From Agrobacterium rubi TR3 = NBRC 13261 (GTDB lineage Bacteria; Pseudomonadota; Alphaproteobacteria; Rhizobiales; Rhizobiaceae): a stretch of DNA of 64,000 bases. The first letter of the stretch is position 1. Each line of letters starts with the position of its first letter. The translations under genes were made by a program, and so were the position numbers. This document shows positions 1-64,000 of this stretch, one piece after another. The stretch lies in assembly GCF_000739935.1 (NCBI RefSeq), contig NZ_BBJU01000016.1, positions 1-64,000 on the forward strand, given 5' to 3'. The notes under the pieces are model-generated. The model was not told the DNA's origin. It worked only from the letters and a program-made list of their open reading frames with translations, and made no database searches.

Positions 1-156
1 GGGGTATTGTAAAAAAATAGACATATTTTGTAAGATCATGATTTCGTAGATAAATTCGGATTTTTGATATTCAACGGCTTCGCTCTGCTCGCAAAAGCCC
101 AGACTGGTCCTTGCCTCTAAAACGTGCGATAGGATGACCCATACTCTCCGGCGCGT

Positions 157-1149
157 TTGAGCCGGTTATCGCCTTATCGACAGAGATTGGACAATCGCGT
201 GCGCGTTCTAGAAGAAGCCGTCATCCCCGAACTTCCACACTATTATCGCGGCAAGGTCCGCGAAAACTATGACTTGCCGGACGGCAACCGCATCATCATC
301 TCGACCGATCGCCTCAGCGCTTTCGACCGCATTCTGACCTGCATTCCTTATAAGGGGCAGGTGCTGACGCAAACGGCGCGCTACTGGTTCGAGCAGACGA
401 AAGATATTTGTCCAAACCATGTCGTCTCCTATCCCGATCCGAATGTGGTGATCGGCAAGCGACTGGATATTCTGCCCGTCGAGATTGTTGTGCGCGGATA
501 TCTGGCCGGCACGACGGGCACATCCATTCTGACGCTCTATAAGAAGGGCGAGCGCAACATGTATGGTGTCACGTTCCCGGATGGCATGAAAGACAATCAG
601 GCTCTGCCTGAGCCGATCATCACGCCGACCAGCAAGGAATTCGATGGTGGCCATGACGAGCCGCTGACACCGGCCGAAATCATCGAAAAGGGATTGCTGA
701 CGCAGACGCAATGGGAAACGCTTTCCACCTATGCCTTAGCACTCTTCAAGCGCGGGCAGGATGTCGCGGCCAAGCAAGGTCTCATTCTGGTGGACACGAA
801 GTATGAATTCGGCACCGATGAAAACGGCACCATCATTCTGGCTGACGAAATCCATACGCCCGATAGCAGCCGTTACTGGATGGCAGATACTTATGAGCAA
901 GCTTTCCAGAACGGCACCCGTCCTCGCAGTTTCGACAAGGATTTCGTTCGCTCCTGGGTAGCCGAGCGCTGCGACCCCTATAAGGATGACATCCCCGAAA
1001 TCCCTGGGGAACTCGTGCTCCAGACCTCGAAGGTGTATATAGAAGCGTTTGAACGCATTACCGGCGATGTTTTTCATCCGGACGATAGCGAAGCATCCGC
1101 GATTGACAGAGTTCGAAAGAATCTGGAGCCGTTTTTCCAGGGAGCGTGA
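157..1149 (+). CDS. purC: Phosphoribosylaminoimidazole-succinocarboxamide synthase
   Basis: SAICAR synthase of de novo purine synthesis: ligates L-aspartate to CAIR using ATP in the cytoplasm. The N-terminal block [11 protein letters not shown], the phrase [16 protein letters not shown], the VVRGYLAGT region and the downstream DTKYEFG and [13 protein letters not shown] motifs are typical of the family. At about 310-330 residues it is the longer, fungal-like form rather than the ~250-residue form that often coexists in rhizobia. The frame opens at TTG 157 just after an in-frame TAG at 130; there is no ATG. GTG 199, giving [19 protein letters not shown], is an equally plausible and perhaps better start, because conservation begins there. 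The stop codon overlaps the GTG that precedes the next gene, so purC and the TetR gene may be cotranscribed. The 156 bases upstream are AT-rich and hold no gene I can support. Confidence 0.93.
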
Positions 1150-1151
1150 TT

Positions 1152-1808
1152 TTGACAAAAGCAACCGGACACATCTCACCGAAAAAAGAAGAACCCAGCG
1201 TGCGCAAACTACGCCCGCGCCGTTCGGCCGAGGAAACGCGTCGTGACATCCTCGCCATGACAGAGCGGTTGTTCCGCGCGCGCGGGTTTGGATCGGTGTC
1301 GATCGCCGACATTGCCGGCGCGCTCAACATGTCGCCTGCAAATGTGTTCAAGCATTTCCACTCCAAGAATGCGCTTGTCGATGCCATCTTCCTCCAGCAA
1401 ATCCGCTTGCTGGAGCAGAAGCTCGACCCACTGGACGCGACGCACCCGCCATTTGAAAGACTGAGCCACCTGGCGCGCAGCTTGATGGAAAACCATCGCC
1501 GGGATCTGAACGACAATCCCTATATCTTCGAAATGATTTTGATGACGGCCAAAAGAGAGCTTGCTTGTGGTCGCTATTATGAGAATGTCATCACAGACCT
1601 TCTGGCCGCCATTATCACAGACGGAATAGCAGACGGCATTTATGCGCAGACAGATGTGGACGCATCGGCTCGCACCGCACTCATGGCCTTGACCAGTGTG
1701 CTGCACCCCGCGCTGATCGCCCACGAGGACGTCGACATTTTGGCAACACGAAGCCAGGAACTGGCTCGCCTCGTGGATTGTGCACTGCGGTATGGGATTG
1801 CCAAGTGA
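1152..1808 (+). CDS. TetR/AcrR-family transcriptional regulator
   Basis: Helix-turn-helix repressor of the TetR family, about 218 residues. The N-terminal DNA-binding domain is clear (AMTERLFRARGF followed by IADIAGALNMSPANVFKHF); the remainder is the variable ligand-binding/dimerisation half. It lies directly upstream of, and on the same strand as, the adaptor, RND pump and outer-membrane channel genes, so it is probably their local drug-responsive repressor (inference from position). I place the start at TTG 1152 because GGAG at 1141-1144 is spaced 7 bases from it. GTG 1146 is in frame but too close to that Shine-Dalgarno. The gene order tetR-adaptor-pump-channel resembles the Agrobacterium AmeABC pump, but I cannot prove orthology. 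Confidence 0.85.
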   Translation: MTKATGHISPKKEEPSVRKLRPRRSAEETRRDILAMTERLFRARGFGSVSIADIAGALNMSPANVFKHFHSKNALVDAIFLQQIRLLEQKLDPLDATHPPFERLSHLARSLMENHRRDLNDNPYIFEMILMTAKRELACGRYYENVITDLLAAIITDGIADGIYAQTDVDASARTALMALTSVLHPALIAHEDVDILATRSQELARLVDCALRYGIAK

Positions 1809-1930
1809 CGATAAGGTCTATACGTCACCTCTTTCCGAAATGCCGCCTTGACGATCTGCGAGCCGATTGAACCCACTGGAGCAGAAATGCTCAGGCCCCG
1901 TTACAGCAGCATTAAATGCGACCGTGGAAC

Positions 1931-3157
1931 ATGAGAAAAACGATGAAAAGACGTCTAGCTCCTCTATTCACCATCTTGCTCATGGCAGGCGTCGTTGCCG
2001 GCTGCAGCGACAGCGACGAGGCCAAGAAGGCTCCGGCGCAAGGCAGCCAGCGGCCCCCTGCCCCGGTCAGTGTCGTTTCCATGAAAAAGAGCGACTATCC
2101 GCTCACGACATTGCTGCCCGGTCGCGCCGACGCCTTCCAGACAGCGGACATTCGTCCGCGTGTCGGCGGCATCATCAAGCAGATCGCCTTCAAGGAAGGC
2201 AGCTTCGTCAAAGCGGGCGATCTTCTCTACAAGATCGACGACGATACCTATCAGGCGTCCTTTGCGGAAGCGCAGGCATCTCTGGAGCGCGCGGAAGTCA
2301 GCGTTCCCGCAGCCGAAGCGAATTTGCAGCGCTATGAGCGCCTCGCCAATAGCGGCGCATCACAGAAAGAATTCGAAGATGCGCGCACGACGCTTCTTCA
2401 GGCGAGAGCCTCCGTTGCTCAGGCGCGCGCAACCTTGCAGACCGCCCAGATCAACCTGTCTTTGACCGAAGTGCGCGCACCCTTTGACGGCGTGACCTCT
2501 GCGACGAATTTCTCGATTGGAAACGTCGTCACCGCAAGCCAGACGGATTCTCTGGTCACGCTTCGCCAGATCAATCCGATCTACATCCAGCTGAACGAAT
2601 CCAGTGTAAACCTTCTTCGTTTGCAGTCTGCGATCAAGGCTGGAAAGCTGGAGCGGAGCGACAACAGCGAAACGACGGACATTCGTTTGACGCTGGAAGA
2701 CGGTTCGGAATATCCCGGCGTCGGCAAGCTCGACATGTCGGAAATGGCTGTCAGCACGACGACAGGCACCGTTTCCATCCGCACCCTGTTTGAAAATCCT
2801 GACAACACCATTCTGCCAGGCATGTATGTGCGTGCCACCATCACCGTCGGCAAGGAAATCGGTTACCTCATTCCGCAGCGCGCGGCCAGCCGGAACGCCA
2901 ATGGCGAGCTGACCGCAAAATTCGTCACGGCCGAAAACAAGGTCGAGACCAGAACATTCCCCACAAGCCAGCTGTCCGGAAACAACTGGCTCGTCACAGA
3001 GAATGTTGCGGACGGAGACAAGCTGATCGCGGACGGATTTCAATGGATAGCCGACAATGCCGCCGTCAATCCCATACCGGTCGAAATCGATGAAAAGGGA
3101 TCCATCATAGAAAAGCAGGGCGCTCAGGCTGCGCCAGCTCCCGCGCCGAAATCATGA
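1931..3157 (+). CDS. RND efflux periplasmic adaptor lipoprotein (MFP family)
   Basis: Membrane-fusion protein of a tripartite RND efflux system; it bridges the inner-membrane pump and the outer-membrane channel. The N-terminus is a lipoprotein signal: a basic start (MRKTMKRR), a hydrophobic stretch and the lipobox VAGC, after which CSDSDEAKK begins the mature protein. The order lipoyl half (RPRVGGIIKQIAF), alpha-hairpin rich in Ala/Gln/Arg, second lipoyl half (LTEVRAPFDGV), beta-barrel (RTLFENPDNTILPGMYVRA) is that of AcrA/MexA. The frame extends upstream to ATG 1916, but ATG 1931 gives a conventional signal peptide. The 120-base gap after the TetR gene presumably holds the operator, though I see no clean palindrome there. 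Confidence 0.93.
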   Translation: MRKTMKRRLAPLFTILLMAGVVAGCSDSDEAKKAPAQGSQRPPAPVSVVSMKKSDYPLTTLLPGRADAFQTADIRPRVGGIIKQIAFKEGSFVKAGDLLYKIDDDTYQASFAEAQASLERAEVSVPAAEANLQRYERLANSGASQKEFEDARTTLLQARASVAQARATLQTAQINLSLTEVRAPFDGVTSATNFSIGNVVTASQTDSLVTLRQINPIYIQLNESSVNLLRLQSAIKAGKLERSDNSETTDIRLTLEDGSEYPGVGKLDMSEMAVSTTTGTVSIRTLFENPDNTILPGMYVRATITVGKEIGYLIPQRAASRNANGELTAKFVTAENKVETRTFPTSQLSGNNWLVTENVADGDKLIADGFQWIADNAAVNPIPVEIDEKGSIIEKQGAQAAPAPAPKS

Positions 3158-3200
3158 TGTCTGAAGACATGCTCGGCAACATCGTGATCAGGAACTAGAT

Positions 3201-6200
3201 ATGTCAAAATTTTTCATTCGGCGGCCGATCTTTGCTTGGGTCATTTCCATCGTCATCATGTTGGGTGGCGCATTGGCCATCAGTACCTTGTCGATTTCGC
3301 AATATCCTGAAATCGCGCCGCCCACGATCCGCATCAGCGCAAGTTACACGGGCGCCAGTGCCGATACGGTGCGCAAAACCGTCACGCAGATCATTGAAGA
3401 CGGAATGACCGGCCTCGATGGGCTAACCTATATGAACTCGTCGTCCACGACGGGCTCGGCAAGCATCACGCTGACCTTCGACAATAGCGTCAATGGCGAT
3501 ATTGCGCAGGTTCAGGTCCAGAACAAGCTCCAGCTCGTCACCTCGCAGCTGCCAGCCGTGGTCCAGGATCTCGGCATCGAAGTCACCAAATCGACGTCGA
3601 GCATCCTGCTCGTCGGCGCGCTGGTTTCGACCGATGGAAAGCGTTCTTCAGCGGATCTTGGCGACATTTTCTCCACGCAGATCGAAGACCAGGTGAAACG
3701 TATCGAGGGTGTGGGCAATATCAATGCCTTCGGTTCGGCCTACGCGATGCGTATCTGGCTCGACCCTTTCAAGATGAAGAAATTCCAGCTGACGCCAGCC
3801 GATGTAACGGCAGCCATTCAGTCGCAAAATACGCAGGTTTCCGTTGGTTCGGTGGGCGGACTGCCTTCGCTGGAAGGTCAGCAGATCAACGTCACGATGA
3901 CGGCACAAAGCCAGCTGACGACCGTTTCCGATTTCGAACGCATTATCCTCAAGGTCGATAACACCGCCGCCAATGTCCGGCTGAGCGACGTTGCGCGCGT
4001 TGAGATCGGCCAGGAAACCTATGCTTCCACGTCGCGCTCGAACCGTCAGCCTGCCTCCGGTTTCGCTGTGAACCTTGCGACGGGTGCCAACGCGCTCGAT
4101 ACGGCGGCTCTGGTCAAGGCAAAGCTGGAGCAGGTCGCCCCGACCCTGCCGCAGAACGTCAAGGTCATCTACCCCTATGATACGACACCGTTCGTTTCGC
4201 TCTCGATCGAAAAAGTCGCGCACACACTGATCGAAGCCATCGTTCTGGTGTTTGTCGTGCTCTTGGTTTTCCTTCAGAACCTGCGTGCCACGTTCATTCC
4301 AATGATCGCGGTTCCCGTGGTGCTTCTCGGTACCTTCGGCATTCTGGCGCTCACCGGATATTCGATCAACACGCTCACGATGTTTGCGATGGTCCTTGCC
4401 ATCGGTCTTCTCGTCGATGATGCGATCGTCGTTGTTGAAAACGTCGAGCGCATCATGTCCGAGGAAGGGCTGAGCCCGCTAGAAGCAACCGAAAAGTCCA
4501 TGGGCGAAATCACCGGCGCCATCGTCGGCATTGCGCTTGTTCTGACAGCGGTCTTCATTCCCATGGCCTTCTTCGGCGGCTCCACCGGTATCATCTACCG
4601 CCAGTTCTCCGTCACCATCGTGTCGGCCATGCTGCTGTCGGCTGTGGTGGCCATCGTGCTGACCCCGGCGCTTTGCGCAACGATGTTGAAGCCGATCGAT
4701 CATAAAAAGAAGACCCGTGGCCCCGGCGCGTGGTTCAACCGTAACTTCGACCGCACCACCACGGGATATGTCAGCTCTATCGGCTATCTTCTGAAGCGGC
4801 CATTGCGTGTGCTTCTGATGTTCGCGATCGTCATGGGCGGATGCGCCTGGTTCTTCAGCCGTCTGCCATCGTCCTTCCTGCCGCAGGAAGACCAGGGCGT
4901 TCTGATGACGATCATCCAACTGCCGAACGGCTCCACCAGCGCGCAGACGGCAAAGGTCGTCGAAAAAGTCGAGAACTATTACCTCGACAAGGAAAAAGAC
5001 GTCATCGACAGTATCTTTGCGGTGAACGGCTTCAGCTTTACCGGCAGTGGACAAAGCTATGCCCTCGTCTTTGCGAAGCTGAAGGATTTCGACCAGCGAA
5101 CCGACCCGAACATGGCTGCCTCGGCGATTGTCCAGCGCGCGATGGGAACGTTTATGACCTTCCGCGAAGCACAGGTCTTCCCCATTCTGCCACCGGCCAT
5201 TCAGGGCCTTGGCAACTCCAGTGGCTTCTCCATGTATCTCGTGGACAGTGGAAACCAGGGAAGTGACGCACTTGTCAGCGCATCGAAGCAACTCATCCAG
5301 ACTGCAAACTCCAGCGGGATGATCACCGCGATGCGTGCCAACGACCGCGACCAGGAAAGTCAGGTCAAGCTTGAATTGGACCAGGAAAAGTTGGGCGCAA
5401 TGGGCCTCAGCACCTCCGAAGTCAACTCCATGCTGACCACGATCTTTGCCGGCAGCCGTGTCAACGACTTCACGCTCAACAACAAGATCAAGAAGGTCTA
5501 TGTGCAGTCTGATGCGCCCTACCGCATGCAGGCCGAGGACCTGAAATACTGGAACGCCCGAAATTCGGGCAACGAAATGGTGCCATTTACGTCGTTCACG
5601 ACGGCAAAATGGGTGAACGGTCTACCATCCGTCTCTGCCTACAATGCCGCCAATGCGTTCTCGCTGGAAGGCTCGGCACCTCCAGGCGTCAGCTCCGGCG
5701 ATGCCATGAACGAGGTGGAACGCATCGTGTCCCAGATGGATGGTGGATACTCGGTGGCCTGGACGGGATTGTCCTATCAGGAACGGCTCTCCGGATCTCA
5801 GGCACCCTTGCTTTACGCCCTGTCTGTTCTGATCGTCTTCCTGTGCCTTTCGGCGCTGTATGAAAGCTGGTCTATCCCCTTCTCCGTCATCATGGCTGTG
5901 CCCGTGGGCGTGTTGGGTGCTCTGCTTGCCGCCGATCTCTTCGGCCAGTCCAACGACGTCTACTTCAAGGTGGGCCTGTTGACGACCATCGGCCTTGCGG
6001 CGAAGAACGCGATCCTGATCGTGGAATTCGCCAAGGAACGGCAGGAGCATGGGTTAAGTCTGCTTGACGCGACACTCGAGGCTGCAAAGCTCAGACTGCG
6101 TCCGATCATCATGACCTCTCTCGCTTTCATCCTCGGCGTCGTTCCACTGGCCATTGCCAGCGGGGCGGGCTCTGCGGCACAGAATGCGATCGGTATCGGC

Positions 6201-6290
6201 GTTCTGGGTGGTATGCTTTCTGCAACACTCCTCGGAATTTTCTTCATTCCATCGTTTTTCGTCATGATTCGGCGCCTATCTAAACGTTAA
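3201..6290 (+). CDS. RND efflux pump, inner-membrane permease (AcrB/MexB type)
   Basis: Proton-driven multidrug exporter of the HAE-1 RND family, 1029 residues, the usual length. It begins MSKFFIRRPIFAWVISI, the canonical N-terminal TM1. TM4 carries the proton-relay pair D406-D407 in GLLVDDAIVVVENVERI, and TM10 carries the conserved lysine in AAKNAILIVEFAKE. Two large periplasmic loops follow TM1 and TM7. The gene starts 44 bases after the adaptor stop and is followed by a 141-base gap before the channel gene, so all three are likely one transcript. Substrates cannot be read from sequence; related pumps export dyes, detergents, flavonoids and antibiotics. Confidence 0.96.
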   Translation: MSKFFIRRPIFAWVISIVIMLGGALAISTLSISQYPEIAPPTIRISASYTGASADTVRKTVTQIIEDGMTGLDGLTYMNSSSTTGSASITLTFDNSVNGDIAQVQVQNKLQLVTSQLPAVVQDLGIEVTKSTSSILLVGALVSTDGKRSSADLGDIFSTQIEDQVKRIEGVGNINAFGSAYAMRIWLDPFKMKKFQLTPADVTAAIQSQNTQVSVGSVGGLPSLEGQQINVTMTAQSQLTTVSDFERIILKVDNTAANVRLSDVARVEIGQETYASTSRSNRQPASGFAVNLATGANALDTAALVKAKLEQVAPTLPQNVKVIYPYDTTPFVSLSIEKVAHTLIEAIVLVFVVLLVFLQNLRATFIPMIAVPVVLLGTFGILALTGYSINTLTMFAMVLAIGLLVDDAIVVVENVERIMSEEGLSPLEATEKSMGEITGAIVGIALVLTAVFIPMAFFGGSTGIIYRQFSVTIVSAMLLSAVVAIVLTPALCATMLKPIDHKKKTRGPGAWFNRNFDRTTTGYVSSIGYLLKRPLRVLLMFAIVMGGCAWFFSRLPSSFLPQEDQGVLMTIIQLPNGSTSAQTAKVVEKVENYYLDKEKDVIDSIFAVNGFSFTGSGQSYALVFAKLKDFDQRTDPNMAASAIVQRAMGTFMTFREAQVFPILPPAIQGLGNSSGFSMYLVDSGNQGSDALVSASKQLIQTANSSGMITAMRANDRDQESQVKLELDQEKLGAMGLSTSEVNSMLTTIFAGSRVNDFTLNNKIKKVYVQSDAPYRMQAEDLKYWNARNSGNEMVPFTSFTTAKWVNGLPSVSAYNAANAFSLEGSAPPGVSSGDAMNEVERIVSQMDGGYSVAWTGLSYQERLSGSQAPLLYALSVLIVFLCLSALYESWSIPFSVIMAVPVGVLGALLAADLFGQSNDVYFKVGLLTTIGLAAKNAILIVEFAKERQEHGLSLLDATLEAAKLRLRPIIMTSLAFILGVVPLAIASGAGSAAQNAIGIGVLGGMLSATLLGIFFIPSFFVMIRRLSKR

Positions 6291-6431
6291 CAAACCAAAA
6301 ACGTGCTAGCAAAACCGCAAGACGCTGTTAGAAATGTTGGCAATTGTGAACTGCATTTCTTCAGCCCACAGCAGCGCTCCGCTCGTTTTGACTGAGGTGC
6401 CACGTGCGCCAAATTAAATTGGGAAAATTTC

Positions 6432-7883
6432 ATGCCGTCTATTCGTGTTACCCTTCCTCTCACGATGCTTCTGCTTTCCGGTTGCGTTGTCGGCCCCGAT
6501 CACAAGGCACCCGAAGCACAGCTTCCGGTCAAATTTGCTGAAGGCGGAAAAACCAGCAATGGCGACGTTGCGACGGTTGCATGGTGGAACGCGTTTAACG
6601 ATAGCCGCCTGAATGGCTATGTTTCGACGGGTCTTGCGCAGAACCTCACGGTTCTCCAGGCCATCGAGCGCATCAACCAGGCCCAGTCCCAGATTACCGT
6701 TGCGGGCGCAGGCGCTCTTCCAAGCCTGACGGGCTCCGGCAGCCACACGACATCGCAGACGAAGGGCAGTTTCCCATCGAACAGCTCCGCCGTTCAGAAC
6801 GTCTCGGGCGGCGCGCTTGATGCATCCTGGCTGCTGGACCTTTTCGGCCAGTATCGCCGCGCCAAGGAAAGCGCCAGCGCTTCGCTGGACGCTGCATATT
6901 CCACGGCCGACGTTCAGCGTCTGACGCTGATCTCGTCCGTCGTCTCTGCCTATATCGACGTTCGCTACTATCAGGAGCGCCTGGCCATCGCCCGCGCCAA
7001 CTTGAAGTCACGTCGCGAAACGCTTGACCTGACGAAGCTTCAGCTTGAAGCCGGCGCGGCGTCGCGCCTCGACGTCGTCCAGTCCGAAGGTCTTGTCAAC
7101 TCGACGCTTGCAGACATGCCGGGTCTGGAAACCAGCTTCCGCCAGGCGGCTCACCGCATCGCAACGTTGCTGGGCATGCCGGCATCGTCGCTCGTTGTCG
7201 AATTGCAGCGCGGCGCGCGTCAGCCTGTTGCACGCAAGGCAGCGCTGACTGGCATTCCAGCCGACCTCATCCGCAATCGTCCCGACATTCGTGTGGCCGA
7301 GCGCAATCTGGCAGCGGCCGTCGCGGAAATCGGCGTTGCCGAATCGCGTCTCTACCCCAGCATCACGATCAGTGGTTCGATTTCGCCAAGCTACGTGAAC
7401 CTTTCCAACAACGGTTCGCGCGGAACATCGAACTCCTGGTCCTTCGGCCCAAGCCTCGTGCTGCCGATCTTCGATGGTGGCAGCCTGCGCGCCAATGTCG
7501 ATATCGCCAAGTCGTCTGCTCGCGAGCAGTATCTGGCCTGGAAGGAAACCGTGCTGAACGGTATCGAAGAAGTGGAAAACGCACTTGCCGCCGTCAACCG
7601 CGACAAGCAGACGGAAGATGCCCTTCGCAGAACCGTCAAGTCCTACCAGGAAGCGCTTTCGCTCGCGACAGCAAGCTACCGCGATGGCGCGTCCTCGCTG
7701 CTGGACGTTCTCGACGCACAGCGTCAGGTCTCCACGGCCCAGGCCAACCTGGCAACAGCGGTGCAGACAACAGCTCAGGACTATGTTCGGTTGAGCGTTG
7801 CTCTCGGCGGCGGTTATGCCGTTGGTGGGCCGACGGCATCGTCGAACACCGTCATGGTAGCCAACACACCCAAGGGCATGTAA
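6432..7883 (+). CDS. Outer-membrane efflux channel lipoprotein (NodT/OprM family)
   Basis: TolC-like outer-membrane factor of the same tripartite pump, 483 residues. The lipobox LLSGC (C18) follows a short signal peptide, and the mature start CVVGPDHK fits the NodT/OprM lipoprotein group. Two OEP repeats are visible: one around NLTVLQAIERINQAQSQI and LDLTKLQLEAGAASRLDVVQSE, the second around AAVAEIGVAESRLYPSI and SYRDGASSLLDVLDAQRQ. Its presence completes the pump, unlike several rhizobial RND pairs that lack a channel gene. A strong intrinsic terminator follows 30 bases after the stop and closes the operon. Confidence 0.95.
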   Translation: MPSIRVTLPLTMLLLSGCVVGPDHKAPEAQLPVKFAEGGKTSNGDVATVAWWNAFNDSRLNGYVSTGLAQNLTVLQAIERINQAQSQITVAGAGALPSLTGSGSHTTSQTKGSFPSNSSAVQNVSGGALDASWLLDLFGQYRRAKESASASLDAAYSTADVQRLTLISSVVSAYIDVRYYQERLAIARANLKSRRETLDLTKLQLEAGAASRLDVVQSEGLVNSTLADMPGLETSFRQAAHRIATLLGMPASSLVVELQRGARQPVARKAALTGIPADLIRNRPDIRVAERNLAAAVAEIGVAESRLYPSITISGSISPSYVNLSNNGSRGTSNSWSFGPSLVLPIFDGGSLRANVDIAKSSAREQYLAWKETVLNGIEEVENALAAVNRDKQTEDALRRTVKSYQEALSLATASYRDGASSLLDVLDAQRQVSTAQANLATAVQTTAQDYVRLSVALGGGYAVGGPTASSNTVMVANTPKGM

Positions 7884-7913
7884 GAGCGGCAGTCCACTTT
7901 TTACACGACATCA

Positions 7914-7942
7914 ATCCCGCAACGCGAGTTGCGGGATTTTTT
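7914..7942 (+). terminator. Rho-independent terminator of the efflux operon
   Basis: A perfect 10-bp stem (ATCCCGCAAC / GTTGCGGGAT) with a GCGA tetraloop is followed by a run of six T. It lies 30 bases after the channel gene stop and before the convergent efp terminator. Confidence 0.9.
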
Positions 7943-7961
7943 GTGCGCAAGGCAGCCAACG

Positions 7962-7989
7962 AAAAAAGCCCCGGATCACTCCGGGGCTT
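7962..7989 (-). terminator. Rho-independent terminator of efp
   Basis: A perfect 10-bp stem (AAGCCCCGGA / TCCGGGGCTT) with a four-base loop; read on the minus strand it ends in a T run (plus-strand AAAAAA at 7962-7967). It sits 26 bases after the efp stop. Confidence 0.9.
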
Positions 7990-8015
7990 CTTCAAAACAA
8001 CGATGGCTGCGAAAA

Positions 8016-8585
8016 TCAGTTCTTCGCGCGCTCAACGTAGGAATTGTCTTCGGTCGCAACCACCACGCGGATACCAGCATCGATATGCGGCGGCACCATG
8101 GTGCGGATGCCGTTGGACAGGATAGCCGGCTTGTAGGAAGACGATGCCGTCTGACCCTTCACGACCGGTTCGGTCTCCATGATCTCAAGCGTCACATGGC
8201 GCGGCAGGATGACAGCCAGCGGCAGACCTTCATGGATAGACAGAACGCAGGTCATACCTTCCTGAAGATAGGCCTTCTGGTCGCCCATGGTTTCGACATC
8301 CACCACGACCTGATCGTAATTTTCCGGGTTCATGAAGTGGAAGCCTTCACCGTCTTCATACAGGAACTGGAAGTTCAGGTCTTCAACGAAGGCGCGCTCG
8401 ACCTGCTCGGTGGTGCGCCAGCGTTCGGCAACCTTCACGCCATCCGAGATGCGGCGCATATCGACCTGCGTCACAGGGGTACCCTTGCCGGGGTGAAAGT
8501 TGTTGGCGTTGAGAACGACGTAAAGCTTGCCGTCGACATCGATGACATTGCCCTTGCGCACGGATGAGGCGATAACCTTGACCAT
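8016..8585 (-). CDS. efp: Translation elongation factor P
   Basis: EF-P, 189 residues, binds the ribosome between P and E sites and relieves stalling at polyproline stretches. The KOW-like N-domain carries the exposed loop [10 protein letters not shown] with Lys34, the residue that is beta-lysylated in bacteria of this type; domains II and III end with the conserved [21 protein letters not shown]. The two genes that make this modification (epmA, epmB) are divergently transcribed about 200 bases away, so the whole module is local. Own terminator downstream. Confidence 0.97.
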
Positions 8586-8792
8586 ATGATTTCCTTGTAA
8601 CTCAATAAAATGCGTCGTAAAGGACCGAGCAGTGGCACTGACCCAATGGACGTTTTGTCTGTTTTCTGGGGCGCAACTACCTTAAATCCGTGGTAAATGC
8701 CAGCCTTCAAAAGCCTTGAACCAAAAACAGTGCAACGGTTTTCAAATAAATCGGCCCCAAGGCATGGGTTGGCATCGCAAAGAAAGCAACAG

Positions 8793-9857
8793 ATGGCCTC
8801 AAACCTCGACACGACATCCCCATGGTGGATGCCGGATGTGCACCAGGATCGCCGCCCGTTTCTAATGGGGCGCAACGCGATCCAGGCCGCCATGCGCGGC
8901 TTTTTTGCAGCCCATGACTTTCTGGAAGTCGACACCGCCACGTTACAGGTATCGCCCGGCAACGAAGCCCATCTTCACGCTTTTGCGACGACCGGCATAA
9001 CGACCAGCGGTTCACAGGCCCCGCTCTACTTGCACACATCACCGGAATTTGCCTGCAAGAAGCTTTTGGCTGCGGGCGAAAAGCGGATCAACTGTTTCGC
9101 GCATGTCTATCGCAACCGCGAGCGCGGACCGCTTCACCATCCCGAATTCACGATGCTGGAATGGTACCGCGTCGGTGAAACCTACGAAACCTTGATGCGT
9201 GACAGTGCCGATGTGCTGGCACTCGCAGCCGAAACGATGAAAACGAAGAGCTTCACCTATCGCGGGCACAGCGTCGATCCGTTTATCGAGCCGGAAAGGC
9301 TGAGCGTGGCGCAAGCCTTTAAGCGCTATGGCAATATCGATCTGCTGGCCACGATCGACACGGATGGCAAAACGGACCGCGATCATCTCGCTGCAAAGCT
9401 GAAGGAGGCCGGTATTCGCGTGGCGGATGACGATAGCTGGGCGGATTTATTCAGCCGCGTCATCGTGGAACGGGTCGAACCCAAACTCGGCTTCGGGCGC
9501 GCGACCATATTGGACGAGTACCCCACCAGCGAAGCCGCCCTTGCACGCCATTCATCAGGAGACAGCCGCGTTGCCGAACGCTTTGAGCTCTATGCCTGCG
9601 GCGTGGAACTGGCCAACGCTTTCGGTGAACTGACGGATGCAGCCGAGCAGCGGCGGCGTTTTGAGGCTGAAATGGCGGAGAAGCAACGCGTTTATGGCGA
9701 AACCTATCCGATAGACGAAGATTTTCTGGCAGCACTTCAGATCATGCCTGCGGCAAGCGGCATTGCGCTGGGGTTTGATCGGCTGGTGATGCTGGCAACA
9801 GGCGCACCCCGCATCGATCTCGTCATGTGGGCGCCGGTGACGAGTTACGGATCATGA
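8793..9857 (+). CDS. epmA: EF-P--(R)-beta-lysine ligase EpmA (GenX/PoxA)
   Basis: Lysyl-tRNA-synthetase-like class II enzyme lacking the anticodon domain; it attaches (R)-beta-lysine to Lys34 of EF-P. Motif 2 is seen in YRNRERGPLHHPEFTMLEWY and motif 3 in SGIALGFDRLVMLATGA. The frame extends upstream to ATG 8697, but similarity to EpmA begins near ATG 8793 (MASNLDTTSPWW), giving 354 residues. The stop overlaps the epmB start (ATGA), so the two are translationally coupled. Divergent from efp across a ~200-base promoter region. Confidence 0.93.
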   Translation: MASNLDTTSPWWMPDVHQDRRPFLMGRNAIQAAMRGFFAAHDFLEVDTATLQVSPGNEAHLHAFATTGITTSGSQAPLYLHTSPEFACKKLLAAGEKRINCFAHVYRNRERGPLHHPEFTMLEWYRVGETYETLMRDSADVLALAAETMKTKSFTYRGHSVDPFIEPERLSVAQAFKRYGNIDLLATIDTDGKTDRDHLAAKLKEAGIRVADDDSWADLFSRVIVERVEPKLGFGRATILDEYPTSEAALARHSSGDSRVAERFELYACGVELANAFGELTDAAEQRRRFEAEMAEKQRVYGETYPIDEDFLAALQIMPAASGIALGFDRLVMLATGAPRIDLVMWAPVTSYGS

Positions 9858-10906
9858 GCACCCGCAGCTTGAAATCGGCAGAGGACCTGTTCGATGCCGG
9901 TCTTATCGACGGCTCGACGCTGGACCGTATTCGTCCCGTGGCGGAACGCTACGCCGTCGCCGTCACGCCAACTGTCGCCAATCTCATCGACAGACAAGAC
10001 ACGACCGATCCCATTGGATTGCAATTCCTGCCCAGTGACGCAGAGCTTTTGCAAACACCGGAAGAACGCGCCGATCCCATCAGCGACGAGGCGCACAGCC
10101 CGGTTCCCGGTATCGTCCATCGCTACCCGGATCGCGTTCTGTTGAAGGCCGTGCATATTTGCCCGGTCTATTGCCGCTTCTGCTTTCGTCGGGAAATGGT
10201 CGGCCCGCAGGGCAACGGCACGATGACGGGTGATGAATTGTCGGCAGCTCTTGCCTACATCTCGGCGCACGAAGACATCTGGGAAGTGATTCTCACCGGT
10301 GGCGATCCGCTTGTGCTTTCGCCGCGCCGATTGACGGCCATCATGGATGGCTTGAAGGCGATAGCGCATGTCAAAATCGTGCGGTTTCACACCCGCGTAC
10401 CCGTTGTCGATCCCGGCCGCATCGATGCGGACTTGGTCGAAGCGCTGAAATCCAGCGGCAAGACGACCTATATCGCGCTTCACGCCAACCATCCGCGCGA
10501 ATTGACGGTTGAGGCGCGAGCGGCCTGTGCTCGCCTCATCGACGCTGGCATTGCCATGGTCAGTCAATCGGTGCTGCTGAAGGGCATCAATGACGATCCG
10601 CGCGTTCTTGCCGATCTCATGCGCGCTTTCGTGGAAACGCGGGTAAAGCCCTATTATCTCCACCACCCGGACCTTGCACCAGGCACCAGCCATTTCCGGA
10701 TGGAGATAGAGGAAGGGCAACGAATCGTTGCCGCCATGCGCGGACATATCTCCGGTCTGTGTCAGCCGACGTATGTGCTGGATATTCCCGGCGGCCATGG
10801 AAAAGCCGTCATAGGTCAGAATGCGGCGGCGAAACAGCCCGAGGGTTGCTACTCCATTTCCGATTTCAACGGCAACGTTCACACCTATCCGCCGCAGCCG
10901 GAATAG
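9854..10906 (+). CDS. epmB: EF-P (S)-beta-lysine-forming lysine 2,3-aminomutase EpmB
   Basis: Radical-SAM, PLP-dependent aminomutase (KamA/YjeK family), 350 residues from ATG 9854, which overlaps the epmA stop. It converts lysine to the beta-lysine that EpmA attaches to EF-P. The radical-SAM cluster motif is CPVYCRFC (C103, C107, C110), and the PLP-binding lysine lies in the C-terminal PGGHGK (K317). It is too short for the zinc-tailed clostridial lysine aminomutases, and its position beside epmA and efp supports the EF-P role. No epmC-like hydroxylase gene is visible in the window. Confidence 0.94.
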   Translation: MSTRSLKSAEDLFDAGLIDGSTLDRIRPVAERYAVAVTPTVANLIDRQDTTDPIGLQFLPSDAELLQTPEERADPISDEAHSPVPGIVHRYPDRVLLKAVHICPVYCRFCFRREMVGPQGNGTMTGDELSAALAYISAHEDIWEVILTGGDPLVLSPRRLTAIMDGLKAIAHVKIVRFHTRVPVVDPGRIDADLVEALKSSGKTTYIALHANHPRELTVEARAACARLIDAGIAMVSQSVLLKGINDDPRVLADLMRAFVETRVKPYYLHHPDLAPGTSHFRMEIEEGQRIVAAMRGHISGLCQPTYVLDIPGGHGKAVIGQNAAAKQPEGCYSISDFNGNVHTYPPQPE

Positions 10907-11120
10907 ACAGAGCTAATAAGCAGGGCATATCAAAGCCTCGCTTCGGACGATACCAAAGAAACAAAAATTTCACAATTCCGCCCCTGTCCTGTCATCATAA
11001 AGAAAAATATTCTACCTATATTGAAAATCATTGATTACGCCGCGAATCTGGAGTATCAGTGATTCCGCTGGAGACGTTGTTTCTGGCGCTCTGGATTCAC
11101 ACCAAAACAGGGAGAGTGAC

Positions 11121-11213
11121 ATGTCAAATATGAAACGCATCGCCGCGATCCTTGATCAGCGGTTTGTGAGTGCCGGTCACACATCCATGTGTTCCCGCTG
11201 CTGTCGAATGTGA
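11121..11213 (+). CDS. Putative cysteine-codon leader peptide (uORF, 30 aa)
   Basis: A 30-codon reading frame with a strong Shine-Dalgarno (GGGAGAG, 6 bases or so before ATG 11121). It encodes a basic start MSNMKRIAAIL and ends HTSMCSRCCRM, with three cysteine codons (24, 27, 28) just before the stop TGA at 11211-11213. No protein family is recognisable. The cysteine-codon stretch is complementary to the ribosome binding site of the small gene downstream (see the regulatory entry), which is the arrangement expected for a translational attenuator rather than for a functional microprotein. A structural or metal-binding microprotein is the alternative. The 214 bases between epmB and this frame are AT-rich and hold no other gene. 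Confidence 0.5.
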   Translation: MSNMKRIAAILDQRFVSAGHTSMCSRCCRM

Positions 11214-11280
11214 CCTAACGGTCCACCCATCTTCAAAAATTCGATTCGACGAAATGCTGTGTGCCAAGCCACAGCGGGAG
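11192..11280 (+). promoter_or_regulatory. Candidate attenuator linking the Cys uORF to the next gene
   Basis: TTCCCGCTG at 11192-11200, inside the Cys-Ser-Arg-Cys codons of the leader peptide, is complementary to CAGCGGGAG at 11272-11280 (nine pairs, one of them G-U). The right-hand arm contains the Shine-Dalgarno GGGAG of the 64-residue gene that starts at 11286/11289. A competing local hairpin, GCTGTG 11256-11261 with CACAGC 11270-11275, uses part of the same arm. A ribosome paused at cysteine codons would cover the left arm and leave the SD free. All of this is read from sequence; regulation by cysteine is inference. Confidence 0.45.
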
Positions 11281-11285
11281 TATGT

Positions 11286-11480
11286 ATGATGCAAAAGCAA
11301 GTTATTGAATTCGCTGGTGAACCCGTGGGCATCGTTGTCCCTGACAACAACCGTCTCAAGTTCATTGCCGTCAAATATCACGTTCACGATCTTGACGAGC
11401 AACGCTTTGACAGCGCCGACGACGTGCGGCTTGCCATTCGCAATCTGGTGCGCAACCGCAATGTCGCAGCGCTGGTGTGA
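11286..11480 (+). CDS. Small conserved-looking hypothetical protein (64 aa)
   Basis: A soluble, acidic/basic mixed protein of 63-64 residues beginning MMQKQVIEFAGEPVGIVVPD and containing KYHVHDLDEQRFDSADDVRLA. I do not recognise the family. GGGAG at 11276-11280 precedes two adjacent ATG codons (11286 and 11289); the second has the better spacing. Codon usage looks like that of neighbouring genes. It sits 72 bases behind the cysteine-codon leader and is probably its regulatory target. A hairpin follows the stop. Confidence 0.7.
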   Translation: MMQKQVIEFAGEPVGIVVPDNNRLKFIAVKYHVHDLDEQRFDSADDVRLAIRNLVRNRNVAALV

Positions 11481-11492
11481 AGACCTTGAATG

Positions 11493-11524
11493 AAGGCGTT
11501 CCCTCTGCACGGGACAACGCCTTT
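11493..11524. terminator. Possible bidirectional terminator hairpin
   Basis: AAGGCGTT-CCC pairs with GGGACAACGCCTT (8 bp, a two-base bulge, then 3 bp). It lies between two convergent small genes. The T run is short on both sides, so termination strength is uncertain. Confidence 0.45.
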
Positions 11525-11542
11525 CCAGCCTGAAGACTGCGC

Positions 11543-11779
11543 TTAGAACGCCGTGAATGTCAGCGTCGTCAAAGACCGCACAATGCCTGGAATATTGACG
11601 ATGTTTTCGTTGATAAATTTGCCGACATCTTCCTCCGGCGACAGATAAATCTTCAAGAGAAGATCATACTCCCCACTCGTGGAATAAAGCTCGGAAACCA
11701 GTTCCGTTTTATAAATGGCATCGGCAACGTCGTATGTCTTGCCGGGCGTGCATTGAAGCTGAACAAAAATGGGCTTCAT
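11543..11779 (-). CDS. Stand-alone Lrp/AsnC ligand-binding (RAM) domain protein
   Basis: 78 residues that match only the C-terminal RAM domain of Lrp/AsnC regulators: MKPIFVQLQCTPGKTYDVAD, then VSELYSTSGEYDLLLKIYL and INENIVNIPGIVRSLTTLTF. The DNA-binding helix-turn-helix is absent and no frame upstream supplies it, so this is the demi-Lrp type, which binds small molecules or hetero-oligomerises with full-length Lrp proteins. The divergent neighbour is a FAD amine/amino-acid oxidase, which makes an amino-acid ligand plausible (inference). The 267 bases between the two genes should carry both promoters; I see no clear operator there. Confidence 0.85.
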   Translation of the reverse strand: MKPIFVQLQCTPGKTYDVADAIYKTELVSELYSTSGEYDLLLKIYLSPEEDVGKFINENIVNIPGIVRSLTTLTFTAF

Positions 11780-12046
11780 GATCTTTTTCCCGTCACGAAT
11801 TGAGATAAGCGCAACTGGCAGACCGCCCTTGCGCGTCGTGCCGCACTATTGTCCCAGCCGCGCGCGTGTTTCAAGCCTGTTTGCATATCTTAGGTGTGAC
11901 GCCACATTCCGGTCAGGCATGACATGATGACGATATGTCGGTATTCTCCCGCGCAAGGCAGGACTAAGCTGCCCGCATTATGCGTGACGGACATCGGCTC
12001 GGCCGACAGACGGCGCACATGCCCTCCGCATCCTTGGGTGATCTCG

Positions 12047-13330
12047 ATGTACAATGATCCACGCTCGCACGGCCTTTGGGAAAAAACCGCGCCGACACCG
12101 CCCGTCACCTTAGCGCTCGAAAGCCATGAGAAGGCCGATGTCGTGGTCGTGGGCGGTGGCTTTACCGGCCTTTCCGCAGCCCTGCATCTGGCGGAGCGTG
12201 GCATCAAGGTCATCGTTGTCGAAGGCAAGGAGATCGGCTTTGGCGGCGCGGGTCGCAATGTCGGCCTCATCAATGGCGGCATGTGGGTCATGCCCAAAGA
12301 GCTGCCAAATGTTTTGGGCCCCATCTATGGCGAGCGCCTGCTCGATCTTCTCGGCAACGCACCTTTTCTGGTGCGCGAGATCATCGAAAAACATCAGATC
12401 GAATGCCAGCTTGAAAAGAACGGCACGCTCCACTGCGCCGTAGGCGAAAAGGGACTGGTCGAAATCCGCGAACGTTGCGCGCAGTGGGCCGCACGCGGCG
12501 CGCCTGTCAGGGTTCTCGACGCACAGGAAACCGCAGACCGCATAGGCTCTTCAGCCTATAGCGGCGCCTTGCTGGATGAACGTGCGGGCACGCTGCAACC
12601 GCTCGCCTATGTACGCGGCCTTGCAAAGGCGGCACAAAACGCAGGGGCCACAATCTATACCTCCAGCCCTGTCATCGACAGCCAGGCGGATGGCGACGGG
12701 TGGGTGGTCAAGACGGCCAGTGGCTCTGTGCGCTCAGACTGGATCATCGTCGCCACGGAGGCCTACAGCACCGGACCGTGGAAAATCATGCGCGAAGAGC
12801 AGGTCTATCTGCCCTATTTCAACGTCGCGACCAGACCGCTGGGCGACAACGTCAGAAAAACCATTCTGCCGAACCGCGAAGGCTGCTGGGACACGAACGA
12901 AATCCTCTCCTCCTTCCGCATGGACCAGGCGGGACGCCTCATCTTCGGCAGCGTCGGCGCATTGCGCAACACGGGTGCCGCCGTTCATCCTGCATGGGCC
13001 AAACGTGCGATGAAGCGGCTGTTCCCGCAATTGGGCGAGATCGAATTCGAATGTGAATGGTACGGCCAGATCGGCATGACCGACGATTCCGTACCCCGCT
13101 TCCACAAATTCGCAAAAAACGTCGTCGGCTTTTGCGGCTATAACGGTCGCGGCATTGCGCCGGGAACGGTTTTCGGCAAAACGCTGGCTGCCCACGTGGC
13201 AGGCGATATCACCGAAGACGCCATGCCGCTGCCGATCACGGACCCAAAAGCCCGCAGCGTCCTCGCGCTGAGAGAAGCCTACTACGAAGCAGGCGCGCAA
13301 ATCGCGCATTTGGCAAGTGAGCGCATCTGA
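12047..13330 (+). CDS. FAD-dependent amine/D-amino-acid oxidase (DAO family)
   Basis: A 427-residue flavoprotein with a Rossmann FAD site near the N-terminus (ADVVVVGGGFTGLSAALHLA) and the second glycine-rich segment GFGGAGRNVGLINGGM. The C-terminal FAD contact CGYNGRGIAPGTVFGK is typical of the PuuB/gamma-glutamylputrescine oxidase and glycine-oxidase-like group. It probably oxidises an amine or amino acid to an imine with release of hydrogen peroxide; the substrate is not readable. The frame is open upstream to 11924, but ATG 12047 (MYNDPRSHGLWEKT) is the normal start for this family. The modABC promoter begins about 45 bases after the stop. Confidence 0.85.
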   Translation: MYNDPRSHGLWEKTAPTPPVTLALESHEKADVVVVGGGFTGLSAALHLAERGIKVIVVEGKEIGFGGAGRNVGLINGGMWVMPKELPNVLGPIYGERLLDLLGNAPFLVREIIEKHQIECQLEKNGTLHCAVGEKGLVEIRERCAQWAARGAPVRVLDAQETADRIGSSAYSGALLDERAGTLQPLAYVRGLAKAAQNAGATIYTSSPVIDSQADGDGWVVKTASGSVRSDWIIVATEAYSTGPWKIMREEQVYLPYFNVATRPLGDNVRKTILPNREGCWDTNEILSSFRMDQAGRLIFGSVGALRNTGAAVHPAWAKRAMKRLFPQLGEIEFECEWYGQIGMTDDSVPRFHKFAKNVVGFCGYNGRGIAPGTVFGKTLAAHVAGDITEDAMPLPITDPKARSVLALREAYYEAGAQIAHLASERI

Positions 13331-13376
13331 ACACCTGCGGATTGAGGCTCAAGCGAGCGTCGTATCCACCGCGCAT

Positions 13377-13400
13377 CGTTATATTCTTGAAAATATAAAG
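13377..13400. promoter_or_regulatory. ModE-type Mo box 1 upstream of modA
   Basis: An imperfect palindrome, CGTTATATT-N6-AATATAAAG, very close to the ModE operator pattern (C-TATATA / TATATA-G arms). It lies 63 bases before the modA start. The ModE-like regulator at 16095-16463 is the obvious candidate binder; repression in molybdate-replete cells is the known mode for this family. Confidence 0.65.
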
Positions 13401-13418
13401 TCCACCATCTACACAGTT

Positions 13419-13442
13419 CGATATATTCGTCAGGATATGTCG
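13419..13442. promoter_or_regulatory. Possible second Mo box upstream of modA
   Basis: CGATATAT-N8-ATATGTCG, a 24-base imperfect palindrome of the same size as box 1 with 7 of 8 arm positions paired. It ends 20 bases before the modA start. Centres of the two boxes are about 42 bases apart, close to four helical turns. Confidence 0.45.
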
Positions 13443-13462
13443 CTAAAAGGGGTCCAAAGGGC

Positions 13463-14257
13463 ATGGGAATTCTTCGTCGCACTCTTATCAGAACCACTCT
13501 TGCAGCCATTGTCGGCTCCGTGGTGGCAACCATTGGCCTGTCGGCATCGGCATTTGCGCAGGACAAGGTCACCGTTTTCGCCGCCGCCAGCATGAAGAAC
13601 GCGCTTGATGCGGCCAATGCCGAATGGGCCAAAGAAACCAGCAATGAGGCCACGGTGTCCTACGCGGCCAGCTCGGCACTGGCGAAACAGATCGAAGCGG
13701 GTGCGCCTGCCGATCTCTTCATCTCGGCTGACCTTGCATGGATGGATTATGTCGCGGGCAAAAAGCTGATCAAGGACGACACACGCACCGACCTGCTCGG
13801 CAACCGTCTGGTGCTGGTCGCGCCTGCCGATAAGGCGACGCCTGTCGACATCAAACAGGGCTTCGACCTTGCAAAGCTGGTGGGTGACGGCAAGCTGGCC
13901 ATGGGTGCGGTCGATAGCGTTCCGGCTGGAAAATACGGCAAGGCCGCGCTGGAAAAGCTCGGCGTCTGGTCTTCCGTGGAAGCCAAGGTTGCGGGTGCGG
14001 AAAGCGTTCGTGCAGCGCTGGTTCTCGTGTCTCGCGGCGAGGCCCCTTATGGCATCGTCTACCAGACCGATGCTGCCGCCGACCCGGGCGTGAAGATCGT
14101 CGGCACTTTCCCGCAGGACAGCCATGAGCCGATCATCTATCCGGTTGCCATCCTGTCGGAATCCAAAAGCCCGGCAGCGGCTGCCTATCTCGAATTCCTG
14201 AAATCGGCCAAGGCCGCTCCCTTCTTTGAAAAGCAGGGCTTTACCATTCTGAAGTAA
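13463..14257 (+). CDS. modA: Molybdate ABC transporter, periplasmic binding protein
   Basis: 264 residues with a Sec signal peptide (MGILRRTLIRTTLAAIVG... ending SAFA before QDKVTVFAAASMKNALDAA). The mature start VTVFAAASMKNAL, the YAASSALAKQIEAGAPADLF block and GDGKLAMGAVDSVPAGKYGK are ModA signatures; the serines in AAAS and ASSA contribute to oxyanion binding. It captures molybdate (and tungstate) for ModBC. It is the first gene of modABC, downstream of two ModE-like palindromes. Confidence 0.96.
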   Translation: MGILRRTLIRTTLAAIVGSVVATIGLSASAFAQDKVTVFAAASMKNALDAANAEWAKETSNEATVSYAASSALAKQIEAGAPADLFISADLAWMDYVAGKKLIKDDTRTDLLGNRLVLVAPADKATPVDIKQGFDLAKLVGDGKLAMGAVDSVPAGKYGKAALEKLGVWSSVEAKVAGAESVRAALVLVSRGEAPYGIVYQTDAAADPGVKIVGTFPQDSHEPIIYPVAILSESKSPAAAAYLEFLKSAKAAPFFEKQGFTILK

Positions 14258-14326
14258 GATCGGCTTTCACGATCCTCATGGCTCCGGCAATCTTCGGTGC
14301 CACCACATCTCAGCGGGAATGGCGTA

Positions 14327-15028
14327 TTGGACTGGCTCACCCTCAGCGCGGAAGAATGGACGGCGATACGCCTGAGCCTCTGGGTGTCCAGCATCGCCAT
14401 GTTTGCGAGCCTTCCCTTCGGCATCTTGATCGCGCTTGCACTGGCACGCGGTCAATTCTGGGGCAAATCGCTGCTCAACGGCATCGTGCACCTGCCGCTC
14501 ATCCTACCTCCTGTTGTCACCGGCTTCATCCTTCTGGTCACCTTTGGACGCCGAGGCGTGATCGGACAGTTTCTCGATCAGTATTTCGGCATCGTTTTCT
14601 CCTTCCGCTGGACGGGCGCAGCCTTGGCATGCGCCATCATGGCCTTTCCGCTGATGGTACGCTCCATCCGGCTTTCGATCGAAGCGGTGGATCGCAAGCT
14701 TGAGGAAGCGGCAGGCACACTGGGCGCGAGCCCGCTCTGGGTGTTCCTGACCGTCACCCTGCCGCTGACTTTGCCCGGCATCATTGCCGGTATGATCCTC
14801 GCTTTCGCAAAGGCCATGGGGGAATTCGGCGCGACGATTACCTTCGTGTCGAACATTCCCGGCGAAACGCAGACCCTGTCGGCAGCCATCTATACCTTCA
14901 CCCAAGTTCCGGGCGGTGATGCGGGCGCGATGCGGCTGACGCTGGTTGCCATCGCCATTTCCATGCTCGCCCTGCTGACGTCGGAATATCTGGCGCGCAT
15001 CGTCAGCAAAAGGGTGAATGCGCAATGA
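14327..15028 (+). CDS. modB: Molybdate ABC transporter permease
   Basis: Inner-membrane permease with about five transmembrane segments and the cytoplasmic EAA loop [22 protein letters not shown] that contacts ModC. I start it at TTG 14327 ([19 protein letters not shown]), which fits the family's usual N-terminus and has GCGGGA about 10 bases upstream; GTG 14297 is in frame but adds a non-conserved extension. No ATG is available, which is unusual within this operon. The stop overlaps the modC start (ATGA). Confidence 0.93.
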
Positions 15029-16101
15029 CGCTGACACTCACTGTCAAACACCGACTGGGTGCCTTCACGCTGGACGCGAACCTCATCGCAGGGAAAGGCG
15101 TGACCGCCCTGTTCGGACGTTCCGGCTCCGGCAAAACCTCCGTTATCCGCATCATTACCGGACTGACGAAACCCGATCATGGCACATTGATCCTCGATGG
15201 AACTGTACTGGCCGATAGCGCCAAACGGCTCTTCACCCCCTGCCACGAACGCCGCTTCGGCACCGTCTTTCAGGAAGCACGCCTGTTTCCGCATCTCACT
15301 GTCGAGCAGAACCTGCATTATGGCCGCTGGTTCTCTGGCAAAACCGGCGCACCGACGGAAAGCACAAAAATTATCGAGATGCTCGGCATTGGAGACCTGC
15401 TGAAGCGCCGCCCGGAAAAACTCTCCGGCGGTGAAAAACAGCGCGTGGCGATTGGCCGTGCGCTTCTGTCATCGCCGCGCTTGCTGTTGATGGATGAACC
15501 GCTGGCCGCACTCGATGAGGCACGCAAGGCGGAAATCATTCCCTATCTGGAACGGCTACGAGACGAGACGAAGATTCCGATCATCTATGTCAGCCACTCC
15601 ATCAGCGAGGTATCGCGCCTTGCGGACCAGATTGTGGTGATGAAGGACGGCAGGATAGAGGTCGCAGGTCCGGCAGCGGACATCCTGTCGCGCGCCGCTT
15701 TCACCGCGCAACTGGAGCGCCGAGAAGTCGGTAGCATTCTATCTGGCAGTGTTGAGGATTTCGATTCTAAGCACGGGCTTGCCACAATCAGGCTGGACAA
15801 GGTGGCGTTACAGGTTCCCGCATCAGCAGCGAGGGTCGGACACCACGTTCGCGTCCACATTCCCGCTCGCGACGTAATGCTGGCGACAGTGAAGCCTCAA
15901 GGTCTAAGCGCGCTCAATATTCTAGAAGGCCGTATCGCAGACATCGTGCTGTCGGAGGATGGCATGGCCATGGTTCAGGTCGATTGCGGTGGCGATATCA
16001 TCGCGTCACGCATTACGAGGCTGTCGGTCGAACGCTTGGCGCTGGAACCGAGGCAGCCGATCTTTGCCATCATCAAATCGGCAGCACTCGATCCTTACTG
16101 A
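15025..16101 (+). CDS. modC: Molybdate ABC transporter ATPase
   Basis: 358 residues. Walker A is GRSGSGKT (31-38), the signature [16 protein letters not shown] begins at 133, and Walker B is LLLMDEP (153-159) followed by LAALDE. The last ~70 residues form a Mop/TOBE molybdate-binding domain ([20 protein letters not shown]), the site of trans-inhibition in this family. Translationally coupled to modB by an ATGA overlap. Its 3' end overlaps the 3' end of the convergent modE-like gene by 7 bases, leaving no room for a separate terminator. Confidence 0.96.
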
Positions 16102-16463
16102 CCGGAGTTTCTATTGGCCTCAAGCCAGTCGAGATCGGCTTTTAGGGCATCCTTAAGGCGCTGGTCCATGGCGCGATAGCGTTCGAGCAGTTCCTGCCCG
16201 AAGACGGTCAAGCTTGCCCCGCCGCCCTGGCTGCCGCCGCGCTGGGATTCGATCACCGGTTCCTTGAACATATGGTTCAGCGCATCCACCAACAGCCATG
16301 CCCGGCGATAGGACATATCCATGGCCCGCCCGGCAGCGGAAATCGAGCCGGTCGAGGCGATCAGTTCCATCAACTGGATTTTTCCCCGTCCAAGTCTATC
16401 ACTTGGCGGAAAATCGATCCGCAAAACCGTTTTAAGTGGCAACTTCGATTTTTGATCACTCAT
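16095..16463 (-). CDS. modE: ModE-family regulator, DNA-binding domain only
   Basis: 122 residues matching the winged helix-turn-helix half of Mod[21 protein letters not shown] followed by [14 protein letters not shown] and [17 protein letters not shown]. The C-terminal di-Mop molybdate-binding half of E. coli ModE is absent, as in several alphaproteobacterial homologues, so molybdate sensing would need a partner or another mechanism. Its position tail-to-tail with modC and the ModE-type palindromes before modA support a role in modABC control. Its ATG overlaps the stop of the upstream S58 peptidase gene, so it is expressed from that gene's promoter. Symbol given by family. Confidence 0.8.
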
Positions 16464-17458
16464 TCGGCACCCGCACCGAAGTAATCTTGCCAGGATTTTT
16501 GCGCACCTGCATGCGGCAAGGCCGTCGCTTCGTAAACGCCGCGGGCAATGGCACGACTGACGACCATGCTTGCAAGATGGCAGAGCTCGGCAAAGTCGCT
16601 TACGGCACTCATTGGCCTTTGGCAGGTTGCAGCTGCAAACATCGTGTCACCATCACTGGCGAGATGCGACGGCAAAATGGCGCGGGCAAGCCCGCCATGC
16701 GCCATGATCGAAAGCCGGTGCGCTTGTGCTTTCGTCAGTACGGCATCCGTCACCACCGCCCCAATCGTCGTTGCCGTCAGCGTCACCCCCTTGATGCGCA
16801 TGGCCGTGTCGGCGGGTGAAAATTGCACTGGCAATCCGAGCCCGCCAAATTCTCTGTCGCGCTCGAAGGGGGCGGCCCAGAAATAACGGCTGTTTCCCAC
16901 CGTCGCGGAGCCCAAAGCGTTGACGGCGACAATCGCCGCAACCTTATGACCGCCCGAGGTTACGGCACTGGCAGAACCAAGCCCGCCTTTGAAAGTCGCG
17001 GTCGTCGCGCCGGTGCCAGCCCCGACGCTACCGAGCGCAAACGGCTGGTGAGTTGCGGCCTTGAAGGCGCCATAACCCATTTCACGATACGGCGAATGCA
17101 GGCCCCAATCCTTGTTGCCGCCATTCAGCAAATCCATCAGGATCGCCTGCGGCACGATGGGAACGCGGGTCGAGCCGACAGCAAGACCACGCCCGATGTC
17201 GCGAAGCCCGGACTGCACACCGCCCGCCGCATCCAGACCGAAGGCAGAACCACCCGACAGCACGAAGGCATCGACCACCTCCACCGTCATCGCGGGATCG
17301 AGCAGCGCCGTGTCCCGCCCGCCCGGTGCACCGCCAAGAACCGAACCGGAGGCGATGGCCGGTTCGTCAAAGACGATGGCGGTGACGCCCGATCCGAGTT
17401 GGAGATCGGTGGCATGACCGACAGCCACACCGTCGATGTCGGTCAGCAGATTGTGCAT
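16460..17458 (-). CDS. P1/S58-family peptidase (DmpA-like)
   Basis: 332 residues of the self-processing N-terminal-nucleophile fold typified by DmpA aminopeptidase and BapA beta-aminopeptidase. Seen: NLLTDIDGVAVGHATDLQLG at the N-terminus, GSVLGGAPGGRDTALLDP, VLSGGSAFGLDAAGGV, and GATTATFKGGLGSASAVT with GHKVAAIVAVNALG. The processing nucleophile in this family is a Ser or Thr ahead of the small subunit; here the run GATTATFKGG is atypical of the classic G-N/S site, so catalytic competence is uncertain. I start at ATG 17458 (MHNLLTDIDG) because AGAGGG is well placed; ATG 17482 is in frame. Coupled by ATGA to the modE-like gene. Confidence 0.85.
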   Translation of the reverse strand: MHNLLTDIDGVAVGHATDLQLGSGVTAIVFDEPAIASGSVLGGAPGGRDTALLDPAMTVEVVDAFVLSGGSAFGLDAAGGVQSGLRDIGRGLAVGSTRVPIVPQAILMDLLNGGNKDWGLHSPYREMGYGAFKAATHQPFALGSVGAGTGATTATFKGGLGSASAVTSGGHKVAAIVAVNALGSATVGNSRYFWAAPFERDREFGGLGLPVQFSPADTAMRIKGVTLTATTIGAVVTDAVLTKAQAHRLSIMAHGGLARAILPSHLASDGDTMFAAATCQRPMSAVSDFAELCHLASMVVSRAIARGVYEATALPHAGAQKSWQDYFGAGAE

Positions 17459-17522
17459 GTCTGGGTCCCTCTTGAGGCTCATCCCTGCCGGTATCCCGCC
17501 CTCACCTCATCTTGTCAACGGC

Positions 17523-18296
17523 TCAGGAAAACACCGCCGTGCCGATAACGGGCGTGGATGGCACCGCCATGTCGCGCGGCTCCAGCATGCCGGAGAGATA
17601 GGCTTCGCGCCCAGCCGTCACCGCTTTCGCAAAGGCACCCGCCATGATGACGGGATTACCGGCACCCGCTACCGCCGTGTTGAGCAGCACGGCATCGTAA
17701 CCCAACTCCATGACAGTCGCTGCATGGGATGGTCGTCCAAGACCGGCATCGACAATTATCAGCACACCAGGGAAATGGGCGCGCATGGAGCGCAGAGCGG
17801 TAATGTTCAGCGGACCCATGGCGCTGCCGATGGGCGCGCACCAAGGCATCAGCACTTTGCAACCCGCATCCACCAGCTTTTCCGCCACCACCAGATCGTC
17901 GGTCGTATAGGGAAAAACCTCGAAACCGTCATCGCTCAGAATGCGGGCAGCTTCCACCAGCGCAAAAACATCGGGCTGAAGCGTATCGTGATTGCCGATC
18001 ACCTCCAGCTTGATCCAATTGGTCTTGAACACCTCCCGCGCCATCTTGGCCGTCAGCACCGCTTCCTTGGCGGTGTGGCAACCGGCGGTGTTGGGCAAAA
18101 TGTTTCGGTCCAGCTCGCGGATGAGTTCGAAAAACTGCCCGCCGGTCTTTCCGCCCGCCGTTTCGCGTCGCAGCGAAATCGTCAGAATATCGGTTTTGCT
18201 CGCGCGCACGGCATCCGCCAGCACGGCAGGAGAAGGATACCGCGCAGTCCCGAGCAGCAGCCGCGATCCGACCTCGCGTCCATACAGTGTCAACAT
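17523..18296 (-). CDS. thiG: Thiazole synthase
   Basis: 257 residues, TIM-barrel enzyme that condenses deoxyxylulose phosphate, the glycine imine made by ThiO and sulfur from ThiS thiocarboxylate into the thiamin thiazole. Seen: [18 protein letters not shown], the substrate-Schiff-base lysine in WIKLEVIGN, and the phosphate-binding [10 protein letters not shown] and [11 protein letters not shown] segments. Last gene of the thiC operon; only 3 bases separate it from thiS. No thiE or thiD follows; the next gene in this direction is the S58 peptidase. Confidence 0.96.
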
Positions 18297-18299
18297 CGC

Positions 18300-18497
18300 C
18301 TATCCTCCCTGCATGGGTGACAGAACTTCGATCCTGTCGAATTCCTTCAGCCGAAAATCATCGCGGTCCTGCGCATGGACGAGATCGCCATTGACCGCTG
18401 TTGCCAGCCACTCGCCCTCGTATTCCAGAGCGGTCAGCAGGTGCGAAAGCCTGTCGGTCACAAGATCATGCTCTTGCCCGTTGACGAGAATTTTCAT
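18300..18497 (-). CDS. thiS: Sulfur carrier protein ThiS
   Basis: 65 residues, beta-grasp fold, ending in the diagnostic Gly-Gly (SPMQGG) that is adenylated by ThiF and thiocarboxylated. Begins MKILVNGQEHDLVTDRLSHL at ATG 18497, which overlaps the last 32 bases of thiO. No thiF is visible in the window. Confidence 0.94.
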   Translation of the reverse strand: MKILVNGQEHDLVTDRLSHLLTALEYEGEWLATAVNGDLVHAQDRDDFRLKEFDRIEVLSPMQGG

Positions 18498-19461
18498 GGG
18501 AAACCTCCTTGGAAATGATGATATCTGCGGCCTGCCGCGCCATGGCTGGCGACAGCAGAAATCCGTGCCGATGGGCGCCATTGATGAAGAGCGTGCCGTC
18601 CTCTTCGCGAATGCTGGGCAGATTATCGGCAAAGGCGGGACGGATGCCGGTGCCGGTGTCGATGATCTGCGCCTCCCCGAAAGCGGGGTGCAGAGCATAG
18701 GCCGCATTCAGCAGCTCCATCATCGAACGTGCCGTAATCGGCCCCGCCTCATCCGTTTCGATCATCGTCGCACCCACCATGTATCGCCCCGCTTCACGCG
18801 GCACGATGTAAAGCGGAATGCGCGGGTGAAGCAGCCGCACGGGACGGGATAGTTTCACCTCATCGGTCGAAAGATGAAGCATCTCGCCACGCACGCCGCG
18901 AAGTCCGGCAAGCTTGCCGGTCTGTGCCGCGCCCGTGCAATCGACGACGTGATCGAATTCACTTTCATCCATCGCCTCAGCGCCGAAGTGAAAGTGGACA
19001 CCCATCGAAACAAGACGCTCATAAAGTGTCAGGAGCGCCAGTCGCGGATCGAGATGCCCCTCGCCCTCGAAGAACAGCCCGGTCCGGAAACGTCCGGCAA
19101 GATCGGGCTCAAGCGCCGCAATCTCGTCCTCATCCACCCAGCGATAGCCTGATGTGCGAGAGGCAAAGCGTGAAAGTTCTGCCTTGTCCCGCGCTGGGGC
19201 CACAACCAGTGTACCGTTGCGCTTCACCAGCATCGGCGTCGCCTCGTCCCACCAGTCTAGCGCCGACTGGCCAAGGTTCAGCACAGCTTCATCGGCGCTT
19301 TCACGTTCGCACCAAGGTGCCAGCATGCCGCCTGCAAACCAGGACGCACCGCGCCCCGGTTGCTTGGCGAGATCGCAAACCGCGACCCCCATTCCATGTC
19401 GGGCAAGCTCAAGAGCAGCCGTCAAACCGGCAACGCCTGCCCCTTTGATGAGAATGCGCAT
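18466..19461 (-). CDS. thiO: Glycine oxidase ThiO
   Basis: 331-residue FAD enzyme that oxidises glycine to the imine used by ThiG. The N-terminal dinucleotide motif is KGAGVAGLTAALELARHGMG, followed by the GASWFAGGMLAPWCE block shared by ThiO proteins, and a C-terminal NGAHRHGFLLSPAMARQ FAD contact. I place the start at ATG 19461 (MRILIKG), one base after the thiC stop. The 3' end overlaps thiS by 32 bases. Confidence 0.94.
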   Translation of the reverse strand: MRILIKGAGVAGLTAALELARHGMGVAVCDLAKQPGRGASWFAGGMLAPWCERESADEAVLNLGQSALDWWDEATPMLVKRNGTLVVAPARDKAELSRFASRTSGYRWVDEDEIAALEPDLAGRFRTGLFFEGEGHLDPRLALLTLYERLVSMGVHFHFGAEAMDESEFDHVVDCTGAAQTGKLAGLRGVRGEMLHLSTDEVKLSRPVRLLHPRIPLYIVPREAGRYMVGATMIETDEAGPITARSMMELLNAAYALHPAFGEAQIIDTGTGIRPAFADNLPSIREEDGTLFINGAHRHGFLLSPAMARQAADIIISKEVSHENSRQRARA

Positions 19462-19462
19462 C

Positions 19463-21486
<2,024 letters not shown>

Positions 21487-21585
21487 GGTGAATGTCTCAA
21501 TCAGAAACCCGACGAAGAAATTTGTCAAGCGATCTGTGAAGACTGTTGAAAAACAGAAAATTACGCTAAGTTAACCCATCCATTT

Positions 21586-21618
21586 ATTCGAATGTTATTT
21601 TTTCGAGCTTAACTCGAA
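21586..21618. promoter_or_regulatory. Candidate operator in front of the carrier-protein cluster
   Basis: Two related palindromes: ATTCGAAT at 21586-21593 and TTCGAG-N5-CTCGAA at 21602-21618. The second ends 43 bases before the carrier-protein ATG. The sequence between the riboswitch and this site must hold both the thiC promoter and the cluster promoter. No regulator gene of the cluster is adjacent, so the binder is unknown. Confidence 0.4.
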
Positions 21619-21661
21619 GAGTGCGTTATGATGGCGAGCTATGAAGGGGAGAGTACCTGAG

Positions 21662-21913
21662 ATGAATTCAACTATTCGTGAAATACTATCGAAATTCGGC
21701 CAACTCCCAGTGCCGGTCGATACAATAGCTGACGACGCTGATCTTTATGCTGCGGGCCTTTCTTCTTTCGCATCCGTGCAACTGATGCTTGGCATTGAAG
21801 ATGCATTCGATATCGAATTTCCAGACAGCATGCTGAACCGTAAGTCCTTCGCCAGCATCAAGGCCATCGAAGACACGGTCAAAACCATTCTCGATGGCAA
21901 AGAGGCCGCTTGA
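21662..21913 (+). CDS. Acyl-carrier-like protein, acceptor for aminoacyl group
   Basis: 83 residues, acidic four-helix carrier protein. The phosphopantetheine site is AAGLSSFASVQ with Ser35 as the probable modified residue (Ser replaces the usual Asp before it). EDAFDIEFPDSML is a typical helix III region. ATG 21662 is chosen because GGGGAGAG at 21646-21653 is spaced 8 bases; ATG 21641 is in frame but overlaps that SD. It is the first gene of the cluster and overlaps the next start by one base. In the published family the ligase two genes downstream loads a small amino acid such as glycine or alanine on such a carrier protein; here that pairing is inferred from gene order and residue conservation. 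It is not the fatty-acid AcpP, which has a DSL site. Confidence 0.9.
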   Translation: MNSTIREILSKFGQLPVPVDTIADDADLYAAGLSSFASVQLMLGIEDAFDIEFPDSMLNRKSFASIKAIEDTVKTILDGKEAA

Positions 21914-23094
21914 TGAACCTGTCGGTCACCCCGCCTGATGCAACGCTGATCGCGCGCGCCTCACGTGTCGCGGCTATCGCTGCACGGCATGCCGACGATG
22001 TTGATGCCGCTGCACGTTTTCCCACTGAGGCCATCGATGCCCTGCGTGCTGAACGTCTCTTGGGAATACAGGTGCCTATTCACCTTGGTGGCGAGAGTGC
22101 CAGCATCGCCCAGATTGCGGATATTTGCTGCGTTCTTGGCCAATCCTGTTCCGCAACCGCGATGATTTTCGCCATGCACCACATCAAGGCCTCCAGCCTG
22201 GTGGAACATGGCGAAGACAGCGAATGGCACACCGGTTTCATGCGCCGCGTAGCGTCCGAGCAGTTGCTTCTGGCGTCTGCCACCACCGAAGGCGGCATTG
22301 GCGGAAACATGCGCAATTCCATCTGCGCTATCGAGGTCGATGGTCCCGATTGCGCGTTGGAAAAAGACGCGACCGTCATTTCCTACGGCATGCACGCCGA
22401 TGCCATTCTCATCACCTCGCGTGCCAATGCAGCAGCGGCGCCCGCCGATCAGGTGATGACCGTTTTCCTGAAAGACCAGTACACGCTCGAACGGACCCAT
22501 ATCTGGAACACGCTCGGCATGCGCGGCACCTGTTCCGATGGCTTCCTGTTCAAGGGAGCGGCTCCCTCCGAGCAGATATTCTCCAAGCCTTTTGCCGAAA
22601 TCGCAGCACAATCCATGCTGGCGACATCCCATCTTTTGTGGAGCGGCGTGTGGTACGGCATTGCATCTGACGCGGTCTTGCGGGCACAAGCCTTCGTTCG
22701 TGCGGCCGCCCGAAAATCGCCCGGCGTTACACCGCCCGGTGCCATCCGTCTGGCTGAAGTGTCGAGCAAGCTGCAGATCGTCAAATCGAATATCATTGCC
22801 GGTCTCAAAGCCTATGAGGGCACCAAGTCAGATCCCGACAAGCTGATGTCGATGGGCTTTGCCATCGCCATGAACAACGTTAAGATTTGCTCCTCGGAAA
22901 CCATTCTCGAGATCATCAATCATGCCATGCTGATCTGCGGCATCATGGGCTACAAAAATGGGACGCCCTACAGCCTAGGGCGCCACCTGCGCGATGCGCA
23001 TTCGGCGCAACTGATGATTTCCAACGACAGAATTTTAAGCAACTCCGCCAATCTCCTGCTCGTCCAGAAGCAGGACACCAGCCTTTCGGGATAA
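21913..23094 (+). CDS. Acyl-CoA-dehydrogenase-like flavoprotein
   Basis: 393 residues with the acyl-CoA dehydrogenase fold: N-terminal helices ([20 protein letters not shown]), the FAD-side segment [15 protein letters not shown] and the middle beta-domain [16 protein letters not shown]. The C-terminal helical half has [20 protein letters not shown] in the place of the canonical catalytic-Glu region. Start ATG 21913 overlaps the carrier-protein stop by one base (TGATG); a TTG lies one codon before. Homologues that act on carrier-protein-bound aminoacyl groups exist in natural-product pathways (e.g. prolyl-carrier-protein dehydrogenases), so oxidation of the aminoacyl-S-carrier is a reasonable inference; no experiment on this gene is known to me. 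Confidence 0.85.
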
Positions 23095-23098
23095 GACC

Positions 23099-24007
23099 AT
23101 GGACACGCAAACATCTTTTCTCGATCGCCTGTTTGACAAGGGCCTGCTGATCGATACCGGCGTGGATGGCCTTTATGGCCGGAGCGGCCAGTTCGAAGAC
23201 GTGATTGCCGGTTTTGAACGCCTGATTGGCACGGTTGGCGGTGGCGACAAGGCCGAAGTCATCCGCTTCCCCCCCGGCATCAACCGCGCCTATTTCGAAA
23301 AAAGCGGCTACATGAAAAGCTTCCCGCAACTGGCCGGCACCGTCCATTCCTTTTGCGGATGCGAGCTGGATCATGTGAGCCTGATCAAGAGTATGGATGA
23401 AGGCACCGACTGGACGAAGGACCAGAAGATCACCGACATCGTGCTGACGCCTGCAGCCTGCTACCCGCTGTATCCAACCATCGCCAAGCGCGGAAACCTG
23501 CCGGGAAATGGCGGTCTCTACGATATTCAATCCTATTGCTTCCGCCATGAGCCGTCGAAGGACCCGGCGCGTCAGCAGCTGTTCCGCATGCGCGAATATG
23601 TGCGCATGGGCACGGAAAGTGACGTTACGGAATTCCGTCAGCTGTGGATGGATCGGGGCGTCGAGATGATGGAAAAGATCGGTCTCGATGTGAAACTCGA
23701 TATCGCCAACGACCCGTTCTTCGGGCGTGCTGGCAAGATGCTGGCCAACAACCAGCGCGACCAGAACCTGAAATTCGAGCTGCTGATTCCGGTCACGTCC
23801 ACGACCAACCAGACAGCCTGCATGAGCTTCAACTACCATCAGGATGCATTCGGCGCGAAATGGGGCCTCAACCTCGAAAATGGCGACGTTGCACACACCG
23901 CCTGCGTCGGCTTCGGTCTAGAACGCATCGCGCTGGCGCTGTTTGCCAAACATGGACTGGATGTCGAGGCATGGCCGCAGCCGGTGCGGGACGCGCTGTG
24001 GGGCTGA
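23099..24007 (+). CDS. Amino acid--[acyl-carrier-protein] ligase
   Basis: 302 residues, a truncated homologue of the atypical class II seryl-tRNA synthetase core of methanogens, without the tRNA-binding domain. Family members from Bradyrhizobium and Agrobacterium activate a small amino acid with ATP and transfer it to the phosphopantetheine arm of a carrier protein instead of to tRNA. Motif 2 is [19 protein letters not shown] with R149, motif 3 is [12 protein letters not shown] with R276. The zinc ligands expected for the family are present as C121, E166 and C269. It begins 4 bases after the flavoprotein stop, in the same operon as its presumed carrier protein. Confidence 0.93.
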
Positions 24008-24014
24008 TGACGGC

Positions 24015-25001
24015 ATGACGAGCATTTTTCCTGCCCTGAACGCTGAAACCTATGTTCCACATTCGCTCCATTCGCTCGAGCGGATGTGGCCGGAAACCAA
24101 TTGCTATGTCGATCTGTGGATTGAACTTCTCGCCGCAAGCGGCCTGCCGCCTGAAGCTATGCTCGGCTTTACGCTGACCCAGGATTTCGAAGGCGATCAG
24201 TTCACCTTTTTCAAGGTGCCGCTAGAAGACCTCGAGACGCTCTACGGCATCCGCGTCACCGAACTGGCGATTTTCGACCGGTTGGAAAACCATATCCAAA
24301 CGCAGTTGCAGCGTGGGCGCATCTGCCTGATCGAGATGGACAGTTTTTACATGCCGGATACGCAGGGTACAGCGTACCGCAAGGAACACGGCAAAACGAC
24401 CGTCGCCATCAACCGAATGGATGTCGAAAATCGCAGGCTGGAATATTTCCACAATGGCGGTTACTTCGCGCTAGATGGAGACGATTTCTCAGGCATCTTC
24501 CAGCACCATCTGACCGATGATGATCTTCCCTTTCTGCCCTATACCGAGTTTGCGAAATTTCCTGAAAAAGCTGTTGGCGAAACGGAAAGACGAAGAGCGG
24601 CAGAACGGCTTCTGGTTCAACACTTTGCAAGACGCCCGACGCACAATCCGATCCGAGCATTCGCCGAGGTCTTTCCTGCACAGGTCGAGAAGGTCGCCGA
24701 CCGGCCCTTCGGCTTTTTCCACAAATATGCCTTCAACACGCTTCGCCAATTCGGGGCCAATTTTGAACTGGCCGCCAGCCATCTGGAGTGGCTGGACGGC
24801 GAAAAACGCTTCGGCCAGGCATCCGTGCACGCGCTTCGTATTTCGGAGGTGGCGAAATCCGTGCAGTTTCAGCTTGCCCGGGCCATCGCACGCCGCAAGT
24901 TCGAACCGCTCGCCACCGCGCTTGACCCAGCCATCTCTGCCTGGGACGAGATGATGGCGGAACTTAACAACAGGCTCAGCAAAACAAGCGAGGCAGCGTG
25001 A
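24015..25001 (+). CDS. DUF1839-family protein
   Basis: 328-residue soluble protein recognisable as DUF1839, a family that co-occurs with the aminoacyl-carrier-protein ligase; its function is unknown. Features: NCYVDLWIELLAASG and AMLGFTLTQDFEGDQFTFFK near the N-terminus, a middle part with LIEMDSFYMPDTQGTAYRKE and VAINRMDVENRRLEYFHNGG, and a helical C-terminus. The early Asn-Cys-Tyr triad and the later conserved Asp/His residues recall papain-like or butirosin BtrH-type transferases, which would suit an acyl/aminoacyl transferase that unloads the carrier protein; this is a guess from motif order only. I start at ATG 24015, 7 bases after the ligase stop. Its stop overlaps the GTG of the GH2-like gene. 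Confidence 0.8.
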   Translation: MTSIFPALNAETYVPHSLHSLERMWPETNCYVDLWIELLAASGLPPEAMLGFTLTQDFEGDQFTFFKVPLEDLETLYGIRVTELAIFDRLENHIQTQLQRGRICLIEMDSFYMPDTQGTAYRKEHGKTTVAINRMDVENRRLEYFHNGGYFALDGDDFSGIFQHHLTDDDLPFLPYTEFAKFPEKAVGETERRRAAERLLVQHFARRPTHNPIRAFAEVFPAQVEKVADRPFGFFHKYAFNTLRQFGANFELAASHLEWLDGEKRFGQASVHALRISEVAKSVQFQLARAIARRKFEPLATALDPAISAWDEMMAELNNRLSKTSEAA

Positions 25002-27469
25002 CGGCCCCATCCGTTTTCCCCGCAACGGATGGCCAAATGTTGAGCGAGGGATGGACCTTAACGCTGACGGAGCCTGATGCCTATCAGACACCGGTCGCCA
25101 TTCCCGTCGAGGCCGAGGCGGTGACGTCCCCTGTTCCCGGCACCGTCGCGCAGGCGCTGGAAGTGCTGGGAAAATTTGATCGCCTTCACCCTAAACCCTT
25201 GAATATCTACGACGCCTGGTATCGACTGACGCTGATCTCGGATAGCGTCGGACCTGCCACGCTGCGCTTCGAGGGACTAGCGACAATCGTGGACATTTTC
25301 CTCAATGGCGAACGCGTTGCCCAGTCCACCAGCATGTTCGAAGCACTCGATATTCCATTTGAGCTAACCGGCGCTGACGAACTCGCCATCTGTTTTCGCG
25401 CGCTGGCACCGCGGTTAGAAAAGCCCGGCCCTCGCGCCCGTTGGCGCCCGCAGATGATGAATTCGCAAGGGCTGCGGCTGATCAGGACGACGGCTCTCGG
25501 CCACATGCCTGGCTGGTGCCCGGAAATCCACGCCGTTGGTCCATGGCGCCCTGTCCGCCTGATCCGTGACAACGAGCGCGCCTTCGACGTGCTGTCGTCT
25601 CGATCAGAACTGGATACGGACGGAACGGGAGTGCTGCATTTCTCTGCACGCGTCCAACGTGAGGCCTCGACAATCGAGATCATGTGCGCAGGTCGTTCCG
25701 CCAGACTCGAACCTAGAGGTGACGGCGTCTTCGAGGGCGCATTGCGACTGGACACCATCGAACCATGGTGGCCCGCAACGCATGGCAAGCCCAGCCTTCA
25801 TGATGTCAGCCTTCGTATCGATGGACGAACATATCATCTTGGCAAAACAGGCTTTCGTCGCATCGAGATAGACCACGGTACAGATGGCAAGGGCTTCGGG
25901 GTAACGATCAACGGCGAGCCGATTTTCTGCCGGGGTGCCGTCTGGACGAATGCCGATATCGTGCGACTGCCCGGCGCCAGAGCGGATTACGAGCCCTGTC
26001 TGCGCCTTGCCGCTGAAGCCGGTATGAACATGATCCGCATCGGCGGCACGATGACATACGAGACGCCGGACTTCTTCGCGCTGTGTGACGAATTGGGGCT
26101 TATGGTCTGGCAAGACATGATGCTAGCCAATTTCGATTACCCGGCTAAGGATGAAGCCTTCCTCGCCCATATCGAAACGGAAATCTCGCAACTTCTCATG
26201 AACACCGCCCTTTCTCCCTCGCTGACCGTGCTGTGCGGCGGTAGCGAAATGTATCAGCAGGGTGCGATGCTGGGATTGTCGGAACAGTTTTGGAAGGGTT
26301 CGCTGACGGAAGAAATTTTGCCCGCTCATATCAGGCGTTTGCGGCCAGACATCGCCTATGTGCCCAACTCTCCCTTCGGTGGCGCTTTGCCGTTTTTCCC
26401 GAACGAAAAGGTTGGCCATTACTATGGCGTCGGTGCCTATTGCCGACCGCTGGAGGATGCGCGGCGTGCCGACGTTCGCTTCGCAGCCGAATGCCTCGCC
26501 TTCGCGAACGTCCCGCAACAGCGAACGCTCGACAAGCACTTGCCGGCAAAGCCGGTTCACGACCCGCAGTGGAAAGCGCGTGTGCCGAGAGACCGCGGCG
26601 CGTCTTGGGATTTCGAGGACATCCGAGATCATTATCTCAAGCTGCTCTACGATATCGACCCATCCACCTTGCGCCGCGAAGATGGCGAACGCTATCTCGA
26701 TTTATCCCGCGCTGTTACAGCTGAGGTGATGGAAGCGACATTCGCGGAATGGCGGCGGGCGGGCTCATCCTGCCAGGGCGCATTGGTCTGGACCTTGCAG
26801 GATTTTCTGCCAGGTCCCGGCTGGGGCGTGATTGACGCGACTGGCGAACCGAAGGCGGCGTGGTACGGCCTGAAACGCGCCTTTCGCCCATTGCACATCA
26901 ACCTTCTGGACGAGGGCACGAATGGGCTCGATATTCACCTCATCAACGAAACACTCGATATGCATGATGTTGTGGTGGAAATCACATGCCTGCGCGATGG
27001 TCTTCAGCCCGTCGTCACCGGCAAACGTGCGTTGAGCCTTGCGTCCCGCCAAAAGCAGGTCATCGCTGCAACCGACCTGTTCGGTGCTTTCTTCGACACG
27101 ACCTACGCCTATCGTTTCGGCCCTCCGTCCCATAATGTCACCGTAGCAAGGTTGATTGACGCCGACACAGGCGCGCTGATCGCCACTGCTTTTCATTTTC
27201 CGCGGGGGCGGCAGGTGGCGATGCATGCTGCAACTCTGCGGACCGAAGTGAACCTCGAAAACGAAAATTGGATTTTGCAGGTAACCGCAGACCGTTTCGC
27301 CCAATCGGTTCATATCGATGCCGAAGGCTTCCGCCCATCGGATGACTGGTTTCATCTGGCGCCGGGTGAGGCTCGTACCGTTGAACTGCGACCGATCGGC
27401 CCGCACAATTCACAGGCGCCAAACGGCGAAATTCGCACGCTTGGCAGCAACCAAGTCTTTCGTTTCTAA
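24998..27469 (+). CDS. Glycoside hydrolase family 2-like protein (beta-mannosidase-like)
   Basis: 823 residues with GH2 architecture: N-terminal sugar-binding jelly roll (about 1-190, with RFEGLATIVDIFLNGE), an immunoglobulin-like domain (190-290), a TIM barrel (290-640, GFGVTINGEPIFCRGAVWTN and ETPDFFALCDELGLMVWQD) and C-terminal beta domains. The acid/base is probably E417 in CGGSEMYQ, where GH2 enzymes normally have G-N-E or N-N-E. The nucleophile candidate is E499 in AAECLAFANVP. No signal peptide is visible, so it would act in the cytoplasm. GTG start overlapping the DUF1839 stop (GTGA) shows tight coupling to an aminoacyl-carrier pathway, an odd place for a catabolic mannosidase. It could act on an aminoacylated glycoside or have a non-hydrolytic role. 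Confidence 0.85.
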   Translation: MTAPSVFPATDGQMLSEGWTLTLTEPDAYQTPVAIPVEAEAVTSPVPGTVAQALEVLGKFDRLHPKPLNIYDAWYRLTLISDSVGPATLRFEGLATIVDIFLNGERVAQSTSMFEALDIPFELTGADELAICFRALAPRLEKPGPRARWRPQMMNSQGLRLIRTTALGHMPGWCPEIHAVGPWRPVRLIRDNERAFDVLSSRSELDTDGTGVLHFSARVQREASTIEIMCAGRSARLEPRGDGVFEGALRLDTIEPWWPATHGKPSLHDVSLRIDGRTYHLGKTGFRRIEIDHGTDGKGFGVTINGEPIFCRGAVWTNADIVRLPGARADYEPCLRLAAEAGMNMIRIGGTMTYETPDFFALCDELGLMVWQDMMLANFDYPAKDEAFLAHIETEISQLLMNTALSPSLTVLCGGSEMYQQGAMLGLSEQFWKGSLTEEILPAHIRRLRPDIAYVPNSPFGGALPFFPNEKVGHYYGVGAYCRPLEDARRADVRFAAECLAFANVPQQRTLDKHLPAKPVHDPQWKARVPRDRGASWDFEDIRDHYLKLLYDIDPSTLRREDGERYLDLSRAVTAEVMEATFAEWRRAGSSCQGALVWTLQDFLPGPGWGVIDATGEPKAAWYGLKRAFRPLHINLLDEGTNGLDIHLINETLDMHDVVVEITCLRDGLQPVVTGKRALSLASRQKQVIAATDLFGAFFDTTYAYRFGPPSHNVTVARLIDADTGALIATAFHFPRGRQVAMHAATLRTEVNLENENWILQVTADRFAQSVHIDAEGFRPSDDWFHLAPGEARTVELRPIGPHNSQAPNGEIRTLGSNQVFRF

Positions 27470-27708
27470 GGAAAATCACTATATCGCTTGTTCAAGCGCA
27501 AATGCTGGCGATGACGCAGACTGCATACCCTTCATCCAGAGGGCTCTACCCTACTCTAAATGCATGATTATCCATTTCGAACGGCAGGCGCCGATCACGT
27601 GATCCGGCTTTGACGCAATCGAAAACATCGACTACCTTCCTGTGAGCGCAATCAGGCAAAAGATATGGGGGATTTTGCCTTTCCATTCCGTTCTCATTTT
27701 TTGATGTA
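27470..27708. other. Intergenic region, probable promoter of the ABC/cAMP cluster
   Basis: About 240 bases without a gene I can support. It contains the 12-base palindrome GATCACGTGATC at 27593-27604 and a T-rich stretch near 27690-27702. No convincing sigma-70 pair was identified by eye. Confidence 0.4.
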
Positions 27709-27755
27709 GAGCAGTATGATGTTCAGGTCTGCTTGGCCTGAACATCATACTGCTC
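27709..27755. repeat. Perfect 19-bp inverted repeat before the pseudo-ABC gene
   Basis: Left arm GAGCAGTATGATGTTCAGG (27709-27727), 9-base loop, and a perfectly complementary right arm (27737-27755). It ends 26 bases before the next ATG. There is no T run, so it is not a standard terminator. It could be an operator, an mRNA hairpin, or a copy of a dispersed rhizobial palindrome. Confidence 0.8.
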
Positions 27756-27781
27756 GGCCCGGCAAGGCGTAGAAATCCTAC

Positions 27782-30499
27782 ATGGAAAAAAGTTTAACTC
27801 GCTATATCTGGAATCATACCCGACGCCAGCAGGTGTTCATTCTGCTGATCGTCGCCCTATCAATGATACCGTATTTCCTTGCCTTCGATCTTCCCAAGCA
27901 GATCGTCAACGGCCCCATCCAAGGGGATGGGTTCGAAGGCGTGAACTCTACCCAACTTTTCATGCATTTGACGTTGGATCTTCCCTACATGGGAACGATC
28001 ACATTATTTCCGGGTATCGAGCTGACTCGATTTGGCATGTTGATGGGTCTGAGCCTGACCTTCCTGGCGCTCGTCATCATCAACGGCCTCTTCAAATATT
28101 ACATCAACACCTACAAAGGTCGGCTGGGCGAACGTTTGCTGCGTCGCATCCGCTTCCAGTTGATTGACCGCATCCTGCTGTTTCCCCCCTCCCACTTCAA
28201 GCGGGTAAAAGGTGCGGAAATCTCCAGCATGATCAAGGATGAAGTGGAACCGCTGGGTGGCTTTACCGGCGATGCCTTCGTGCAGCCTGCCCTTCTCGGC
28301 GGACAGGCGCTGTCCGCGCTCTTCTTCATTCTCGTGCAGAATTTCTGGCTGGGCCTGATTGCAGCCTTCATGGCTGCGATTCAGGTTGGCATCATCCCCC
28401 AGATGCGCCGCCGCCTGATCGAACTTGGCAGACAGCGCCAGCTCAGCGCACGACAGCTCGCTGGCCGTATCGGTGAAATGGTCGATGGTATCGGCACGAT
28501 CCACGCCTATGATACCTCCAATTACGAGCGTGCGGATGCAGCCCACCGGCTCGGCGAAATCTTCAAGATTCGCTACGATCTCTACCAGTGGAAATTTATC
28601 GTCAAATTCATCAATAATTTTCTGGCGCAGCTGACACCATTCTTCTTTTACTCGCTGGGCGGTTACCTGACGCTGAGAGGCAGTCTCGACGTCGGTCAGC
28701 TCGTGGCGGTCATCAACGCTTACAAGGAACTACCCGGCCCATTGAAGGAACTGATCGATTGGGATCAGGCGCGTCAGGACGTTCAGGTCAAATATGAACA
28801 GGTGTTCGAGCAGTTCGATTCACCCTTGATGATCGACGCCAAAATCCAGGCGCTGTCTCCGGAAGCAGCCGCTGCCATCACAGGACCGATCGTCATCGCC
28901 GGGCTGTCGCTGGATGACGATAGCGGCACACGTCTTCTCGATCAGGCGTCGCTGACCATCCATCCGGGAGAAACCATCGGCATCGTCGGCACGGCAGGCG
29001 CGGAGGCACTGGCCGATGCACTGGGCAGAACGCTGTGGCCAACCTCGGGCAAGATCACCTTCGGCGATACAGATCTGCATGAATTGCCAGAATCCGTCAC
29101 CGGCCGCCGCATCTCTTATGTATCCGCCGACACCTACTTCTTCCACGCCAGCCTGAAGGAAAACCTCGTTTACGGTCTCAAACATGCACCGTTAAAGCCG
29201 AAGGAATACAATGGTGCGGACCTCGAGCACCGGAAATGGGAAATTCGAGAGGCAAAGCTGGCCGAAAACCCCGATATCGATATCAACAGCGACTGGATCG
29301 ATTATGCATCCAGCCCGGCGGGGAGCGACGAGGAAGAGCAGTTCCTCAAATCGATGCTGGCGGTTCTCGATACGGTGCAGCTATCGCCCGACGTGCTCGA
29401 ATTCGCCCTGCGTTCGTCCATCGATCCGCTCACCGACCTGCATCTGGCCGCTCGGATCGTGGAACTGCGTCAGGCTCTGCGCACGGAACTGGAACAGGCA
29501 AATCTCAGCGGACTGATCGTGCCGTTCGAGCCCGATAGCTACAACGCCGAGGCTACGGTTGGCGAAAACATCATGTTCGGCACCATGCGGGATTCCTCGA
29601 CCGGAAGCCGCAAGATCATCGATAGCGACTATTTCCGCTCTCTGATGCGCGGCAGCGGCCTGTCCGACACCCTGTTCGACATGGGCTATACGATCGCCGA
29701 AAACGTCGTTGAAATCTTCAGCGATCTTGCGCCGGATCACCCGTTCTTCCAGCAGCTCACCTTCATGACGGCAGACGATATTCCAGGCTATCAGCAGATG
29801 TTGCAGCGCCTGCAGGGCAAGGGCTACAAGGATGCGACCGAGGCCGAAAAGCGCGCCATGCTGCGGCTCAGCTTCTTCTACATCGAACCACGACAGCGCT
29901 TCGGCCTTCTGACACAGGAAGTGATGGACAAGATCGTCGAGGTCCGCCACATGTTCCACGAGAAGCTGCCGGACGACTTGCGCAGCTGGATCGAGCCCTA
30001 CGACCCTGAACGATACGGCACGTCTGCCAGCCTTCTGGATAATATTCTGTTCGGCAAGATCAGCCATCGTTATCCCGACGCATCGCGGCGCATCACCAAG
30101 ATCGTTGCCGATGCCATGAAGAAACAGGGACTGTACGACAAGGTTCTGGCTGTTGGTCTGGAATTCAATCTGGGCGCGGGCGGCAAGCGGCTGGGGCCAT
30201 TGCAGCGGCAGAAGCTCAATCTGGCACGCGCGCTGATCAGAAAGTCGGACTATTACGTTCTGAACCGCCCGCTTCCTGGCCTCGATCACCGGATGCAACA
30301 GGAAATCGTCGACAACGTCATTTCCTTCCTCAGAAACGATGGCGCCAATCCGGCCGTGTTGTGGGTGCTTTCCAACCCCTCACTTTCAAAAATGTTCGAC
30401 CGTGTTATCGTCATCAACCATGGGTCGATCGTGGCTGACGGTCCCTATGAGACTCTTCTCGAAGAAAACGATACATTCAAGGAAATGATCGCAGCCTGA
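27782..30499 (+). CDS. ABC exporter-like protein with degenerate nucleotide-binding domain
   Basis: 905 residues: a six-helix ABC-exporter membrane domain (about 1-340; TMs near 18-38, 85-105, 170-205, 275-310) and a nucleotide-binding-like domain interrupted by a ~290-residue insert. Every ATPase motif is altered. Walker A (402-409) reads VGTAGAEA with no GKS/T. The Q-loop glutamine is missing in YVSADTYFF (446-454). The signature is LGPLQRQKLNLARAL (804-818) instead of LSGGQ. Walker B is YYVLNRPLPGLD (824-835) with no DE pair, and the H-loop histidine is absent (WVLSNPS). The segment after the Q-loop occurs three times: KENLVYG (459-465), GENIMFG (594-600), DNILFGK (753-759). ATP hydrolysis by this chain alone is unlikely. 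First gene of a run with a cyclic-nucleotide-binding protein, an MBL-fold protein and an adenylate cyclase. Confidence 0.85.
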   Translation: MEKSLTRYIWNHTRRQQVFILLIVALSMIPYFLAFDLPKQIVNGPIQGDGFEGVNSTQLFMHLTLDLPYMGTITLFPGIELTRFGMLMGLSLTFLALVIINGLFKYYINTYKGRLGERLLRRIRFQLIDRILLFPPSHFKRVKGAEISSMIKDEVEPLGGFTGDAFVQPALLGGQALSALFFILVQNFWLGLIAAFMAAIQVGIIPQMRRRLIELGRQRQLSARQLAGRIGEMVDGIGTIHAYDTSNYERADAAHRLGEIFKIRYDLYQWKFIVKFINNFLAQLTPFFFYSLGGYLTLRGSLDVGQLVAVINAYKELPGPLKELIDWDQARQDVQVKYEQVFEQFDSPLMIDAKIQALSPEAAAAITGPIVIAGLSLDDDSGTRLLDQASLTIHPGETIGIVGTAGAEALADALGRTLWPTSGKITFGDTDLHELPESVTGRRISYVSADTYFFHASLKENLVYGLKHAPLKPKEYNGADLEHRKWEIREAKLAENPDIDINSDWIDYASSPAGSDEEEQFLKSMLAVLDTVQLSPDVLEFALRSSIDPLTDLHLAARIVELRQALRTELEQANLSGLIVPFEPDSYNAEATVGENIMFGTMRDSSTGSRKIIDSDYFRSLMRGSGLSDTLFDMGYTIAENVVEIFSDLAPDHPFFQQLTFMTADDIPGYQQMLQRLQGKGYKDATEAEKRAMLRLSFFYIEPRQRFGLLTQEVMDKIVEVRHMFHEKLPDDLRSWIEPYDPERYGTSASLLDNILFGKISHRYPDASRRITKIVADAMKKQGLYDKVLAVGLEFNLGAGGKRLGPLQRQKLNLARALIRKSDYYVLNRPLPGLDHRMQQEIVDNVISFLRNDGANPAVLWVLSNPSLSKMFDRVIVINHGSIVADGPYETLLEENDTFKEMIAA

Positions 30500-30537
30500 G
30501 AGGTGAGCGATAAACAGGAACCGCACAGGACGAAGCG

Positions 30538-30993
30538 ATGCTTTTCAAAGACGAAATTCAGATGCTCAAACGCGTTCCATTCTTTAGCCAGATGGAACCC
30601 TCCAAGCTGAAGCTGTTGGCATTCGCATCTGACAGGGTTTCCTATCATGCCGGCGACGAATTGTTTCGCCAGGGCGATATCGGCGATGCGGCTTACGTGC
30701 TGCTGACGGGCAAGGTCGATGTCCTCATCGATTCACCCTCCGGGCAGATCAAGCTGACCGAAATGAGCGGAAACGCGATTGTCGGCGAAATCGCCATTCT
30801 GTGCGACAGTGTCAGAACGGCGACGGTGCAAGCCTCCACATCTGTGGAAGCATTGCGCATCGGCAAGGAGCAATTCTTCAAGCTGATGTCCGATTTTCCA
30901 GACATCACCATCAAGGTCATGCGCGTTCTTGCTGAACGTCTGACGCAAACCACGACAGAGCTGAGCAAAGCGCGGTCGGGTTCGAGTGCTTAG
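30538..30993 (+). CDS. Cyclic-nucleotide-binding domain protein
   Basis: 151 residues, a single CRP-type cyclic-nucleotide-binding domain with no DNA-binding helix-turn-helix. The phosphate-binding cassette is complete: VGEIAILCDSVRTATVQA, with the Glu that binds ribose and the Arg that binds the cyclic phosphate. N-terminal FKDEIQMLKRVPFFSQM is a helix typical of these modules; a C-terminal helix ends the protein. It begins 39 bases after the pseudo-ABC gene, so it is probably cotranscribed and a likely effector of the cyclase encoded three genes on. cAMP as ligand is inference. Confidence 0.9.
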   Translation: MLFKDEIQMLKRVPFFSQMEPSKLKLLAFASDRVSYHAGDELFRQGDIGDAAYVLLTGKVDVLIDSPSGQIKLTEMSGNAIVGEIAILCDSVRTATVQASTSVEALRIGKEQFFKLMSDFPDITIKVMRVLAERLTQTTTELSKARSGSSA

Positions 30994-31041
30994 ACGCAAC
31001 AGCGTTCTTGACAGCCGCTTTCAAAAAGAAAAATAAAAGTG

Positions 31042-31102
31042 GTACTATTGTCATAAAACTGAAATGTTGAGCGTACTATTGGCGGAGACATAAATTGTCT
31101 CC
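31042..31102. promoter_or_regulatory. Direct and inverted repeats upstream of the MBL-fold gene
   Basis: The nine bases GTACTATTG occur at 31042-31050 and again at 31073-31081, 31 bases apart (about three helical turns). Immediately after lies the inverted repeat GGAGACA-N5-TGTCTCC (31084-31102). A TTGACA at 31008-31013 could be a -35 element, but its matching -10 is poor. The arrangement suggests a regulated promoter internal to the cluster. Confidence 0.4.
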
Positions 31103-31186
31103 CGGAAAGTTGGGGCTAAGACAAGAGAGATACACGGGCGCCCATGGGAGGAAGCTTGGGATGTTCGTGGTAAATTGGGGTGCATC

Positions 31187-32047
31187 ATGGCGTTGAATTC
31201 CGACGATCATCGTCGGGACAATAAACAGGAATTTCGCGTTAAGATCTGGGGAGCACGAGGAACGCTTCCCGTTTCAGGAGAAAAATTCCGTAAGTATGGC
31301 GGCAACACGATCTGCATCGAGGTCAGGTGCGGAAGCCATGTCTTGCTGTTCGATGCAGGATCTGGACTGCTGCCAGCCGGCCAAGCGCTGAAGGCGGAAG
31401 GCATCGGCGACGTCAATATGTTCTTTTCCCACTGTCACTACGATCACATCATCGGCTTTCCCTATTTCAAACCGTTCTTCAATCGCGAGAACGACGTGCG
31501 TATCTGGTCCGGGCATCTGGCAGGGCAAAAGACCACACACGAAATAATCGCCGAGTTCATGAGCCCACCATGGTTTCCTGTGCCGCTTGACGTGTGCTGC
31601 GCGCAGATCGTTACCAAGGATTTCAAAGCCGGGGACGTTCTTGACGTCCATCCAGACCTCAACATCACCACCGATATGCTCAACCACCCCGGAAACGCCA
31701 TCGGCTACCGGATCGACTGGCAGGGCCGCAGCCTTGCCATCATCACGGATACGGAACACGAAACCGGCAAGCTGGATAAATCGGTTCTGAAGCTCATCGA
31801 TAATGTGGACCTGTTCCTCTACGATGCAAGTTTTACCGAAGCGGAGATGAACACCTACCGGGGCTATGGCCACTCCTCATGGCAGCAGGCCGTTCTGCTG
31901 GCAAAGCATGCGAATGCCAAAAGTGTCGGTCTCATCCATCATGCACCGTTCCGCACCGATGACGAGCTTGAGGCGATCGAAGCGGATGCACAGAAAGAGT
32001 TCGCCGGTGTTTTTGCAGCCTGGGATGGCCAGACGATCGAACTTTAG
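31187..32047 (+). CDS. Metallo-beta-lactamase-fold hydrolase
   Basis: 286 residues of the MBL fold, with the metal-binding motif SHCHYDHIIGF (H-x-H-x-D-H), FDAGSGLLPAG on the first strand pair, AIITDTEHE carrying the bridging Asp, and GLIHHAPF supplying the last His. The N-terminal KIWGARGTLPVSGEKFRKYG matches the subgroup related to RNase Z/phosphonate- and cyclic-nucleotide-phosphodiesterase-like proteins. No signal peptide, so cytoplasmic. Between a cNMP-binding protein and an adenylate cyclase, a phosphodiesterase that ends the signal is a reasonable hypothesis. Start ATG 31187 (MALNSDDHRR) is preferred to TTG 31175. Confidence 0.88.
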   Translation: MALNSDDHRRDNKQEFRVKIWGARGTLPVSGEKFRKYGGNTICIEVRCGSHVLLFDAGSGLLPAGQALKAEGIGDVNMFFSHCHYDHIIGFPYFKPFFNRENDVRIWSGHLAGQKTTHEIIAEFMSPPWFPVPLDVCCAQIVTKDFKAGDVLDVHPDLNITTDMLNHPGNAIGYRIDWQGRSLAIITDTEHETGKLDKSVLKLIDNVDLFLYDASFTEAEMNTYRGYGHSSWQQAVLLAKHANAKSVGLIHHAPFRTDDELEAIEADAQKEFAGVFAAWDGQTIEL

Positions 32048-32206
32048 CCATGCGATGTTGGCTCTCAGACAATGCCGATGACGTGATCGTTGAACTCTTC
32101 TGGTTCTTCGAGCATTGACGTATAGCAATGAACGGCTATCAACAGGGATGTCTCCCCTGGCAATGTGCCGTACTGCGATGACACACGGCAATTGGAGACG
32201 TAAAGC

Positions 32207-33865
32207 ATGGCCAACATCATGTCGGAGACGTCGCTCAGACGTGCACGATTGTTGTCCGGCCTCGTCATGCTTCTCTTCGTCTTCAGCCATATGGTCAACC
32301 ACGCGCTGGCGCTGGTGTCGCTGGAGACAGCCGAATACGGCCGAAAATGGTTCAGCCTTATCTGGCTCAACCCCGTCAGCAGCGTCATCTTTTACGGCTC
32401 GGTCCTCACCCACATCATATTGGTCCTGCGCTCCATCTATATGCGCCGCTCTTTGAAAATGCCCGCGCGCGAAGCGCTGCAGATCATCATCGGGCTGCTC
32501 ATCCCCTATATGATCATCGATCATGCCAGTGGCATTCGCCTGTCGCGGATGCTCTACGATATCGACATCGGTTACGACATCATCATCAACAATTTCTGGA
32601 TCCGCAGGCCGATGCTGGGTCTGCGGCAGAGCACCGTTCTGGTGCTGATATGGACGCATGGATGCCTCGGCGTCTTCTATTGGCTGCGCTACCGCGACTG
32701 GTACAAGCGAATATCGCCCTATCTGCTGACGATTGCCGTGCTTCTACCAATCCTGGCGCTTCTCGGCTTTAGCGATGCGGGCCGGGCCATGGAGTATAAT
32801 CCGCCACCGCCCCGTGTTCCCCACGCCAATCAGGCCGAACTCGATGCTGTCATCGATGGCTTCACGGCAGGTGTGAAAACCCTGTTCGGCGGTGCCGTCG
32901 TGCTGGTCTTTGCACTTCGCGGCGTGCGTAGCTGGCGGCAGCGATCAAACGCATTCGAAATACGCTACGAGCATGGGGCACTCGTTCGGGCGTCGGCTGG
33001 GCTCAGCATATTGGAGGCCAGTCGATCAGGCGGCGTGTCTCACTTTTCAGCCTGCGGCGGCAGAGGTCGGTGCTCCACCTGCCGAGTGAGGGTCATCAGC
33101 ACGGACGGACCTTTGCCGGAACCATCCTCGATGGAACGCGCCACGCTTCAGCGTATCCATGCCGACTCGGATGTCAGGCTTGGATGCCAGCTTCGTCCCA
33201 AGCACAGCCTCAACGTGGCCTTGCTACTGGCCTCCAAACAACAAAGCGATATTCCAGCCAGCGGCGAGCCGATCCGTCCCGGTCGCGAGGAGGAAATCGC
33301 GGTGATGTTCTGCGATCTGCGCAACTTCACAGCTTTATCGGAGGCACGCCTGCCCTATGACATGGTGTTTCTGCTCAATCGCTACTTCACGGTTGTCGGC
33401 CAAGCCGTAGAGCAGGCCGGTGGCCGACTGGACAAATTCATCGGCGATGGTGCAATGGCGCTGTTTGGTCTGGATGGCAACAAGGAGACGGCAAGCCGCG
33501 ATGCCTTGAAGGCAGCAGCGCTTATCCTGCGCAATGTCGAAGCGTTGAACGAGGAGCTGGAAAAGCAGTTCGCGGTCAAGCTGCGCATCGTGGTCGGCAT
33601 CCACGCCGGACCATCCATCGTGGGTGTGATGGGGTATGGGGCTGCCAAGACGCTCACCGCCATCGGTGATACCGTCAATGTCGCCAGCAGGCTCGAAACG
33701 GCTGCCAAGGAGTTCGATACGGCAATCGTGATTTCGGAGCCGGTGTTGAAACAATCAGCGCATGACATCGGCACCTTGGAGAGCCGGACCATCCCGATCA
33801 GAGGCAAAAGCGCGCAGATGAAGGTTTTTCTGATTTCGGACGCGGAAAGTCAGCGCTTCGTCTAG
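32207..33865 (+). CDS. cyaC: Redox-type class III adenylate cyclase with diheme-like anchor and 2Fe-2S domain
   Basis: 552 residues in three parts. (1) A six-helix membrane anchor (about 12-240) with histidines H28, H32, H69, H106 and H151, resembling the tetra-His diheme-b anchor of succinate:quinone oxidoreductases. (2) A plant-type ferredoxin domain (about 250-345) with cluster cysteines C283, C289, C292 and C327. (3) A class III cyclase domain (about 362-545) with metal-binding D370 (VMFCDLRNFT) and D414 (DKFIGDGAMALF), and the transition-state motif GDTVNVASRLE (R495). The same organisation is described for Sinorhizobium meliloti CyaC, a quinone-responsive cyclase, hence the symbol. GGAG is 9 bases before ATG 32207. 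The 159 bases upstream may hold a separate promoter. Confidence 0.88.
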   Translation: MANIMSETSLRRARLLSGLVMLLFVFSHMVNHALALVSLETAEYGRKWFSLIWLNPVSSVIFYGSVLTHIILVLRSIYMRRSLKMPAREALQIIIGLLIPYMIIDHASGIRLSRMLYDIDIGYDIIINNFWIRRPMLGLRQSTVLVLIWTHGCLGVFYWLRYRDWYKRISPYLLTIAVLLPILALLGFSDAGRAMEYNPPPPRVPHANQAELDAVIDGFTAGVKTLFGGAVVLVFALRGVRSWRQRSNAFEIRYEHGALVRASAGLSILEASRSGGVSHFSACGGRGRCSTCRVRVISTDGPLPEPSSMERATLQRIHADSDVRLGCQLRPKHSLNVALLLASKQQSDIPASGEPIRPGREEEIAVMFCDLRNFTALSEARLPYDMVFLLNRYFTVVGQAVEQAGGRLDKFIGDGAMALFGLDGNKETASRDALKAAALILRNVEALNEELEKQFAVKLRIVVGIHAGPSIVGVMGYGAAKTLTAIGDTVNVASRLETAAKEFDTAIVISEPVLKQSAHDIGTLESRTIPIRGKSAQMKVFLISDAESQRFV

Positions 33866-33870
33866 GCGGC

Positions 33871-34145
33871 CTAGAGCGTTTCCTTGTTAAATGGAAACAG
33901 TTCTGTTGGTTCAAACGGGATCGACTGCTTGTCCGGACGGCGCGTGCCGTAGCCATAGCATACGGCCAAGCCGTTCGGGCGAGCAGACGGCCCGTTTCAA
34001 CCAACCCGAAGGGCCGGACATATTTCCGCCAGGACTAAGGCGATCCGCTCGACCGTACCTCTGGGTATGCCCTTCACCAATCGCCTTAGTCCTGACGAAA
34101 ATCTGCTCCGGCAGAACGATTCCATTTAACAAGGAAACGCTCTAG
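33871..34145. repeat. 275-bp nested palindromic intergenic element
   Basis: Bounded by a perfect 26-bp inverted repeat (33871-33896 and 34120-34145, arms beginning CTAGAGCGTTTCC). Inside are two further long hairpins: 33905-33919 with 33991-34005 (14 of 15 pairs, extending inward imperfectly around GCCGTA), and 34030-34044 with 34080-34094 (15 perfect pairs, CAGGACTAAGGCGAT). The whole folds as a three-way or cruciform structure. It fills the gap between two convergent genes; the methyltransferase stop codon lies within the right outer arm. It resembles RIME/MITE-like rhizobial intergenic elements, and no coding frame is supported. Confidence 0.85.
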
Positions 34146-34621
34146 ATTTTCCGATACAGAAAGTAGCGATCCGTGGGAACGGACGGCGGTACCGGAAGAG
34201 GATTGAGCGTTTTCTCCTCCAGCGGAAGCCCGCTGATTGCCACGCCACCTTTGACGAGCATGCCCGCGACAAGCTGCGGCAGCCATGTCAATGTCACCGC
34301 GTCCTTTTCAGGATAGCCGGTGCCAATATCGGCATGAACGAGGGCCGCCTCGACGCCCAGATAGGCCTGCGCCGTCTGCGCAATCTCACCGATCACCAGA
34401 TCCTCTTCAGCCGGCACGGAAGACGCGTGCGCGCCCATGGCGCGGTCGAAGGCGACGATGCGGCGATCTGGAAACAGTTCGCGCAGATGATTGAACGTGC
34501 GCCCATTGCCAAGCCCGACTTCCATCACGGGACCGGCCGGAAGGTTAAGATCGGCATGGACGTGGTTGAGAATATCGCGCTGCGCCGTCAACCGGCGAAT
34601 GAAGCTGTCCAGTCTGCTCAT
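34142..34621 (-). CDS. Class I SAM-dependent methyltransferase
   Basis: 159 residues with a Rossmann methyltransferase core: PVMEVGLGNGRTFNHLRELF is motif I (E-x-G-x-G-x-G), IVAFDRAM the acidic end of strand 2, and ALVHADIGTGYPEKDAVTLT the motif II/III region. Shorter than most class I enzymes, and the C-terminal substrate part is small. Start ATG 34621 has GGAAG 7 bases upstream and lies 13 bases after the sugar dehydrogenase stop, so the two are an operon. Substrate unknown; context suggests a sugar or lipid. The stop codon is inside the palindromic element. Confidence 0.8.
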   Translation of the reverse strand: MSRLDSFIRRLTAQRDILNHVHADLNLPAGPVMEVGLGNGRTFNHLRELFPDRRIVAFDRAMGAHASSVPAEEDLVIGEIAQTAQAYLGVEAALVHADIGTGYPEKDAVTLTWLPQLVAGMLVKGGVAISGLPLEEKTLNPLPVPPSVPTDRYFLYRKI

Positions 34622-34634
34622 CTGTTGTCTTCCA

Positions 34635-35996
34635 TCAGGCTTTGATGATGTGGCTTGCGACGATACCGCGCTTGGCAAAGGCATTGCGCGTATCGATGAT
34701 CAGCGGCGACCATTCGCTCAGGCTTTGGTAATCGATCGTGTCGTGATCGGTCGCAACGAGTACCGCATCGAAACCGCTGATCGTCTGCTGGTCCCAGGCA
34801 ACGGATTTCATACCCAGGAGGTCGCTATATTCACGGGTTTTGGGGATTTCCGCGACGTAAGGATCGAAATAGGACGGCTGGCCGCTGCGCTCGATGATGA
34901 GTTCGATCAACTTCAGTGACGGGCTTTCGCGAATATCCGGCACGTTCTTCTTATAGGCCAAGCCGACGATCAGAACCTTGGAGCGGCTGAGCGCCTTGCC
35001 GCGGTGAATATCGAGCGCTTCGGCCAGACGGCTGACGATGTGGCGCGGCATGCCGGTGTTGATCTGCCCGGCAAGCTCGATAAAGCGCGTCGGCAAGTCA
35101 TACTCGCGCGACTTCCACGTCAGATAGAAAGGGTCGATGGGAATGCAGTGCCCACCAAGGCCGGGGCCAGGATAAAACGGCATATAGCCGAAGGGCTTGG
35201 TCTTGGCCGCATCGATGACCTCCCAGATGTCGATGCCCATCGCTTCGTAAACGACCTTCAATTCGTTGACGAGTGCGATGTTGACGGCACGAAACACGTT
35301 CTCGGTGATCTTCACCGCCTCTGCCGTAGCATTGGTGGAGACGGGAACCACGGTTTTGACGACGGAGCCATAAAAGGCCACCATCAGTTCCGCCGCATCG
35401 GCACCTTCACCGGAGACAACCTTGGGAATGGTCGAGGTCTGGAAATCGCGATTGCCGGGGTCTTCGCGTTCCGGCGAAAAACCCAAGAAAAAATCAACGC
35501 CGGATTTCAAACCCGTCTTTTCCAGAATGGTTTTGACGATGCCATCCGTGGTGCCGGGATAGGTGGTGGATTCCAACACGATCAGCTGGCCGGGGCGCAA
35601 TGTCTTGGCGATTTCCCGGCAGGTATTTTCGACATAGGACAGGTCGGGATCGCGGTACTTCGTCAATGGCGTCGGAACGCAGATGGCGATGACATCGCAA
35701 TCGGCAAGCTGGGCGAAATCGCAGGTCGCGACGAAGCCGCCATTTTCCCGCGCGCCGTTCAAAACATCGTGTGAGACGGCTTCGATATAGCTTTCACCGG
35801 CATCAATCGACGTGATCTTGGCCGGATCGATATCGAAACCGATAACATTGAAGCCGGAATGGGCAATCGTCATCGCCAGTGGCAAGCCGACGTAGCCGAG
35901 GCCGATAACCCCCGCTTTCGCCTTTTTTGACTGGATAGTTCCAAGAAGTTGCTGTGCGTTTGAAGAGGAAGTCAAAGCTGATTGCGCTCCGCGCAT
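34635..35996 (-). CDS. Nucleotide-sugar dehydrogenase (UDP-Glc/UDP-GlcNAc/GDP-Man DH family)
   Basis: 453 residues. N-terminal NAD site AGVIGLGYVGLPLAMTIAHS, central helix and FSPEREDPGNRDF, catalytic cysteine C284 in PGPGLGGHCIPIDPF, and the C-terminal domain with VLIVGLAYKKNVPDIRESPS. The C-terminal and catalytic blocks are closer to the WbpA/TviB/WecC group (UDP-N-acetylhexosamine dehydrogenases) than to Ugd, so the product is probably a uronic acid of an acetamido sugar for a surface polysaccharide. Divergent from the glycosyltransferase gene 104 bases away. No strong Shine-Dalgarno at ATG 35996. Confidence 0.92.
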   Translation of the reverse strand: MRGAQSALTSSSNAQQLLGTIQSKKAKAGVIGLGYVGLPLAMTIAHSGFNVIGFDIDPAKITSIDAGESYIEAVSHDVLNGARENGGFVATCDFAQLADCDVIAICVPTPLTKYRDPDLSYVENTCREIAKTLRPGQLIVLESTTYPGTTDGIVKTILEKTGLKSGVDFFLGFSPEREDPGNRDFQTSTIPKVVSGEGADAAELMVAFYGSVVKTVVPVSTNATAEAVKITENVFRAVNIALVNELKVVYEAMGIDIWEVIDAAKTKPFGYMPFYPGPGLGGHCIPIDPFYLTWKSREYDLPTRFIELAGQINTGMPRHIVSRLAEALDIHRGKALSRSKVLIVGLAYKKNVPDIRESPSLKLIELIIERSGQPSYFDPYVAEIPKTREYSDLLGMKSVAWDQQTISGFDAVLVATDHDTIDYQSLSEWSPLIIDTRNAFAKRGIVASHIIKA

Positions 35997-36100
35997 GGAA
36001 AAACATGCCCATCAGTTGGGCGAGAACAGGCACAGTGTCAAGGTTTGGCGCAGGCAAATTCCCATTGACGAAGTGCCTGACGGCAAAGCAGAACGGACCC

Positions 36101-37198
36101 ATGAAAATCGCATTCCATGCCCCGCTGAAATCGCCCAACCATCCCGTCCCCTCTGGCGACCGGTTGATGGCGCGGATGTTGATGCAGGCCATGCGCCTTT
36201 CCGGGCATGAGGTCGACGTGGTCTCTGAGCTTCGCAGTTTTCTGCGCGAGCCTGATGTCGAAGGCCTCGACACACTGAAGCGGACGGCCGAAGCGGAACG
36301 GGAGCGCATTGCCGCCACATGGGCAAAGGATGGCAAGCCGGACATCTGGTTTTGCTATCATCCCTATTACAAGGCGAGAGATTTTCTCGGACCCGAACTC
36401 TGCCAGCACTTTGGAATTGCCTACGTGACTGCGGAAGCATCCTATTCGCCTAAACGAAACGCGATGGGCTGGGCAGACATACAGGTGGCAATTCTGGCCG
36501 ATCTCCGTTTCGCCGCCGTCAACATCTGCTTTACCGAGCGCGACAGAATGGGACTTTCAAACGCTGACCCCAGCATCCGTCTCGCAAAGCTGCCGCCCTT
36601 TATCGACACCGCGACCTTCGCAAAAATCACTCCTGCTTCCACGCGCTATCGCTTAGCCACCGTTGCAATGATGCGTCCGGGCGACAAGGTGAGCAGTTAT
36701 CGGGCACTGGCAGAGGCGTTGAAGCTGGTGCCGAAGGAGCTGCCTTGGACATTGGAGATCATCGGAGACGGCCCCGAACGGAAGACTGTAGAGGGTCTCT
36801 TTGACGCCTTCGATTCAGACCGCATCATCTGGCATGGCGAACAACAGGCCGGCACCATTGCCGAAATCCTGTCACAGGCTTCACTCTATGTCTGGCCGGG
36901 ACACGGGGAGGCCTATGGATTGGCCTATCTGGAAGCGCAGGCGGCGGGTTTACCGGTGATTGCCGAGAGAATCGCAGGCGTGCCGGAGGTCATCAAAAAT
37001 GGTGAAACCGGAATTCTCACGGAACCCGGCAATATCAAAGCCTATGCTTATGCTTTGGTTAGATTGATGAGAAATGACGATCTGCGTCAGACGATGGCGC
37101 AGAAAGCTCGCCATTTCGCGACCGCCGAACGGTCCATCGAACACGCCGCCACCACATTGAACGACATCCTCGAAAACCTGCCGGAACGGACATCATGA
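36101..37198 (+). CDS. GT4-like glycosyltransferase
   Basis: 365 residues with a GT-B fold. C-terminal half has the nucleotide-sugar site: TLEIIGDGPERKTVEGL, then SLYVWPGHGEAYGLAYLEAQ and AGLPVIAERIAGVPEVIKNG, the E-x7-E type motif of GT4. The N-terminal MKIAFHAPLKSPNHPVPSGD is the usual acceptor-domain start; the open frame upstream of it is not conserved. Its stop overlaps the start of the deacetylase gene (ATGA), so the two probably modify the same glycan. Confidence 0.88.
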   Translation: MKIAFHAPLKSPNHPVPSGDRLMARMLMQAMRLSGHEVDVVSELRSFLREPDVEGLDTLKRTAEAERERIAATWAKDGKPDIWFCYHPYYKARDFLGPELCQHFGIAYVTAEASYSPKRNAMGWADIQVAILADLRFAAVNICFTERDRMGLSNADPSIRLAKLPPFIDTATFAKITPASTRYRLATVAMMRPGDKVSSYRALAEALKLVPKELPWTLEIIGDGPERKTVEGLFDAFDSDRIIWHGEQQAGTIAEILSQASLYVWPGHGEAYGLAYLEAQAAGLPVIAERIAGVPEVIKNGETGILTEPGNIKAYAYALVRLMRNDDLRQTMAQKARHFATAERSIEHAATTLNDILENLPERTS

Positions 37199-37938
37199 CC
37201 AAAAAACTGCTTCTGGACACGCTGGATGATTTTGCCAGCAAAAACAGCGTCGCGGATTTCTGGCTACGCGATGACGATGCCACGCAGCCAAGTTCTGCAT
37301 TGGATCGGTTGCTCGACCTGTCCGCGCGCTACACAGTGCCGATGACATTGGCGGTCATACCGGAACCAACCGGAGACGCGCTGGCAAAGCGGCTCGAGAC
37401 AACGAGCGGCATCGATGTTGCAATACACGGCTGGGCGCATCGAAACCACGCGAGGCCGGAGGAAAAGAAACGCGAACTCGGCCTTCACAGACCCTTGGAA
37501 ACCGTGCTGGATGAGTTGAAATCAGGACTGACCAAACTCCAATCGCTACACGGCCCCCGTTTCGTTCCGATGCTCGTACCGCCCTGGAACAGGATCGATC
37601 AAACCGTTATCGAGCATTTGCCGCAGGCCGGTTATCGGGCCTTGTCGGTCTTCGGCCCCGAAAAGCCGGATGCCCTCCCACTTCTCAACACCCATGTCGA
37701 TGTCATCGACTGGCGCGGCACCCGTGGTGGCAAGAACCATGACCTGCTGTTTGCCGAGACAGCAGAACGCTTAGGACAGGCCGATGAAACGGGCGGCATG
37801 GCGGGTATCCTCACCCACCATCTTGATCACGACGAAAGCGTTTGGGCTTTTCTGCAGTCGCTCTTCGACCTCACGACCAATCACCCCGCGTGCCGCTGGC
37901 GCTCCTCACGCCAATGGCTTGAACATACGTCACCATGA
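37195..37938 (+). CDS. Polysaccharide deacetylase-like protein
   Basis: 247 residues, NodB-related deacetylase fold: ADFWLRDDDATQ carries the metal/catalytic Asp, VAIHGWAHRNH the metal histidines, and MLVPPWNRID the second conserved block. No signal peptide, so probably cytoplasmic. Translationally coupled to the glycosyltransferase by ATGA. Its 3' end overlaps the convergent GT32-like gene by 9 bases. Substrate unknown; an N-acetylated sugar in a glycan intermediate is likely. Confidence 0.85.
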   Translation: MTKKLLLDTLDDFASKNSVADFWLRDDDATQPSSALDRLLDLSARYTVPMTLAVIPEPTGDALAKRLETTSGIDVAIHGWAHRNHARPEEKKRELGLHRPLETVLDELKSGLTKLQSLHGPRFVPMLVPPWNRIDQTVIEHLPQAGYRALSVFGPEKPDALPLLNTHVDVIDWRGTRGGKNHDLLFAETAERLGQADETGGMAGILTHHLDHDESVWAFLQSLFDLTTNHPACRWRSSRQWLEHTSP

Positions 37939-38886
37939 TTTCCAGGCGATCAGCAGCCCATCACTGTCGCAATCCAGACACGAGGCCTCTACCGCGCTGA
38001 AGGGCGAGCGATCCGGCAGACATGCCGCGACGAAATCTCCACCGGCCAGAGAGACTGATCCCGATCGCGCCACCACGGTGAAAATCAGCGGCCCGGTTGC
38101 CCACCATGCGGGTGCTTTGGGCAGTTTCTCCAAAATCTCGGGGAAAGCGTCGAGCATCCGGCTAAAGACAGGGTGACCGGCAGGTGTGGCAATGAAGGAG
38201 TTGGCCAAAAGGACACTGCCCTGCCCCGTCTTGCGTGGCACGTCCTCGGCAAAAGCGGTCAACCCGATCATCGGGAGCACATCGAAAAAGCTCAGATCAT
38301 CGCGGGCTGGATAGAAGTCACAATCGAGATAGATCCCGCCCAGCTTCGACAGGATGATATACCGCGCCACATCCACCGCACCGGGATAATCCCGTTCGGC
38401 CAGCATTGCGGCAAAGATCGGGTTGGAAGAAACGCCTTCCCGTTCAAGATCGACTTCACGCCAGAGACGATAGTCGAGCCCGTGTTTTTCGGCATGGGCA
38501 GCCCATGCAGGTGTCGATACGGGTACGTCTTTGTCGCCGATCCAGATCTGGTGAAGGATCTTCGGCACCGGCTCCCGGTTCTTCACCGCAATCACCCGAC
38601 GCTCATCCGCCGAAAAACGGCCATAGGGTTCGAAAATTTCCGGCGCAAGCACCAGATGATATTGGTAACCGACGCGGCTGACGACATCTCCCTGCGCCTT
38701 GGCAAGCGCCAAGAAGACGGAGTGGAGCCTGCGCGGCAGGTCCAGCGCCGTTTCCTCACCCATCAAATGCCGGTCACGCTCTTTCGAAAGCGCATCCAAA
38801 ATCGCGCGGGCATTTGCGAAATCGCCCTCGGCAATGCAGCGACGGGCGGCGGCCAGTTTATCGTCGAAATACGCTTTGTCGGGCAT
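37930..38886 (-). CDS. GT32-type (DXD) glycosyltransferase / capsular polysaccharide protein
   Basis: 318 residues. An N-terminal ~95-residue helical part precedes a DXD-sugar-transferase domain: VPKILHQIWIGDKDVP, then AVDVARYIILSKLGGIYLDC and DFYPARDD with the DxD metal site, typical of GT32/OCH1 and of bacterial capsule transferases. ATG 38886 (MPDKAYFDDKL) is preferred to ATG 38910. Converges on the deacetylase gene with a 9-base overlap. No signal peptide. Confidence 0.85.
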   Translation of the reverse strand: MPDKAYFDDKLAAARRCIAEGDFANARAILDALSKERDRHLMGEETALDLPRRLHSVFLALAKAQGDVVSRVGYQYHLVLAPEIFEPYGRFSADERRVIAVKNREPVPKILHQIWIGDKDVPVSTPAWAAHAEKHGLDYRLWREVDLEREGVSSNPIFAAMLAERDYPGAVDVARYIILSKLGGIYLDCDFYPARDDLSFFDVLPMIGLTAFAEDVPRKTGQGSVLLANSFIATPAGHPVFSRMLDAFPEILEKLPKAPAWWATGPLIFTVVARSGSVSLAGGDFVAACLPDRSPFSAVEASCLDCDSDGLLIAWKSW

Positions 38887-39083
38887 GGCGGTCCGTCCTG
38901 TCTTCATCACTCATACATATCTTCGAAATAGATGTTTTTTCGCAAGCCCCGGTTAATTGGAACTTCCTGAAATTTTCGGGGTTTCAGGAGCATAGACAGA
39001 ACTAAAGCCCTGCGATAACGTAACTTTGATGGCCCCTAAGCAACTGCCACAGACACAGTAAGAACGGTGAGGACACCCTTGGC

Positions 39084-40976
39084 ATGAGTTCAGGCGCCGA
39101 TTTGCTTCGCATCGAGAATCTCGAGGTTTCCTTTTCGTTGATGGGCGGCAAAATCGATGCCGTCAGAAATGCCAGCCTGCGCATTTTACCGGGCAAAGTG
39201 ACGGCTCTGGTGGGCGAATCCGGCTCAGGCAAATCCGTCATCGGCCAGACCATTATGGGCATTCAGCCGCGCACGGCACGGGTGAAGGGTCGCGTGCTGT
39301 TTTCCGACCCCGCCCGTCCTGAAAAAGGCGCGATCGATCTTTTGCAGCTGGAACCCGATGGCAAGCCTATGCGGGCCATCCGTGGAAATCGCATCGGCCT
39401 CATCTTTCAGGAACCGATGACCTCGTTTTCACCGCTGCACACGGTCGGCAACCAAGTCGATGAGGCCTTGCGCATTCACTCCATTCTGACGCCGCGTGAA
39501 CGGCAGGAAAAAATGGAGGAAACGCTCGATCTCGTCGGGTTTTCCAATCCGAAAAAAATCTGCAACATGTATCCGTTCGAGTTGTCCGGCGGCATGCGCC
39601 AGCGTGCGATGATCGCCATGGCGCTGATCTGTCGCCCGGCGCTTTTGATCGCCGATGAGCCGACGACTGCGCTCGACGTGACGATCCAGGCACAAATCCT
39701 CAAGCTGCTGCGCGATCTGCAAAGCCGCCTGAACATGAGCATGCTGCTGATCACCCACGATCTCGGCGTCGTCGCCAACATAGCCGACGAAGTGGCCGTC
39801 ATCTATCAGGGCGAGATCATGGAATCCGGCCCCGTCAGTGATATCTTCCGCTCACCGTCCCACCCCTATCTCAAGGGCCTGATGGCCGCCGTTCCGCATT
39901 TCGACATGAAGCCGGGCGAGCGGTTGAAGGCACTCCGCGATGTCATCATCGACAAGGAAAGCCTGATCGGGAAGAAGACTGACACCGTCGACAAGACCAA
40001 AGGCGTTTTGCTCAGCGTCAACAGTGTCAGCAAGACATTCACCACGCGCAAATCGAGCTGGTTCAGCTCCGGCAAGTCCACCGGCACGAAAGCCGTCAAT
40101 GGCGTCAGCTTCGATATTCACCGCGGCGAATGCCTTGGCCTTGTGGGTGAAAGCGGCAGTGGCAAAACCACCGTCAGCAAAATCCTGATGCGTGCGGTGC
40201 GGCCGGACGAGGGGTCCATCACCTTTCACAGCAAGAAAGGCGATATCGACGTTTTGAATGCTAGGGATGGCGATCTGCGCGAATTGCGCACGAAGATACA
40301 GATGGTGTTTCAAGACCCCATCTCTTCTCTGTCGCCACGCATGACGGTCAGCAATATTCTAAGCGAGCCGCTCGAAATTCATGGTCGAGGCGACGCCAAG
40401 TATCGCGCGGAAAAAGTTCGTAACCTTCTCAAAGCCATCGGCCTTGGCGAAAGCGCGCTCAACCGCTATCCGCATAGTTTTTCCGGCGGTCAGCGCCAGC
40501 GCATCGGCATTGCCAGAGCCCTGACACTGGGGCCGGAACTGTTGATTTGCGACGAGCCCGTCTCGGCACTCGATGTTTCGGTTCAGGCACAAATTCTCAA
40601 TCTTTTGAAGGATTTGCAAAAAGAGCTGGGCCTCACCTACCTGTTCATTTCGCACAATCTGGCTGTGGTGGATTATATGGCCGACCGGGTTGCTGTCATG
40701 TGTGAGGGAAAAATCGTGGAGCTTGCGCCGCGTGAAGCGCTGATGCGCAACCCCGTGCACCCCTACACCAAATCGCTTTTGGCCGCCGTTCCGTTCCCGG
40801 ATCTGGATCGACCGCTCGATTTCAGCACCATCGCCAAAATCAGCGCCACCGGCAAATTCGACTGGGGCAAGCAGTTTCGTGAAAGCGACGACACCGATCT
40901 TGTGACGGCCGATCTCGGCGGCGGCCATCTGGTGCTGGCCAATGGAAATGTCGACATTGCGGAGTTACGCTCGTGA
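39084..40976 (+). CDS. Peptide-type ABC transporter ATPase, two fused NBDs
   Basis: 630 residues with two complete ATPase domains in tandem, corresponding to DppD and DppF/YejF. Both Walker A motifs read GESGSGKS/T (about 51-58 and 357-364). Signatures are ELSGGMRQRAMIAMAL and FSGGQRQRIGIARALT, with Walker B segments ALLIADEPTTALD and LLICDEPVSALD. It energises uptake of peptides or similar solutes through the two downstream permeases. First gene of a four-gene transporter operon; overlaps the binding-protein start by 4 bases. Confidence 0.95.
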   Translation: MSSGADLLRIENLEVSFSLMGGKIDAVRNASLRILPGKVTALVGESGSGKSVIGQTIMGIQPRTARVKGRVLFSDPARPEKGAIDLLQLEPDGKPMRAIRGNRIGLIFQEPMTSFSPLHTVGNQVDEALRIHSILTPRERQEKMEETLDLVGFSNPKKICNMYPFELSGGMRQRAMIAMALICRPALLIADEPTTALDVTIQAQILKLLRDLQSRLNMSMLLITHDLGVVANIADEVAVIYQGEIMESGPVSDIFRSPSHPYLKGLMAAVPHFDMKPGERLKALRDVIIDKESLIGKKTDTVDKTKGVLLSVNSVSKTFTTRKSSWFSSGKSTGTKAVNGVSFDIHRGECLGLVGESGSGKTTVSKILMRAVRPDEGSITFHSKKGDIDVLNARDGDLRELRTKIQMVFQDPISSLSPRMTVSNILSEPLEIHGRGDAKYRAEKVRNLLKAIGLGESALNRYPHSFSGGQRQRIGIARALTLGPELLICDEPVSALDVSVQAQILNLLKDLQKELGLTYLFISHNLAVVDYMADRVAVMCEGKIVELAPREALMRNPVHPYTKSLLAAVPFPDLDRPLDFSTIAKISATGKFDWGKQFRESDDTDLVTADLGGGHLVLANGNVDIAELRS

Positions 40977-42874
40977 TCACGCGCCGAACGACACTCGCCC
41001 TCCTCGCCTCCGTCTTTGCCCCATGGAAAGCCTTTGCCGCCTATACGGATTCCGAATTCCTGAAGGAAAAACGCGACAAGGGCGATTTGCCGCCCATCGA
41101 CCAGCGACTGCCGAAAAATCCCCGCGTCATGAACCTGAAAAGCCTTGGACGTGAGCCGGGCAAACACGGTGGCTCCGTGCGCATGCTGATCGGTGGCCAA
41201 CGCGATATCAGGCTCATGCCGATCAACAGCTATGCGCGGCTGGTGGGTTATGACGAGAAATTCAATTTCCAGCCGGATATTCTCGAAGGCTATACGGTCG
41301 ATGAAGAGCGCATCTTCACGCTCAAGCTGCGCGATGGCCATAAATGGTCCGATGGCAGTGATTTCACAACCGAAGATTTCCGCTATTTCTGGGAAGACGT
41401 GGCGCTCAACCGCGAAATTCACAAGGGCGGCCCGCCCATTGAGTTGCTGGTCTACGAAAAACCGCCAACGGTCGAGGTCATCGACCGGTTGAGCGTTCGT
41501 TACACATGGGAAGGTCCAAACCCGGACTTTCTGGCAAAGCTGGCCGGTGCGTCTCCTGCCCGCCTGTGCCTGCCAGCCGCCTATATGAAGCAGTTCCACA
41601 TCAAATATCAGACGCCGGAAAATCTCGCCAAGCTGGCGAAAAAGAACAAGGTGGACGATTGGAGCAGCCTGCACATCAAGATGTCGCGGCAGGTGCGGCC
41701 CGAAAACCCCGATCTTCCAACACTCGACGCCTGGCGCAACATCACCTATCCGCCAGCCGAACAGTTCATTTTCGAGCGCAACCCCTATTACCACCGCGTT
41801 GACGAAAATGGCCTACAGCTGCCCTATCTCGACCGCTTCCTGCTTAACGTCACCTCGTCGGAAATCATCGCTGCCAAAACGGCGTCCGGCGACAGCGACC
41901 TGCAATTCATGGGGCTGGATTTTAACGACTACACGTTCCTCAAGGATGCGGAAGACCGGTATCCGCTGAAGGTGAACCTGTGGACACGCAGCCAGGGCTC
42001 GCGGGTCTGCCTGCTGCCAAATCTGAATTGTGCCGATGAGGTCTGGCGAACTCTGTTCCGCGACGTGCGGATGCGCCGTGCCTTGTCTGTCGGTATCAAC
42101 CGGCATGAGATCAATATGGTCTGCTTCTACGGGCTTGCCAAGGAAAGTGCAGATACCGTGCTGCCGGAAAGCTCGCTGTTCCGACCGGAATTTGCCAGAG
42201 CATGGTCGGACTTCAATCCTGCCATGGCCAATGCGTTGCTGGACGAGTTGGGACTGACCAAGCGCAACGACAAGGGCGTGCGCCTGCTTCCCGATGGACG
42301 GCCTGCTCATATCATCGTTGAGACAGCGGGCGAAAGCACGCTGGAAACCGATGTGCTGGAACTGGTGACCGACTATTGGCGCAAGCTCGGCATCTCGCTA
42401 TCTAGCCGCCCGACGCAACGCGATGTTTTCCGCAAACGCGCCATGGGCGGTGAAGTGATGATGTCTGTCTGGTTCGGCATGGACAATGCCGTCCCAACCC
42501 CCGACATGCTGCCCGCGGGCCTTGCGCCAACGGGCGACGACCAGCTGCAATGGCCGGTCTGGGGCATTCACTATCTCTCTGGTGGACGGGAGGGTACCGA
42601 ACCGGACCTTCCTGAAGCCGCGCATCTCTTGGCTCTGTTGAAAAAATGGCGGCGGAGCATCACGGAAGAAGAGCGGCGGGCCATCTGGCTGGAAATGCTG
42701 GAAATCTATTCGCAGCAGGTCTTCTCCATCGGTATCGTCAACAGCGCGCTTCAACCCGTCGTGCATGTCAAGAAGATGCGCAACGTGCCGGAAAAAGCGC
42801 TCTACGGTTTCGAGCCGACCTCCTATCTCGGTGTCTATATGCCAGACGCGTTCTGGTACGACGGAGACGCATGA
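40973..42874 (+). CDS. ABC transporter substrate-binding protein (SBP family 5)
   Basis: 633 residues, an extra-long family 5 periplasmic binding protein (Dpp/Opp/Yej type). Signal peptide MITRRTTLALLASVFAPWKA with a twin Arg, cleavage around FA-AY. Domain landmarks: FNFQPDILEGYTVDEERIFT, LRDGHKWSDGSDFTTEDF (the SBP5 signature) and FRDVRMRRALSVGINRHEI. GTG start overlapping the ATPase stop (GTGA). Ligand unknown. Confidence 0.92.
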   Translation: MITRRTTLALLASVFAPWKAFAAYTDSEFLKEKRDKGDLPPIDQRLPKNPRVMNLKSLGREPGKHGGSVRMLIGGQRDIRLMPINSYARLVGYDEKFNFQPDILEGYTVDEERIFTLKLRDGHKWSDGSDFTTEDFRYFWEDVALNREIHKGGPPIELLVYEKPPTVEVIDRLSVRYTWEGPNPDFLAKLAGASPARLCLPAAYMKQFHIKYQTPENLAKLAKKNKVDDWSSLHIKMSRQVRPENPDLPTLDAWRNITYPPAEQFIFERNPYYHRVDENGLQLPYLDRFLLNVTSSEIIAAKTASGDSDLQFMGLDFNDYTFLKDAEDRYPLKVNLWTRSQGSRVCLLPNLNCADEVWRTLFRDVRMRRALSVGINRHEINMVCFYGLAKESADTVLPESSLFRPEFARAWSDFNPAMANALLDELGLTKRNDKGVRLLPDGRPAHIIVETAGESTLETDVLELVTDYWRKLGISLSSRPTQRDVFRKRAMGGEVMMSVWFGMDNAVPTPDMLPAGLAPTGDDQLQWPVWGIHYLSGGREGTEPDLPEAAHLLALLKKWRRSITEEERRAIWLEMLEIYSQQVFSIGIVNSALQPVVHVKKMRNVPEKALYGFEPTSYLGVYMPDAFWYDGDA

Positions 42875-42875
42875 C

Positions 42876-43874
42876 ATGCTCAGATATATTCTAGGGCGCC
42901 TGCTTGTGATGATCCCGACGCTCATCCTGATCTCGATGCTGGTCTTCACCATCATCGAACTGCCACCAGGCGACTATTTCGAAAGCTATGTTGCCGAGAT
43001 GCGGGCCATGGGCGAAACCGCCAATCTGGCCGAGATCGAGGAACTGCGCAGCCGCTACGGTTTCGACCAACCGGCACCGATCCGCTACTTTCGCTGGGCA
43101 ACCGGCATGCTGGTGGGCGATTTCGGCTTTTCCTTCGAGTACCAGCTACCCGTCAACGAAGTGGTGGGCGACCGCCTGTGGCTGACCATGCTGGTGTCCT
43201 TCGTCACCATCATCGTCACCTGGATCATCGCGTTTCCCATCGGCATCTATTCGGCCACGCATAAATATAGCTGGGGCGATTATGGCCTGACATTTCTCGG
43301 GCTTCTCGGCATAGCCATTCCCAACTTCATGCTGGCGCTGATCCTGATGTATTTCGCCAATATCTGGTTCGGCACCTCCATCGGCCACCTTATGGACCGG
43401 GAATATCTAAACCAGGCAATGAGCTGGCCCAAATTCAAGTCCATTCTGGAGCACCTCTGGATACCCGTCCTCATCATCGGTACTGCCGGAACCGCGGGCA
43501 TGATCCGGCGCCTTCGCGCCAATCTGCTGGATGAGTTGCAAAAGCAGTATGTGGTGACCGCCCGTGCCAAGGGCCTGCATCCTTTCAAGGTGCTGACGAA
43601 ATATCCGCTGCGCATGGCGCTGAACTTTTTCATCTCTGACATCGGCTCGATCCTGCCAGCCATCATCTCCGGTGCGGAGATCACCGCCATCGTTCTATCG
43701 CTGGAAACGACAGGCCCGATGCTGATCCGTGCGCTGCAAAGCCAGGACATGTATCTGGCAGGCTCCTTCCTGATGTTCCTCGCATTCCTGACGGTGATCG
43801 GTGTGCTGATCTCCGACATTGCGCTTGCCATTCTCGATCCGCGTATCCGCTTTGGGGGTGGTAACATCAAATGA
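42876..43874 (+). CDS. ABC transporter permease (DppB-like)
   Basis: 332 residues with the DppB/OppB N-terminal region (MLRYILGRLLVMIPTLILIS), six membrane segments and the cytoplasmic EAA-type loop YVVTARAKGLHPFKVLTKYP. Start ATG 42876 is one base after the binding-protein stop. Overlaps the next permease by ATGA. Confidence 0.95.
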   Translation: MLRYILGRLLVMIPTLILISMLVFTIIELPPGDYFESYVAEMRAMGETANLAEIEELRSRYGFDQPAPIRYFRWATGMLVGDFGFSFEYQLPVNEVVGDRLWLTMLVSFVTIIVTWIIAFPIGIYSATHKYSWGDYGLTFLGLLGIAIPNFMLALILMYFANIWFGTSIGHLMDREYLNQAMSWPKFKSILEHLWIPVLIIGTAGTAGMIRRLRANLLDELQKQYVVTARAKGLHPFKVLTKYPLRMALNFFISDIGSILPAIISGAEITAIVLSLETTGPMLIRALQSQDMYLAGSFLMFLAFLTVIGVLISDIALAILDPRIRFGGGNIK

Positions 43875-45046
43875 CGTCCACTCTTCCCAAGCCCGGCGAA
43901 GCCTTGCCGCATTACGTTTCGACCGCACCCTTCGATCCCAATCTGGTCGAGCCAACGACATCGGGCCTTGCCGCCTTCAGCAAAGCGTCGCAATTCAAGC
44001 TGATGTGGTGGCAGTTCAAGCAGCACAAGCTCGCGCTCTATTCCGGTGCGTTCCTGCTGTTCGTCTACGTGTCGATCCTCATTTGCGAATTTCTGGCACC
44101 CTACAATCTGCACACCCGCAACGTCGAAAACATCTATGCGCCGCCGCAGGCCATCCATCTGTTTCATGACGGCGAATTTGTCGGCCCCTTCGTCTACGGA
44201 CGCAGCATGAGCCTCGACATGGAAAACCTGCGGCGCGTTTATACCGACGTGCCGACGGACGTACAGAAACTGCGCTTCTTTTGCCGTGGCGACAACTACC
44301 AGTTCTGGGGTCTGTTCGACAGCAATGTGCACCTGGTTTGCCCGGCAAAAGACGGGCAGATGTATCTGCTCGGCACCGATCGCCTCGGGCGTGACGTGCT
44401 GTCGCGCATCATCTACGGCGCGCGCATTTCGCTCACCATTGGTCTGATCGGCGTCGCCATGAGCTTCGTTCTCGGCATCGTGATCGGTGGTCTGGCCGGT
44501 TATCGCGGCGGCATCTTCGATCTGATCGTCCAGCGCATCATCGAGGTTCTGCAGTCCATCCCCAGCATTCCGCTGTGGCTGGCGCTCGCCGCCATCATGC
44601 CGGTGACGTGGAGCCCCATCCTCGTTTATCTCGGCATCACCCTTATCCTTGGCCTTCTGGACTGGACCGGGCTTGCCCGCGCGGTGCGCTCCAAGCTTCT
44701 GGCGTTGCGCGAGGAAGACTATGTTCTGGCCGCACAATTGATGGGTGCCAGCACGCCACGTATCATCGGTCGGCATCTCATTCCCGGCTTCATGTCCCAT
44801 CTCATCGCCTCGGCAACGCTGACCATACCGGGCATGATTCTGGGCGAAACGGCACTCAGCTTCTTAGGCCTTGGCCTGCGCCCACCGATCACAAGTTGGG
44901 GTATTTTGCTCACAGAAGCGAGAAGTGTGAGCGTGATTGCCCTGTATCCGTGGCTTCTTCTGCCAACGGTGCCGGTGGTGCTCGTTATCTTGGCCTTTAA
45001 TTTCTTCGGCGATGGACTACGTGATGCGGCAGACCCTTTTAAATAA
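43871..45046 (+). CDS. ABC transporter permease (DppC/YejE-like)
   Basis: 391 residues. TM1 near 55-75 is followed by a ~110-residue periplasmic insert before LLGTDRLGRDVLSRIIYGAR, the conserved DppC entry motif; such an insert is seen in YejE-like permeases. EAA loop DYVLAAQLMGASTPRIIGRH; the C-terminal LGETALSFLGLGL and FNFFGDGLRDAADP are canonical. Last gene of the transporter operon; the glycosyltransferase genes start 70 bases later on the same strand. Confidence 0.95.
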   Translation: MTSTLPKPGEALPHYVSTAPFDPNLVEPTTSGLAAFSKASQFKLMWWQFKQHKLALYSGAFLLFVYVSILICEFLAPYNLHTRNVENIYAPPQAIHLFHDGEFVGPFVYGRSMSLDMENLRRVYTDVPTDVQKLRFFCRGDNYQFWGLFDSNVHLVCPAKDGQMYLLGTDRLGRDVLSRIIYGARISLTIGLIGVAMSFVLGIVIGGLAGYRGGIFDLIVQRIIEVLQSIPSIPLWLALAAIMPVTWSPILVYLGITLILGLLDWTGLARAVRSKLLALREEDYVLAAQLMGASTPRIIGRHLIPGFMSHLIASATLTIPGMILGETALSFLGLGLRPPITSWGILLTEARSVSVIALYPWLLLPTVPVVLVILAFNFFGDGLRDAADPFK

Positions 45047-45116
45047 CCACGGACCGTCCAGTGACCCATCGACCCAACCCGACCAGCCATGCGACACTGG
45101 ACAAGAGGTGCCCGCT

Positions 45117-46325
45117 GTGAGCACCCGTCTGAACGATGCCCGTATCTTGATGTACAGCCACGACTCGTTCGGCCTCGGGCATCTGCGCCGCTGCCGCACC
45201 ATCGCGCATGCGCTGGTGGAGGATTATCGTGGCCTGAATGTGCTGATCATATCCGGTGCGACCATTGCCGGTGCATTTGACTACCGTGCCCGCGTCGATT
45301 TCGTGAAAATCCCCAGCGTCATCAAGCTCAGAAACGGTGAATACACCTCGCTTGATCAGCACATCGACCTTCAGGAAACCCTGAAGATGCGCCGTTCGAT
45401 CATCTATCACACCGCTGAAAGCTTCCAGCCAGACATCTTCATCGTCGACAAGGAGCCCATGGGGCTTCGCGGCGAGGTGGAAGAGACGCTCGCTTATCTG
45501 AAGGAGAGGGGCACCAAACTCGTCATTGGCCTTCGCGACGTAATGGACGCGCCGCAACTGCTGGAAGCCGAGTGGAAGCGCAACGATGTTCTGACCAAGA
45601 TCGAGCGCTATTATGATCACGTCTGGGTCTATGGCCCGCCTGACTTCCACGATCCGCTGACCGGGTTGGATGTCCCGCCGAAAGTGCGGGAAAAGATGGA
45701 TTTCGTCGGCTTCTTGCAACGCTCGAAAACACAGTCGGAAAGCCCATCGCATCGCACTGATGGCGATTATATTCTGGTAACGACCGGCGGCGGTGGCGAC
45801 GGCAGCGAATTGATCGACGATGTGATCAATGCCTACAAGGCCGATCCGGAACTCACGCAAAAAGCCCTGATCGTGCTGGGCCCCTATATGCCGGGAGATC
45901 AACGCGCGCGCTTCATGCAGAACATATCCGACATTCCCCATATCGAGATCATCGGGTTCGACAATCGCATGGAAGACATCGTTGCGGGCGCCAAGGCTGT
46001 CGTGTCCATGGGCGGTTACAACACGGTGTGCGAAATCCTGTCCTTCGACAAGCCGGCGCTGATCGTGCCCCGTATCGTGCCCCGCGAGGAACAGTTGATC
46101 CGCGCAAGCCGCGCATCGGAACTGGGTCTGTTCGATATGCTGGTGCCCGAAGAGGCTGAAAACCCGCAAAAAATGGCGCAGGCGCTCAAGGATTTGCTGA
46201 AACGCGCGCCGCCTTCGGCCAATGGCAGAAACCTCAAGCTCGACGGGCTGGAAAATATTTCCAAACGGATTGCCGAATGGCTTCAGACGGACGATACCGC
46301 AAAAGCCGCGATCCCCCGCGCTTGA
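45117..46325 (+). CDS. MurG/GT28-like glycosyltransferase (first of a pair)
   Basis: 402 residues with a GT-B fold. N-terminal MYSHDSFGLGHLRRCRTIAH recalls the glycine-rich loop of MurG-type enzymes, and C-terminal VVSMGGYNTVCEILSFDKPA is the nucleotide-diphosphate-sugar site. I choose GTG 45117 (AAGAGG, 8 bases) as start; the frame remains open back into the permease gene. It shares the GLGH/GIGH and GYNTVC motifs with the gene at 47593, so the two are paralogues flanking a GT4 enzyme. Probably one glycan pathway; product unknown. Confidence 0.85.
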   Translation: MSTRLNDARILMYSHDSFGLGHLRRCRTIAHALVEDYRGLNVLIISGATIAGAFDYRARVDFVKIPSVIKLRNGEYTSLDQHIDLQETLKMRRSIIYHTAESFQPDIFIVDKEPMGLRGEVEETLAYLKERGTKLVIGLRDVMDAPQLLEAEWKRNDVLTKIERYYDHVWVYGPPDFHDPLTGLDVPPKVREKMDFVGFLQRSKTQSESPSHRTDGDYILVTTGGGGDGSELIDDVINAYKADPELTQKALIVLGPYMPGDQRARFMQNISDIPHIEIIGFDNRMEDIVAGAKAVVSMGGYNTVCEILSFDKPALIVPRIVPREEQLIRASRASELGLFDMLVPEEAENPQKMAQALKDLLKRAPPSANGRNLKLDGLENISKRIAEWLQTDDTAKAAIPRA

Positions 46326-46348
46326 GCCCGGAAAGTGACGCTGACATC

Positions 46349-47596
46349 GTGACCGTCAAAAAGAAAATCATGGTTCTCCTGAAAGGCTATCCGCGCCTTT
46401 CGGAGACCTTCATTGCACAGGAACTTCTGGGGCTTGAAAAGGCAGGGCTCGAGCTGGAGCTTGTTTCCATGCGCCGCCCGACGGACAAGAAGCGCCACCC
46501 GGTGCATGATGAAATCCGCGCCAATGTAACCTACCTTCCGGAATATCTGCACGAAGAACCGTTGCGCGTGCTGAAAGCGCTCTGGGCCTGCCGGAGTAAA
46601 CCCGGTTTCGGTAAGGCGCTTCGCTGCTTTGGCCACGACTTGCGACACGATCTGACTCGCAATCGCTTCCGCCGCTTTGGACAGGCGGCTGTGTTGGCAC
46701 ATGAATGGCCTGATGATGCCGGGTGGTTGCACGTCCATTTCATCCACACACCGGCATCGGTCGCCGCTTACACCCATCTGATCACCGGTACGCCCTGGAC
46801 GATCTCTGCCCACGCCAAGGATATCTGGACCTCCAGCGATCGGAATCTCTCGGCGAAGCTCGACAGCGCCCGCTGGGCCGTGACCTGTACGGCCAGTGGT
46901 TTCAGGCATCTGCAAAATCTCTCGAGCGACAAGACCAAGGTTCACCTCAGCTATCACGGTCTCGATCTGACGCGCTTTCCGCATTTCGAAGGTCCACGTC
47001 CATCACGCGACGGCTCCGATCCTGATGATCCGGTCCGAATCTTGAGCGTCGGCCGTGCCGTAAAGAAAAAGGGTATCGACATCCTTTTGCAGGCCTTGGC
47101 TGCTCTGCCGTCATCACTGCACTGGCGTTTTACCCATATCGGCGGCGGCGATGAGTTAGCGACACTTAAGGCACTGGCAGACGAACTCGGCCTTTCCGAG
47201 CGCATCGAGTGGACGGGGGCGATGGAGCAGAAACAGGTTTTGGAACATTACCGACAGGCCGATCTGTTCGCGCTCGCCTGCCGCATCACCAGCGATGGTG
47301 ATCGTGATGGACTGCCGAACGTCTTGGTGGAGGCAGCGAGCCAGAACCTTGCCTGCATTTCCACCAACATTTCAGGCATTCCCGAATTCTTCATCGATGG
47401 CGAAAACGGGTTGCTGACAGAGCCCGAAGATGCGACCGCCTTTTCGCAAGCTCTGCTGAGCGTGATCACTGATCCCGGCCTTCGGACAAAACTTGGCGAC
47501 GCGGCGGAAAACAGGGTCCGAACGTCATTTGATCATCGCAATAGCATCACAGAGTTGAAAGCATTGTTCGAGCAGGAATGGGAGAAAGACCTGTGA
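46349..47596 (+). CDS. GT4-family glycosyltransferase
   Basis: 415 residues, GT-B fold: IMVLLKGYPRLSETFIAQEL at the N-terminus is typical of exopolysaccharide GT4 enzymes, and VRILSVGRAVKKKGIDILLQ, GLPNVLVEAASQNLACISTN and GENGLLTEPED form the donor site. Start uncertain: GTG 46349 (VTVKKKIMVLLKG) is used; TTG 46322, ATG 46370 and the upstream ATG 46277 (inside the previous gene) are alternatives, and none has a strong Shine-Dalgarno. Its stop overlaps the next GTG. Confidence 0.85.
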   Translation: MTVKKKIMVLLKGYPRLSETFIAQELLGLEKAGLELELVSMRRPTDKKRHPVHDEIRANVTYLPEYLHEEPLRVLKALWACRSKPGFGKALRCFGHDLRHDLTRNRFRRFGQAAVLAHEWPDDAGWLHVHFIHTPASVAAYTHLITGTPWTISAHAKDIWTSSDRNLSAKLDSARWAVTCTASGFRHLQNLSSDKTKVHLSYHGLDLTRFPHFEGPRPSRDGSDPDDPVRILSVGRAVKKKGIDILLQALAALPSSLHWRFTHIGGGDELATLKALADELGLSERIEWTGAMEQKQVLEHYRQADLFALACRITSDGDRDGLPNVLVEAASQNLACISTNISGIPEFFIDGENGLLTEPEDATAFSQALLSVITDPGLRTKLGDAAENRVRTSFDHRNSITELKALFEQEWEKDL

Positions 47597-48765
47597 CCGC
47601 AAAAAAATCTGCTCCTCGCGTCTTCTTCTATGTTCAGCATCTGCTCGGCATCGGCCACATCGCTCGTGCCAGCCGTGTCGCACGTGCCTTGGTCGCGGAT
47701 GGATTCGATGTGACGTTGGTGACGGGCGGAAAGCCGGTCCCGGGATTTCCCGGCGAAGGCATCCGCCATATCGAACTGCCGCCGATTGCCGTCAGCGACG
47801 GCAACTTCTCCGGCCTCGTGGATGCCACGGGTCAGCCGGTGGATGACACATTCAAGGATGACCGCACCAGCATGCTACTGGGTGCCTATCACGGCGCACG
47901 GCCTGATATCGTCATCATCGAGGCGTTTCCGTTTGGACGCAGGCAGGTGCGTTTTGAACTCCTGCCGCTTTTGGACGCCATCGAGCGAAGCATCGAGCGT
48001 CCGCTGGTAATGACATCCTTGCGCGATATTCTTCAGGAACGCGCCAAGCCGGGCCGTGATGAGGAAACCATTGCGCTGGTCAAAAAGCATTTCGACACGG
48101 TTCTGGTGCATGGCGATCCGAACTTCGTGCGGCTGGAAGAGACCTTTCCGCTGGCGGATCAGATCAGCCAGCGGATCGTCTATACCGGCCTCGTGGCTGC
48201 GGCCAAACCGGAACCACCACAGGAACGCTTCGATGTCGTCGTTTCCGCAGGCGGCGGCGCGGTGGGGGCAACGCTGATCCGTGCTGCACTGGAAGCCGCT
48301 CCAAAGCTCGATCACGTCAAAAGCTGGTGCCTCATCACCGGTCCCAACATGCCGAAGGCGGATTTCGACGCCATTTCCGAGCAGGCAGGCGACGGCATCT
48401 CGGTGTTTCGTTTCCGCAAGGATTTTGCCAGCCTGCTGTCGGGTGCCCGGCTTTCCATTTCGCAAGCGGGCTACAACACGGTCTGCGACATCTTGCAGGC
48501 AAAATGCCGCTCGCTTCTCATTCCTTTCGCTGCCAGCGGTGAAACAGAGCAGGGCGCGCGTGCGTCTCGCCTCGCAAAACTGGGCGTTGCCCACGTTCTG
48601 GAAGAAAGCGCCATATCGCCGCAATCCATGGCAGAGGCCATTAATGTGGCGCTGAACCTGCCGGAACCGGATAAAATCGATCTCGATCTGGATGGTGCGG
48701 CAGGCACAGCAAGAATATTGCGCCGTTTCTACGAAGAACGAGAATTCGACAAGCTCAGTATCTGA
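47593..48765 (+). CDS. MurG/GT28-like glycosyltransferase (second of a pair)
   Basis: 390 residues, paralogue of the gene at 45117: [20 protein letters not shown] at the N-terminus and SISQAGYNTVCDILQAKCRS at the donor site, with FAASGETEQGARASRLAKLG after it. GTG 47593 overlaps the GT4 stop and has GGAG 8 bases upstream. Its 3' end overlaps the convergent monooxygenase gene by 11 bases. Last gene of a same-strand series that begins with the ABC importer at 39084. Confidence 0.85.
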   Translation: MTAKKSAPRVFFYVQHLLGIGHIARASRVARALVADGFDVTLVTGGKPVPGFPGEGIRHIELPPIAVSDGNFSGLVDATGQPVDDTFKDDRTSMLLGAYHGARPDIVIIEAFPFGRRQVRFELLPLLDAIERSIERPLVMTSLRDILQERAKPGRDEETIALVKKHFDTVLVHGDPNFVRLEETFPLADQISQRIVYTGLVAAAKPEPPQERFDVVVSAGGGAVGATLIRAALEAAPKLDHVKSWCLITGPNMPKADFDAISEQAGDGISVFRFRKDFASLLSGARLSISQAGYNTVCDILQAKCRSLLIPFAASGETEQGARASRLAKLGVAHVLEESAISPQSMAEAINVALNLPEPDKIDLDLDGAAGTARILRRFYEEREFDKLSI

Positions 48766-49981
48766 GTTTTTCGCGCCGGAAACCGAGCCCGATCACCCTG
48801 CCCGCCAGATGCGCGAGCAGCGGAAAGCGCATGATGGCCAGCACGAAGGCAGGCGGCCCCTTCGCCTTTTTGACGTCGGCCTGATCCTTCTTGTTTTTGC
48901 TGCGCATCATCAATTGCAAGCGCTGCGTTGCCTTGGTCGGAAAAGAACGGCGCTTCTCGATTGCCGCCAGATCGGCATCGGTGATTGCGCGCCTGGACGA
49001 TAGGATCGGAATGATCACATTCGCCACCGCCACCGCATCCTGAATGGCAAGGTTGACGCCCACACCGCCAATCGGCGACATGGCGTGGGCAGCATCCCCG
49101 ATGCAGATCAAACCCGGTTTCCACCATTGTGTCAGCCTGTCGATGCGCACCGTCAACAGCCATGCATCGTCCCAGCTTTGAATTTCCGAAAGGCGTTCGC
49201 GCGGCAAAGGGCAGACCTCGGCAACGCGGTCGCGAAACGCCTCTAGACCCTTCTCCTGGAATTCGGCATAGGAGCCTTTGCGCACCACGTAGCCGCACTG
49301 CCAGTAATCGCCCCGGTCGATCAGCACGAAACCCTGTTGCGGACCCGCATGCCCCATTGTCTCCTGGGGATCACCGGGTTGTTTCGACAGGCGCATCCAC
49401 ACCACTTCGGTGGGAACACCGAAACGCTGGATTTCCAGACCGGCCTTGTCCCTGATAACCGAATTGCGCCCGTCGGCACCGATAACGAGATCTGCTTCGA
49501 TGGTCAGGAGACCTTCCGGCGTCTCGACTTTGAGACCGTGGACCTTGCCTCCATCCTGAAGGAGGTCAGTCACCGGCGCATTCATCAGCAGTCTAAAATT
49601 CTCGAACTGCCCGGCCTTGCCTGCGAGGAAATTCAGAAAATCCCATTGCGGCATGAAGGCGATGAAGCGGTTCTTGACCGGTAACCAGGAGAAATCGGCA
49701 ATCGTGACTTTCTGATCGCCGATCTCCGCATGCAACTTTTCCGCCCGCGTGTGCGGCAGCGCCAGAAATTCCCTGATGAACCCGAGTTGGTCGATGATAT
49801 CGAGCGTGGAGGGATGAATGGTATCGCCGCGAAAATCCCGCAGAAAGTCGCTGTGTTTTTCGATGACGGTGACGTCGACATTGGCGCGAGCCAGCAACAG
49901 CCCCAGCATCGTGCCAGCCGGTCCGCCACCCGCTATCGCGACCGTGGTTTTGATCGACCGATCCGTATCCATGTTTTCCAT
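48755..49981 (-). CDS. FAD-dependent monooxygenase (PHBH/UbiH-like)
   Basis: 408 residues. FAD site TTVAIAGGGPAGTMLGLLLA, the DG motif VIGADGRNSVIRDKAG and the second FAD motif CIGDAAHAMSPIGGVGVNLA are those of class A aromatic hydroxylases and related FAD oxidoreductases. A hydrophobic C-terminal stretch (FVLAIMRFPLLAHLAGRVIG) may associate with the membrane. Start ATG 49981 has AAGGGG 6 bases upstream. The substrate is unknown; ubiquinone-pathway or antibiotic-modifying relatives exist. It follows the PAP2 gene by 17 bases, an operon. Confidence 0.87.
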   Translation of the reverse strand: MENMDTDRSIKTTVAIAGGGPAGTMLGLLLARANVDVTVIEKHSDFLRDFRGDTIHPSTLDIIDQLGFIREFLALPHTRAEKLHAEIGDQKVTIADFSWLPVKNRFIAFMPQWDFLNFLAGKAGQFENFRLLMNAPVTDLLQDGGKVHGLKVETPEGLLTIEADLVIGADGRNSVIRDKAGLEIQRFGVPTEVVWMRLSKQPGDPQETMGHAGPQQGFVLIDRGDYWQCGYVVRKGSYAEFQEKGLEAFRDRVAEVCPLPRERLSEIQSWDDAWLLTVRIDRLTQWWKPGLICIGDAAHAMSPIGGVGVNLAIQDAVAVANVIIPILSSRRAITDADLAAIEKRRSFPTKATQRLQLMMRSKNKKDQADVKKAKGPPAFVLAIMRFPLLAHLAGRVIGLGFRREKLRY

Positions 49982-49998
49982 TGACGTCCCCTTACCGC

Positions 49999-50691
49999 TC
50001 AAACAGCGGGGCTAACCGCATTCTTGGGATGTGGCCAGCCATTTGCGTCCAAACGGAACAACCATTCGGAGCGTGCGAAGATAAAAGCGAACGCCATCGC
50101 CGTCCATGTTCCCAACAGCAAACCTGCCGCGACATCGCTTGGATAATGCGCACCGACGATCACCCGTGAAACGCCGATGACCAAGGCAAGGCCGATGAAA
50201 ACGAAACGGAAGCGCGGGATGAGCATCAGGAATGCGCCGAAAAACGCCCCTGCTGCTGCCGAATGTCCCGAAGGAAAACTCTCATAGAGATTGTCACCGG
50301 TGAAAGGTGTGAGGCTGTAAGCGCCCATGTCCATCAAAAGTTCAGGCCTTGCGCGCCCGATCAGAAATTTCAGCACGTGCACGAGAATGCTGGCCATGCC
50401 GATGGTCAGGAAGAAATACAGCAACAACCGCCATGCCGTTTTGATGCGGCTGGCATAGGAGTAGCTCGCCAGCACGCGCGTGGCAGTATAAGCGACAATT
50501 GCCAGAAGCCCGGTGCTATAGAGCATCCAGCGGAACGTGCCGAAATCGGTGATCGCCTTGTTGAAACCGATGACGGAGCCCGGAAGTGCTTGCGCGCGTT
50601 GCGAAATAACGGGATCGAAAGGAATAAAGACCAGCACAAGAACGAAAGTCGCGGCCAAAATCCAGCCACTGGAAACAAAAAAGCGTCGCAT
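49999..50691 (-). CDS. PAP2-family membrane phosphatase
   Basis: 230 residues with about five to six TM segments and the three acid-phosphatase motifs: KFLIGRARP, FPSGHSAAAG and SRVIVGAHYPSDV. It probably dephosphorylates a polyprenyl or lipid phosphate at the periplasmic face. Start ATG 50691 has AAGAGG 6 bases upstream. Divergent from dxr by 130 bases. Confidence 0.9.
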   Translation of the reverse strand: MRRFFVSSGWILAATFVLVLVFIPFDPVISQRAQALPGSVIGFNKAITDFGTFRWMLYSTGLLAIVAYTATRVLASYSYASRIKTAWRLLLYFFLTIGMASILVHVLKFLIGRARPELLMDMGAYSLTPFTGDNLYESFPSGHSAAAGAFFGAFLMLIPRFRFVFIGLALVIGVSRVIVGAHYPSDVAAGLLLGTWTAMAFAFIFARSEWLFRLDANGWPHPKNAVSPAV

Positions 50692-50824
50692 GCCATTCCT
50701 CTTCATGAATAGTCTGGAATATGCTGATGGTTCAGACCAAACACAAGAGTGGCTTTCCTCCTTGTTATGCTCACCTTTCACTTGTAGACGCTTGCATGAC
50801 AAAGTTGAGAAAATCCGGATTGAC

Positions 50825-52024
50825 ATGACGCACCCAAAGCGCCCCACTGCACCCGAAAAACTGACCGTTCTGGGCTCCACCGGCTCCATCGGCACCAACA
50901 CGGTCGATGTCATCAACCAGCTTGGTGGACGCGACCGGTTCGACGTGATGGCGCTAACAGGGGCTGGAAATATCGCGCTTCTGGCAGAACAGGCGCTGGC
51001 GCTGGGCGTAAAGCTGGCCGTTACCTCCGAAGACGATAATTACGAGGCGCTCAAGGGCGCACTGGCTGGCAGCGATATAAAGGTTGCCTCCGGCAGGAGC
51101 GGTTTGCAGGAAGCAGCCGAGATGGACGCGGACTGGGTGATGGCGGCCATTGCCGGAACACCAGGTCTGGAACCCACGCTGACAGCGGCGCGGCGCGGTG
51201 CCAATATCGCGCTCGCCAACAAGGAATGCCTCGTGTCTGCCGGAGACGTTTTCATCCGCAGCGTCGTCCAGGGCGGTGGGCAGTTGATTCCGGTCGACAG
51301 CGAACACAGCGCGATCTTCCAATGTCTTGAGCCGGCGAACAAGGCGAATATCGAGCGCATCGTGCTGACCGCATCCGGCGGTCCATTCCGCACCTTCACC
51401 CGCGAGCAAATGGCAGGCGTGACGGCAGAGACCGCCCGCGCCCACCCCAACTGGTCGATGGGCCTCAAGGTTTCCATCGGCAGCGCGTCCATGTTCAACA
51501 AGGCGCTGGAGATGATCGAGGCGAAATACCTGTTCGATCTTCGTCCAGACCAGATCGAGGTGATCGTGCACCCGCAATCGATCATCCATTCCATGGTCGC
51601 CTATACGGATGGATCGGTGATCGCTCAGCTCGGCTGCCCGGATATGCGCACGGCCATCGCCTATGCCCTCACCTACCCCGCCCGTGGCGAGATCGACGTG
51701 GAACGGCTGGATTTCACCAAATTGGCACGGCTGGACTTCGAAGCCCCAGACGAGGTCCGCTTCCCGGCTCTTCGGCTTGCCAGAACTGCACTGGAACGCG
51801 GCGGGGCGCAGGGTGCCGTGTTGAACGCAGCCGATGAAACCGCATTTCACGCCTTCGTGGATGGCCAGATCGGCTTTCTCGATATGGCCGATATCGTTGA
51901 GATGACGATGGACCGCCTGAACAACGGCCAGGTGGCGGAGACCATCGAAGACGTACTTGCTACCGACGAGCAAGCGCGCATCTATGCGCAGGAAGCGATC
52001 TCACAAAAACAAAAGGCCGCTTAA
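50825..52024 (+). CDS. dxr: 1-deoxy-D-xylulose 5-phosphate reductoisomerase
   Basis: 399 residues, second enzyme of the MEP isoprenoid pathway (DXP to MEP with NADPH). NADPH site LTVLGSTGSIGTNTVDVINQ, KEC in NIALANKECLVSAG, metal site PVDSEHSAIFQCLE, and the flexible-loop region GLKVSIGSASMFNKALEMIE. ATG 50825 (MTHPKRPTAPEKL) is the normal N-terminus; the open frame upstream overlaps the divergent PAP2 gene. A terminator whose loop holds the dxr stop codon ends it. Confidence 0.97.
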   Translation: MTHPKRPTAPEKLTVLGSTGSIGTNTVDVINQLGGRDRFDVMALTGAGNIALLAEQALALGVKLAVTSEDDNYEALKGALAGSDIKVASGRSGLQEAAEMDADWVMAAIAGTPGLEPTLTAARRGANIALANKECLVSAGDVFIRSVVQGGGQLIPVDSEHSAIFQCLEPANKANIERIVLTASGGPFRTFTREQMAGVTAETARAHPNWSMGLKVSIGSASMFNKALEMIEAKYLFDLRPDQIEVIVHPQSIIHSMVAYTDGSVIAQLGCPDMRTAIAYALTYPARGEIDVERLDFTKLARLDFEAPDEVRFPALRLARTALERGGAQGAVLNAADETAFHAFVDGQIGFLDMADIVEMTMDRLNNGQVAETIEDVLATDEQARIYAQEAISQKQKAA

Positions 52025-52038
52025 AGCGGCCTTTTTTT
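52012..52038. terminator. Terminator overlapping the dxr stop codon, possibly bidirectional
   Basis: Stem AAAGGCCGCT (52012-52021) with AGCGGCCTTT (52025-52034), loop TAA which is the dxr stop, followed by seven T. Read on the minus strand it is followed by TTTTGTTTTTG, so it can also stop hemA transcripts, whose gene ends at 52055. Confidence 0.88.
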
Positions 52039-52054
52039 CATTCTTGATTTTGAC

Positions 52055-53272
52055 TTAGGCGACCGCCCTTGCCAGAGCACATCGCGCCCAAAGCTGATGC
52101 AGCGCACCGACAAGCTGTTCCAGATCGGCGTCTGTGTGCAGCGGCGTCGGCGTGATGCGGAGCCGTTCGGTTTTACGCGGTACCGTCGGATAATTGATCG
52201 GTTGCACGTAAACGCCGTGATCGTCGAGCAGGATATCGGAAATCCACTTGCACTTGGCTGCGTCGCCAACCATCACCGGCACGATGTGGCTGGGGTTGGG
52301 CATATGCGGAATACCGCTTTTGTCTAGCATCGCACGCAATGTCCGCACCCGTTCCTGATGACGGGCGCGTTCAAACGGGCTCGCCTTCAAATGCTGGATG
52401 GACGCAACAGCGCCAGCGGCCAGTGACGGCGGCAGTGCGGTTGTAAAGATGAAGCCGGACGCGAACGAACGGATGAAGTCGCACAGGGCTTCCGACGCGG
52501 CGATGTAACCGCCCATCACGCCAAATGCCTTGCCCAGCGTGCCCTCGATAATCGTCAAGCGATCCATCAGACCTTCGCGTTCGGCAATGCCGCCGCCGCG
52601 CGGACCATACATGCCGACCGCGTGAACCTCATCGAGATAGGTCATCGCACCGTATTTATCGGCCAGATCGCAGATTTCCTTGATCGGCGAGATGTCGCCG
52701 TCCATCGAGTAGACCGATTCGAACGCGATCATCTTCGGAGCAGATGGGTCCGCTGCTTTCAGCTTGGCTTCGAGATCGTCGAGGTCGTTATGCTTCCAGA
52801 TGACCTTCTCACAGCGCCCGTACCGAATGCCCTCGATCATCGAGGCGTGGTTGAGAGCATCGGAGAAAATGATCAGGCCGGGGATTTTCTGGCCGAGTGT
52901 ACCGAGCGTTGCCCAGTTGGAAACATAGCCGGAGGTGAAAATCAGCGCCGATTCCTTGCCATGCAGATCGGCAAGCTCCCGCTCGAGTTTGACATGGTAA
53001 TGGTTGGTGCCAGAAATATTCCGGGTGCCTCCCGCACCCGCGCCACAGTGATCAATGGCCGCCTTCATGGCTTCGACGACTTTGGGGTTTTGTCCCATGC
53101 CGAGATAATCATTGGAGCACCAGACCGTGACGTCTCTTTTTTCGCCATCTGCGGTATAGCGTGTCGCGCGCGGAAAATTCCCCTGCTGCCGCTCTAGGTC
53201 GGCGAATACGCGGTATCGACCTTCCGAATGCAAGCCATCCAGCTCGGTCTTGAAGTATGCCTCGAAGTCCAT
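52055..53272 (-). CDS. hemA: 5-aminolevulinate synthase (C4 pathway)
   Basis: 405 residues, PLP enzyme condensing glycine and succinyl-CoA to ALA, first step of haem synthesis in alphaproteobacteria. PLP lysine K248 in [15 protein letters not shown]; glycine-rich [17 protein letters not shown] and [13 protein letters not shown] are conserved. Length and lysine position match the Rhodobacter enzyme. Upstream, an FNR/FixK box with a correctly placed -10 indicates oxygen-limited induction. Confidence 0.97.
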
Positions 53273-53386
53273 TCCATGCTCCAGAATTCTTGTCGTCGTT
53301 GTCGGCTCACCTCTCTAAACCGTCAACCCCCTCAACGCCGTTTGCACGAAACTGCGTCAATTCGCCCTCACTTTTGAACCATTCCA

Positions 53387-53434
53387 GAAACACATATAAG
53401 AGATTCATCAACCCGTAAAATTGATTCACATCAA
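53387..53434 (-). promoter_or_regulatory. FNR/FixK-type promoter of hemA
   Basis: A perfect anaerobox TTGAT-TCAC-ATCAA at 53421-53434. On the minus strand TTATAT (53399-53394) fits a -10 element and puts the transcription start near 53387, so the box centre is at about -41, the class II activator position for FNR-type proteins. The rest of the 371-base region between hemA and the next gene (53273-53643) holds no gene I can support. Confidence 0.8.
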
Positions 53435-53643
53435 ATGACGACAAAAATGGAACTTTTCCATGCTCTGCCCGTTCAGTAGGGCACAATCGATTGGGGCCGG
53501 GACGCAGCCTGCTAAGGGACGCTTCCATAAACACACTCGACTTGTTAAACATCTGTAGCGGTCGGAGGTAGCAGTCGCCGCAGATGAGTTATGGGACGCC
53601 TACCAAAGAGCCACAGAGCTCATTGTAACGTTGGAGAGAGTTC

Positions 53644-53895
53644 ATGAAGAAGGCCATTATTTTCGCCGCAATCGGTTTGACACTTGCAGGCTGCACGCAG
53701 ACTGAAAAGGGCGCGTCCATTGGTGCCGTTTCCGGTGCTGTCATCGGCGGCGCAGTCACAGGCAACGTTCGTGGCGCAGCCGTGGGCGCAGCCATCGGTG
53801 GCGTTGGCGGTGCACTGATCGGTAACGCTTCCGAGCCAGGCTATTGCTACTATCGCGACCAGTACGGTCAGCGTTACACCGCTCGTTGCCGCTAA
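53644..53895 (+). CDS. Glycine-zipper outer-membrane-type lipoprotein
   Basis: 83 residues: a lipoprotein signal with lipobox LAGC (MKKAIIFAAIGLTLAGC), a glycine-zipper segment rich in GA/GG repeats (GAVSGAVIGGAVTGNVRGAA and following), and a C-terminal CYYRDQYGQRYTARCR with two cysteines. Such proteins are common, abundant envelope lipoproteins in rhizobia; function not established. Clear Shine-Dalgarno GGAGAG before ATG. Terminator follows. Confidence 0.9.
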   Translation: MKKAIIFAAIGLTLAGCTQTEKGASIGAVSGAVIGGAVTGNVRGAAVGAAIGGVGGALIGNASEPGYCYYRDQYGQRYTARCR

Positions 53896-53918
53896 TACCG
53901 CCAACAATGAAGAAACGA

Positions 53919-53943
53919 AGGCCCCGGTTCTCCGGGGCTTTTG
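53919..53943 (+). terminator. Rho-independent terminator
   Basis: GCCCCGG-TTCT-CCGGGGC followed by TTTT, 25 bases after the lipoprotein stop. Confidence 0.88.
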
Positions 53944-54065
53944 CGTTTGTGCTGGAAAAATACGCTTTTGTGGGTGTCAATCACCCCTTTTGTGATTAAA
54001 CTGCCCTGTTAACGGACGGGAAACCGGTGGGGCCGATAATAAATCCTCAACCATAAAAGTAGCGT

Positions 54066-55991
54066 ATGTCAAACCGACACACAGACCCAAAGAAGAGTAT
54101 TGCGTTCTGGAAGGCTGGCACTGCTATGGCGGTTGCTGCATCCGTGACGCTATCTCCCTGGTTCGTTCGGGATGCCTATGCGCTGAAGATTTTCGGCATC
54201 ACTCTTTTCGGCTCCGATGACAAGGAGCAAGAGGTCCTCGATCCGGTCAAGTTCACAGTTACGCTCAACGCGACCGGCGCAGACGACAAGCTACGAAAGA
54301 GCCTCGAAAACAGCTCATTGCTAACGTCGGAGCCGGACAAACCCGCTTCGGGTGATCTGGGGCTTCTGATTCGTGCCCGCGACGACCGCGAGCGGATAGT
54401 GGCAGCGCTTTATGAAAATGCCCGATATGGCGGTACCGTAAAAATCACGGTGGCGGGCCAGGATATCGACGCCATTCCGCCCAACCCGTCTTTCAACCGC
54501 TCAGCGCCGGTTCCTGTCGTCATCGATGTCACGCCCGGCCCGGTGTTCACGCTTGGTGCAATCAAGCTCGAAGGCGATGTCGCCGGTCGTGACCTGAACG
54601 AGTACGGCCTCGTGACGGGTGGAGATGCGGGATCGCTCGCCATCATCCGCGGCGGCAACAAGCTGATCGAAGCATTGAAGGCGGAAGGCCGACCGCTCGC
54701 AAAACTGACCAAGCGGGAAGCTGTTGCCAACCACGCAACCAACACCGTCGATCTGACCTTGTCCGCCGAAGGGGGCCCGATCGCGCCGTTGGGCGAAGTC
54801 GCGGTAAAAGGCGAGAAGACGGTCGATGGCGATTTCATCCGGCGCTATTCACGTTTGAACGGCGGCGAGCCCTATTCGCCGGAAAAATTGCGCAAGGCCT
54901 CGGACCGCTTGCGCAAGCTTGGCGTCTTCTCCAGCATCACCATCAAGGAAGCAAACGCGCTGTCGCGCAATGGCAGCATTCCGCTCACCATCGAGGTCTC
55001 GGAAGGCAAGCACCGTTATCTGGGTCTAGGTGCGCAATATTCCACCACCGAAGGCATTGGTCTTCAGGGCTACTGGGGCCACCGCAATCTGTTCGGCAAA
55101 GCCGAATCGTTGCGCATCGAAGGCGCGGTTTCACGGCTGGGTGAAGCATCCAATGTCAAGGATATGGACTATTCCGCCGGGATCATCTTCACCAAGCCCG
55201 GCATCTTCAATCCTGAGACAACGTTTACGGCAAGCCTGAAAGCCAAAACCGAGCATCCCGATAGCTATGATGCGAGATCGATCACCGGCTATGGCGGATT
55301 TTCCTATGAGTTCAACGACTACGATACCGCGTCTGCGGGTCTCGAGGTCGAGTGGACGGATGCCGACGACGCCTTTGGCAACAACCAGTATCTGACCACA
55401 TCCATACCACTGGAATTCGTGCGCGACCGGCGCGACGACAAGCTGAACCCCACCGAAGGTTTCCGGGCGGCAATCTCGGCCCAGCCGAGTTTCGAAGCGC
55501 TGAACGGGACATTCTTCACCTCCTTCGAAGGCTCCACCACCGCCTATAAGGGGCTTGGGTCCGATGATCAGGTGGTGCTGGCTGGAAAGATCGCGGGCGG
55601 CCTGCTGGTCGGTGCAAGCTCTTTGGAAGACGTTCCCGCAACGAGGCGTTTCTACGCAGGCGGCGGCGGCTCGGTGCGCGGTTACAGCTATCAGGAAATC
55701 TCGCCCTACAATGCGGACGGCGAGGCGACAGGCGGGCGTTCCTACGTCGTCTCATCGGTGGAAGCGCGCATCAAGGTCACGGACACCATTGGACTTGTCC
55801 CGTTCGTGGATGCGGGCGTTGTCTCCTCCGACCTTGCTCCCGATTTTTCCGATATCCGCGCCGGTGCAGGCATTGGGCTTCGTTATGCGACACCGTTCGG
55901 TCCTCTGCGCCTCGATGTGGCCATGCCGCTGAAAAAATATGAAAATGGAAGCAGCTTCGGCATTTATGCTGGCATCGGTCAGGCGTTCTAA
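54066..55991 (+). CDS. tamA: Translocation and assembly module outer-membrane protein TamA
   Basis: 641 residues, Omp85 superfamily. Signal peptide ending near AYA, about three POTRA-like domains (roughly 60-310; e.g. FTLGAIKLEGDVAGRDLNEY and PLGEVAVKGEKTVDGDFIRR) and a C-terminal 16-stranded barrel with the lid-lock motif GSVRGYSYQE and terminal Phe. With TamB it inserts certain outer-membrane proteins and may assist phospholipid transport. Followed by tamB after 47 bases, the conserved pair. Confidence 0.94.
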   Translation: MSNRHTDPKKSIAFWKAGTAMAVAASVTLSPWFVRDAYALKIFGITLFGSDDKEQEVLDPVKFTVTLNATGADDKLRKSLENSSLLTSEPDKPASGDLGLLIRARDDRERIVAALYENARYGGTVKITVAGQDIDAIPPNPSFNRSAPVPVVIDVTPGPVFTLGAIKLEGDVAGRDLNEYGLVTGGDAGSLAIIRGGNKLIEALKAEGRPLAKLTKREAVANHATNTVDLTLSAEGGPIAPLGEVAVKGEKTVDGDFIRRYSRLNGGEPYSPEKLRKASDRLRKLGVFSSITIKEANALSRNGSIPLTIEVSEGKHRYLGLGAQYSTTEGIGLQGYWGHRNLFGKAESLRIEGAVSRLGEASNVKDMDYSAGIIFTKPGIFNPETTFTASLKAKTEHPDSYDARSITGYGGFSYEFNDYDTASAGLEVEWTDADDAFGNNQYLTTSIPLEFVRDRRDDKLNPTEGFRAAISAQPSFEALNGTFFTSFEGSTTAYKGLGSDDQVVLAGKIAGGLLVGASSLEDVPATRRFYAGGGGSVRGYSYQEISPYNADGEATGGRSYVVSSVEARIKVTDTIGLVPFVDAGVVSSDLAPDFSDIRAGAGIGLRYATPFGPLRLDVAMPLKKYENGSSFGIYAGIGQAF

Positions 55992-56038
55992 GCGAACGTT
56001 ATTTCACACAAGAACAAGAAAAGTGTAGATTACGTTTG

Positions 56039-59000
56039 ATGACCGCACTGACTCGATTGTTGATATGGATCGCCTACATTGCTCTTGGCAGTGTCGCACT
56101 GCTCATCATTGCCGTGTTCTTCCTTGGATATACATCGACCGGTACGCAACTGGTTGCGCGTCAGGTCTCGTCGCTCATCTCGAGCCCCGACCAGACAATC
56201 GACATCTCACCGCCAAAGGGCCTGCTCACGGGCAGCCTTCGCCTCGACAGCGTGACGGTTTCAGACCGTGAAGGCCCCTATGCACGGCTTGCAGGCGTTG
56301 AGGTCGACTGGTCACCTCTGGCCCTTCTGGGCGGAACGTTTCGTGCCGAGCGGATCGAGGCGGCGCAGGTCGCTATCGACAGAGCGCCACGTCCATCGAC
56401 CGAGCCCGCCACGAAAGCCTCAACCGGCTTTTCGCTGCCGGTCGACATTACCATCGATGACCTGTCGCTACCCGACATCGCGCTCGGTGAAAAGCTTGCG
56501 GGTCGCGCGTTCGAGCTGGCAGCCAAGGGCAGTGGCACAGCAACGAACAGCGCCATCATGCTGGCTCTTTCCGCCAACCGGAAAGACGAGCCGAATGCTC
56601 TCGTCACTGCCGAAATCGCTTTTGTCCCGAATGAGAATGTGCTGAAGCTCGATGCTGTCCTGAACGAACCGCAAGGCGGGCTGCTAGCCACGCTTCTACG
56701 CCTGCCAGATGCACCTGCCGTCGCGCTCACCATCAAAGGCGATGGTGCGTTGTCCGACTGGTCGGGAAAACTGACCGGTGCGGTTGCCGGCAATCCGGTT
56801 CTGGATCTGACGGGTCGCCATCAACTGGCGACAGACGGCACACGCCGGATCGAACTGCATGGCGGCGGCCAGCCCGATATGCTGCTGCCGCCGATGATGC
56901 GCCAGCTGTTTGCCGGTCAGACGAAGCTCGACCTTGCAACGAGCATATCGCCCGAAGGACGCATCAGTGTTGAAAGCGGCAATCTGGAAACAGGAAAGCT
57001 GCTGCTGACCGCATCGGGTGCGATGGACAGCCAGGGGCAGAACGATCTTTCCGCGAACCTGATCGGCACCAATGGCCCTGTCGATATCAGATTTCCGCTT
57101 GCAGACGGCGAAGTGGCGGCACTGGTGAATGGTGTCGACCTTGCTCTGCGCGGTAACGCCGATGCCGCCCGCCTCAACGTCAGCGCCTCACTACGCTCGC
57201 TCGCTTTGCCACAAGGCCGATTTGAAGACGTAAAGCTGTTGGCCAATAGCGACGACCTCAATCTGGCCAGCCAGACCGGCACGGTGAATACCAGCCTGAG
57301 CATTACGCAATCCGCCATGACGGCACAGGACCTTGAGCGGGCCATCAAGGCGCCGCTAAAGCTGAACGCACCCCTGCGCATCTCGCCCGGTACAATCGCC
57401 TTCGAAGGCGCGACGCTGGAAAGCGCCAGCATCGGCGGCACCGGCAGCGGAACTTACGATCTTTCCGCTGGCACGGTCGCGACAAACCTTCGCCTCTTCG
57501 TGCTGCCTGCTGTCTTGCCGCCCGCTCTCGCCGATAAATTCGACACGACGATTGCCATCGATGCTTACGTCAACAGCACGATTGGCGGGGCGACCAGTGT
57601 CGAGAATCTCGTCGTCAAATCCGGCACGATCGAAGCCAATGGCGATCTTGCGCTGGACAATGGCAATGTCACCGCAAAGCTGGGTGGCCGCCTTCCCGCA
57701 CTTGAAAAACTGACTCCTCAGGCAGCCGGAGCGCTCGGCTTTTCGTTGGAAGCCAACGGTCCGCTTAATGCCGCTGATTTTCAGGTCAGCCTGAATTCCG
57801 CCAAGGCGACACTGGCGGGCCGCGCCTTGGAAGCGCTGAAAGTTTCGGCCAAGGGCAAGGCCGATCTCAACGCACCGCAGGCGGAGTTTCAGGCGAGCGG
57901 TACGCTTGACAAGCAGATCATCGACGCCTCTGGCGAACTTGTGCAAGGCGAAAACGGCACGACCATTCCCAAGCTGAACGTGACCGTCGGTCGCAACGTG
58001 CTGACCGGAAATCTTCAGTTCACTCCGCAATTTTTGCCGACCGGAAATCTTTCCTTCGACTTTCCCGATCTGTCGCTGCTGGCAGCCCTCGCCGCCCAGC
58101 AGGCAGACGGTGACGTAAAAGGCGACATCGTAGTGTCGAACGCGGATGGAAAGATCGCAGCAACAATCAAAGCCGCCAGTGGCACGATCCGCCAAGGCAC
58201 GACCACGATCTCCAAACTCGCAGCTGATCTGAAGGTCGCTGACCTGCAAGCACTGGCCATCAACGGCAAGGTAACGGCGGAAACGATAAAGGCCGGTTCA
58301 GCCGATGTCTCCAATCTGAACCTTGACATCGATCATTCTGGCACGGGTACTGCATTTGACCTGACGGGCCGTTATGACAACGCGCCTTTGGCATTCAAGG
58401 GAACGGCCAACACGGCAGCCTCTCCTATGATGGTGAACCTCGACACCTTCACCGCCACGCCCAATGGCATCCCGGTGAAGCTGGTGCAGCCAACGGCGAT
58501 CGCTATTAATGCTGGCACGGCGCGTATTTCTGGCCTTGTGATCCAGACCGGCAATGGCCGCATCGAAATCAACGGTACGGCCGGACAGGCGCTTGATCTC
58601 AACGCCACGATCCGCGCATTGCCCGCCAGCCTCGCCAATGCATTTTCGTCCGCGCTGGACGCAGCCGGAACGATTTCCGGCACCGTGACGGCAAAGGGCA
58701 CGGCGTCTGACCCATCCGTCGATTACGATCTGATATGGGCCGATGCCGTAGTGAGCCAGACCCGCTCCGTAGGTCTGGGTCCGCTAGGCATTAAGGCCAA
58801 TGGCCGGTTTGCTGGCGGCACCTTGCGTCTGGATACCACAGCGACCGGTCAGGGCGGGCTTTCGCTGTCCGGCGGCGGCACGCTCGGCATTGCGGGCAAC
58901 AGACCCATCTCGATGGCGTTCAAGGGCGCGCTCCCCTTTGGTGCTGTTGCTGCACAGACAGCGGCGCAAGGTTTCGATGTCAGCGGCAAGGCGGCGGTCG

Positions 59001-60199
59001 ATGTCAAGATCGAAGGCACAGCCAGCGCCCCCATCGTCACCGGCAGCATTACCACCGATGGCACCCGCGTCACCGACGTGCGCCGCAACCTGACCATCAA
59101 CAATCTGGCTGCAACCATCAACCTCGAGCGCGACCGTGCGACGATTTCCCGATTGACGGGCCGGTTGGCGGGCGGCGGCACGGTGTCCGGCACCGGCAGC
59201 GTCGGCATCACACCGGGCTCCGGCTTTCCCGCAGACCTGACAATCACACTCAATCGCGCCGCCTATAATGACGGCACGTTGTTCACCACCAATGCCAGCG
59301 GCACGCTGACCCTGAAGGGACCGGTGTTGAATTCCCCGGTTCTCGGCGGCACCATCACACTGGAAAAAAGCGCGATCACGATCCCGGAACGTCTGCCTGC
59401 ATCGCTGTCGCAGATGGACATCAAACACAAAAACGCACCCGCGGCAGTACGCGCGCAGGACAAAAAACTCAATGCGGACAAGGGCGGCAGTGGCAGCTCT
59501 TCCGACATGGCGCTCGATCTCCAAGTGAACGCGCCGAGCGGCATCTTTGTCCGCGGCCGAGGGATCGATGCGGAATTGACGGGGAGCTTGACGGTGCGCG
59601 GCACGGCTGCCAATCCTGCGGTCTCCGGTGGTTTTCAGATGCGGCGTGGCCGACTTGAAATCCTGACGCGGCGTCTGGATTTCACGAACGGCGACATTAC
59701 CTTCGGTGGCGGTCTCGTTCCTGTCCTCAATATGGCAGCAGAATCGACAGCAGGCTCCACGACGGTTACCGTCACGGTCACCGGCAATGCCAATGACCCG
59801 GCTTTCGGTTTCACGTCCTCCCCTGCCCTTCCCCAGGACGAAGTGATGGCGCAGCTCATTTTCGGCCAGTCCATGTCCAAATTATCAGCGCTGCAAATCG
59901 CGCGGCTGGCAGATGCTGCAGGTCAATTGGCAGGCGGACGGTCCACATCACTGTTCGATAGTCTGCGCAGCAATCTCGGCATTGACGATCTCGACATTTC
60001 CACCGATTCGGAAGGTCAGGCGCGCGTGTCGGCTGGTAAGTACATCAACGACCGCACCTATCTCGAACTTGAACAGAGCGGAAGCGAAGGTGCGAAAGCC
60101 ATCATCAATCTCGACGTGGGCAAAGGCGTAAAACTGCGTGGTGAAGCAGGCGCGGACGGTGCAGGTGCTGCCGGTATTTTCTATGAAAAGGAATACTGA
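56039..60199 (+). CDS. tamB: Translocation and assembly module inner-membrane protein TamB
   Basis: 1386 residues: one N-terminal TM anchor (LLIWIAYIALGSVALLIIAV), a very long periplasmic beta-taco region with repetitive NG/TG-rich strands, and the C-terminal DUF490/TamB domain (GGFQMRRGRLEILTRRLDF, QDEVMAQLIFGQSMSKLSAL, ending YEKEY). AsmA-like lipid-groove architecture. ATG 56039 is used; TTG 56036 is one codon upstream. A hairpin follows the stop. Confidence 0.94.
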   Translation: MTALTRLLIWIAYIALGSVALLIIAVFFLGYTSTGTQLVARQVSSLISSPDQTIDISPPKGLLTGSLRLDSVTVSDREGPYARLAGVEVDWSPLALLGGTFRAERIEAAQVAIDRAPRPSTEPATKASTGFSLPVDITIDDLSLPDIALGEKLAGRAFELAAKGSGTATNSAIMLALSANRKDEPNALVTAEIAFVPNENVLKLDAVLNEPQGGLLATLLRLPDAPAVALTIKGDGALSDWSGKLTGAVAGNPVLDLTGRHQLATDGTRRIELHGGGQPDMLLPPMMRQLFAGQTKLDLATSISPEGRISVESGNLETGKLLLTASGAMDSQGQNDLSANLIGTNGPVDIRFPLADGEVAALVNGVDLALRGNADAARLNVSASLRSLALPQGRFEDVKLLANSDDLNLASQTGTVNTSLSITQSAMTAQDLERAIKAPLKLNAPLRISPGTIAFEGATLESASIGGTGSGTYDLSAGTVATNLRLFVLPAVLPPALADKFDTTIAIDAYVNSTIGGATSVENLVVKSGTIEANGDLALDNGNVTAKLGGRLPALEKLTPQAAGALGFSLEANGPLNAADFQVSLNSAKATLAGRALEALKVSAKGKADLNAPQAEFQASGTLDKQIIDASGELVQGENGTTIPKLNVTVGRNVLTGNLQFTPQFLPTGNLSFDFPDLSLLAALAAQQADGDVKGDIVVSNADGKIAATIKAASGTIRQGTTTISKLAADLKVADLQALAINGKVTAETIKAGSADVSNLNLDIDHSGTGTAFDLTGRYDNAPLAFKGTANTAASPMMVNLDTFTATPNGIPVKLVQPTAIAINAGTARISGLVIQTGNGRIEINGTAGQALDLNATIRALPASLANAFSSALDAAGTISGTVTAKGTASDPSVDYDLIWADAVVSQTRSVGLGPLGIKANGRFAGGTLRLDTTATGQGGLSLSGGGTLGIAGNRPISMAFKGALPFGAVAAQTAAQGFDVSGKAAVDVKIEGTASAPIVTGSITTDGTRVTDVRRNLTINNLAATINLERDRATISRLTGRLAGGGTVSGTGSVGITPGSGFPADLTITLNRAAYNDGTLFTTNASGTLTLKGPVLNSPVLGGTITLEKSAITIPERLPASLSQMDIKHKNAPAAVRAQDKKLNADKGGSGSSSDMALDLQVNAPSGIFVRGRGIDAELTGSLTVRGTAANPAVSGGFQMRRGRLEILTRRLDFTNGDITFGGGLVPVLNMAAESTAGSTTVTVTVTGNANDPAFGFTSSPALPQDEVMAQLIFGQSMSKLSALQIARLADAAGQLAGGRSTSLFDSLRSNLGIDDLDISTDSEGQARVSAGKYINDRTYLELEQSGSEGAKAIINLDVGKGVKLRGEAGADGAGAAGIFYEKEY

Positions 60200-60207
60200 C
60201 ACCTGAA

Positions 60208-60236
60208 ATAAGATCGTCGCGGGGCAGCGATCTTAT
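60208..60236 (+). terminator. Hairpin after tamB, possible terminator without T run
   Basis: Perfect 9-bp stem ATAAGATCG / CGATCTTAT with an 11-base GC-rich loop, 8 bases after the tamB stop. No T tract follows, so it may only stabilise the transcript. Confidence 0.5.
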
Positions 60237-60394
60237 CGTATGCTCGATATTTAACGCTCATATTCAGATATTTTTAAAGTAGTTCTTGTAGGTAAATTCT
60301 TGTTGCCTTGAACGGGTTTTCACCTGACAGGTCCGCGCGCAACGGCAAAAGGCTGCATTGAACCTGTCGGTTCATGCCTTGGAGTTTCATCGAC

Positions 60395-62173
60395 GTGCTA
60401 TCTTTTCCTGGAACGCATGCGAAAGCTGTTCTTACCGCATTGGGTCGCTCACAAGCGATGATTGAATTTGATACCAGCGGAAAAATACTGTCTGCAAACG
60501 AAAATTTCTGCCGTGCCATGGGTTATAGCGAAGAGCAGATCGTTGGCCGTCACCACAGCATATTCTGCGAACCCGCTTACGCAAAAAGCACGGAATACAG
60601 CACGTTCTGGAAAGAACTCGGCGCTGGTAAATACGATGCCCGCCAGTACAAGCGCATCGCCAATGGCGGCAAGGAAGTCTGGATACAGGCATCCTACAAT
60701 CCTCTCATGACCGGTGGCAAGGTCAGGAGCATTCTCAAGCTTGCGACCGTCATCACCGAAGCGAAGATGAAAGCGGCCGAGGATTCCGGTAAAATCGACG
60801 CGATCTCAAGAGCGCAGGCGGTGATCGAGTTCACCACGTCCGGTGAGATCATCACTGCCAACGCAAATTTCTTGAACTGCCTGGGTTATAGCCTGACCGA
60901 AATTCGCGGCCAACATCACCGCATGTTCTGCGAAGAGGATTTTCGCAACGGCGCAGAATATGCCGAGTTCTGGCGTAAATTGGCCGCTGGTGAATTCATA
61001 TCCGCTACGTTCAAACGAATTGGCAAGGGCGGAAAAATCGTCTGGATTCAGGCCTCCTACAACCCCATCGTTGATCAGGACGGACGGGTCTTCAAGATCG
61101 TCAAATTTGCGACCGACGTGACGGAGCGGGTTCGCGCTGTCGATAACCTGGCCGATAGCTTGACAGCGCTGGCAAACGGCGATCTGACGGCTGTCATCGA
61201 GCAGCCCTTCAGCCCCACATTGGAAAAGGTGCGAAGGGATCTCAACAGCTCGCTGGTGAAATTGCAGGATGCGATGCGCAACGTGTCGGAAAGCGCTGCT
61301 GGCATTGCCACCGGCTCCCGCGAAGTGAGCGAAGCAGCCGACAATCTGGCCAAACGCACCGAACAGCAAGCTGCCGCCGTCGAGCAGACGTCCACCGCTT
61401 TGAGCGAGATCACCAGAACCGTTGCACAAAACACGGTGCGTGCCGAACAGTCGGGAGAACTCGTCGCCAAGACCAAGGCTGGAGCGGAGCATTCCGGTGC
61501 CGTGGTCACCAAAGCGATACAGGCGATGGGGCGCATTTCGCAATCGTCCAACGAAATCAGCAACATCATCAGCGTCATCGATGACATCGCGTTTCAGACC
61601 AATCTTCTGGCCTTGAATGCCGGCGTAGAGGCCGCGCGCGCTGGCGAGGCCGGCAAAGGTTTTGCGGTTGTCGCGCAGGAAGTGCGCGAACTTGCCCAGC
61701 GCTCGGCTCAAGCCGCCAAGGAAATCAAAACGCTGATCACCACATCGTCCGAGCAGGTCAAGGACGGCGTCGAACTGGTCGGCGAGACCGGAAAGGCCCT
61801 CGCCACGATCGTGACGCAGGTTGGCGAGATCAATACCAATGTTGTCGCCATCGTTGAAACAGCACGCCAGCAGGCAAGTGGCCTCAAAGAAATCAACCAG
61901 GCCGTTGAAGCAATGGACGCCAACACACAGCAAAATGCCGCGATGGTGGAAGAAACGACAGCGGCAAGCCGTAGCCTTGCGCATGAAGCGCATGTTTTGC
62001 GAGAATTGTTAACGCAGTTTAGATTTGAGAAACATTCTTCTGCTACGAATCAAAAGATGAAGCCGGACGAAAATAAGCCGGTTGTTCGTACACCAGGCAG
62101 GATGCCAAAATCCGGATACGCGAGCGTCGGTGCGCTTGCACTAGCCCAGAACAAGGATTGGGAAGAATTCTGA
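60395..62173 (+). CDS. Soluble methyl-accepting chemotaxis protein with two PAS domains
   Basis: About 592 residues. Two tandem PAS domains with PAC tails ([20 protein letters not shown] and [20 protein letters not shown]), a HAMP-like linker ([20 protein letters not shown]) and a methyl-accepting signalling domain with the hairpin tip [20 protein letters not shown] and [20 protein letters not shown]. No transmembrane segment, so it is a cytoplasmic receptor. It ends in DWEEF, resembling the xWxxF pentapeptide that tethers CheR/CheB. GTG 60395 is preferred because TTGGAG precedes it; ATG 60374 lacks a Shine-Dalgarno. Overlaps cheW by one base. Confidence 0.9.
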
Positions 62174-62649
62174 TGGTTACGATTAATTCTACGAACTTCG
62201 GCGGCGATACCCTCGAAATCATCGCGTTTCGTCTGCATGATCAGGAGTTCTGCGTCAAAACGACCACCATCCGGGAAATTCGCGGCTGGGCTCCATCCAC
62301 TCCTCTCCCGCACGCTCCGAAAGACGTCATCGGTGTGATGAACCTTCGCGGCTCGGTCATTCCGATCATTGACCTTGCCTACAAGCTCGGCATGAAGAGC
62401 ACCGTCGCCAATGAGCGCAGCGCCATCGTCGTGGCAGAAGTTCATAACATGGTCATCGGCATGTTGGTGGACCGCGTCTCGGACATTCTGACGATCCCGG
62501 CAATCCAGGTACAGCCAGTTCCTGAAGTCTCTGCTTCTTTCGATAAGTCCTTCTCGGAAGGCATCATCGCCAACGAACATGGCATGATCTGCTTCTTGAA
62601 CCTCGCCAAGATGTTCAAGGGCACAGACCTGGAAGATTTGGCCGCTTAA
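62173..62649 (+). CDS. cheW: Chemotaxis coupling protein CheW
   Basis: 158 residues, the two-lobed CheW fold linking receptors to CheA: LEIIAFRLHDQEFCVKTTTI, then APKDVIGVMNLRGSVIPIID and NMVIGMLVDRVSDILTI. ATG 62173 overlaps the mcp stop (TGATG) and has GGAAG upstream. Paired with the receptor genes on both sides; no cheA or cheY is in the window. Terminator follows. Confidence 0.95.
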   Translation: MVTINSTNFGGDTLEIIAFRLHDQEFCVKTTTIREIRGWAPSTPLPHAPKDVIGVMNLRGSVIPIIDLAYKLGMKSTVANERSAIVVAEVHNMVIGMLVDRVSDILTIPAIQVQPVPEVSASFDKSFSEGIIANEHGMICFLNLAKMFKGTDLEDLAA

Positions 62650-62687
62650 TCGCGATCACCCGCGCATTCAACTGAGTCTTCGAAGCA

Positions 62688-62718
62688 CGCTGCCTGGGTA
62701 ACCAGGCGGCGTATTTTC
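62688..62718 (+). terminator. Rho-independent terminator of mcp-cheW
   Basis: Ten-pair stem (one G-U) CGCTGCCTGG / CCAGGCGGCG with a GTAA loop, followed by TATTTT, about 40 bases after the cheW stop. Confidence 0.75.
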
Positions 62719-63007
62719 GTTTGCGGTTTTTTCGGTGAAGAAACCCAGATGCAAAGAAAATTCGTCGACATAACAATCAAGAAAAGAATCATTGGTGTTG
62801 CTGTCACGTCATCAAAATAGGCAAATTTAAACTTCATGAATTCATAAATTCAACTTCAATTCAACATCTCGTCAACTTACTGTTAATATCATTAATGTCT
62901 AATTCAATTGAAACACGAAAATATCTTGTAACGAACCCCACAACAAAAACGCGCGCGACAATGAAGTATGGCACTGCCGCGGCATTTTCAGCTTACTTGG
63001 AGATAGC
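62719..63007. other. AT-rich intergenic region before the second mcp
   Basis: Markedly AT-rich compared with the rest of the window, without a coding frame I can support. It should hold the promoter of the second receptor; I see no clear operator or sigma-54/sigma-28 element by eye. Confidence 0.5.
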
Positions 63008-64000
63008 ATGCTTTGGCTGGGAAAAAATGCTGACAACCGAAACGTCTTGGATGCCCTATCGGCTTCGCAAGCGGTGATCGAGTTCGATCTCAAGGGCAAT
63101 ATCCTCACGGCAAACAAGAACTTCTGCGTTGCGCTGGGCTATGAACTTGCGGAAATCATCGGAAAACATCACCGCATCTTCTGCGATCAAGACTATATCA
63201 ACTCGAAAGCCTATTCGGATTTCTGGGCAGGACTTGGCGCCGGAAAGTTCGATGCACGCGACTACAAGCGCATTCGCAAGGACGGCAGCGAAATCTGGAT
63301 AGAAGCTTCGTACAATCCCGTCCTGCGGGGTGGTCAGCCCTATAAGGTTGTAAAGATTGCAACCGATATCACGGCAAAGAAGCTTAAGGCCGAAGAAGAC
63401 AACAACAAGCTTCAAGCCATTTCCCGCTCTCAGGCCGTCATCGAGTTCACGCCGACAGGTGAGATCATCACCGCCAACGATAATTTCTGCGCCACATTGG
63501 GCTACAGCCTGAGCGACATCGTTGGCAAACATCACCGGGTGTTTTGCGAGCCAACCTATTCGGCCTCTGCGGACTACGCCAGCTTCTGGAAGCGTTTGGC
63601 AGCCGGTGAGTTTATTTCTGACGAGTTCGTGCGCTTCGGCAAGAACGGCAAGGAAGTCTGGATACAGGCCGCCTACAACCCCATCCTGAACAGCAAGGGC
63701 CTCGTGGTCAAAGTCGTCAAATTCGCGACAGATGTGACCCCGCGCATGAGTGCGATTTCCACACTCGGCTCCGCCCTTCGCCTATTGGCCGATGGCGAGC
63801 TTCGCCAGAGCCTCGACGTCCCCTTCGTGCCCAGCATGGAGAAACTTCGCGCCGACTTCAACGAGGTCATGAAAACGCTTCGCTCCACCATGCAGACGGT
63901 CGCCCATAACTCGGCAACGATCGCCTCCGGTTCTGCGGAAATTCGCGTCGCCGCAGATCAGCTTGCCCGGCGCACCGAGCAGCAGGCAGCCTCTCTGGAG
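63008..64000 (+). CDS. Second PAS-PAS methyl-accepting chemotaxis protein (truncated by window end)
   Basis: Starts at ATG 63008 (GGAG 6 bases upstream) and runs open to the window edge (331 codons). Same plan as the first receptor: PAS1 (ANKNFCVALGYELAEIIGKH), PAS2 (ANDNFCATLGYSLSDIVGKH), a HAMP-like linker (LLADGELRQSLDVPFVPSME) and the start of the signalling domain (AADQLARRTEQQAASLE). No transmembrane segment. A close paralogue, probably from tandem duplication around cheW. Confidence 0.9.
   Translation, partial: MLWLGKNADNRNVLDALSASQAVIEFDLKGNILTANKNFCVALGYELAEIIGKHHRIFCDQDYINSKAYSDFWAGLGAGKFDARDYKRIRKDGSEIWIEASYNPVLRGGQPYKVVKIATDITAKKLKAEEDNNKLQAISRSQAVIEFTPTGEIITANDNFCATLGYSLSDIVGKHHRVFCEPTYSASADYASFWKRLAAGEFISDEFVRFGKNGKEVWIQAAYNPILNSKGLVVKVVKFATDVTPRMSAISTLGSALRLLADGELRQSLDVPFVPSMEKLRADFNEVMKTLRSTMQTVAHNSATIASGSAEIRVAADQLARRTEQQAASLE

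Follow-up and report, generated by a model that had tools for sequence, protein, structure and literature searches.

The locus considered here raises the question of what is made by a gene cassette that combines a carrier protein and an amino acid-activating enzyme with a flavoprotein, a protein of the DUF1839 family, and a glycosidase. The window, that is, the whole 64,000-nucleotide stretch of Agrobacterium rubi DNA analyzed, carries these five genes on the plus strand: the carrier protein (CP) gene at 21662..21913, the gene for the flavoprotein with acyl-CoA-dehydrogenase (ACAD) fold at 21913..23094, the gene for a class II SerRS-like amino acid:[carrier protein] ligase at 23099..24007, the DUF1839 gene, proposed to encode a carrier-dependent aminoacyltransferase, at 24015..25001, and the GH2 glycosidase gene at 24998..27469. 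The CP matches NF005480 (127.3 bits, cut-off 72) and PF00550 (E 9e-9), the flavoprotein exceeds the cut-offs of PF02771 and PF00441, the ligase matches NF005479 (506.8 bits, cut-off 357), and DUF1839 matches PF08893 (443.8 bits, cut-off 22.5). The NF005480 model begins at the eighth codon of a longer ORF (21641-21913). The ATG of the flavoprotein gene has one base in common with the CP stop, and a four-base overlap joins the GTG start of the GH2 gene to the DUF1839 stop. A sequence-only reading of the window had described five tightly packed genes, a phosphopantetheine Ser35 in the CP, and a ligase with the zinc set C121/E166/C269 and with R149 and R276. All of this was borne out: the five ORFs lie where it had placed them, Ser35 falls within an LSS motif, and the ligase residues show no change across an alignment of 21 ligases. 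Sites resembling promoters or terminators did not exceed the level in shuffled sequences.

The five genes are a fixed unit. Across the phylum, 398 genomes were sampled; the 16 that contain DUF1839 all have it in a row with CP, flavoprotein, over-cut-off ligase, and a GH2 protein of a type of its own. Exactly these 16 genomes hold this cassette GH2 (E <= 1e-218), while the other GH2 matches are weaker (E >= 1e-51) and belong to 17 genomes without DUF1839; genomes were treated as independent in the co-occurrence P values. Among 99 DUF1839-bearing loci (the window, 80 named, and 18 others), a script found the order CP, flavoprotein, ligase, DUF1839, GH2 on a single strand in 91, with overlapping CP and flavoprotein genes in 76 of the 91. 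Five of the remaining eight proved complete on inspection; in L182 and L079 the script had picked a second DUF1839 copy, and in L102, L106, and L108 it had missed the CP, which was found by tblastn. L087 is a second DUF1839 copy separate from the cassette of its genome, and the cassettes of L136 and L145 are interrupted by contig ends. This constant co-occurrence supports a single pathway for the five genes, as had been suggested. The cassette is also found in Rhizobium, Azospirillum, and Burkholderia relatives, and all 37 genomes sampled from the genus of the window have the ligase, one of them in two pieces.

The ligase has a wider distribution than the unit. In a survey of ligase homologues, the check that the earlier reading had proposed, 12 of 28 genomes with an over-cut-off ligase lack DUF1839 and the cassette GH2, and the flavoprotein adjoins the ligase in all 12; the outcome of that check is mixed, the co-occurrence being constant for the flavoprotein but not for DUF1839 and GH2. 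The ligase and flavoprotein therefore form a core, to which DUF1839 and GH2 are added as a module. The 12 loci are Bradyrhizobium- or Methylobacterium-like and also lack the hydrolase described below, and a CP was detected by tblastn in three of nine; labels such as Bradyrhizobium-like and Burkholderiaceae-like are group assignments by similarity. A GNAT-like gene adjoining Bradyrhizobium-like ligases gave no Pfam match and a single PDB row at E 0.64. Open frames of 667-704 aa around some ligases were considered as ACAD-ligase fusions and rejected, as tblastn gives two separate neighbouring frames at these GC-rich loci.

Among solved structures, the ligase is closest to Bll0957-type enzymes (4h2w, E 1e-94; 3mey, E 1e-89), and the amino acid:CP ligase of Bradyrhizobium (Bll0957) belongs to the same family and has the same residues. 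Homologous ligases are reported to charge a carrier protein and not tRNA (review, PMC9437257). By analogy, the window ligase would be expected to charge the CP with a small amino acid. Aminoacyl-CP is presumably the substrate of the flavoprotein, for which the acyl-CoA dehydrogenase fold is found both by Pfam and by structure comparison of its AF2 model (pLDDT 89.4). Its best solved sequences are 3m9v/4kcf ('FAD-dependent oxidoreductase', E 1e-12), which we take to be KijD3, a nitrososynthase, followed by DnmZ (E 5e-11), and ordinary acyl-CoA dehydrogenases appear from E 1e-10. The fold was discarded as a guide to dehydrogenase or flavin monooxygenase function, since both kinds interleave at Z 37.8-40.5. 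At the two positions that we take to hold the catalytic Glu of acyl-CoA dehydrogenases (the MCAD/SCAD position and the IVD position), the flavoprotein appears to have Ile369 and Ser239, read by eye from the family alignment. Plain desaturation is therefore doubtful; oxidation of the carrier-bound acyl group, as suggested earlier, would be a hypothetical step.

An indication of what follows loading comes from DUF1839. Its AF2 model (pLDDT 87.8) matches CcbD with Z 18.9 and rmsd 3.6 over 289 of 327 residues, AziU3 with Z 18.2, and CtaG with Z 16.6; once these carrier-dependent enzymes are passed, the next match is to a designed protein (Z 8.5). In the predicted model, the papain-like fold with a helical C-terminal part is matched over the whole length of DUF1839. 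A search of PDB sequences with the DUF1839 profile yields only a single row at E 0.39, and the relation to CcbD is therefore one of predicted structure alone. A papain-like fold with a Cys-(Thr/Ser)-His site had been predicted for DUF1839 in a 2023 survey (PMC10318531). As in enzymes of the CcbD/LmbD type, a Cys nucleophile is located at the N-terminal helix, namely Cys29 (the initial Met is left out of the numbering). Cys29 is kept in 111 of 114 aligned rows, Thr127 in 111, His145 in 114, and His124 in 113, some rows being the same protein twice. In CcbD, proline held on a carrier protein is coupled with an amino sugar through a ping-pong mechanism that uses a Cys (PMC12945683). DUF1839 is thus proposed to be a carrier-dependent aminoacyltransferase, and the transfer role suggested for it earlier gains support from a predicted fold shared with this carrier-dependent enzyme and its amino sugar acceptor chemistry.

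The active site of the cassette GH2 appears GH2_14-like from its sequence, and the sugar partner suggested for this protein is supported. In GH2_14, an SE motif replaces NE and a Gly stands where His or Trp lies near C2 (PMC12243196). The SE motif of the cassette GH2 (S416-E417) is found in 95 of 96 aligned rows, both catalytic Glu residues (E417 and E498) in 96 of 96, and the position that aligns with the Trp of the mannosidase is Gly (Gly349) in 84 of 96, Ser in eight, and Pro in four. By eye, the protein has no signal peptide.

A sixth gene, encoding a tandem alpha/beta hydrolase, appears to be part of the same system. It is found (E <= 1e-30) in 16 of 16 DUF1839 genomes against one of 382 others, and among 150 genomes of the family of genome G380 in 58 of 59 DUF1839 genomes against five of 91 others; G568 has DUF1839 and gave no match to the sixth gene. 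It lies 2.5-20 kb from DUF1839 in 13 of 16 genomes, and 13 of 16 lie within 25 kb against 0.18 expected. In the A. rubi genome it is on a different contig, unlinked to the cassette. Gene swaps are also seen: an adenylation protein, a carrier, and the hydrolase occur together in G380, G565, and G469, and the flavoprotein, ligase, and hydrolase in G464. The activating enzyme of G380 resembles DltA (277 bits, below cut-off). In four copies scanned, the two halves of the sixth protein are related to the exosortase-A hydrolases TIGR03100 and TIGR03101, at 68-98 bits (93 and 68 in L119) and thus below the cut-offs of 168 and 203. In contrast to these, the sixth protein has a Cys nucleophile in its second half, within a GxCxG motif kept in 63 of 63 sequences.

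Wzc, ManC, flippase, and glycosyltransferase genes lie beside the cassette or the sixth gene in part of the relatives. Eight queries found exopolysaccharide markers in 13 of 80 named loci, seven of 18 other DUF1839 loci, and one of 10 loci without DUF1839, leaving 67 named and 11 other DUF1839 loci with no such marker. Three Rhizobium queries found a flippase homologue and a glycosyltransferase-like gene in 37 of the 80 named loci, and 43 were still without a marker. At least 8 of the 16 genomes have a PF00534 glycosyltransferase within 20 kb, where at most 2.5 are expected; in the window genome the nearest glycosyltransferase gene starts 8.5 kb past the cassette. Downstream genes for an ABC transporter, a cNMP protein, a metallo-hydrolase, and a cyclase were rejected as members of the system, as they come after the cassette only in Agrobacterium-type loci (22 of the 80 named).

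The reading to which we lean, by a modest margin of belief, is that the product is an amino sugar carrying an aminoacyl group, with a surface polysaccharide as its most likely destination, and that the tandem hydrolase is part of the system. The ligase would adenylate a small amino acid and load it on the CP, as reported for homologues, and the flavoprotein may then oxidize or hydroxylate the carrier-bound aminoacyl group. The predicted fold and the conserved Cys29 suggest that the acyl group would pass to this residue of DUF1839 and then to a sugar amino group, as in CcbD/LmbD. The GH2 protein may act on a beta-linked sugar, in the substrate or in the product, by removing or transferring it. 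Delivery to the polysaccharide, either of the acyl group or of the whole decorated unit, is probably the task of the tandem hydrolase, which may itself be the transferase where DUF1839 is missing. Of the route proposed from sequence, one pathway, DUF1839 transfer, and a sugar at GH2 are thus supported, its oxidation step is conjectural, and it had missed the sixth gene and the exopolysaccharide setting. A more specific version remains tentative: all six proteins would form one machine by which exopolysaccharide receives a flavin-modified amino acid. Its carrier would be loaded by the tRNA-synthetase relative, and two Cys acyltransferases of unrelated origin, the papain-like DUF1839 (Cys-Thr-His) and the tandem hydrolase (GxCxG), would bring the acyl group to the glycan.

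Instead of ending on a polymer, the aminoacyl amino sugar might be diffusible and lincosamide-like, exported by a neighbouring transporter and unmasked or recycled by GH2. The nearest folds, CcbD, AziU3, and CtaG, do come from small-molecule pathways, DUF1839 is located on 59 plasmid records, and the Agrobacterium-type ABC exporter gene follows the cassette as noted above. Upstream of its cassette, Azospirillum B510 has another kind of ABC exporter gene, which recurs in 11 named loci at ~30% identity. However, the exporter varies in type and no type is constant, against 16 of 16 for the sixth gene, and a ligase in every sampled genome of the genus is unusual for an accessory metabolite; a diffusible product is thus considered unlikely.

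A different division of labour, with the hydrolase as acyltransferase and DUF1839 as a scaffold or proofreading partner, draws on two ligase-adjoining DUF1839 proteins that have lost the Cys, on the invariant GxCxG, and on G380 and G464, where the hydrolase accompanies enzymes that load a carrier and DUF1839 is missing from the group. The genomes of the two Cys-less proteins also hold a Cys-bearing copy, however, and Cys29 is kept in all other aligned rows, which makes this arrangement improbable. Salvage or editing, in which GH2 and DUF1839 as a hydrolase degrade an aminoacyl glycoside or clear mischarged CP, would suit the hydrolytic nature of GH2 enzymes and a papain-like DUF1839 (PMC10318531). 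An ATP-dependent ligase and a carrier would, on the other hand, be superfluous for breakdown, and the best fold matches of DUF1839 are condensing enzymes; this is the least credible explanation, and a very improbable one.

The preferred reading, aminoacylation of a surface amino sugar, has precedents at several levels. The sequence-only reading held that the role of the downstream proteins was not known, but a 2010 note in proof (PMC2922099) had already predicted that the aminoacyl group is monooxygenated and that it is joined as an amide to an amino sugar at the cell surface. The StRS-based pathway described there (example Atu2574) has the same ligase, ACP, redox enzyme, conserved uncharacterized protein, and glycosidase, with liposaccharide genes nearby. 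It is a neighbourhood-based prediction, and its available part names neither a fold for the uncharacterized protein nor a tandem hydrolase and gives no counts. To this outline (PMC2922099) and the papain-like fold (PMC10318531), both predicted earlier, the present analysis adds the match with CcbD, a sixth gene, counts, and the observed swaps of genes. The CcbD-like fold and the sixth gene open the 2010 prediction to a direct in vitro test. Given the spread of the ligase and the cassette, the answer would bear on the surface of bacterial cells associated with plants and soil.

CcbD/LmbD, along with AziU3, CtaG, and by description BtrH, share with the DUF1839 model a whole-protein fold, and CcbD/LmbD and DUF1839 both have a conserved Cys near the N-terminus and a partner carrier protein. 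The CcbD acceptor is an amino sugar, as proposed for DUF1839. In contrast, sequence identity is about 12%, the Cys-His-Glu triad of CcbD appears not to be kept as such in DUF1839, whose site is described as Cys-(Thr/Ser)-His (PMC10318531), and the activating enzyme is a SerRS-like ligase rather than an A-domain. If the six-protein machine exists, such activating enzymes would be interchangeable, and a further route to aminoacylated surface polymers would stand beside Dlt and Alm. The Dlt (D-Ala) and AlmEFG (Gly) systems bring an amino acid via a carrier protein to a surface sugar polymer, and these three elements are common to the proposed pathway, whereas the transferase of the latter would be papain-like or an alpha/beta hydrolase.

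The cassette in the window (21662-27469, forward strand) encodes a carrier protein (CP), an acyl-CoA-dehydrogenase-like flavoprotein, a SerRS-like amino acid:[carrier protein] ligase, a DUF1839 protein and a GH2 protein, and the five ORFs were found as the sequence-only reading had described them. The profile scores of CP, ligase and DUF1839 are far above the curated cut-offs, whereas the flavoprotein and the GH2 protein show weaker Pfam family matches. The ORF overlaps at the CP/flavoprotein and DUF1839/GH2 junctions suggest that the cassette may be read as one transcript; scans yielded no promoter-like or terminator-like sites above chance. Upstream lies thiC in divergent orientation, with a TPP riboswitch before it (21385-21496, reverse strand, 75 bits). 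Among the 80 DUF1839 loci with organism names (named loci), those of Agrobacterium rosae and its relatives are the closest to the window. The block at 27782-33865 encodes an ABC exporter (905 aa, two nucleotide-binding regions), a cNMP-binding protein, a protein of the metallo-beta-lactamase fold, and an adenylate cyclase carrying a 2Fe-2S ferredoxin domain; a block of this type stands 3' of the cassette in 22 of the 80 named loci, and each of these is Agrobacterium-type.

DUF1839 is present in 16 of 398 genomes sampled evenly across the phylum. All 16 possess the ligase above cut-off and, by tblastn of the flanks, CP, flavoprotein, and GH2 in identical order; nine were additionally examined over longer stretches, and in G256 a single stop is close to the end of the ligase match. 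The cassette-type GH2 occurs in exactly the same 16 genomes (E <= 1e-218), and 17 others have weaker GH2 matches only (E >= 1e-51). The ligase is above cut-off in 28 genomes, and 16 further ones have weak, sub-cut-off matches alone. For the single five-gene pathway that had been proposed, the outcome is mixed: the set is constant where DUF1839 occurs, but DUF1839 is missing from 12 of the 28 ligase genomes, and the cassette GH2 was found in none of these 12 by the search that recovers it in DUF1839 genomes. The flavoprotein adjoins the ligase in all 12 (tblastn).

The complete cassette is present in 96 of the 99 DUF1839-bearing loci studied closely; of the other three, two run into contig ends and the third is an additional DUF1839 copy located away from the cassette. 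Every genome of the window's genus (37/37, own genome counted) has the ligase, which is in two pieces in G029. DUF1839 is also found on 59 plasmid records from nine genera, with the full cassette on all eight examined. Directly 3' of the ligase, the Bradyrhizobium-like loci L090 (10910-11785, +) and L096 (9021-9959, -) have a gene of ~300 aa, GNAT-like by eye and without a match in a Pfam search, and L095, a locus without DUF1839, has a Cys/Met-metabolism PLP enzyme gene (10704-12014).

A sixth partner, annotated as 'alpha/beta fold hydrolase', directly follows GH2 in Azospirillum and Mycetohabitans. It consists of two alpha/beta hydrolase domains and is related to the exosortase-A-associated hydrolases TIGR03101/TIGR03100, but scores below their cut-offs. 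In an alignment of 63 copies, with one truncated copy left out, domain 2 has GxCxG in 63/63 and keeps one Asp and one His in >= 95%, and the elbow of domain 1 carries Ser in 4/63. At E <= 1e-30 the gene is found in 17 of the 398 genomes, namely the 16 with DUF1839 and G380. In the window's own family it is present in 7/7 genomes with DUF1839 versus 0/10 without; in the family of G380, taken as Burkholderiaceae (150 genomes; the 398 include at least four of those with DUF1839), it is present in 58/59 versus 5/91, G568 being the sole exception among the 59. In 13 of 16 genomes the distance between this gene and DUF1839 is 2.5-20 kb, and in G166, G250, and the window's own genome it is on a different contig; P values for this co-occurrence and linkage assume independent genomes and are too small. 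The copy of the window's genome (contig C28, 27934-29592) is accompanied by four glycosyltransferase genes, a TupA-like gene, and a flippase-like gene below cut-off.

Natural swaps suggest that the hydrolase accompanies carrier-bound amino acids irrespective of the loading enzyme. In G380, G565, and G469, consecutive genes encode an amino acid adenylation protein, CP, and hydrolase; the G380 adenylation protein scores 346 bits with TIGR01733 (cut-off 317), and a genome search of G380 found neither DUF1839 nor a ligase match. In G464 the genes for flavoprotein, ligase, and hydrolase follow one another; no DUF1839 was found there, and the 18 kb examined contain no GH2. In G517, which lacks DUF1839, ligase and hydrolase occur amid glycosyltransferase, flippase, and Wzc genes, and in G493 the pair adjoins ManC, away from its DUF1839. 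Locus L188 (10513-14305) carries an adenylation protein, CP, and Cys-type tandem hydrolase inside an exopolysaccharide cluster, and this trio is a minimal module that lacks the tRNA-synthetase-like ligase.

The predicted DUF1839 structure (pLDDT 87.8, built from 15 sequences) matched AziU3, CtaG, and CcbD in a Foldseek search of the PDB. By VIA-align, CcbD ranks top (Z 18.9, rmsd 3.6, 289 residues, 12% identity), followed by AziU3 (Z 18.2), CtaG (Z 16.6), and a designed protein (Z 8.5) aligned to the helical part; a sequence-only profile search with DUF1839 recovers neither CcbD, AziU3 nor CtaG. CcbD and LmbD join carrier-bound proline to an amino sugar via a Cys thioester, according to PMC12945683. 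A 2023 survey (PMC10318531) had already assigned DUF1839 to the papain-like enzymes, with a Cys-(Thr/Ser)-His site, and suggested that it processes glycans at the cell wall. In 114 aligned rows, some proteins being present twice, Cys29 and Thr127 are each kept in 111, His145 in 114, and His124 in 113 (numbered from the residue after the initial Met). The three Cys29-less rows represent two proteins, that of L047 (1492-2445, identical to that of L078) and that of L048 (1504-2445). Both are encoded beside the ligase, and their genomes also carry a second, Cys-bearing DUF1839 near exopolysaccharide genes; the two copies are possibly a pseudoenzyme pair.

The nearest solved relatives of GH2 are beta-mannosidases. 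Both catalytic Glu are conserved in 96/96 sequences, the acid/base motif is Ser-Glu in 95/96, and Gly is aligned to the mannosidase Trp in 84/96. The last two features are marks of subfamily GH2_14 in the 2025 family division (PMC12243196). According to that paper, two GH2_14 members are slow on pNP-beta-galactoside, showed no activity on mannobiose or mannotriose, and have a pocket presumed to accept substituted sugars; an N-acylated sugar would be compatible with this.

The flavoprotein model (pLDDT 89.4, from 17 sequences) has the acyl-CoA dehydrogenase fold. Its structural matches, with dehydrogenases and flavin monooxygenases intermixed (Z 37.8-40.5), include ColB1, which by its title acts on carrier-bound cysteine. 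In a sequence comparison with solved proteins, 3m9v/4kcf and DnmZ, which we take to be nitrososynthases (N-oxygenating flavoproteins), come slightly ahead of the dehydrogenases. In the family alignment, read by eye, Ile369 and Ser239 occupy what are presumably the two catalytic Glu sites of acyl-CoA dehydrogenases. We lean, at little better than even odds, to oxygenation rather than desaturation.

As for the glycan setting, the cassette of Rhizobium johnstonii is immediately followed by a glycosyltransferase gene, a gene for a hydrolase-flippase fusion and a gene that looks glycosyltransferase-like by eye, in this order; the flippase homologue with at least one of these neighbours recurs in 37 of the 80 named loci. 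In the Burkholderiaceae-like genomes examined, the genes lie among Wzc kinase, ManC, flippase, and glycosyltransferase genes. At least 8 of 16 genomes have a PF00534 glycosyltransferase <= 20 kb from DUF1839, versus at most 2.5 expected (P 0.001, treating genomes as independent). The window has a nucleotide-sugar dehydrogenase, several glycosyltransferases, and a polysaccharide deacetylase at 34638-48762, 7-21 kb downstream of the cassette. Against this setting count the marker-free loci: eight exopolysaccharide marker queries found nothing in 67 of the 80 named loci and in 11 of the 18 loci outside the Rhizobiaceae set, and the Rhizobium queries for exopolysaccharide neighbours found none in 43 of 80.

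The cassette is a real, conserved, specialised system with a predicted pathway whose outline was foreseen earlier. No experimental test of this pathway was found in the literature searched. The present reading, an aminoacylated amino sugar of a surface polysaccharide, agrees with the 2010 prediction as worded in the note added in proof of PMC2922099. To that prediction it adds the co-occurrence counts, the sixth gene, the swaps, a more detailed exopolysaccharide setting, and the CcbD-type fold.
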